From a virus, in the IMG/VR virus record IMGVR_UViG_3300020395_000133, positions 1 through 21,080 of that record: a stretch of DNA of 21,080 nt; one strand, written 5' to 3'. Shown piece after piece: positions 1 through 21,080 of the stretch; position 1 is the first letter of the stretch; the number at the start of each line of letters is the position of its first letter. Position numbers and translations under genes: made by a program. The notes under the pieces were generated by a model. It did not search any database. It was not told the DNA's origin and worked only from the letters and a program-made list of their open reading frames with translations.

Positions 1-86
1 ATGTGCTGATCTAATGTTAAATTAGTGAAGTAACTTTGACTCCAATTTGAGAAGAATGGAGAGTCACTATATGTTAGTTTAGTCAT
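1..86 (-). CDS. Partial small protein, 3' end outside the window
   Basis: An open frame starts at an ATG that overlaps the upstream stop codon and stays open to the window edge (28 codons visible, beginning MTKLTYSDSPFFSNWSQ). An AGGA Shine-Dalgarno sequence lies 4 bases before the ATG, within the end of the upstream gene. Aromatic and polar residues dominate, and I recognise no family. The coupling with the preceding gene is the main reason to accept it. Confidence 0.5.
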   Translation of the reverse strand, partial: MTKLTYSDSPFFSNWSQSYFTNLTLDQH

Positions 87-462
87 GGAATCCTGGAATA
101 AATGTTTGCATACCAAAAGATCTGGTATCTTCATCACTATCTTTCTCTTTCATCAAATCTGTAATTGTTACATTCTCTGCTAATTCATCAAATAAGTTAT
201 CAGTGGGATCACCACTATTTTCCATTTCAATGATATGTTCTCTTAGTTCAGTTTGTGACATTTTACCGTAGTAATCTGATAGAGAATCATATACATATTG
301 CTCTAAATCTTTCATGTCCATTCTATCAAGAACTAACTCTGCATATTGCTCTACAACTTCATCTAATTGGAATGAATTTAGTTTAGGTTGTTTAACAATA
401 ACCTTAGCATCTAATTCACTATTAGTTGCATTTGGATTTGCTGATTGTTGATAATTAGTCAT
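79..462 (-). CDS. Hypothetical acidic phage protein (127 aa)
   Basis: This is a complete ORF directly after the gene ending at 464. The upstream stop codon sits one base before the ATG. The protein is acidic and mostly helical in composition. Residues about 30-75 (DEVVEQYAELVLDRM... and a Tyr-rich stretch) look like a small helical domain, and the C-terminus ends GMQTFIPGFHD. It resembles small early proteins common in T4-like cyanophages. I cannot assign a function. It belongs to the chain of small genes downstream of the helicase, which usually encodes host-takeover factors; that role is an inference from position only. Confidence 0.75.
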   Translation of the reverse strand: MTNYQQSANPNATNSELDAKVIVKQPKLNSFQLDEVVEQYAELVLDRMDMKDLEQYVYDSLSDYYGKMSQTELREHIIEMENSGDPTDNLFDELAENVTITDLMKEKDSDEDTRSFGMQTFIPGFHD

Positions 463-463
463 G

Positions 464-646
464 TTAATTAGGGGAGTAAGGTGAATTTAAGAGTCTGAAA
501 TCGTCTTCGATTTCTGAGAAGTATGTCCAGATAATATCCTTCCAATTTGTTGTTTTAATTAGATAGATGTGATCTGCTTTACTTAATCTTCTCTTCTGAT
601 ACTTGTGATTACGATAACATTTACCGTCTGAAATAAAGAGTTTCAT
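464..646 (-). CDS. Hypothetical small basic protein (60 aa)
   Basis: The ATG overlaps the stop of the 47-codon gene upstream (ATGA), so translation is probably coupled. The protein starts MKLFISDGKCYRNHKYQKRR, giving a basic N-terminal half with several Lys, Arg and Tyr residues and a more acidic C-terminal half. The ORF ends one base before the next ATG. I recognise no family. The basic N-terminus could bind nucleic acid, but nothing in the sequence proves it. Confidence 0.65.
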   Translation of the reverse strand: MKLFISDGKCYRNHKYQKRRLSKADHIYLIKTTNWKDIIWTYFSEIEDDFRLLNSPYSPN

Positions 647-786
647 TGTAACTTTGCATCCTGTAATTTGGTGAACAATGTGTCAAGTTCTACAGGATAT
701 TCTCCATCATTAAACTCTGAAATTGTTGTGTACAACATATCAAATAGTAGATTTGATTCGTAGTCGGTGATTGTTAATGTAGACAT
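643..786 (-). CDS. Hypothetical small acidic protein (47 aa)
   Basis: This short ORF begins MSTLTITDYESNLLFDMLY and ends LDTLFTKLQDAKLQ. It fills the gap between two accepted genes, and its TGA overlaps the next ATG (ATGA), the usual arrangement in this genome. No strong Shine-Dalgarno sequence is visible. The composition suggests a small helical, acidic protein. No family is recognised. The tight junction and continuous coding potential are what support it. Confidence 0.6.
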   Translation of the reverse strand: MSTLTITDYESNLLFDMLYTTISEFNDGEYPVELDTLFTKLQDAKLQ

Positions 787-824
787 GTAATTAGGGTGAA
801 TGAATGATACTTAGAGGGGGAAGA

Positions 825-1304
825 TTATCTCATATAGAGATAACCACCTGCCCAACCTGTATTCTGTGAGTTATGTAAATACTCCCTATGTTTGATAATT
901 CTCATATCATATCTAACATGTTTTGCGGGAGATTTCCAACTTGCTGGTTTATAAACTTCACCAGTTTTCTTATCAACAAAGGCATGAACACTGCCATCCC
1001 TATATTCATTTCTATCTTGAAATGTATCATAGTCTTGTTGTATAATTTTGTGATACTTACGTCCAGTAACTATCTTAAACTTCATCAAATTAGCAGTGCC
1101 ATTGTTAATAGCATCTAACTGAGATTGTGCATACTCTGATAACTCTCCTTCAGTGTATCTTGTAGAGTTATTTGTTATCATTCTAAGGTGATAATCAAAG
1201 TAATTCTTTTCAAGAGCATCACATAATCCTTCAGTCCAAAGTAATACATTGTCTTCAAGTTTACCCTGAAGTTCTTCTCTGAATTCAACTGATGTAAGAG
1301 TCAT
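825..1304 (-). CDS. Conserved hypothetical phage protein (159 aa)
   Basis: This complete ORF stands alone behind its own terminator/promoter module (1324-1391). The C-terminal part contains VDKKTGEVYKPASWKSPAKHVRY followed by a Tyr/Arg-rich end (YLHNSQNTGWAGGYLYMR). I recall this pattern from conserved hypothetical proteins of cyanomyoviruses. The N-terminal 70 residues are helical and acidic. No enzymatic motif is apparent. The start follows an AT-rich leader without a good Shine-Dalgarno sequence. Its separate promoter suggests expression distinct from the small genes on either side. Confidence 0.8.
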   Translation of the reverse strand: MTLTSVEFREELQGKLEDNVLLWTEGLCDALEKNYFDYHLRMITNNSTRYTEGELSEYAQSQLDAINNGTANLMKFKIVTGRKYHKIIQQDYDTFQDRNEYRDGSVHAFVDKKTGEVYKPASWKSPAKHVRYDMRIIKHREYLHNSQNTGWAGGYLYMR

Positions 1305-1323
1305 AAAATAAAAGTTTTGTTGT

Positions 1324-1394
1324 TTACTCTATTATAATAAGGCATAATAGAGTCAAATGGGAAAAAAGTAGACAGTAATTGTACTGTCACACTA
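1324..1394 (-). repeat. Terminator-promoter module, copy A
   Basis: Read on the minus strand from the stop of the upstream gene: a perfect 7-bp hairpin (arms 1371-1377 and 1382-1388, 4-base loop), a T-rich run (1362-1367), a CCCATTTGACT segment, a TATAAT box (1331-1336) and AGAGTAAAC. Copy B (2339-2407) repeats the same order. The two share an exact 14-mer at 1381-1394 and 2394-2407, as well as the AGAGTAAAC tail. I interpret it as a rho-independent terminator joined to a promoter for the next gene. Confidence 0.65.
1362..1388 (-). terminator. Rho-independent terminator after the 77-aa gene
   Basis: A perfect inverted repeat (GACAGTA / TACTGTC, loop of four) lies just after the stop codon and is followed on the minus strand by TACTTTTTT. 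Stem and T-run together fit intrinsic termination, although the stem is AT-rich. Confidence 0.6.
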
Positions 1395-1625
1395 TTGCCA
1401 ACATGGATCATCTTCTAGTGGTATTGTTTCACTTGCGTGCTCTAATATCTCCACTAACTTATCACAATCATTACCAAAATCAGTTCCTTCAATGTAATCA
1501 TCACCTTGACAATATCCCTCTATGATATACAATAGAGTGCTAATTTGGTCGCTATCTAACTCAATAGATGCTGAAGTCTTTGGTGTGATGATTAGATTGC
1601 TACGCATATTTGTTCCAGATTGCAT
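1392..1625 (-). CDS. Hypothetical acidic protein (77 aa)
   Basis: A complete ORF overlaps the end of the preceding gene. A GGAGG Shine-Dalgarno sequence lies 9 bases before the ATG at 1625. A second in-frame ATG at 1607 would reduce the overlap to 8 bases and is an alternative start. The middle (ELDSDQISTLLYIIEGYCQGDD) looks helical, and the C-terminus is acidic and ends EDDPCWQ. No family is recognised. It is the last gene before a terminator/promoter module, so it closes a small operon. Confidence 0.7.
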   Translation of the reverse strand: MQSGTNMRSNLIITPKTSASIELDSDQISTLLYIIEGYCQGDDYIEGTDFGNDCDKLVEILEHASETIPLEDDPCWQ

Positions 1626-1821
1626 TAGAAATGTCCTCCGAAGTTGGGGTGAAAGAGTTAATGTTACGTTCTACAAAATACGTCCTATGAAATACATCTT
1701 CATTAGTGTATTCCCATTGTACTTGTTCATAATTAGGAGCATCAATCCATGCCTCTAATTGTTCTTCTGAATCGAAATTAATCGTTCCAGTGTTATTCTC
1801 ATGTATGCGTAATACTATCAT
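1600..1821 (-). CDS. Hypothetical small protein (73 aa)
   Basis: The frame can be extended to a TTG at 1866. I place the start at the ATG at 1821 because it overlaps the stop of the 58-aa gene upstream (ATGA). The protein starts MIVLRIHENNTGTINFDSEE and has a compact alpha/beta look, with beta strand, turn, then EEQLEAWIDA. The second half is aromatic and ends SEDISNAIWNKYA. No family is recognised. Stop/start overlaps on both sides place it in a translationally coupled run of small genes. Confidence 0.65.
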   Translation of the reverse strand: MIVLRIHENNTGTINFDSEEQLEAWIDAPNYEQVQWEYTNEDVFHRTYFVERNINSFTPTSEDISNAIWNKYA

Positions 1822-1994
1822 AAGTTCACAATAGTATCCCAGACTTCGATATAGTTTCTCAACCAATCTTTCTGGTTATCATCTAGTTTATTATCACAAT
1901 CACCGTATAAAATATCATCTGCACTCATAAACTCTAAGTCATAATTAAGGCAGAAATCTTCTAATACTTGTGATAGGAAATCAAGATTGTTCAT
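1818..1994 (-). CDS. Hypothetical small acidic protein (58 aa)
   Basis: This short ORF starts MNNLDFLSQVLEDFCLNYDL and ends NYIEVWDTIVNL. A GGAGGAG ribosome-binding site lies at good spacing inside the end of the upstream gene, and TAATG joins the two. At its far end the TGA overlaps the next ATG. Both junctions and the strong Shine-Dalgarno sequence make this a real gene despite its size. It is acidic and probably helical. I do not recognise it. Confidence 0.75.
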   Translation of the reverse strand: MNNLDFLSQVLEDFCLNYDLEFMSADDILYGDCDNKLDDNQKDWLRNYIEVWDTIVNL

Positions 1995-2203
1995 TAATAC
2001 TCCTCCTCTGCAATAAATGGATTAAATTGATCTACTTCTACATTATAACCCACAACCTCAGCATTAATATGTTGATCCATTGCATCATCATAATATGATA
2101 AATTACTGTTCAAATATGCTTGTATTTCTTCACATAAATGAACAGGATTTGGTTCATCATTGTTTTCACATACTATGCGAAATGAATAGATAAATGTTTT
2201 CAT
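1994..2203 (-). CDS. Hypothetical small protein (69 aa)
   Basis: The protein begins MKTFIYSFRIVCENNDEPNP and ends NPFIAEEEY. A perfect AGGAGG lies 5 bases before the ATG and is itself part of the last codons of the upstream gene, with an ATGA overlap. A plausible beta strand at residues 2-11 is followed by a helix (VHLCEEIQAYLNSNL) and another strand (EVVGYNVEVDQF). This is a small alpha/beta fold of unknown role. Confidence 0.75.
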   Translation of the reverse strand: MKTFIYSFRIVCENNDEPNPVHLCEEIQAYLNSNLSYYDDAMDQHINAEVVGYNVEVDQFNPFIAEEEY

Positions 2204-2319
2204 TTTGTCCTCCTAGTATTCTTAGGGTTAGTAACACTCTGAGGAGTCAAAAAGTAATACTTAATGACTGGAGTTGGATTAACCAACTGTTGATAAACTT
2301 CTTTGGAAAGTGTGGTCAT
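2200..2319 (-). CDS. Hypothetical small basic protein (39 aa)
   Basis: The frame is open further upstream, but that extension would translate the terminator/promoter module. I place the start at the ATG at 2319, which has GGAG close before it and lies downstream of the promoter-like box. The product begins MTTLSKEVYQQLVNPTPVIK and ends in a basic tail (NPKNTRRTK). Its stop overlaps the next start. It is the first gene of the operon running to about 1392. No family is recognised. Confidence 0.65.
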   Translation of the reverse strand: MTTLSKEVYQQLVNPTPVIKYYFLTPQSVTNPKNTRRTK

Positions 2320-2338
2320 AAACTCCGTTATTTGGTTT

Positions 2339-2407
2339 ACTCTTATATAATAGTCGATTTTAGGGACAATGGGGAAAATAGTAGACACTACTCGTACTGT
2401 CACACTA
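2339..2407 (-). repeat. Terminator-promoter module, copy B
   Basis: This segment follows the helicase stop and has the same order as copy A: a hairpin with one mismatch (arms 2384-2390 and 2395-2401), a T-rich stretch, CCCCATTGTCC, a TATATAA box near 2346-2352 and AGAGTAAAC. The TTGnCn-like segment and the AT box are 14 bases apart in both copies. The 14-mer at 2394-2407 is identical to that of copy A. Confidence 0.65.
2374..2401 (-). terminator. Probable terminator after the helicase gene
   Basis: On the minus strand the stem GACAGTA / TAGTGTC (one internal mismatch, CGAG loop) is followed by TACTATTTT. It is weaker than copy A but occupies the same place after a stop codon. Confidence 0.5.
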
Positions 2408-3652
2408 AACATATGCAACTGGTGGAATACCCTCTATAAAGATATATGAAACGACAGATTGCAACCTTTTTGCTATTCTTTGACCGTATTTACCTGATAC
2501 TGGAACACATATTTGACCATGACTTTTATGGTATAAGTTATACTGACCAGCAGGTATTTTACCCTCTTTCATTGCAACTTTGTCCTTCTCATGTATTCTA
2601 ATTATTCTACCTATTGTCTGTGCCATTTCAATATTAGGTAGATTTCTTAGCATCACTGAATGAGTCAAACCAGGAACATTTATGCCCTCTGATAGTATAC
2701 TATAATGGAAGACTATCATCTTCTTAGTATCATCTTTACCCCATTTTGTAAGCAATTTGAAGAACTCTTCTCTACCAACTTTCTTACCATTAATGATAGC
2801 ACCATGCTTAGATGTGATGTGTAAAATGTTATATTCTCTCTCATGTAACCAATCTTTAATATCAGTTTGTGAGAGCATATTCCATAGTATTCTTGTTGTT
2901 GGAGCACTCACAAGTACCTTTGGATTGTTATCAGTTATGTTGGTAAGTATGTCCTTTAAGTTATCACTATCTACTTCATGTGCGTTTAACTTAGTTCTCT
3001 CTCTATCGTTCTCAAATGGTATAACTTTAGGGTATAAGATAGTGCCACTATCTATTAACTCTTGTGCTGTTGTTTGCTCTAATACATTACCCCAAACTTC
3101 CGCATTATTCATACCTCTTTCCGCACTAATGTTATTCTTAGAGCGTGCAATACGAGGAGTAGCAGTAAAAAAGAAACGTGATATTTGTAAATCAGCAACT
3201 CTCTTTATCTGCTTAAAGAATGATTTACCAGTGCCATTATGTGCTTCATCAAAATATATTCTATCAATATCTACCATACTATCTAATACTCTGTGAAGTG
3301 AATGATAGGTAGTAAATATAATCTTATCACTGATAGTTGTGCTATCCCAGTGTGTTAAAAATCTGTGATCTGTGGTGCTAAAATGATGTGTTTCACCACT
3401 ATGTACGTGTGCAATACTAACATTATTAAGAGCAGATTCAAACTCATCAGATAACTGATTAGCAAGTAATATGCGAGGTGCAACTACAACAAATGTCTTG
3501 TGAGGTCTTCCATTAGTTGATAGTATCCTATCGCAATCTGCTATCATAATATATGTTTTACCACCACCAGTAGGTATTACAATTTGACCATGATTTGCCT
3601 GACTCATTGAGTTATAGGCACGCAACTGGTGAGGTCTCAATGTGTCTTTCAA
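2405..3652 (-). CDS. SF2 DNA/RNA helicase (DEAD/DEAH, UvsW-like)
   Basis: This is an ATP-dependent superfamily 2 helicase. In order it shows: a Q-like segment LRPHQLRAYNSM near the N-terminus, Walker A PTGGGKT (about 27-33), DEAH box (about 135-138), motif III TATPR (about 163-167), and motif VI QTIGRIIRI (about 345-353). T4 UvsW is longer, about 500 aa, and acts on recombination and replication forks. A similar role is plausible here but not shown. I chose a TTG start because AAGGAG lies 8 bases before it and a TATAAATG box lies about 50 bases upstream. An ATG at 3703 without a Shine-Dalgarno sequence would add 17 residues. Confidence 0.9.
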   Translation of the reverse strand: MKDTLRPHQLRAYNSMSQANHGQIVIPTGGGKTYIMIADCDRILSTNGRPHKTFVVVAPRILLANQLSDEFESALNNVSIAHVHSGETHHFSTTDHRFLTHWDSTTISDKIIFTTYHSLHRVLDSMVDIDRIYFDEAHNGTGKSFFKQIKRVADLQISRFFFTATPRIARSKNNISAERGMNNAEVWGNVLEQTTAQELIDSGTILYPKVIPFENDRERTKLNAHEVDSDNLKDILTNITDNNPKVLVSAPTTRILWNMLSQTDIKDWLHEREYNILHITSKHGAIINGKKVGREEFFKLLTKWGKDDTKKMIVFHYSILSEGINVPGLTHSVMLRNLPNIEMAQTIGRIIRIHEKDKVAMKEGKIPAGQYNLYHKSHGQICVPVSGKYGQRIAKRLQSVVSYIFIEGIPPVAYV

Positions 3653-3702
3653 ATGGAAATCTCCTTCATAATGTAAATTTAATAAGTGTTGATGCCTCAA
3701 CA

Positions 3703-3752
3703 TTTATAATATAGCAATAAAAAACCCCCTTGTGGGGGTTTAGTGGACAGTT
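3703..3752 (-). repeat. Terminator-promoter module, copy C
   Basis: Immediately after the stop of the basic-protein gene the minus strand reads ACTGTCCACTAAA, then a strong GC hairpin, a T-run, TATATTATAAATG and GTTGAG. The 14-mer at 3739-3752 is identical to the one in copy D (6761-6774), and both copies end in a TATATTA box and GTTGAG. The TATAAATG box probably drives the helicase gene. Confidence 0.6.
3719..3741 (-). terminator. Strong rho-independent terminator
   Basis: A perfect 8-bp stem AAACCCCC / GGGGGTTT (arms 3734-3741 and 3722-3729) with a 4-base loop is followed by TTTTTTA on the minus strand. It ends transcription of the basic-protein gene and of any structured leader upstream. 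The A/T flanks make it potentially bidirectional. Confidence 0.85.
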
Positions 3753-4029
3753 ACTTGATTGTCCCTGTTGCTTTAAGGATCTCTTTTGTAAATGCTTCGA
3801 GATATAATAGAGGAAGAATTACAAGAGATAATCCATCACGAGGATAATCTTTAAGTGACTTAATAGTAACAACTTCTTGAACTTTAGGTTGTTCCTTAAC
3901 AGTTTCGGACACGATTGGTCTAGCGACTGTTGTATTTAGTGGAGCAACTTTCTTTGTAGTTGTTGTTGCTTTGCGAGTGCGTCTTTTGCGAGGTGTTGTT
4001 ACTTTCTTCGCTGTAGATGCAGTTGGCAT
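3751..4029 (-). CDS. Small basic protein with Lys/Arg/Thr-rich N-terminus (92 aa)
   Basis: Residues 1-32 are dominated by Lys, Arg, Thr and Ala (MPTASTAKKVTTPRKRRTRK and onward), resembling a histone-like or nucleic-acid-binding tail. The C-terminal third (residues about 55-90) is a hydrophobic, probably helical segment. No known domain is recognised. It lies directly downstream of the structured non-coding region and before a strong terminator, so it may be read from the promoter near 4459-4432. No Shine-Dalgarno sequence is visible before the ATG. A DNA- or RNA-binding role is inference from charge alone. Confidence 0.7.
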   Translation of the reverse strand: MPTASTAKKVTTPRKRRTRKATTTTKKVAPLNTTVARPIVSETVKEQPKVQEVVTIKSLKDYPRDGLSLVILPLLYLEAFTKEILKATGTIK

Positions 4030-4059
4030 AGTGTTAATTAGTAAGTAAACTATAGGGAT

Positions 4060-4427
4060 GTTAGTTCTTTCTTCGGTTGCGAACCGAGAGGCACATCCAT
4101 CTCCTCGAACAGGACTTACAGGACGTAATTTCTCAACTGAATTGAGACAACCATAGATCCTTGCCTAATTGGTGAGCGAAACATTAAGGGTAATGTAATT
4201 TTAATTCAACGTCATGTCTCTACTTCTTGTTTGAGAGTGGGACTTACAACTTCAAAACTGTCTTTTCAGATGTCCGAGGACATCAGCAGTACAAGAGGTC
4301 TCCAAACATAAAGAGCAGTTGTCCACAGTGTGTCATCTAAGAGACTCCTGAATTGTTACTCACCCCTGCCTTGCGTTTGCCCATTCTCAAAACTGTTAGA
4401 GTAGTTGAACCCTTAACTGTTTCGCTC
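4060..4427 (-). ncRNA. Candidate structured RNA or long structured leader
   Basis: About 400 bases between two genes lack a credible ORF and look richer in G+C than the surroundings. A long-range helix pairs 4409-4427 with 4174-4191 (18 bp, one bulge). Nested inside it are 4404-4408 with 4206-4210 and 4380-4393 with 4229-4241 (12 pairs, one bulge, one mismatch). Local hairpins lie at 4269-4284, 4131-4147 and 4073-4087. A near-consensus sigma70 promoter would start transcription at about 4425-4427, exactly where the outer helix begins. There is no T-run terminator before the next gene, so it may be a 5' leader of the 92-aa protein rather than a free RNA. The ends are approximate. Confidence 0.6.
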
Positions 4428-4431
4428 TTCT

Positions 4432-4459
4432 ATTATACACGATCCAAGAGGGTTGTCAG
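4432..4459 (-). promoter_or_regulatory. Sigma70-type promoter for the structured RNA
   Basis: On the minus strand, CTGACA (4459-4454, five of six matches to TTGACA) and a perfect TATAAT (4437-4432) are separated by 16 bp. The promoter overlaps the last codons of the upstream methyltransferase. The predicted start, 6-7 bases after the -10 box, falls at the first paired bases of the RNA. This is the best host-type promoter in the window. Confidence 0.7.
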
Positions 4460-5401
4460 TCCATTATGTACCACTTTGTCAGTTGGCACATGATATTCTC
4501 TCACTCTCTGCTCTATTAAATGACCATAATCCTCGTGTAATTCGCACCCTAAGTAATACCTACCTAATGATTTTGCTACCATTGCAGTAGTTCCAGATCC
4601 CATAAATGGGTCAATGATAGTATCATTTAGTGCTGAACCTGCTTTAATACATGGGATGATTAATTCAGGTGGGAAAGTAGCAAAATGAGCACCCTTATAT
4701 GGTCTCTTAGTTATACTCCATACACTACGTTTATTCTTCTTTGGATATGATTTAGTGAGACCAGTATGAGGTGATAAACCTGTACCCTCATTGTGATATT
4801 TGCCTTTAGTTCTATCTCTTGTACCCCAATCTTTCGCTGGTTCTTTAATAGCATCATTGTCATAATAATAGTTCTTACTCTTACTTAAGAGGAAGATATA
4901 TTCATGTGCTTTAGTACATCTATCTCTTACACTTTCAGGCATTGGATTAGGTTTATGCCATATAATATCTTGCCTTAAGTACCATCCATCTGCTCGTAAT
5001 GCAAATGCTAACATCCAAGGAATACCAATTAAATCTTTCTCTTTTAGTCCCTCTAATTTGTTAGCACGTTTGTTACTATTAGTAGGTAAATCTTGTCTAG
5101 TCTCACTAACACTTTGCTTAGGGTAATTAGCACCCTTACCAGGACGATAGTTGTAATAACTATCACCTATGTTTAACCATAGTGTTCCATCTTCAGTCAA
5201 TATATTTCTAACTTCTCTGAATACTTTCACCATCTCATTAACATATTCTTCTGGTGATTGTTCTAAACCTATTTGATTATCTTCTCCACCATAATCTCTT
5301 AGTCCGTAATATGGTGGACTTGTTACACACATACGAGCACTATTTGGTAGAAATGCTGATAATGTCTTGCGACAATCTCCAAATAATATTGTATCTTTCA
5401 T
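4433..5401 (-). CDS. Site-specific DNA methyltransferase (beta-class, N6A or N4C)
   Basis: This enzyme transfers a methyl group from S-adenosylmethionine to an exocyclic amino group of DNA. The catalytic motif TSPPYYG (residues 27-33) precedes the AdoMet-binding motif DPFMGSG (264-270), which is the beta-class order. The segment between (MPESVRDR...KAHEYIF at about 154-170) is typical of phage and bacterial orphan methyltransferases of this type. At 322 aa it is full length. No nuclease gene lies next to it, so I infer an orphan enzyme that protects phage DNA or regulates genes. Target base and site cannot be read from sequence. It overlaps the 31-aa membrane peptide gene by ATGA. Confidence 0.92.
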   Translation of the reverse strand: MKDTILFGDCRKTLSAFLPNSARMCVTSPPYYGLRDYGGEDNQIGLEQSPEEYVNEMVKVFREVRNILTEDGTLWLNIGDSYYNYRPGKGANYPKQSVSETRQDLPTNSNKRANKLEGLKEKDLIGIPWMLAFALRADGWYLRQDIIWHKPNPMPESVRDRCTKAHEYIFLLSKSKNYYYDNDAIKEPAKDWGTRDRTKGKYHNEGTGLSPHTGLTKSYPKKNKRSVWSITKRPYKGAHFATFPPELIIPCIKAGSALNDTIIDPFMGSGTTAMVAKSLGRYYLGCELHEDYGHLIEQRVREYHVPTDKVVHNGLTTLLDRV

Positions 5402-5493
5402 TTCTTAAATGCACCTACTTTAACAAGTATGAACATAGTAATTGCTGTCCAGAAAATAATGTACCACATAATAATGATATTATTCAAATACAT
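5398..5493 (-). CDS. Putative 31-aa membrane peptide
   Basis: This short ORF starts MYLNNIIIMWYIIFWTAITM and ends LVKVGAFKK. Residues about 5-25 form one hydrophobic, aromatic transmembrane segment with a positive tail. Its TGA overlaps the ATG of the methyltransferase (ATGA). The ribosome-binding site is weak. Hydrophobic AT-rich ORFs can arise by chance, so the coupled junction is the main support. If real, it may insert in the host inner membrane. Confidence 0.5.
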   Translation of the reverse strand: MYLNNIIIMWYIIFWTAITMFILVKVGAFKK

Positions 5494-5501
5494 TATACCA
5501 T

Positions 5502-5530
5502 AAAAAAGAGGGTATGTAAACCCTCTTTTA
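5502..5530 (-). terminator. Rho-independent terminator
   Basis: A perfect 9-bp inverted repeat AAAAGAGGG / CCCTCTTTT (arms 5504-5512 and 5521-5529, 8-base loop) is followed on the minus strand by a T-run. It lies downstream of the 54-aa TTG-start gene and upstream of the membrane peptide. It would also function on the plus strand. Confidence 0.8.
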
Positions 5531-5553
5531 ACTTAATTCTTACTAATTGTCCC

Positions 5554-5718
5554 TTAAACTAATAACTCTGAACATACCCTCCTACAACTATTTTGGTCGT
5601 GTGTATCGCAATCAATTAGACATTCAAAGTACTCATCTATTTTATCATCTTGTGATGATTGATTAATACTATGTTTCCAATGTGCCAAATGATTGAATGA
5701 AATTAAACTGTTAGACAA
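5554..5718 (-). CDS. Small Cys-containing protein with TTG start (54 aa)
   Basis: The start is a TTG preceded by AAGGAGG, 7 bases upstream, one of the best ribosome-binding sites in the window. No ATG of suitable position exists. The C-terminal half reads DEYFECLIDCDTHDQNSCRR and ends VCSELLV, with four regularly placed Cys residues (x3, x8 and x3 between them). Similar short 'YFEC...C' proteins occur, by my recollection, in cyanobacteria and their phages with no known function. A small metal-binding or disulfide fold is possible. It is followed by a strong terminator and preceded by a late-promoter motif. Confidence 0.75.
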   Translation of the reverse strand: MSNSLISFNHLAHWKHSINQSSQDDKIDEYFECLIDCDTHDQNSCRRVCSELLV

Positions 5719-5793
5719 TTAGACCTCCTTGTAAACTATTGACTCATAATGTATGAGATTTCAGTTCATCTTTGTTGACCTTAATTCTACCAC

Positions 5794-5801
5794 TATTTAT
5801 C
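5794..5801 (-). promoter_or_regulatory. Candidate T4-type late promoter (GATAAATA)
   Basis: GATAAATA on the minus strand matches the NATAAATA late box reported for T4-like cyanophages. It lies in the 128-base gap before the TTG-start gene at 5718. The gap holds a possible 19-codon ORF and little else. It could drive the Cys-containing protein late in infection. Confidence 0.4.
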
Positions 5802-5846
5802 ATATTTTTGTTAGAATATCGACACTTAATTAACAAAAATAAATGC

Positions 5847-6209
5847 CTAGTCGTCTTTGATATATTGATATGTTCTCCACCCAACTCCTATGCAAGTTAT
5901 AGCAACAAACCACCACCAAAATTCTATTAATAATATAATAATTAAGATACCAAATGGTAATGCTAATATATTAGTAATAGAACTATTTCCTGACCCTATT
6001 GTTGATAACCAAGTGCCACCATAATAGGGTTCAGGAACATCATTAACACTGCTATTATTAGATTGTCCTTTATACAATACTCTTAATACTGGAAGTCCAT
6101 ATTGAGATTCAGCAAGCAATCTTGCTTCATCTTCATAATAACAATCGTGAACAAATACGGTCTTATTAATACCAATTTCACGTTGTAATAGGACTTCGTA
6201 AGTATTCAT
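5847..6209 (-). CDS. Membrane-anchored hypothetical protein (120 aa)
   Basis: Residues 1-75 form a soluble domain starting MNTYEVLLQREIGINKTVFV and containing HDCYYEDEARLLAESQYG. Residues about 79-111 are strongly hydrophobic with a Trp cluster (EFWWWFVAITC), giving one or two transmembrane passes and a short charged tail. AGGAGG lies 4 bases before the ATG, and TAATG joins it to the gene before. It is likely to sit in the host inner membrane with the N-terminal domain exposed. No family is recognised. Confidence 0.75.
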   Translation of the reverse strand: MNTYEVLLQREIGINKTVFVHDCYYEDEARLLAESQYGLPVLRVLYKGQSNNSSVNDVPEPYYGGTWLSTIGSGNSSITNILALPFGILIIILLIEFWWWFVAITCIGVGWRTYQYIKDD

Positions 6210-6403
6210 TATGCCTCCTGATGTACATCATAACAGTAACCTTCAGCGATCAAATAATCACATAGTTTCTGATACTGTAATAACTCATTGTGTAGGTCAC
6301 AATCTATTAAGAACTGTGCCATTTCTACTTGACCATCTGAATCAAGAATACCCTCATCATAAGAGTCAAGTAGCATCTTCAATTTGCGTGGAATTGTTGT
6401 CAT
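6209..6403 (-). CDS. Small conserved phage protein (64 aa)
   Basis: The sequence MTTIPRKLKMLLDSYDEGIL followed by GQVEMAQFLIDCDLHNEL and LCDYLIAEGYC fits, by recall, a widespread small phage family of two or three helices with the pattern 'IP..L...L..YdeG...'. I would tentatively compare it to DUF7417-like proteins, which have no known function. GGAG sits 5 bases before the ATG, and ATGA and TAATG overlaps bind it to both neighbours. Confidence 0.75.
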   Translation of the reverse strand: MTTIPRKLKMLLDSYDEGILDSDGQVEMAQFLIDCDLHNELLQYQKLCDYLIAEGYCYDVHQEA

Positions 6404-6534
6404 TTAATCTCCGCAAGAACATCATAAATTGCATCATCTTCAGTTCCTATTACTGAAGAAACCCAATCATCTTCTTGTTCTTGACAGTTGTCAAAATCTT
6501 GATCGTATTCGACATTAATCTTTTTAAACGTCAT
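6400..6534 (-). CDS. Hypothetical acidic protein (44 aa)
   Basis: The frame extends to 6582 but would then overlap the upstream gene by 59 bases. I choose the ATG at 6534: GGAGG lies 8 bases before it and the overlap shrinks to 11 bases. The product begins MTFKKINVEYDQDFDNCQEQ and ends DAIYDVLAEIK. It is strongly acidic. DNA mimicry is one possible reading, unsupported beyond charge. Confidence 0.65.
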   Translation of the reverse strand: MTFKKINVEYDQDFDNCQEQEDDWVSSVIGTEDDAIYDVLAEIK

Positions 6535-6709
6535 AACCAAATCCTCCGTTTTGAATTTGTCGGGTTTGTTCTTGCTCTTCACGCAATTTGCGAAGAGAAG
6601 TTTTTAATTTAATGATCTCTTCTTCATTATAAAGAAATGGATCACGTTCACTCGCTTTGAGTGCTTTTTTAATGCCATAGATTTGTGTCTTGGCAGAAAA
6701 GAATTTCAT
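6524..6709 (-). CDS. Small helical protein (61 aa)
   Basis: Residues 1-20 (MKFFSAKTQIYGIKKALKAS) are basic. Residues about 28-52 form a highly charged helix (EEEIIKLKTSLRKLREEQEQ) that could make a short coiled coil. It ends NGGFGYDV. It is the first gene after terminator/promoter module copy D and heads the operon 6709-5847. No Shine-Dalgarno sequence better than TGAGAAA is seen. Function unknown. Confidence 0.7.
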   Translation of the reverse strand: MKFFSAKTQIYGIKKALKASERDPFLYNEEEIIKLKTSLRKLREEQEQTRQIQNGGFGYDV

Positions 6710-6714
6710 AGGAA

Positions 6715-6774
6715 TTTCTCAACAATATTAATATACCCCAGATCAGGATGAAATGGGGCATTTAGTGGACAGTT
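6715..6774 (-). repeat. Terminator-promoter module, copy D
   Basis: After the stop of the 372-aa gene the minus strand carries ACTGTCCACTAAA, then a CCCCA/TGGGG hairpin (arms 6754-6758 and 6736-6740, with an inner TCA/TGA pair), TATATTAATATT and GTTGAG. The first 14-mer (6761-6774) is identical to copy C. It probably stops the upstream transcript and starts the 6709-5847 operon. The terminator is weaker than copy C because there is no T-run. Confidence 0.55.
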
Positions 6775-6775
6775 T

Positions 6776-7894
6776 CTAGATTGACAGTGATTTCTCTAGT
6801 CTTTCAACTGCTGCTCTTTTATTGGTCTTAAGGAATGTACCTTCAAACCAGTTGGTATAACCGCCTTTTGCACCTTTATTTTGTCTATGCTTAAGACCAT
6901 TTTGTGATGCGATTGATAACCAGTAGGTAAAGAATGGCACTCCTTGATAGAAACCTTCCATTTTTCCTCTGTCTTGAATAATACATTGATCTTGATAATT
7001 AGAGAATGATTTGTTATTCTCCCTATCAATCCATGCAGTAGCATTTAATTTAGCATCCTTATTAGGTGCAGTTGCTATTAATGCCTGTTCACCATCTTCA
7101 TCCTTAAGTCTACCTGTAAGGTTTAAACATAGGTTAGTTACGTTATCATCAAAGCAACCGTACTTTCTATGGAATAAGAATAGTGCTGTTATAAATGTTT
7201 GATCGAAATATGATATTATACCTGTCTTACTTAACAGTTCATCAACTGCACTAATTGTATCAGCATAATGTCTAACTGCATGTAAAGTCTGAGTCCTTTT
7301 GTATTCAGTTATAGTTACTGAATCATCATCAGGTTCCGACCATAATCCTTTAGTACCATATACATCTGGTGCATCAAATTTACAACAATATGATAGAGAA
7401 GTAACAAATTGCCCATCCCTAAACTTCTTAGTAAGTAACTCTATACCAAGAGATTTAAGACATCCAGTAACAACTTCTGCTGCTACTTCTGCTGCTGTTG
7501 GGTTATCAAATGCCCAGTAAATATTCCTTATATCTTTTAAAGTTTTACCCTTAAACTTAACTGCTAATACACCTTTAGGAAGTTCATTAACTAAACCTCT
7601 TTCCCACACTTTTGCTCTTGTGTTAGCATCAAGTCTCCAAGTATGACCTGCTTCATATACTTTATCTTCCCAATCATCCTCTTCAGTTAATTCTCCAACT
7701 GCTACAATATGATGAGTAGGGAATAGTTTTCTTAGGTGATCTATAACACCTTTCTTCTTAAGTCTGTTCTCTGTATCTCTCTGAGTTATCCACTCAGGAT
7801 ACTTTAAAAATGCTTTGGTAATTAATACCGCTATTTCTATATCTGGGATTCCAGGTAAAGTATACCATTGTCCCACCTCTAGTGCTTTCGACAT
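6776..7894 (-). CDS. Hypothetical 372-aa protein, possible ParB-like N-terminal domain
   Basis: The N-terminal 135 residues contain ITQRDTENRLKK (about 36-47) and HTWRLDANTRAKVW (about 84-97). The second segment looks like the 'DGxxR' substrate-binding loop of ParB/sulfiredoxin-fold proteins (family knowledge, weak resemblance). The rest is helical with GQFVTSLSYCCKFDAPDVYG and a basic C-terminus (residues about 335-372), and I do not recognise it. Homologous-looking proteins occur, by recall, in marine myoviruses without a function. GAGG lies 7 bases before the ATG. The gene is followed by module copy D. A DNA-binding or nucleotide-dependent role is only a guess. Confidence 0.8.
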   Translation of the reverse strand: MSKALEVGQWYTLPGIPDIEIAVLITKAFLKYPEWITQRDTENRLKKKGVIDHLRKLFPTHHIVAVGELTEEDDWEDKVYEAGHTWRLDANTRAKVWERGLVNELPKGVLAVKFKGKTLKDIRNIYWAFDNPTAAEVAAEVVTGCLKSLGIELLTKKFRDGQFVTSLSYCCKFDAPDVYGTKGLWSEPDDDSVTITEYKRTQTLHAVRHYADTISAVDELLSKTGIISYFDQTFITALFLFHRKYGCFDDNVTNLCLNLTGRLKDEDGEQALIATAPNKDAKLNATAWIDRENNKSFSNYQDQCIIQDRGKMEGFYQGVPFFTYWLSIASQNGLKHRQNKGAKGGYTNWFEGTFLKTNKRAAVERLEKSLSI

Positions 7895-7983
7895 AATAGT
7901 CCTCGATAAGTTTGTTTTAACTTCTGAAATTGCTTCCGTTTGGTGTAACTTCCACGAATCTCATTGGTAGTATTATATATCAT
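7879..7983 (-). CDS. Putative 34-aa basic peptide
   Basis: The ATG overlaps the stop of the methyltransferase (ATGA), and the ORF ends 16 bases inside the next gene. The product begins MIYNTTNEIRGSYTKRKQFQ and ends YRGLLCRKH, strongly basic with an amphipathic pattern. The region also holds a TATATAAT box that could instead be a promoter for the 372-aa gene. The two readings are not exclusive. Support is the coupled junction and charged, non-random composition. Confidence 0.45.
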   Translation of the reverse strand: MIYNTTNEIRGSYTKRKQFQKLKQTYRGLLCRKH

Positions 7984-8768
7984 TTTAATATAGAAGTCAA
8001 CCCTCCATTTATCCTATTTTCAGCAAACTTAACATAATCTTCATCTATTTCATACCCTATGTAACTCCAACCTAAATTATTTGCTGCTAATCCAGTACTA
8101 CCTGTTCCCATGAAAGGATCAAGAACTACACCACAATCTATGCCTGTTAGTTTAATACAATCCTCTGCTAATTTAACTGGAAAAGTAGCAGGATGTTTAC
8201 CACGCAATTCTTTACTATTAATAGTCTCATATGGTATGAACCAAGTATTACCTTTGTCCCTTAAATTAGGTTTGTTCTCAATCGTATTATTACCACGAAT
8301 ATTTGCTTCATAATATTCATACTTAACACCAACAGATAGTCTATCTATTTCTACATTACCATCTTTGGTAAAGTGAAACAAATTCTCCCAAGTAGGACAC
8401 AAATAGCGTTTACTATTGATAGGTTTAAAATGTCCACTCGTCTTGTTATTTACATGAATAGACTTAACCCAAACTATATTATTTTGTAAATTATATGTAT
8501 TTTTAATTGCAAACATGACCTCTAACCCTATCGTAGGATCTACATTTGAGTATCCCATATTAACAAATAGGTGACCATTATCTTTCAGTACACGTTTACA
8601 TTCAACAAACACATCTTCTATCCATGAGATATACTTATCTCTTGGTTTTTTATCATTGTATTTGTTATACTTAATGTTTAAATTATAAGGTGGTGATGTA
8701 ACAACAGCATCAACAGATTGATCTGCTAATTGTTTCATACCATCAATACAATCATCCAAATAAATCAT
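7980..8768 (-). CDS. DNA methyltransferase, beta-class (second copy, unrelated context)
   Basis: This is an AdoMet-dependent amino-methyltransferase of DNA. The catalytic motif TSPPYN (24-29) comes before the AdoMet motif DPFMGTGS (217-224), the beta order. At 262 aa it is complete. The open frame extends to 8828, but the ATG at 8768 has GGAG 6 bases upstream and leaves a 17-base overlap with the preceding gene. The target could be N6-adenine or N4-cytosine. It is the immediate downstream partner of a protein with a possible nuclease motif (8752-9216), so a restriction-modification pair is conceivable. It differs clearly from the methyltransferase at 4433-5401 outside the motifs. Confidence 0.9.
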   Translation of the reverse strand: MIYLDDCIDGMKQLADQSVDAVVTSPPYNLNIKYNKYNDKKPRDKYISWIEDVFVECKRVLKDNGHLFVNMGYSNVDPTIGLEVMFAIKNTYNLQNNIVWVKSIHVNNKTSGHFKPINSKRYLCPTWENLFHFTKDGNVEIDRLSVGVKYEYYEANIRGNNTIENKPNLRDKGNTWFIPYETINSKELRGKHPATFPVKLAEDCIKLTGIDCGVVLDPFMGTGSTGLAANNLGWSYIGYEIDEDYVKFAENRINGGLTSILK

Positions 8769-9216
8769 CACGATCTCCGAATGGAATTGATCCGTTTGTA
8801 TATTGTGTAAGATCAGATCCTTTAACAAATCTAACTCTTACTTCAGGAAATGATACTACATCTGTAAAGATATAAATCATATCCATAGCATGTTCCCATA
8901 GTTTCTCTTCATCAACTGATCTACCTGCACCTAACATAACACTAGGACAGAATTTAGCACCATGTCTAGTAAAACATTTAGCATCATACAGTTGACCCTC
9001 TACCAAATGATTGATATGGTCATATCCTTTACCATCTACAAATTCAAGACCTTCAAACCAATCTTCTAATTGTAATTCTAAGAATCCTGATGCTCTCCTA
9101 CCATCTGTGAATAGTTTATAAACTCTCTCTTGAGATAGTGTACCAAATGTAGCATCACACTCGAAAGTATAAGTATGATTCAAGATCACATCTTGCTTAG
9201 TTGGTCGCAATTTCAT
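8752..9216 (-). CDS. Conserved hypothetical, possible PD-(D/E)xK-like nuclease (154 aa)
   Basis: The frame can begin at TTG 9234, but the ribosome-binding AGGA abuts that codon, so I use the ATG at 9216. The product starts MKLRPTKQDVILNHTYTFEC. The segment GYDHINHLVEGQLYDAKCF (about 64-82) places an Asp (66), a Glu (73) and a DAK triplet (78-80), a spacing reminiscent of PD-(D/E)xK nucleases. GxxFCPS and VRVRFVKGSD follow. The family resemblance is by eye only. It overlaps the methyltransferase that follows by 17 bases, the layout expected for a restriction-modification pair. It could equally be an unrelated conserved phage protein. Confidence 0.75.
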   Translation of the reverse strand: MKLRPTKQDVILNHTYTFECDATFGTLSQERVYKLFTDGRRASGFLELQLEDWFEGLEFVDGKGYDHINHLVEGQLYDAKCFTRHGAKFCPSVMLGAGRSVDEEKLWEHAMDMIYIFTDVVSFPEVRVRFVKGSDLTQYTNGSIPFGDRDDLFG

Positions 9217-9239
9217 AACTATCTTTGAACTCAATCCTA

Positions 9240-9884
9240 TTATATCAGATCTAAGTCCTTTCCTACTGCACCATGTGACACATTACGTGCTGGCACGACA
9301 TCAAAGTTTGCACTAAATGTTACACGTTCAAAATCACTCTTATTAGGTGATACTAAATGAGGATAATGTGCAGGGAATATAATTATATCACCTTGTTGTA
9401 CTTTAGGTGTTATAGTTGCTGCTGTTGGTATATCAAACATATCATCTAATCCACATGCTTTATATGCTGCATGTTGATTATTATAGAATTTGAAGTTAGT
9501 ACATCCACCTTCTAATCTATAAAAATATACTGCTGCAAGATTACAATGCTGAACAGAATGACAATGATACTCTTGATAGTGTCCTCTTTGATAACGATTA
9601 ATCCATGCCTCTTGAGGAACTATTTCTATATCTCTCTTAGGTTTTAATTCTTCTACCAGTTCAGATAGACATGGTTTAATAAATTCTAACCACCTTTCCC
9701 AAGGTGCTGTATCATTAGTTGGTAAACTATATGATGTTAATAGTTCACCATTAATGTTATCAGGATTAATAAAGTTCTTTTCTAAGTCCATAAACTCAGA
9801 AAAACTACGTTCAATTTCCTGTTGGTTTTCTAAGGTAATTTTACCCTTATAATACCAACGAGGAGAAAACATTTCAACGGTCAT
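9240..9884 (-). CDS. 2OG/Fe(II)-dependent oxygenase (2OG-FeII_Oxy_5-like)
   Basis: Proteins of this fold couple 2-oxoglutarate decarboxylation to hydroxylation. This one has a likely metal-binding segment YHCHSVQHCN (His107, His109), a GDIIIFPAHYPH segment (distal His173 or His176) and Arg187 in ERVTF as probable 2OG ligand. HxH instead of HxD fits the 2OG-FeII_Oxy_5 group. It is separated from the main oxygenase block by about 1 kb of small genes. An AAGGA lies 11 bases before the ATG. Substrate unknown. Confidence 0.8.
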   Translation of the reverse strand: MTVEMFSPRWYYKGKITLENQQEIERSFSEFMDLEKNFINPDNINGELLTSYSLPTNDTAPWERWLEFIKPCLSELVEELKPKRDIEIVPQEAWINRYQRGHYQEYHCHSVQHCNLAAVYFYRLEGGCTNFKFYNNQHAAYKACGLDDMFDIPTAATITPKVQQGDIIIFPAHYPHLVSPNKSDFERVTFSANFDVVPARNVSHGAVGKDLDLI

Positions 9885-10077
9885 GTTTATAAAGATCCTT
9901 AAGGTGTAATTTGTCAGTTAGATCGTCTATTTCTGCCATCCTACGTTGATACTCTTCCATAGGAATAACATTGTCTCTAAAGTATTGTTTCTGTAATTGA
10001 CAGACATACATGATTAGAGCATCTTTTACGATCATTTTTTGATCCTTGTTTAATAGTTGAGAGTAAAGACCAATCAT
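9874..10077 (-). CDS. Hypothetical helical protein (67 aa)
   Basis: It starts MIGLYSQLLNKDQKMIVKDA and continues with LQKQYFRDNVIPMEEYQRRM, two or three helices with heptad-like spacing. It overlaps the oxygenase start by 11 bases, and its own ATG overlaps the upstream stop (ATGA). No family is recognised. Confidence 0.7.
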   Translation of the reverse strand: MIGLYSQLLNKDQKMIVKDALIMYVCQLQKQYFRDNVIPMEEYQRRMAEIDDLTDKLHLKDLYKHDR

Positions 10078-10268
10078 CTCCTCAACGAATGTGTATACTC
10101 TAGTATTTTATCACGTATTTCCATCATTTCATGGAAACACTTCTGATTATGAGCACATCCACGCAAAGCGGGATCTGCTTTATGGATTGATTCGATACAA
10201 ATATCAAGTCCTCGGTTCCATTTCTGGTCTTTGGACTCGTTATCTGCTATTGATCCTTGGTCTTTCAT
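10074..10268 (-). CDS. Hypothetical small protein (64 aa)
   Basis: It begins MKDQGSIADNESKDQKWNRG and contains ADPALRGCAHNQKCFHEM, with two Cys and two His in a short span (a possible but unproven metal site). It ends in a helix, ILEYTHSLRR. TAATG joins it to the gene before and ATGA to the gene after. No family is recognised. Confidence 0.7.
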   Translation of the reverse strand: MKDQGSIADNESKDQKWNRGLDICIESIHKADPALRGCAHNQKCFHEMMEIRDKILEYTHSLRR

Positions 10269-10360
10269 TAGTATGTTGCTGTGTACTCAATTTCTACTCC
10301 ATCAAATGAAGCGTCATCATACATCTGATCTTCATAATCTAACCCATCATCTTCAAACAT
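10268..10360 (-). CDS. Small acidic protein (30 aa), start uncertain
   Basis: The frame is open to 10522. I place the start at the ATG at 10360, just inside the end of the upstream gene, with GAGG 9 bases before it. The product begins MFEDDGLDYEDQMYDDASFD and ends EIEYTATY, very acidic. An alternative ATG at 10429 has GGAGG 6 bases upstream but would overlap the neighbouring gene out of frame by 77 bases. No family is recognised. Confidence 0.5.
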   Translation of the reverse strand: MFEDDGLDYEDQMYDDASFDGVEIEYTATY

Positions 10361-10544
10361 CACCGAATTCCTCGGTGTTGGTTGCTCTTTTTTTAGGGTG
10401 ATTATGTCCTTTGGGTTGATTGTAGTCATAAGATTCCTCCCATTTAGATGTGCGATTTGTTCCTTTTTGACGCTTGTCCCGTAATGATTTTCCTGGAGAA
10501 TAGTAACCTCGTTCGTTACCACCTCGGCGAAAAGTCTTACCCAT
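10353..10544 (-). CDS. Small Arg/Gly/Lys-rich phage protein (63 aa)
   Basis: The N-terminus MGKTFRRGGNERGYYSPGKS followed by LRDKRQK is a pattern I recall from small basic proteins of marine phages. The whole protein is polar, basic and probably unstructured, which suggests nucleic-acid binding (inference). It is the first gene after the hairpin and AT box at 10570-10621. Its 3' end overlaps the following acidic ORF. Confidence 0.7.
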   Translation of the reverse strand: MGKTFRRGGNERGYYSPGKSLRDKRQKGTNRTSKWEESYDYNQPKGHNHPKKRATNTEEFGDV

Positions 10545-10587
10545 TGATACTCTTCAGTATTACTGAACTACATCTGTATATATTAGC

Positions 10588-10621
10588 ATAGGGGACTCAT
10601 TTCTGTCAACGAATCCCCTAT
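10588..10621 (-). terminator. Inverted repeat, probable terminator
   Basis: A perfect 8-bp stem (ATAGGGGA at 10588-10595 with TCCCCTAT at 10614-10621) and an 18-base loop lie between the gene starting at 10544 and the one ending at 10628. No T-run follows on the minus strand; instead there is an AT-rich TAATATATAC box that may be the next promoter. It resembles the hairpin-plus-AT-box arrangement of modules A-D without sharing their sequence. Confidence 0.5.
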
Positions 10622-10627
10622 AGATCT

Positions 10628-10882
10628 TTAGTCTTTATTAAGGTATGACGGATCAATGATAGAATGTGTACTTGTAATAGGATCATACTCCTCATAAGAT
10701 TCATCATCATCTTCAATAGTCTCCTCATCTACTTTAACGATAGTTAAATCATCAAAATAGTATCCAACTCCTCTAAGGAAGTCTCCTGTTTTTTCTACAA
10801 CTTCTTGTAGGTATGCAGACTTAAACTCCTTAGTTGTTACCGTAGAGTCTTCATCTGTGCATGTTAGTGTAAAAGATGGCAT
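10628..10882 (-). CDS. Hypothetical acidic protein (84 aa)
   Basis: It begins MPSFTLTCTDEDSTVTTKEF. A short beta-strand N-terminus is followed by a helix (SAYLQEVVEKTGDFLRGVGY), and the rest is strongly acidic (VDEETIEDDDESYEEYD). The acidic tail is typical of small phage regulators and DNA mimics but proves nothing. It stands alone between a 43-base gap and the hairpin at 10588-10621. Its start is preceded by AGTAATTATC with no Shine-Dalgarno sequence. Confidence 0.7.
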   Translation of the reverse strand: MPSFTLTCTDEDSTVTTKEFKSAYLQEVVEKTGDFLRGVGYYFDDLTIVKVDEETIEDDDESYEEYDPITSTHSIIDPSYLNKD

Positions 10883-10925
10883 GATAATTACTGTGACCCA
10901 TGTAGTCTATCACAATTTTTAGGGA

Positions 10926-11546
10926 TTAGGACGGTTGTGTGCCACCTAGTATATTGTCATACTCCTTCTTCAATTCATCCTCCCAATTACCCTCTGGTAA
11001 TGATCTATTAATATCATTAATACACCACGACATTGGACCTCTACTTCTAACGTAATGTAAAAAACACTGTGCAAAATTCTCACCACTATACTTACCATTT
11101 CTCCAGTGTGGTGCTACACATCCCAGATATATCAGTGCATCTCCTTGATCTAATACTACATTAAACTCATTATTATTACGATAGTTTCTTATACCAAACT
11201 CCCACTCTTTATCTGATCCTAGATGTACAGTTAATGATACCTCACATGCAGGTCTATCTGTATGAGGATTTAAAAAAGCATTATGTTTATATAATCTCAT
11301 GTATGAATAAGTTGGAAATAATGATTCTCCAACTATATCTACCATGTTATGTAAGAGATAGAATAATAACTCTTGTGATGCTTTTGGTGACTGATAGTTA
11401 TAACAAGGTCCATGAAATTCATTGTCTAAGAAATGCAATCTAGTCTGACCAGTATCAACTAACTCACGATACAGACTATTTGCTAAGTCAACATGAACAA
11501 AGTTCTTAACTAATAAGAATCCATTATCTAATAACTGTGTGTTCAC
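10926..11546 (-). CDS. 2OG/Fe(II)-dependent oxygenase (206 aa)
   Basis: The iron site is visible as NPHTDRPACE (His95, Asp97) with the distal His147 in APHWRNGKYSGEN. The usual C-terminal 2OG-binding basic residue is less clear; the segment after the distal His reads FAQCFLHYVRSRG, a pattern I recall from a phage and SAR11 oxygenase group. The N-terminal 90 residues form the helical lead-in common to this fold. It is the last gene of the contiguous oxygenase block. ATGA overlaps the gene before it. Substrate unknown. Confidence 0.82.
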   Translation of the reverse strand: MNTQLLDNGFLLVKNFVHVDLANSLYRELVDTGQTRLHFLDNEFHGPCYNYQSPKASQELLFYLLHNMVDIVGESLFPTYSYMRLYKHNAFLNPHTDRPACEVSLTVHLGSDKEWEFGIRNYRNNNEFNVVLDQGDALIYLGCVAPHWRNGKYSGENFAQCFLHYVRSRGPMSWCINDINRSLPEGNWEDELKKEYDNILGGTQPS

Positions 11547-12196
11547 AACTCAATCGCTAAATTCAAAGGATCTTTTGATGTATCTCTATCTAACTTAGAG
11601 AACCAGAAATGATCCATTCCTTTCTGTGTTATTAAATCAAATGCAATAGTATATCTATCAGTATCTTCATATCTTAATGCTTTAACTGCATGAGGTAATG
11701 ATGATGGTGCAAGTGTTAATCTACCTTTCTTACTACCTATACCTGTCCATCCAACATAAGGTATATCATAATCAGTACCAATAAAATGATCTTGCATATT
11801 TAACACACCACTTAGAAATGCGTTCTCGTGCATTGCGTGTTGGTGTCTACCTATATTCATTCTTCGTTTAACTTTTATCTCTGGTTTCTGAGGATATACC
11901 CAACCTCTAACCCATATTCTTTCTTCTTTCTCTATGTGTAGAGAATTACAAAATGCTTCATAAGATGTTAGTATCATCTCTTGTAATTCTTTTACAGCAA
12001 ACCCTTCCCATTGAAATATATTATAATGTTCCCATCTATCATTATCAAATAATCCTTCTTCCTCATGTTTCTTAACTAAACCTAATAACTCATCAATTAA
12101 AACATCAGGTAATTCATCAACCCATAAAGATATATCAAATTCAGGTGCAAATGGATTATTACCTTTAGGTTGATTCCATCTATGTAAATGTGGCAT
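11543..12196 (-). CDS. 2OG/Fe(II) oxygenase-like (2OG-FeII_Oxy_5-like, 217 aa)
   Basis: The metal-binding segment is GRHQHAMHENAFLSGVLNM (His118, His120), followed by TLAPSSLPHAV (distal His169) and DRYTIAFDLIT (Arg181). The 'H.H......LSGV' pattern and 'R.(S/T)IAFD' end are hallmarks, by recall, of the 2OG-FeII_Oxy_5 group seen in T4-like phages. It shares its layout with the gene at 12887-13528, on the other side of the QueG-like gene. It overlaps that gene by 17 bases. Substrate unknown. Confidence 0.8.
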   Translation of the reverse strand: MPHLHRWNQPKGNNPFAPEFDISLWVDELPDVLIDELLGLVKKHEEEGLFDNDRWEHYNIFQWEGFAVKELQEMILTSYEAFCNSLHIEKEERIWVRGWVYPQKPEIKVKRRMNIGRHQHAMHENAFLSGVLNMQDHFIGTDYDIPYVGWTGIGSKKGRLTLAPSSLPHAVKALRYEDTDRYTIAFDLITQKGMDHFWFSKLDRDTSKDPLNLAIEL

Positions 12197-12890
12197 GAAT
12201 ACGTTCTCCGTAACGAGGGTTAATTTCGAGGATTCTTTTAGTCAACTCCTGTGAATAAGGGCAACTGTCTTGACATATCCTACAAATACTATCAAGATCT
12301 TTAAATGCTTCAGGAACATCTACAAAATTAGAACACTTCTCCCAATCAACAAGATCAAAGTTCATTGTACATCCCATAGGACATTTATATTCGCAAGGTG
12401 CATCACACCCAATACAATTACTATAGTGAGGTTCACCATCAATAACAATAGTATCATCAAATTTAGCATCAGTAAAGATTAGATCAATCTTATAATTCAT
12501 TCCAAATCTTTTATGAAATGCTAATGATGTTTTTGCTAATGTTGCTGCACCTGATCTAATAGCAAACTGTTTTCTATTTAATAGGTAATCATCATACCCA
12601 AAATTATAATCATATATTGTATTTAATCGTCTAATGATCTCTGGTAAGAAGTTATTCTTATAGTGGTAATCATATGCAACACGACTAAAAACATTCCATA
12701 CAATAACAGACTTACAAGTATTATCTAATTGGTAAGTCTGATTTAATGATTCTGGTTTACCTCTATTAAAATGATCTTGTGCTCTTTGTGTAACTAATTC
12801 AGGTGGTGGTGTAGTTACTGACAGATCATATATGAAAGGTATATCACCTATTACATTATCAATTACATCTCGAATATATTCGAGTTTCAT
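12180..12890 (-). CDS. QueG-like double [4Fe-4S] protein (divergent, 236 aa)
   Basis: Two ferredoxin-like Cys sets are clear: C159-x2-C162-x3-C166-x3-C170-P and C203-x2-C206-x3-C210-P, with C174 and C186 between them. Epoxyqueuosine reductase QueG has this arrangement after a cobalamin-binding domain. The part before the clusters (YDYHYKN at about 73-79 and the long SGAATLAKTSL segment) matches QueG only loosely. QueG proteins are usually about 350 aa with a C-terminal extension; this one lacks that extension. A B12- and Fe-S-dependent reductase is the best guess. It sits between oxygenases with overlaps at both ends. A 16-bp palindrome covers codons 3-8. Confidence 0.7.
   Translation of the reverse strand: MKLEYIRDVIDNVIGDIPFIYDLSVTTPPPELVTQRAQDHFNRGKPESLNQTYQLDNTCKSVIVWNVFSRVAYDYHYKNNFLPEIIRRLNTIYDYNFGYDDYLLNRKQFAIRSGAATLAKTSLAFHKRFGMNYKIDLIFTDAKFDDTIVIDGEPHYSNCIGCDAPCEYKCPMGCTMNFDLVDWEKCSNFVDVPEAFKDLDSICRICQDSCPYSQELTKRILEINPRYGERIHATFT
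12869..12884. repeat. Perfect 16-bp palindrome at the start of the QueG-like gene
   Basis: CTCGAATATATTCGAG reads the same on both strands and covers codons 3-8 of the QueG-like gene. It could form a cruciform or an RNA hairpin near the start codon, or be a protein-binding site. Confidence 0.6.
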
Positions 12891-13528
12891 AATTGAACCC
12901 AGTGTTCCTTTCTATCCTCGTAAATGTCCTCATTATATACTATCTCAGTAATAATGTCAAATGCTATTGATACTCTAAAATCATTACCATCATATGTGTC
13001 AGTATAATGTTCCAACCAATTAGGAAATAGTGTTACCTTACCTTTATCATTTGAGGATGAATATAACTTTTGATTATATGGATTTACATAATGAGTACTA
13101 GTTTCTATATCATCTAATTGTATATGTCCACCAAGATATGTGTATTCACTTGTCCAATGTTGATGTTGTTTTATCTTCTCACCTTTTCTCATAACATTTG
13201 CCCAACATTGAACATATATTTTATCTTCCCAATCATATCCAAGAGTTGTTATAAAATTATCATGTGATGATCTTATTACTTCTTTTAAAAAATATGCTTC
13301 TTTCCATTTAATTACATTATAACAATTAGATCTAGAAGTCATACTATTACATCCTAATCCAGTATTCCAATCACTTGTATATGGATTAGTGTTTATAATC
13401 TCTTGTTCTTTTGATAATATTATATCCTTAATATTCCTTACATCTACATTATTCTCATAGATGTTAAAATTAAATATAGGTGCAAACCTTGTCTTAGGTT
13501 CTTCATTTTCAAAGTTAATAATTTGCAT
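12887..13528 (-). CDS. 2OG/Fe(II) oxygenase-like (2OG-FeII_Oxy_5-like, 213 aa)
   Basis: The iron-site segment is IKQHQHWTSEYTYLGGHIQL (His122, His124). A distal His174 lies in LFPNWLEHYTD, and Arg185 in FRVSIAFDIIT is the probable 2OG ligand. It is the closest relative by eye of the gene at 11543-12196. Its N-terminal 60 residues differ, which suggests a different substrate. Its stop overlaps the ATG of the QueG-like gene (ATGA). Confidence 0.8.
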   Translation of the reverse strand: MQIINFENEEPKTRFAPIFNFNIYENNVDVRNIKDIILSKEQEIINTNPYTSDWNTGLGCNSMTSRSNCYNVIKWKEAYFLKEVIRSSHDNFITTLGYDWEDKIYVQCWANVMRKGEKIKQHQHWTSEYTYLGGHIQLDDIETSTHYVNPYNQKLYSSSNDKGKVTLFPNWLEHYTDTYDGNDFRVSIAFDIITEIVYNEDIYEDRKEHWVQL

Positions 13529-13530
13529 AA

Positions 13531-14139
13531 TTACATTGCCAAGAATTGACTCATTGAGTATCTACCCATACCAGGATTAAAGTCTTTCATAACTATGGGT
13601 GTGACTTCATGCCACATAATTGATGGAAATACCACCAGCGAATTATTTAGACAAGGTATTCTAAGTCTATGTTCTAATATTAAATCACCACCAGTATATC
13701 CTTTTGGTTCTTCATAGAAGAAAGTAATTGCTGTTATAACACAATCATCTACATGTGATTTATAGTAATCACCATTAGTATAATAATGTAGTTTAGTATT
13801 ATCTGAATTAGATCTTCTTACATATCTAAACATAGAGTGATAACACTCTAATAAATCAGTAGTCTCTTTCTTAAACAACTTACGATTTAGTTTTAATATG
13901 TCAGACTCAGATCGATCCTTATATACAACATCTAAGTGCATACCTTTACCAGATTTTAATACTACACCATTTGCTATTGCAGTACCAGGTCCATCTGGAT
14001 CTGTTGGATCTTTAAATCTATCAATAGATGATAAAAATCTCAACTCATCAAATATTGAACTCAATTCTATATCTGAGTAAAAATTAGGTATTAATATAAC
14101 TGGTAACCCAGAAGGTGTATCAAAAAATATATTTGACAT
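13531..14139 (-). CDS. 2OG/Fe(II) oxygenase, prolyl-hydroxylase-like (202 aa)
   Basis: A full triad is visible: YYKSHVDDC (His129, Asp131), FPSIMWHEVT (His177) and GMGRYSMSQF (Arg193). The segment GYTGGDLILE is the 'GGxL' strand typical of prolyl-4-hydroxylase-like proteins (2OG-FeII_Oxy_3 group). All catalytic residues are present, so activity is likely. It overlaps the unrecognised gene upstream by 20 bases. Substrate unknown: protein, glycan and small molecule are all possible. Confidence 0.85.
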   Translation of the reverse strand: MSNIFFDTPSGLPVILIPNFYSDIELSSIFDELRFLSSIDRFKDPTDPDGPGTAIANGVVLKSGKGMHLDVVYKDRSESDILKLNRKLFKKETTDLLECYHSMFRYVRRSNSDNTKLHYYTNGDYYKSHVDDCVITAITFFYEEPKGYTGGDLILEHRLRIPCLNNSLVVFPSIMWHEVTPIVMKDFNPGMGRYSMSQFLAM

Positions 14140-14482
14140 TATCTATTTCCATAGTATTAGACCATCTAAAGACGTATGCTCTAAAGAACCTCATCTTCTT
14201 TGGTCTTAAATCAAATTTAAATTTACCTTCACGATTAACAACTTCAAGACAGTAATGATATAAATTACCTGTCTCTTGACATACACATGATACAAAATCA
14301 TTGTGTGCCTCTATCTCACAATCAAATATTTCACTAGCATGTTCTAATTCACATACAATCCCAAACTCATCTTTCAATATATTCTGAATAGATACTGCCA
14401 TATCTGTCAATGATACCTTTTCAATATCAGTATCAAAGAACTGTTCAAATGTATATAATTCTCTGGGATTAATTAATTGCAT
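14120..14482 (-). CDS. Unrecognised 120-aa protein inside the oxygenase block
   Basis: It starts MQLINPRELYTFEQFFDTDI and has four Cys (in VCELE, FDCE, SCVCQE) and several His between residues about 40 and 80, then a basic, aromatic C-terminus (RPKKMRFFRAYVFRW). No HxD...H pattern is present, so I do not count it as an oxygenase. It is joined by TAATG to the gene before and overlaps the gene after, so it belongs to the same transcript. It may be an accessory or substrate protein, by position only. Confidence 0.7.
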   Translation of the reverse strand: MQLINPRELYTFEQFFDTDIEKVSLTDMAVSIQNILKDEFGIVCELEHASEIFDCEIEAHNDFVSCVCQETGNLYHYCLEVVNREGKFKFDLRPKKMRFFRAYVFRWSNTMEIDNVKYIF

Positions 14483-14958
14483 TAGAAATAATTAATATTA
14501 ATATTTGCTCTAAATTGTTGGTCAGTGCAATTAGTACTATTATGAGGATCTTGAGGATTAAAGAATACTATTCTATTTGCTCTTGATTCCACTTTCATAC
14601 CTTTAATGCTAGTATGTCCATCACATGTATTCAGAGATAATACTGCTGCTTTATGATCGAAATCATAATCAGTATGTGGTGTATGATGAACTAAAGTATC
14701 TGTTCTAGGATATAGATTTACCTTTACTCTAATTAATGATCTTGCATTAATAACAAACTTCAATGCTTCAGCAATCCAATACTTATTACTACATGGTCTC
14801 TCTTGGTCGTAAAGCATATGGCAGAAGTAAGCATCCTTTTCTTCACCCTCACCAGATATATCTGGTATACAAAACCAAGGAGTTGAATCCTTATCAAAAA
14901 TATCATCTTGTATTTTCTTAAATAATTCCTTATCTAAGAAGTCATTTACACATTCCAT
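14482..14958 (-). CDS. Short 2OG/Fe(II) oxygenase (158 aa)
   Basis: The complete triad fits in the C-terminal half: HTPHTDYDFDHKAAVLSLN (His95, Asp97), FFNPQDPHNST (His139) and QQFRANININYF (Arg150). It is short for the fold but the core is whole. HxD and Arg suggest an active enzyme. GGAG lies 8 bases before the ATG, within the end of the upstream gene. No specific subfamily is recognised. Confidence 0.8.
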   Translation of the reverse strand: MECVNDFLDKELFKKIQDDIFDKDSTPWFCIPDISGEGEEKDAYFCHMLYDQERPCSNKYWIAEALKFVINARSLIRVKVNLYPRTDTLVHHTPHTDYDFDHKAAVLSLNTCDGHTSIKGMKVESRANRIVFFNPQDPHNSTNCTDQQFRANININYF

Positions 14959-14960
14959 TG

Positions 14961-15479
14961 TTAAATCTCCAGAAATTCATCATTGAGTGGCATAGATTTA
15001 TCTTTACCATACCACATTGATATAGTATATCTATCCCGTTTCAAAACATTACTTACCCCATGTCTAAATTCCATTCCATCAAAATATACTGTCCTACCTG
15101 ATAATGGTTGAACATCTACACCTTCAACTATAGTATGCCCACCAATATAATCATCATTGATATATGTAATTGATGCACCAGTTGTTGTAGGTCTTGCCCT
15201 ATCGTGATGAAATCCCTTACATGCACCACAAGGATACTTAACTATCTCTACATTCTGCAGTACAGAAAATCTATTGTCATGGTATACTCTCCTCTTAACA
15301 TCTTTTACTAATTCATATATCTTTTTATAAGTATCACATTCTGTCTTAACTCCAATACCACCTCTATCCATACTAAGAACTCTTGTTTCATCCCAGACAT
15401 ATGTTTTAAGAAGATTATCCTTAAAGAACTGAATAATCTCTTCTTCACATGGTATTACAACTTGTGAGATATAAATCAT
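14961..15479 (-). CDS. 2OG/Fe(II) oxygenase, prolyl-hydroxylase-like (172 aa)
   Basis: The triad is GFHHDRARP (His91, Asp93), VYFDGMEFRHGVS (His140) and KRDRYTISMWY (Arg150). The middle reads TGASITYINDDYIGGHTIVE, the expected double-strand and 'GG' turn. The open frame extends to 15503, but I choose the ATG at 15479 because it overlaps the upstream stop (ATGA) and GGAG lies before it. Active by residue content. Substrate unknown. Confidence 0.83.
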   Translation of the reverse strand: MIYISQVVIPCEEEIIQFFKDNLLKTYVWDETRVLSMDRGGIGVKTECDTYKKIYELVKDVKRRVYHDNRFSVLQNVEIVKYPCGACKGFHHDRARPTTTGASITYINDDYIGGHTIVEGVDVQPLSGRTVYFDGMEFRHGVSNVLKRDRYTISMWYGKDKSMPLNDEFLEI

Positions 15480-16093
15480 CTGAATGGATCTCCTAAATTC
15501 CAACTAACAAGAGAATACCTTGTTCCTTTAGTAACAGGTAGTACTCTATGATATACAAATGATGGGAATACAACTAATGATCCTTGTGTATTCAATTCTT
15601 TAGCAATACATTGATCTTTCCTATTATAATGGAATTCAAGATCACCACCTTCAAACTCATTAGGATCATTTAATAGTAATGTAGATGATAGTTTCCTATA
15701 CTTACCCTTCATATTTTCATGTTCATCATCACCGTACACATAATGATGTTGGTCTGGATGCCATTCATAAAACTGTCCTTCATTATAAATGGTAAACTGC
15801 ATATTCTCAGTATAATCCCACTGAAAATTCCAACCTGCTGACTCATTTGCTTGTTGAATGAGTGGTTTAATTAAATTATGAACCCAAGGTTCATCTATCC
15901 ATGAAATATGTGAATTTCTAACCTTTAAGAGATCATTCATCTCCTCTTCAGTATAATTGTCTGTTCCCTTAGTATCTGCTCTATTAACTTCACCTTGTCT
16001 AATATTAAGATCCTTTCCTATATCAATAATACGATCACATATCTCAGGTTTTATAATGCCCTGAAAATACCAATAAGTGTAATTTAAGTTCAT
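15476..16093 (-). CDS. 2OG/Fe(II) oxygenase, PKHD-type hydroxylase (205 aa)
   Basis: This is the most canonical member of the array: YEWHPDQHHYVY (His112, Asp114), LNDPNEFEGGDLEFHY, GSLVVFPSFVYHRV (His182) and GTRYSLVSWNLG (Arg192). The pattern matches PKHD/PiuC-like hydroxylases and the prolyl-4-hydroxylase-like genes often found in cyanomyoviruses. The ribosome-binding GGAGG forms the last codons of the upstream gene. An active enzyme is very likely. The natural substrate in phage is unknown. Confidence 0.9.
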   Translation of the reverse strand: MNLNYTYWYFQGIIKPEICDRIIDIGKDLNIRQGEVNRADTKGTDNYTEEEMNDLLKVRNSHISWIDEPWVHNLIKPLIQQANESAGWNFQWDYTENMQFTIYNEGQFYEWHPDQHHYVYGDDEHENMKGKYRKLSSTLLLNDPNEFEGGDLEFHYNRKDQCIAKELNTQGSLVVFPSFVYHRVLPVTKGTRYSLVSWNLGDPFR

Positions 16094-16705
16094 TTAACCT
16101 CCATTAAACTCTGTGTAATCAAATCCTGGTACCTTATAAGTATACCACCCTGTAGTTATATACTTAACTTGAGTTGGTGATGGTATACCTCTATGTGTAT
16201 GTGTCCAATCACAGGGCCAAATGACAGTTAATCCTTTTTGTGGTTGTATCTTTAGACCTTGATGATACCATTCAGTTTCACCACCATCAGTTACATCATT
16301 TAGATATGTCATAAATGTTAGATGTCTAGTTCCTACTAAATTTTTATAAGTTGATCTTTCAGTATGCCAACCAAAAAATCCTTCATCAGGTTTATACTTT
16401 TGTATATTAAAATTGGTATTTAAACCCCAAGAACTGTGATTAGTAGAACTCCAAGGATAACGTTCGGTATAATTATCGCATACTTTTCCTAACCTGTCAA
16501 GATATATTTGTATCCTCTCATCCTTAACCCTTGGTATAACTGCTACATCAGTTGAAACTTTATACTCTTCATTAATTCCTTGCCCAACTTGTCCTGGTCC
16601 TTGATCTGGACTGTCATTAAAGTACGAGATCAATCCATCACAAACGTTATCTTCAATATACCATCCAGCAATAAAACTATTAGATGGTATTATATGCTCT
16701 TTCAT
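16094..16705 (-). CDS. 2OG/Fe(II) oxygenase, prolyl-4-hydroxylase alpha-like (203 aa)
   Basis: The metal site is FFGWHTERSTYK (His114, Glu116), so it uses HxE rather than HxD. The distal His is 169 or 171 in DWTHTHRG. Lys181 (PTQVKYITTGW) occupies the place of the usual Arg, as in collagen-type prolyl 4-hydroxylases. TYLNDVTDGGETEW is the typical 'GGxT' strand. HxE is tolerated in some family members. It overlaps the following degenerate paralogue by ATGA. Substrate unknown. Confidence 0.87.
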   Translation of the reverse strand: MKEHIIPSNSFIAGWYIEDNVCDGLISYFNDSPDQGPGQVGQGINEEYKVSTDVAVIPRVKDERIQIYLDRLGKVCDNYTERYPWSSTNHSSWGLNTNFNIQKYKPDEGFFGWHTERSTYKNLVGTRHLTFMTYLNDVTDGGETEWYHQGLKIQPQKGLTVIWPCDWTHTHRGIPSPTQVKYITTGWYTYKVPGFDYTEFNGG

Positions 16706-17214
16706 GCTAACGTAAAATGTATGAGAATATTTTCATCACCTAATTGTGATGTCATACCATATTTAACATCACTAGGGAATAATATAATTGATCCAGTAAA
16801 CAGTTTAACCTCTTGAAAATTATCACCTTGGAAAAATTTAATAGAATCATCCATACATGCTTTGACACAAAAAATCCCAGATACAACAGATCTAGGAAAA
16901 CTTCTAGGAAATGTATAATCTCCTTTCTTACTTATTTCAGTCCAAATATTTTTAAATGTAATATCTTCTTTATATCCAACTTGTCTTGCAAATGCTTGTG
17001 AATGGTCAAATATTAATGGTCTTAAACCATCAAGTTCAACCACTTCAAATAAATTCTTTCTAATACCGCATGTAGAATCTACATTCAGAATATCAGTACG
17101 AATAGTTCCTACCTTCTCAAGTGCTTGCTTGATATTTCTTTCGTAGTCTGGTAGTTTTTCTAGTAGTAAATTCGGTTCAAAGTAGATTGCTTTCGCAAAC
17201 CATGATGTAATCAT
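16702..17214 (-). CDS. Degenerate 2OG-oxygenase-like protein (170 aa)
   Basis: The framework of the 2OG-FeII_Oxy_5 group is clear: IWTEISKKGDYTFPRSFPRS, VVSGIFCVKA and SIILFPSDVKYGM. Where relatives have His-x-His-Pro, this one has PRSFPRS. Where the distal His is expected there is VKYG, and the C-terminal Arg is replaced in ENILIHFTLA. All iron ligands therefore appear lost while the reading frame is intact, so it may be a structural or regulatory pseudo-enzyme. It opens the oxygenase block directly after the virion gene at 17230, with no Shine-Dalgarno sequence seen. Confidence 0.75.
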   Translation of the reverse strand: MITSWFAKAIYFEPNLLLEKLPDYERNIKQALEKVGTIRTDILNVDSTCGIRKNLFEVVELDGLRPLIFDHSQAFARQVGYKEDITFKNIWTEISKKGDYTFPRSFPRSVVSGIFCVKACMDDSIKFFQGDNFQEVKLFTGSIILFPSDVKYGMTSQLGDENILIHFTLA

Positions 17215-17229
17215 AATACATTAGGGGGT

Positions 17230-17796
17230 TCATGCTTCCCAAGTTTTAGAGGAAGAGTTGTACTGATATACTGCTGGTTTTACAACTTGAGCAGTTTTAG
17301 AGACATAAGTTTTTGTCTCATTAGTCCACTCCCATGTGGCAGGAGTCATCTTAGAGTTATCACTATAGTCGGAAGTGTCCGTATAGTCAAGGGGTCCACC
17401 ATCATTTGTTGTAGTTTGATTTGCCTGTGTTATGGTATCCCAATGACAGGTATCCTCATTCAAGACTTGATTATTAGGATTAATAGGTGGTGCAATAAAA
17501 GCATCTCTCATATAATCATACTTACCACCAATAGAAGCATAATTCTTTCTTAGACATGCTTTCTGATCCCACACAAGGGATCCATCAACTTCTTTTCTAT
17601 GCCTACCTTTATAAGCATTATATGATGTTTGTCTCCAATCATATAATGCAGCAGTGTCAGGGAATATTTTCTGAAGGAAATCAATACCAATGTATTCCTT
17701 CTCTACTCCTGCTGCTGTAGATGTATCACTATCAGCAACAGCAACAACATCTACGACTGTGCCAGTTCTTTTCTCGATTTTTGCGAAATGTGCCAT
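17230..17796 (-). CDS. Conserved cyanophage virion-associated protein (188 aa)
   Basis: It starts MAHFAKIEKRTGTVVDVVAV and contains WRQTSYNAYKGRHRKEVDG and RKNYASIGGKYDYMRDAFIA followed by PPINPN. By recall this matches a small protein encoded near tail fibres in many T4-like marine phages ('MAHFAKI...', '...YAxxGxxYD...FI.P'). The C-terminal half is Thr/Asn/Ser-rich and ends in two WxWTNETKTYV-type repeats, the last being YQYNSSSKTWEA. A tail-associated structural role is probable. It lies 5 bases after the glycine-rich gene and is probably co-transcribed. Confidence 0.8.
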   Translation of the reverse strand: MAHFAKIEKRTGTVVDVVAVADSDTSTAAGVEKEYIGIDFLQKIFPDTAALYDWRQTSYNAYKGRHRKEVDGSLVWDQKACLRKNYASIGGKYDYMRDAFIAPPINPNNQVLNEDTCHWDTITQANQTTTNDGGPLDYTDTSDYSDNSKMTPATWEWTNETKTYVSKTAQVVKPAVYQYNSSSKTWEA

Positions 17797-17801
17797 AGTT
17801 T

Positions 17802-18851
17802 TTACTGATACTTATACTTAACAATTACAATACCCTTACCACCATTACCGCCTTTTGGTTCTGGATATTGACGAGGATCTTGGTCAGCAGCACCGCCACC
17901 GCCTCCACCGAGACCGTCAGTACCTGCATAACCACTTTCAGTAGGAGACAACGCACCATTACCGCCACCACCTGATCCACCATTAGGGTTGTGAGGACCA
18001 CCTGGATAATTAGCACCACCGCCACCACCTGCATAAGTTACCGCAGAACCGCTAATTGAGTTTGCAGTTCCATTTCCTCCATTTGCAGGTCTGGAGTTTG
18101 GTCGTGTATATCCATCTTCTCCTGCTTGTGAGTTACCACCTCCACCACCAGAAGTTCCGTTCTGTGAAGATGCACCTCTACCACCAGGATACCCTTGACC
18201 AGGTACTCCTGTTCCTCTAGGTTGGTTATATCCGTCACCATCAGTTCCAGATCCACCACCAGATCCACCAGGTTGTCCTGGTTTATCCTGTTGACCTCCA
18301 CCACCACCGCCAGTAGCAGTAACAGCAGATCCAAAAGTACTATTTCCACCAGGTTGTCCAGCAGAGTTACCAGTTCCTCCAGTTCCTCCACCACCAACAC
18401 TTACAGGGTATGATGTAGCATTAACAGTATAATTATATCCACCAGCAGCAAGCATACCACCAGCACCACCACCTCCACCAGATCCAAAGTTGTTGAAGTC
18501 ACCAGAAGCGAAACCGCCTCCACCTCCTCCACCAGCAACGACTAGGTAATCAACTTTACCATTTGCTTCATCACCTGCACCAGTGACTGCAAATGTTGCA
18601 GTATTATTAAAGGTATGGATTTTATAATTTCCACTCGTAGACTCAGTTCCACCTGACGCTTGAATAAATGCCTCAGATGATCCAATAGCAGATTTCCATT
18701 GAGTTCCATCCCAAACATCAACTGATCCATCAGTTGAGTTATAAATCATTTGTCCCGCAGTAGGCGATAAAGCATCCCGTTGTGTCTTTGTATAAGACGG
18801 GAGATTTAGCGTACTTGTGACATTAAGCGTTCCAGCATTTACTGTAGACAT
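17802..18851 (-). CDS. Glycine-rich tail adhesin (349 aa)
   Basis: Residues 1-60 form a phage-fibre lead-in (TLNLPSYTKTQRDALSPTAG, MIYNSTDGSVDVWDGTQWK). Residues about 105-335 are a glycine-rich domain of GGGGGGG, GGAGG and PGGxG motifs, introduced by VDYLVVAGGGGGGG and ended by GKGIVIVKYKYQ. This is the glycine-rich domain of phage receptor-binding adhesins, thought to form a polyglycine-II-type lattice with recognition loops. It likely contacts the host surface. It is preceded by a perfect TATAAATA late promoter at 18893-18886. The repetitive sequence may recombine. Confidence 0.88.
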   Translation of the reverse strand: MSTVNAGTLNVTSTLNLPSYTKTQRDALSPTAGQMIYNSTDGSVDVWDGTQWKSAIGSSEAFIQASGGTESTSGNYKIHTFNNTATFAVTGAGDEANGKVDYLVVAGGGGGGGFASGDFNNFGSGGGGGAGGMLAAGGYNYTVNATSYPVSVGGGGTGGTGNSAGQPGGNSTFGSAVTATGGGGGGQQDKPGQPGGSGGGSGTDGDGYNQPRGTGVPGQGYPGGRGASSQNGTSGGGGGNSQAGEDGYTRPNSRPANGGNGTANSISGSAVTYAGGGGGANYPGGPHNPNGGSGGGGNGALSPTESGYAGTDGLGGGGGGAADQDPRQYPEPKGGNGGKGIVIVKYKYQ

Positions 18852-18885
18852 AGTTAGGCATCAAATATGGTCTCTGGTTCTGTTG

Positions 18886-18893
18886 TATTTATA
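18886..18893 (-). promoter_or_regulatory. Late promoter TATAAATA
   Basis: TATAAATA on the minus strand is an exact match to the T4 late box. It lies 35 bases before the ATG of the glycine-rich adhesin. No later box of this type was seen down to about 10000, so it is the best candidate for driving the adhesin, the 188-aa protein and the oxygenase block. Confidence 0.7.
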
Positions 18894-18897
18894 AGGA

Positions 18898-19098
18898 TTA
18901 TGGAGTGTATGATGAGTCTTCAACAACTAAACATCCTTCTCCACCATCAAATTCTGCAGAATGTGCATAGTCATGTAGTTTTCTATCTGCATAGACATCA
19001 CTCCAGACTCCGTTGCCACAACAGTAAACATCATGGTCGGGAGCAGATGATCCAGTATTTGCAGCAGCACCTGATTTTTTATAAGCGAAATAGGGCAT
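18898..19098 (-). CDS. Small virion-type protein (66 aa)
   Basis: It starts MPYFAYKKSGAAANTGSSAP and contains CCGNGVWSDVYADRKLHDYA, ending GGEGCLVVEDSSYTP. Ala/Ser/Gly-rich and likely extended, it resembles small tail-region proteins of marine myoviruses. A late-type box (AATAAATA at 19127-19120) lies just upstream. No domain is recognised. Confidence 0.65.
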   Translation of the reverse strand: MPYFAYKKSGAAANTGSSAPDHDVYCCGNGVWSDVYADRKLHDYAHSAEFDGGEGCLVVEDSSYTP

Positions 19099-19119
19099 TT
19101 TATTCTACCAATATAAAGT

Positions 19120-19127
19120 TATTTATT
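19120..19127 (-). promoter_or_regulatory. Candidate late promoter AATAAATA
   Basis: AATAAATA matches the relaxed NATAAATA box of T4-like cyanophages. It overlaps the stop of the zinc-ribbon gene and precedes the 66-aa gene by about 20 bases. Confidence 0.5.
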
Positions 19128-19506
19128 ACCATAGATCAATAGGACATTTCATTCCTGGTACTCTCCATTTAAGTTCCATGTAACATCCACATTTCTGACA
19201 CTTTTTATATATGCTGTCAGGTTTCATAAGAAACTTACAATTCATACAAATTGCCTTCTTGGTTGCAACATCTATAGCAAACTGTGACTCTAAGGAGTCA
19301 ATTTTTTTCTGCGTAATTTTTTCGAGTTTATTCTCCTGTAACCTATAAACACTCTGACGCATATCTTCAGCAAATGCCTCAGCATTACTTTCCATAATAC
19401 CTTGGTCTATCATATGATTATAAGCAAGCATTCTGATTTCTTTTGCCACCAAGTCAATAGGTATGCCAGAATATAGCATATCCTCAGATAAATTCGCAAA
19501 ATCCAT
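19126..19506 (-). CDS. Small protein with C-terminal zinc ribbon (126 aa)
   Basis: Residues about 86-126 carry CMNC (Cys87, Cys90), CQKCGCYMELKWR (Cys103, 106, 108) and GMKCPIDLW (Cys121), a two-knuckle zinc-binding motif. The preceding 80 residues are helical (ESNAEAFAEDMRQSVYRLQE). I recall similar 'CxxCGCfm..K......CP...W' proteins in T4-like cyanophages, located in tail regions and of unknown function. It is placed tightly after the fibre gene (4 bases). Confidence 0.75.
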   Translation of the reverse strand: MDFANLSEDMLYSGIPIDLVAKEIRMLAYNHMIDQGIMESNAEAFAEDMRQSVYRLQENKLEKITQKKIDSLESQFAIDVATKKAICMNCKFLMKPDSIYKKCQKCGCYMELKWRVPGMKCPIDLW

Positions 19507-19510
19507 TACA

Positions 19511-20344
19511 TTATATTACTGCTACCCAATACCTTAAAAGAGAAGTTCCACCATAATTATCATTTCTAATTCTATCCGATCCACTACATGCACCACCATT
19601 ATTATCTTCTATGTGTTCTGTGCATCCAGTACCTTCACACCAACATACAACAGCACCACCACTAGCATCCCAAGATGATGAGTTAAATGTATAACTTATA
19701 TTAGATGGATAACCAGATGAAGTTGTATTAATAAATGAAGTCTGCCATAATGTAGCAGATTGTGCTTCAGTTGCCCATTGTCCTAAATCAGTATCTTCAT
19801 AACAAACCCAGTTGACATCATTCAACCACCCTCTACCAGATACATTTTGATCTATCCACCAACCACTTGTACTATTAGTTCCAAAGGTTGTTGTCTCAAT
19901 AGAATCTAAGTATCCATATTGATTGTAACTACCATATGAATATGAGTTGTGTCTACTTACCAATGCCCAAGCATTAGTAGAACCTATACTACCACCAGCA
20001 AACGAATCAAACTTAACATATACTTGTTGGACTCCTAATGAACCCGTATCAATATAATATATCCCGTCACTAGTTATACCAGCATCTCTAAGAGCTTTAG
20101 GAGAAGAAGCAGGGTTAGCAGCAGTTCCTGGTACTGCTGCAGTTCCTCCAGCAGTGCTTACCCAATTATTAGCAGAAGCATCAGCATTTGGTGTGTAAAC
20201 ATACAAACTACCAGCAGTGTTAGTTGATTTAACATAACAAATATCACCCACTGTTCCTTGAGGTAAGTTCTCAGCAGGATGTAATGGTAAATTAATACCT
20301 ACGGTTGAACTTGCGGTTTCTATAGTTAATTTACCAGATGCCAT
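19511..20344 (-). CDS. Tail-fibre protein with fibrinogen-like domain (277 aa)
   Basis: Residues about 80-120 read ASSPKALRDAGITSDGIYYI followed by QVYVKFDSFAGG and NAWALVSRH. This matches the start of fibrinogen-related (FReD) domains ('SCxEL...G..SGVY.I..' then '..YCD....GGW.L..R'). The C-terminal part has GAVVCWCEGTGCTEHIEDN and further Cys pairs. The N-terminal 78 residues are a typical fibre attachment segment. FReD-like domains bind surface glycans in other systems; here a receptor-binding role is inferred. Preceded by a late promoter at 20376-20369. Confidence 0.8.
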   Translation of the reverse strand: MASGKLTIETASSTVGINLPLHPAENLPQGTVGDICYVKSTNTAGSLYVYTPNADASANNWVSTAGGTAAVPGTAANPASSPKALRDAGITSDGIYYIDTGSLGVQQVYVKFDSFAGGSIGSTNAWALVSRHNSYSYGSYNQYGYLDSIETTTFGTNSTSGWWIDQNVSGRGWLNDVNWVCYEDTDLGQWATEAQSATLWQTSFINTTSSGYPSNISYTFNSSSWDASGGAVVCWCEGTGCTEHIEDNNGGACSGSDRIRNDNYGGTSLLRYWVAVI

Positions 20345-20368
20345 GTTATACTATAACTCCTATGCTTA

Positions 20369-20376
20369 TATTTATA
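20369..20376 (-). promoter_or_regulatory. Late promoter TATAAATA
   Basis: An exact TATAAATA on the minus strand lies between the LamG-like gene and the fibre gene, about 25 bases before the fibre ATG at 20344. A GGAG is seen further down the leader. Confidence 0.65.
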
Positions 20377-21080
20377 CTCCGAAACGAGTTCTCGTCTTAG
20401 TATAATGTTCTAATACTTTTGCATCACTCCACACTTCTTCAAACAAGAAAAGTTGAGCAATATCACCCTCATAGTAAATACTGTTTCTACTACCATTATT
20501 ACTTGTTGCTTCAGAACCATCTCCTATAAATCCCCAACGTCTTGAACCATTTCCAAAGTATGAGAAACTATAACTATGGGTTCCATCTAAAACACCATCA
20601 AGATAAAATCTTATGTTGTTACTACTACTAGCATTATTAACAGTACAAACACCAAAATGCCAACTACCATCATTTGCAGGTGTGTTACTTACAATATCAT
20701 AACAACAAGTGCTGTTAGAACTACCAGCAAATTGTAGTTTGCCATGCTGACCAATGTTCCAACCTATAACTTCAGATCTATCCCAGTCATACCATGACCA
20801 GTTATCAAAGTCATAACCTCCACCTGAGTTTGGTGATCCATATGAAGTTCTAAACCAACAACCTTGTGTAAATTGATATAACCGACCATTATTATTAGGA
20901 CCATGTGATCCACTACTACCAAAATTTAAGTCTCTTATCCAACCATACTGGTTAGATCCATTAAAGTTCCAATATCCAATAGATCCATCACCACCACTTA
21001 CTGCTGAAGTAAAGGTAGGACTATTAACCATTTCACAATTAGCATTACTTAAATTAGGATGAGCTTTCTTAGATAACCAT
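20372..21080 (-). CDS. LamG/concanavalin-like tail protein, 5' end outside window
   Basis: The frame stays open to the window edge beyond the first ATG at 21031, reading WLSKKAHPNLSNANCEMVNS. The visible part is therefore the C-terminal section of a longer protein. The domain pattern is typical of LamG-like phage proteins: MVNSPTFTSAVSGGDGSIGY, WNFNGSNQYGW, DGSWHFGVCTVNN, NIRFYLDGVLDG and the closing DIAQLFLFEEVWSDAKVLEH. Such beta-sandwich domains bind carbohydrates and serve in host recognition. A start at 21031 is possible but less likely because the frame upstream continues the same domain. It carries many Asn/Ser/Gly/Trp residues. Confidence 0.85.
   Translation of the reverse strand, partial: WLSKKAHPNLSNANCEMVNSPTFTSAVSGGDGSIGYWNFNGSNQYGWIRDLNFGSSGSHGPNNNGRLYQFTQGCWFRTSYGSPNSGGGYDFDNWSWYDWDRSEVIGWNIGQHGKLQFAGSSNSTCCYDIVSNTPANDGSWHFGVCTVNNASSSNNIRFYLDGVLDGTHSYSFSYFGNGSRRWGFIGDGSEATSNNGSRNSIYYEGDIAQLFLFEEVWSDAKVLEHYTKTRTRFGV

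Follow-up and report, generated by a model that had tools for sequence, protein, structure and literature searches.

The window, a stretch of 21,080 nucleotides, is a fragment of a cyanomyovirus whose relatives are the Synechococcus phages S-SM1 and S-RSM4. Positions 10926 to 17214 are filled by a gap-free block of eleven genes, all on the minus strand, which at their junctions either overlap by 1 to 28 nt or are separated by at most 2 nt. GLY and X188 precede this block on the same strand, and the gaps at the junctions from GLY to X188 and from X188 to A10 are 5 and 15 nt, the latter being the largest gap of the whole unit. The features are the following:

9240 to 9884, minus strand: A0, HxH 2OG/Fe(II) oxygenase (Pfam PF13759, 2.8e-13)
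10926 to 11546, minus strand: A1, probable 2OG oxygenase (phrog_2954, 2.6e-49)
11543 to 12196, minus strand: A2, HxH 2OG/Fe(II) oxygenase akin to A4 (phrog_81, 2e-11)
12180 to 12890, minus strand: FeS, compact protein of 236 aa resembling class III cobalamin enzymes, with two predicted [4Fe-4S] sites
12887 to 13528, minus strand: A4, HxH 2OG/Fe(II) oxygenase (PF13759, 3.6e-11)
13531 to 14139, minus strand: A5, HxD 2OG/Fe(II) oxygenase (PF13640, 2.9e-8)
14120 to 14482, minus strand: S, beta-rich protein of 120 aa with a confident model
14482 to 14958, minus strand: A6, HxD 2OG/Fe(II) oxygenase (phrog_274, 2e-37)
14961 to 15503, minus strand: A7, HxD 2OG/Fe(II) oxygenase (phrog_2297, 1e-43; phrog_61, 6.6e-13)
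15476 to 16093, minus strand: A8, HxD 2OG/Fe(II) oxygenase, prolyl-hydroxylase/YbiX-like (PF13640, 1.6e-16)
16094 to 16705, minus strand: A9, HxE/Lys 2OG/Fe(II) oxygenase (PF13640, 6e-13)
16702 to 17214, minus strand: A10, HxH-type 2OG homologue without metal ligands in this clade (phrog_81, 3.4e-12)
17230 to 17796, minus strand: X188 (phrog_7759, 4e-29)
17802 to 18851, minus strand: GLY, glycine-rich adhesin-like protein of 349 aa, the proposed substrate
18886 to 18893, minus strand: TATAAATA, a late promoter motif of the T4 type, located 42 nt upstream of GLY

The block thus holds seven clear 2OG/Fe(II) oxygenases, one probable oxygenase (A1), one homologue that has lost its ligands (A10) and two proteins that are not oxygenases, FeS and S. 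A preliminary description of this DNA had counted ten oxygenase-like genes, nine of them in an almost gap-free block. Its gene calls and coordinates were right and the picture largely holds, but A1 and A10 are not clear cases, and the tenth gene, A0, is a real oxygenase that stands apart from the array: Since four small ORFs lie between A0 and the cassette and a homologue occupies the same slot in phages that lack the cassette, A0 is not part of the array.

Judged by their sequences, A2 and A4 to A9 in the block as well as A0 outside of it are members of the 2OG/Fe(II) oxygenase superfamily. The HxD/E/H...H metal triad and the downstream Arg or Lys, the residue for 2-oxoglutarate, are at least 95% conserved in each of these proteins (7 to 36 homologues each), in agreement with the earlier statement that most members have intact ligands. 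These are H107/H109, H176 and R187 in A0, H118/H120, H169 and R181 in A2, H122/H124, H174 and R185 in A4, H129/D131, H177 and R193 in A5, H95/D97, H139 and R150 in A6, H99/D101, H148 and R158 in A7, H112/D114, H182 and R192 in A8, and H114/E116, H169 and K181 in A9 (conserved in 30 homologues). For A2, the match to PF13759 (9e-5) is below the cut-off, and the comparison with A4 gave an hhalign probability of 100. A8 and A5 match the group of PKHD-type (YbiX) or prolyl-hydroxylase-like oxygenases, but with scores below the curated cut-offs (2.8e-15 for A8 with the PKHD-type NCBIfam model). Other members of phrog_274, to which A6 belongs, also match phrog_61 and phrog_81. The label "DNA endonuclease V/denV" lacks support for A6, as no endonuclease profile matched in Pfam, only PF13640 at 0.04. 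The label "DNA endonuclease" that A7 bears in PHROGs and GenBank is unsupported given its phrog_61 match and its ligand residues. The proposed division into three groups holds roughly, with A0, A2, A4 and the A10 relatives as the HxH group, A1 and A5 to A8 as HxD proteins and A9 as the HxE/Lys type. The members were also rightly called too divergent for recent duplications: the best identity within the array is 27%, and recent tandem duplication was rejected as its origin on this ground. Decay or junk was dismissed as well, as the dN/dS values of 0.08 to 0.39 indicate purifying selection on each cassette gene.

Profile searches for each protein, as suggested in the preliminary description, gave Pfam or PHROG matches for A0, A2 and A4 to A10, but none of the 2OG models matched A1 significantly; the best was PhyH at 0.056, obtained among the A1 relatives. 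No signal emerged when the A1 profile was compared to those of the other oxygenases, and a sequence search of solved structures returned nothing convincing. Yet the pattern H95xD97...H147 is invariant, and we therefore regard A1 as a probable 2OG oxygenase only. Its annotation as a "ferrochelatase" found no ferrochelatase match in Pfam. In the case of A10, the HxH motif and the distal His are gone in the window and in the loci L009 and L010, whereas HxH is kept in 17 of the 20 aligned sequences, 19 of which match PF13759. Despite the loss of the ligands, A10 is still under purifying selection (dN/dS 0.25 to 0.31).

The second redox protein of the block, FeS, is related to the B12-dependent epoxyqueuosine reductase QueG and is a candidate class III cobalamin enzyme. 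Its profile matched QueG (5d6s) at 6.4e-7, all eight cysteines of the [4Fe-4S] clusters have their counterparts, and the equivalents of D100, Y101 and D130 are invariant, whereas the H102 position of the D100-Y101-H102 motif is variable. In these cysteines and residues lies the likeness to QueG and RdhA (PMC4646009). The Foldseek top matches of the FeS model were QueG, RdhA and MMACHC; since the AlphaFold model is of low confidence (mean pLDDT 54.5), we cite them solely as being in line with the findings from sequence. QueG has about 380 aa and a HEAT-type C-terminal domain, whereas FeS lacks this domain and ends shortly past the last cluster; cobalamin binding by FeS is putative. A single scan, which covered 84,980 cellular genomes, confirmed no relatives. 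We rejected a function as a dehalogenase, as no halogenase adjoins FeS in the cassette loci examined. For S, a fold search found no solved relative, and a sequence search of solved structures gave nothing convincing. Rows from isolate records were left out of the input for the structure models.

The cassette is present, with its order kept, in two old isolates and in dozens of IMG/VR contigs. Complete loci contain 10 to 11 genes that are in strict order and co-inherited without exception; the presence or copy number of A10, A1 and A6 differs between loci. The isolates S-SM1 (SSM1_051-061) and S-RSM4 (SRSM4_132-142), sequenced in 2009-2010, share both the gene set and its order, GLY and X188 adjoin the set in each (SSM1_049 and SSM1_050 in S-SM1), and their FeS counterparts are 70% and 68% identical, respectively; S-SM1 differs by the lack of A10 and by two copies of A1. 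These genes were annotated as scattered 2OG oxygenases, "DNA endonuclease V", "ferrochelatase" and hypothetical proteins, and the papers that we found do not describe the set as a cassette. The cassette keeps the company of tail-fibre genes at two genome positions, in the slot from tail fibre to helicase in S-SM1 and beside g13-g16 in S-RSM4. Similar islands are common in cyanomyoviruses: Syn9 and S-RIM44, and similarly P-RSM6 and S-WAM1, have islands with two halogenases and oxygenases beside tail-fibre or adhesin genes, and in S-SSM5 and S-TIM4 such places are taken by a carbamoyltransferase and oxygenases. The islands of the halogenase type are alike in their slot (adhesin or fibre genes, followed by redox tailoring enzymes and series of 2OG oxygenases), but "tryptophan halogenases" replace FeS and the oxygenases belong to other families. 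VirX1, the phage halogenase that has been characterised, comes from the cyanophage Syn10 (PMC8407142). Cyanomyoviruses carry 7 to 24 2OG oxygenase genes; 24 have been published for S-SCSM1 (PMC9602691) and 10 for S-CREM1 (PMC9964418). In both cases a single genome likewise holds a large number of divergent PF13640/PF13759 genes; they are presented as auxiliary metabolic genes and, in the accessible parts of the two reports, with no link to an adhesin gene or a B12/Fe-S-like protein. To call the array unusual was therefore an overstatement. Arrays are indeed routine among relatives, but no close relative has an array of known function, so that this objection to a dedicated pathway applies only by half.

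The new part of our observations is the linkage of the cassette to the GLY gene. GLY matches Gly_rich_2 (PF21722, 1.3e-17), phrog_2295 and tail-fibre PHROGs, and its mean pairwise identity is 0.76; the protein is tail-adhesin-like, and its location in the virion is putative. In the alignment, 11 of the 18 prolines are invariant as compared to 25% of the serines, which is suggestive but too weak to serve as evidence. The N-terminal part of X188 (about 120 aa) corresponds to a protein that is widespread among phages, and the C-terminal extension of X188 occurs with the cassette. When we searched by GLY alone and counted only orthologues with enough downstream sequence, GLY was followed by X188 and oxygenases in 39 of 39 cases; cassettes without GLY are cut by a contig end. 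In 20 of 25 loci, the 300 nt ahead of GLY contain the motif TATAAATA; inside the cassette this motif is depleted (4 observed versus 16.6 expected in 195 kb of cassette). NATAAATA has been reported as a cyanomyovirus late promoter (PMC2984593).

The constant position of the cassette behind the same tail-adhesin-like gene suggests a multi-enzyme pathway by which the phage decorates its own tail tip. We tentatively propose, as a reading that falls somewhat short of being probable, that positions 18893 to 10926 form one late operon whose enzymes tailor the adjacent receptor-binding protein. The unit would begin with GLY and X188, and the set behind them comprises about eight oxygenases, the ligand-less homologue, S, and the compact QueG/RdhA-like FeS protein. 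Late in infection, during the synthesis of tail parts, each of the oxygenases would target different residues of GLY, perhaps also of X188 or of a tail fibre, for hydroxylation or further oxidation. FeS might perform a cobalamin-based reduction of an oxidised intermediate or transfer electrons, and A10 and S may assist without catalysing a reaction themselves. The tail tip would in this way acquire chemical decorations, and its receptor-binding surface would be partly determined by enzymes.

Several lines of evidence are in favour of this tailoring. First, there is the invariable linkage to GLY. Second, a late promoter motif precedes GLY, and the depletion of the motif and the tiny gaps in the cassette are consistent with co-transcription. 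Finally, the cassette is found with tail-fibre genes at two genome positions, other tailoring enzymes occupy such slots, all genes are under purifying selection, and the oxygenase ligands and FeS residues are conserved. Of the substrates named earlier (virion protein, tail glycan, DNA base, host metabolite), a virion protein is now the best supported candidate because of the linkage to the adhesin-like gene and the shared late promoter motif, and the suggested dedicated modification pathway gains support from the colinearity in all loci, the purifying selection and the presence of a second redox protein. Against GLY as the substrate, the linkage might stem from common mobility or from the use of one late promoter, the loci with GLY and the cassette are related rather than independent, and members of the FeS family are also encoded, with no cassette present, in replication regions of other T4-like phages. 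In an evolution experiment with S-TIM4, a 2OG gene, ORF23, was mutated, and its product was listed with the proteins not found in the particle (PMC6224464); ORF23 lies outside the array of S-TIM4.

The resemblance of oxygenase arrays with halogenases, carbamoyltransferases or a B12/Fe-S reductase-like protein to natural-product tailoring sets raises the idea that the cassette makes or modifies a small molecule, lipid or glycan of host or phage origin and that the tail gene is merely adjacent; the isolate with 24 oxygenases also has many cell-wall modification genes (PMC9602691). We consider this rather doubtful: we saw no scaffold-building enzyme (NRPS, PKS or glycosyltransferase) within the cassette or next to it, and neither the strict linkage to the adhesin-like gene nor the late promoter position fits it well. 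It is a little less probable, and in our opinion unlikely, that every oxygenase has a target of its own among the tail, baseplate or host proteins and that the array does no more than store such late-expressed genes in a hypervariable region. The low identity among the members, the 7 to 16 oxygenases per genome of which many are outside arrays, and the variable A10, A1 and A6 would agree with independent targets, but not the strict order and co-inheritance of 10 to 11 genes in every complete locus.

Modification or repair of nucleic acids (AlkB-like repair or base hydroxylation) is very unlikely. The substrate of QueG is a tRNA base, and the window also encodes two DNA methyltransferases. However, FeS lacks the C-terminal HEAT-repeat domain of QueG, which is thought to bind tRNA, no AlkB or TET/JBP model matched (the best were PF13640/PF13759 and the PKHD type), and the genes have a late position adjoining tail genes. 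A nucleic acid role has been suggested for the 2OG genes of Syn9 (PMC2984593, PMC3037559). Least probable of all is the idea of Sullivan et al. 2010 (PMC3037559) that 2-oxoglutarate consumption modulates NtcA and nitrogen signalling of the host, which would require neither a fixed series of divergent enzymes nor a selected ligand-less member and an Fe-S protein beside an adhesin, and for which early or middle rather than late expression would be expected.

The abundant 2OG oxygenases and halogenases of cyanophages have so far been counted among the auxiliary metabolic genes and lack a known substrate; the strict association with a single late adhesin-like gene provides a concrete and testable target. 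It is tempting to speculate, with more doubt than for the tailoring of GLY itself, that cyanomyoviruses run a general, exchangeable system for the post-translational tailoring of receptor-binding proteins, in which islands of many 2OG oxygenases with halogenases, a carbamoyltransferase or the new compact cobalamin/[4Fe-4S] enzyme would be transcribed together with an adhesin late in infection, and which would also give the cyanophage halogenases their natural role. To our knowledge, few class III cobalamin enzymes are known, and the compact QueG/RdhA-like phage protein would add a family to them. Should enzymes decorate the tail adhesins, the modification genes would determine host range together with the adhesin sequence, and if the tailoring system is general, chemistry and sequence would jointly shape the surface of the tail tip.

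Most of the oxygenase-like genes of this virus contig, whose record is 21,080 bases long, belong to a conserved gene cassette. Among isolates, the window is closest to the Synechococcus myoviruses S-SM1 and S-RSM4; S-SM1 shares 69% DNA identity with it over 73% of the region. The genes of interest lie on the minus strand and are read from right to left:

20372-21031, minus: adhesin-like protein
19511-20344, minus: adhesin-like protein
between this gene and GLY, minus: 126-aa protein
17802-18851, minus: GLY, a glycine-rich adhesin-like protein of 349 aa
17230-17796, minus: X188, a small phage protein
17214-10926, minus: block of cassette genes, followed by four small ORFs
9240-9884, minus: A0, an oxygenase-like gene beyond these ORFs

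Two N4/N6 DNA methyltransferase genes (4433-5401 and 7980-8828) lie less than 4 kb apart in the window.

Relatives of the two-[4Fe-4S] protein FeS were found in 51 IMG/VR loci, the majority with the same cassette and an unchanged gene order: GLY-X188-(A10)-A9-A8-A7-A6-S-A5-A4-FeS-A2-A1, where A marks oxygenase-like genes and S a 120-aa beta-rich protein. Scans with GLY and with A7 as queries returned the identical order with no exception. X188 and the oxygenases follow GLY in 39 of 39 orthologues with enough downstream sequence, loci that are related by descent and do not represent 39 independent events; in every cassette without GLY, the contig ends before its possible position. Each cassette gene is under purifying selection. 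The genome position of the cassette differs between S-SM1 and S-RSM4, and in both it lies directly behind tail-fibre genes. The array, previously regarded as unusual, is not unique. In X188, the N-terminal 120 or so residues are widespread and the C-terminal extension occurs with the cassette.

The preliminary description counted ten oxygenase-like genes, most with intact metal and 2OG ligands; eight of these are firm. A0, A2, A4, A5, A7, A8 and A9 belong to the 2OG/Fe(II) superfamily according to Pfam and PHROGs, and A6 does so via phrog_274, a family with members that match phrog_61 and phrog_81 as well. In each of the eight, HxH/HxD/HxE, the distal His and the downstream Arg/Lys are kept in at least 95% of homologues. 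The HxE of A9 is conserved across 30 homologues and is therefore no sequencing error. In A1, HxD...H is invariant, but no 2OG profile matches significantly; A1 is thus a probable 2OG oxygenase. A10 matches phrog_81; among 20 aligned sequences, HxH and the distal His are missing in the window phage and two close relatives and HxH is retained in the other 17. Since its dN/dS is nevertheless 0.25-0.31, A10 looks like a retained pseudoenzyme. A0 indeed stands apart as the tenth gene; the block itself also contains FeS and S, non-oxygenases absent from the preliminary description.

Several annotations lack support. The genes at 14482-14958 and 14961-15503, SSM1_053/054 of S-SM1 and PHROGs 274 and 2297 are annotated as 'DNA endonuclease V/denV' or 'DNA endonuclease', labels now spread through cyanophage records; profiles and motifs identify 2OG oxygenases instead. 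The 'ferrochelatase' label (10926-11546; PHROGs 2954 and 3531) has no Pfam support, and phrog_3531 apparently comprises two domains, with a match to 2OG oxygenases in its second half.

FeS (236 aa, 12180-12890) matches epoxyqueuosine reductase (3e-4 in a single-sequence search, 6.4e-7 by profile). All eight cluster cysteines of QueG are present, and D74, Y75 and D100 of the window protein, invariant in 28 of 28 aligned sequences, correspond to the QueG catalytic residues D100, Y101 and D130 (numbering from PMC4646009); FeS lacks the C-terminal repeat domain of QueG. Its AlphaFold model is poor, with QueG, RdhA and the human B12 protein MMACHC as best solved-structure matches. Proteins of this family with 43-50% identity (L046, 9983-10720; L052, 9971-10702; and relatives) are solitary in other T4-like marine phages, where the genes around them serve replication and recombination. 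As these phages have no cassette, the family has a role beyond it, and FeS need not act solely with the cassette oxygenases. For S (14120-14482), the confident model shows one helix and long beta strands; no solved structural relative was found.

A late motif of the T4 type has been reported in cyanomyoviruses (PMC2984593). The window's coding strand has only two copies of the T4-type late motif TATAAATA, one at 18893 and one at 20376; the first lies just upstream of GLY and the second just upstream of the adhesin-like gene 19511-20344. In 20 of 25 testable loci a copy stands no more than 300 nt upstream of GLY, and the motif is rare inside 195 kb of cassette sequence (4 observed, 16.6 expected from base composition), which would fit a single late unit from GLY to A1.

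For a diverse, late and co-inherited oxygenase set locked to one adhesin-like gene, the preferred reading is a tailoring pathway: we tentatively suggest, as a reading somewhat short of probable, that the cassette tailors the putative tail protein GLY or another tail part. Tailoring of a small molecule or glycan, and action of the oxygenases on separate protein targets, are serious rivals. The published proposals of DNA repair and of 2-oxoglutarate drawdown account poorly for the GLY linkage, the late motif and the FeS protein.

A high oxygenase number per genome is already known: two reports give 10 (PMC9964418) and 24 (PMC9602691), and by two PHROG models alone isolates have 7-12 loci and a 199 kb T4-like phage contig (L052) has about 16, mainly of the HxH type and scattered genome-wide. 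No description of the fixed cassette, of its link to GLY or of the FeS protein was found in the literature consulted. In other cyanomyoviruses, comparable slots behind tail-fibre/adhesin genes hold different tailoring enzymes alongside 2OG genes: Syn9 and S-RIM44 carry two halogenases, P-RSM6 and S-WAM1 likewise encode halogenases, and S-SSM5 and S-TIM4 have a carbamoyltransferase. In Syn9, S-RIM44, P-RSM6 and S-WAM1 (loci L059, L065, L067 and L066), the halogenases lie directly between the tail-fibre/adhesin genes and the 2OG runs, a placement that may be a clue to the natural role of cyanophage halogenases, VirX1 among them.

Follow-up and report, generated by a model that had tools for sequence, protein, structure and literature searches.

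What does a small iron-sulfur protein do when its gene is wedged between two oxygenase genes in a cyanophage? The window, as we call the whole stretch of 21,080 nucleotides analysed here, is IMG/VR record IMGVR_UViG_3300020395_000133, positions 1–21,080, taken as one strand; it is a portion of a T4-like marine cyanophage whose closest named kin are Synechococcus phages S-SM1 and S-RSM4 (Kyanoviridae). All genes discussed below lie on the minus strand. The gene at 12180–12890 has an ATG start and an open frame and encodes a QueG/RdhA-like [4Fe-4S] reductase of 236 amino acids (phrog_33749). Its placement between two similar oxygenases, pointed out in the first-pass annotation, holds on closer inspection: it shares 4 bases with the upstream gene (12887–13528) and 17 with the downstream gene (11543–12196), and the phrog_81/PF13759-like products of these two neighbours carry an HxH motif and are 27% identical to one another. 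PF13759 matched the upstream product P0003 at E 3.6e-11 and the downstream product P0002 at E 9.2e-5, the latter under the Pfam cut-off, with phrog_81 at E 2.2e-11. The three genes belong to a wider block (10926–17214) of nine oxygenase-like genes, the reductase and one 120-aa gene of unassigned kind (14120–14482); ahead of the block, 17802–21079 holds the gene for a glycine-rich protein of fibre type (Gly_rich_2, phrog_2295) and three others. We propose that the protein is, on balance, probably a minimal stand-alone class III cobalamin/[4Fe-4S] reductase on its own phage branch, working by the mechanism proposed below on a substrate other than epoxyqueuosine-tRNA.

Sequence comparison points to QueG as the nearest relative. 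The PHROGs match is a family of unassigned function (phrog_33749, E 7.9e-129), and the family members in S-SM1 (SSM1_058) and S-RSM4 (SRSM4_134), about 70% identical and in identical gene order, are annotated 'hypothetical protein'. Pfam returned sub-threshold matches only, the best of them ferredoxin domains, and a search of a defence library with the reductase gave no match. A PDB search with the single window sequence placed QueG on top (5d6s, E 3.2e-4, residues 73–218), and a profile of 25 phage proteins found QueG 5d6s at E 9.8e-7 and Bacillus subtilis QueG 5d08 at E 0.0029. The profile match to QueG spans residues 73–220; both profile matches reach well past the cysteines, and the next ones, ferredoxin-like, have E values of at least 0.29. 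A plain ferredoxin, one of the outcomes that the first-pass annotation had named as fatal to its proposal, was rejected on this extent of the QueG similarity and on the sub-cut-off scores of all Pfam ferredoxin matches. The features described here are not a product of chance, given that the residues are kept in relatives down to 42–43% identity and that dN/dS of the gene is 0.05–0.39 (nine pairs, the top value coming from the closest pair).

The fold agrees with this assignment. By homology and in both structure models, residues 1–151 (12438–12890) make up a nitroreductase-like module of the cobalamin-binding type, shared with the folds of QueG, RdhA and CblC; homology assigns residues 152–213 (12252–12437) to a two-[4Fe-4S]-cluster domain, 3' of which lies a segment at 12183–12251. 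Model 1 was built from phage sequences only and is thus independent of QueG (mean pLDDT 57; the N-terminal half largely confident, the iron-sulfur part unmodelled). In Foldseek, QueG or RdhA took the first 35 of the best 50 rows (E 0.01–0.4), and in VIA, QueG, RdhA and CblC took the first 27 of the best 50 (top Z 9.1, rmsd 5.2, 173 residues), with FMN nitroreductases at Z ≤6.2; a single RdhA row (8q4h) fell to 5.8, and tail proteins of phages, which are unrelated, reached 6.4. Model 2, built on a 53-row alignment that held QueG sequences and hence dependent on QueG, was of higher quality (pLDDT 79, pTM 0.81; iron-sulfur block ~60–79). Its best match was QueG (5t8y, E 6.9e-7; VIA Z 13.2, rmsd 4.2, 206 residues), followed by RdhA (VIA Z 11.4, rmsd 4.0, 198 residues) and, at lower ranks, CblC (Z 8.3), CblD (6.5) and FMN nitroreductases (≤5.0). 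A fold unlike that of QueG, another outcome named beforehand as fatal, did not emerge from either model. An FMN nitroreductase was rejected, as its Z scores in either model fall under those of nearly all corrinoid-binding relatives. The modelled succession of a nitroreductase-like module and then a two-[4Fe-4S] ferredoxin domain corresponds to the class III order described in PMC4646009. We consider the assignment to this superfamily and fold almost certain.

The two cysteine sets in QueG order that had first drawn attention to the protein are borne out by alignment. C159, C162, C166 and C170 form CxxCxxxCxxxCP, followed by C186 and by C203, C206 and C210 in CxxCQxxCP, and all eight align one-to-one with C184, 187, 190, 194, 210, 236, 239 and 243 of S. 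thermophilus QueG (StQueG), with one residue more between the second and third cluster cysteines in the phage protein. All eight recur without exception in the 23 phage rows, the 30 cellular QueGs and the 5 RdhAs aligned. By homology, the predicted ligand sets are C159, C162, C166 and C210 for one cluster and C170, C186, C203 and C206 for the other. PMC4646009, which lists the StQueG cluster ligands, also assigns D100, Y101, H102 and D130 to a conserved polar side within the active site. The alignments put phage D74-Y75-H76 (D74-Y75 at 12666–12671) on StQueG D100-Y101-H102 and phage D100 (12591–12593) on D130, making Y75 the equivalent of the class III catalytic tyrosine. All 23 phage rows have D74 and Y75, which 27/30 and 29/30 QueG rows share, respectively, and D100 is present in all 53. 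Across these 53 rows (23 from phages, 30 from cellular QueGs), D100, A110, G114, G130, P171, Q207, P211 and the eight cysteines never vary. The DYH histidine, by contrast, is kept in 6/23 phage rows versus 27/30 QueGs, and N132 and K134, present in 23/23 phage rows, replace W/F/Y and F/V/L/N in the 30 QueGs.

K134 (12489–12491), a feature beyond those raised in the first-pass annotation, occupies the place of the catalytic Arg/Lys of RdhA (PceA R305, NpRdhA K488). The column holds Lys in 23/23 phage rows and K/R in 5/5 further RdhAs and 0/30 QueGs. K134 aligns with PceA R305 (chain numbering checked by Y246 and N272 of PMC4646009), and comparison of the NpRdhA K488Q variant in the PDB with wild type puts the change at the K134-equivalent position, four past the glycine. 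The surrounding stretch reads FGMNYKIDLIFTN in most phage rows (the window's version ends TD) versus FGPNVRLTKVFTN in PceA. The related phage proteins have 58 invariant columns, K134 among them, and the meaning of K134 rests on this RdhA comparison. In RdhA, a conserved Y-K/R dyad transfers the proton, according to PMC10463259, and the phage protein appears to have such a dyad in Y75 and K134; the RdhA sequence alignments place the Tyr off by one or two columns, and its equivalence to the RdhA Tyr rests on a structural statement in PMC4646009.

The dyad, with surroundings of K134 closer to PceA than to QueG, would fit a reductive dehalogenase of the phage that works on some halogenated metabolite. 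We nevertheless regard that reading as very improbable: Pfam Dehalogenase (PF13486) matched none of 25 phage members (E ≤10, subject to HMMER filters), the PDB profile search that found QueG had no RdhA among its matches, and the setting offers no known halogenated substrate. A neighbouring 2OG halogenase was considered and rejected, since none stood out among the block's oxygenase-like proteins, eight of the nine being positive and the ninth negative in a scan that covered the motifs HxD/E and HxH.

Is the protein then simply a QueG? The first-pass annotation had read it as QueG-like, and of that reading the fold, the iron-sulfur order and the cobalamin-type module stand; the phage proteins fall short of a true QueG in the QueG model score, in the C-terminal domain and, for most members, in the DYH histidine. 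The missing C-terminal extension, already remarked on from the sequence, is evident from the 25 residues that follow the last Cys-Pro, compared with at least 60 in 38/39 cellular rows and 49 in the remaining row. NCBIfam TIGR00276 (QueG, cut-off 200 bits) scored 17.2 for S-SM1 and 12.6 for S-RSM4 and found nothing in four further records, that of the window among them. A tree was calculated from 23 phage, 30 QueG and 5 RdhA rows. All 200 bootstrap replicates (100%) unite the phage proteins on one branch, whose stem measures 5.17 changes per column; the RdhA proteins are likewise united in 100%, on a stem of 4.26. Of the two trees built, the second sets a short Oscillospiraceae protein (L128) beside the phage stem, weakly supported (88/65); the program flagged a risk of long-branch attraction there, and the placement carries no weight here. 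Recent capture of a host QueG was rejected, as the phage clade stays outside the eight cyanobacterial QueGs. The RdhA-like stretch around K134, the departures from QueG and the long separate stem together suggest that the phage proteins constitute a third family and no trimmed QueG.

These comparisons also bear on whether the protein could be a diverged, shortened auxiliary QueG that completes queuosine in host tRNA during infection. QueG is its best match in sequence and fold, D74, Y75, D100 and the cluster ligands are retained, and cyanobacterial QueGs have a fairly short tail themselves, 64–86 residues past the last Cys-Pro in eight rows. Set against this are the low TIGR00276 scores, the departures at the DYH histidine and at N132/K134, the position outside the cyanobacterial QueG clade, and the ordinary QueG carried by cyanobacterial genomes. 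The phage proteins are moreover acidic (median net charge −8, versus −2.5 for QueGs; pI 5.0), a charge that does not favour RNA binding but is compatible with it. The partner genes whose presence elsewhere in the genome had been suggested as a check did not appear: neither S-SM1 nor S-RSM4 nor the two or three long contigs searched held a match to TGT, QueA or QueC (PF01702, PF02547 and PF06508; 4, 5 and 5 records, controls positive, the IMG/VR records being possibly fragments). A phage queuosine/7-deazaguanine pathway was rejected on the absence of these three families, which were the ones searched; the host may supply TGT, QueA and QueC. We therefore give an auxiliary QueG little credence. 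The earlier suggestion of action on tRNA or a queuosine-type base thus finds no support in the QueG-specific histidine, the C-terminal domain, the curated score or the search for pathway genes, and a substrate other than tRNA is very likely.

The frames inspected in cellular genomes belong to the known families. Patterns specific to the phage proteins found no copies in cellular genome contigs; a wider pattern found at least 80 loci, of which the 39 inspected are QueG-type frames. Across 386 cyanobacterial genomes there were 6 weak matches (of four inspected, three are QueG and one RdhA-like), and a plasmid search gave a single weak QueG match. PF13486 matched nothing in 291 cyanobacterial genomes, where the controls likewise gave none. 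A 158-aa RdhA-like frame (L193; E 1.4e-23 to PceA) was observed in a cyanobacterial genome. Separately, a 5.2-kb viral contig (L188, 3249–4574) carries a 442-aa frame joining an apparent phage fibre N-terminus to a host-type QueG, either a chimeric assembly or a real fusion.

For a minimal class III reductase, the preferred reading, the mechanism would run as follows. The N-terminal nitroreductase-like module would hold a host corrinoid base-off, in marine picocyanobacteria pseudocobalamin, and electrons would pass from ferredoxin through the two [4Fe-4S] clusters to the cobalt. Cob(I)alamin could then attack or reduce a carbon bearing oxygen (epoxide, hydroxyl) or halogen, with Y75 donating a proton, aided by D100 and K134. 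Family membership is what points to reductive loss of oxygen or halogen as the chemistry. The substrate might be a small or protein-bound product, possibly from the co-encoded oxygenases, rather than epoxyqueuosine-tRNA. Class III enzymes bind the corrinoid base-off and are fed via two [4Fe-4S] clusters, as stated in PMC4646009, and PMC7585037 describes the same nitroreductase-like, two-cluster plan. Every element of it that can be read from sequence is present in the phage protein. As to corrinoid supply, Prochlorococcus makes pseudocobalamin (PMC10547690), and cobS is among the cyanophage-specific core genes in PMC3037559. We expect base-off binding to tolerate the lower ligand of pseudocobalamin. 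By analogy with these enzymes, corrinoid use by the phage reductase is likely.

A corrinoid-binding protein might instead process or re-activate the cofactor, in the manner of CblC or of corrinoid-activating proteins, for B12 enzymes of the host. In the fold comparisons, CblC and CblD rank next after QueG and RdhA, and one contig of 199 kb has two suggestive genes within 6 kb, one of CobS type (phrog_249, E 8.7e-133) and one of a peptidase family that matches cobalamin biosynthesis weakly (3.3e-6). Replication/recombination-like genes lie between and around them in that contig, so that the nearness may be incidental, and the invariance of the QueG/RdhA Tyr and Asp, together with a ferredoxin domain that CblC lacks (PMC4646009), makes a processing role most unlikely.

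We examined 57 reductase loci, many of them near-copies of one another. The gene sits within the oxygenase block in 48/57, and in every block locus with upstream sequence (46/46), the reductase gene shares 4 or 16 bases with a preceding gene of PF13759 type. The downstream oxygenase overlaps in 41 of the 48 block loci, the other 7 ending within the reductase gene or at most 162 bases after it, and the arrangement is kept down to 55% identity (L180). The nine non-block loci include one between gp46-like and sugar-epimerase-like genes (L038), five after a gp47-like gene (L046–L050), two after a DNA polymerase gene (L040, L041) and one after a clamp-loader-like gene (L083), these names being readings from sequence with family support for some only. 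The 199-kb contig, whose copy is 43% identical, has no ortholog of the upstream oxygenase (best 24–31% identity). A PF13759 oxygenase lies within ~3 kb in the L038, L081/L082 and L084 contigs as well; this nearness carries little weight, because genes of this kind abound (S-SM1 has 5 matches and the 199-kb contig 13) and these are not orthologs of the window's neighbours. Since the most divergent relatives are away from both flanking oxygenases, the reductase can do without those partners, which argues against a substrate made by exactly those two enzymes. The trio is conserved across cyanomyoviruses and absent in the most divergent relatives, and a shared pathway is plausible. The substrate and its link to the oxygenases are our guess; that neighbouring oxygenases make it is possible, though doubtful.

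The same fixed adjacency would suit a protein that has lost cobalamin and serves in electron transfer or iron handling, keeping the iron of the neighbouring oxygenases reduced, as would two predicted [4Fe-4S] clusters and sub-threshold ferredoxin families as the best Pfam matches. A pure carrier, however, needs no invariant Y75, D74, D100 and K134, and the N-terminal module is kept and ranks with corrinoid-binding over FMN-binding relatives. 2OG oxygenases, moreover, generally have no need of a dedicated reductase. On these grounds we consider a carrier unlikely. A bolder version of the reductase proposal holds that a virus-only third family removes oxygen installed by the neighbouring oxygenases from a protein or glycan, and not from tRNA or an organohalide, so that oxidation coupled to B12-dependent reduction would tailor the phage's fibre proteins or a molecule of the host; taken as a whole, it is decidedly unlikely.

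Several observations concern the oxygenase block and its surroundings in their own right. The flanking PF13759-type proteins (11543–12196 and 12887–13528) have an invariant HxH, the usual 2OG oxygenase motif being HxD/E (26 rows each), and the 12887–13528 product has a third invariant His, H174; a three-His metal site is possible. The phrog_81-type protein at 16702–17214 has lost the histidines that bind metal in its relatives (no His is invariant over 20 aligned rows) and may be a dead oxygenase retained as partner or scaffold. PHROGs labels the genes at 14482–14958, 14961–15503 and 10926–11546 'DNA endonuclease V', 'DNA endonuclease' and 'ferrochelatase', as do S-SM1 and S-RSM4. All three lie inside the block and encode HxD motifs, and the 14961–15503 product matches a 2OG oxygenase family (6.6e-13), the 14482–14958 product weakly; the labels look wrong. 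The Gly_rich_2 fibre-type gene at 17802–18851 (E 1.3e-17) is one gene from the block here and in most block loci, and S-SM1 and S-RSM4 have an annotated tail fiber gene ahead of theirs; the Gly_rich_2 product is a candidate oxygenase substrate. PMC3037559 reads cyanophage oxygenases as acting on 2OG levels or in DNA repair. Elsewhere in the window, two DNA methyltransferase-like genes with an SPPY motif (4433–5401 and 7980–8828) were read by eye.

The literature searched, most subscription papers lying outside it, held no description of a phage member of the QueG/RdhA superfamily, and PMC6884629, a 2019 survey of viral 7-deazaguanine genes, reports no QueG homolog in the viruses analysed. The 2015 QueG structure paper (PMC4646009) considered more B12/[4Fe-4S] families possible but difficult to recognise, as no cobalamin motif marks them. 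The phage proteins are a concrete candidate for one, a new family with a known fold and, presumably, known cofactors. A 236-aa protein with the Asp of QueG and the Lys of RdhA could reveal the smallest working class III enzyme and the basis of substrate choice, and the many oxygenases of cyanophages gain in it a testable partner.

Among known systems, CblC/MMACHC shares the nitroreductase-like corrinoid-binding module and is not known to have the catalytic Tyr/Asp set. QueG (S. thermophilus 5d6s; B. subtilis 5d08/5t8y) is closest in sequence and fold and shares the eight cysteines and, facing the cobalt, the Tyr and both Asp, at 17–26% identity in the alignment of phage proteins and QueGs. The phage protein lacks the C-terminal domain that supplies substrate-side residues in QueG, as well as the loop of ~22 residues preceding DYH, an absence that might weaken the predicted cobalamin pocket; where QueG has the DYH His and an aromatic/aliphatic pair, the phage proteins have mostly replaced the His and carry N132/K134. 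RdhA (PceA 4uqu; NpRdhA 4ras/6zxu) shares the fold core, the two [4Fe-4S] clusters and the Tyr and Lys/Arg dyad, and likewise has a short loop ahead of the last CxxC. The phage protein is far smaller than RdhA, without its extensions, a visible twin-arginine signal or a Dehalogenase Pfam match, and its CxxCQxxCP motif is of the QueG type, unlike that of RdhA. The phage active site would thus combine the Tyr and Asp of QueG with the Lys of RdhA, and by its residues appears as RdhA-like as QueG-like.
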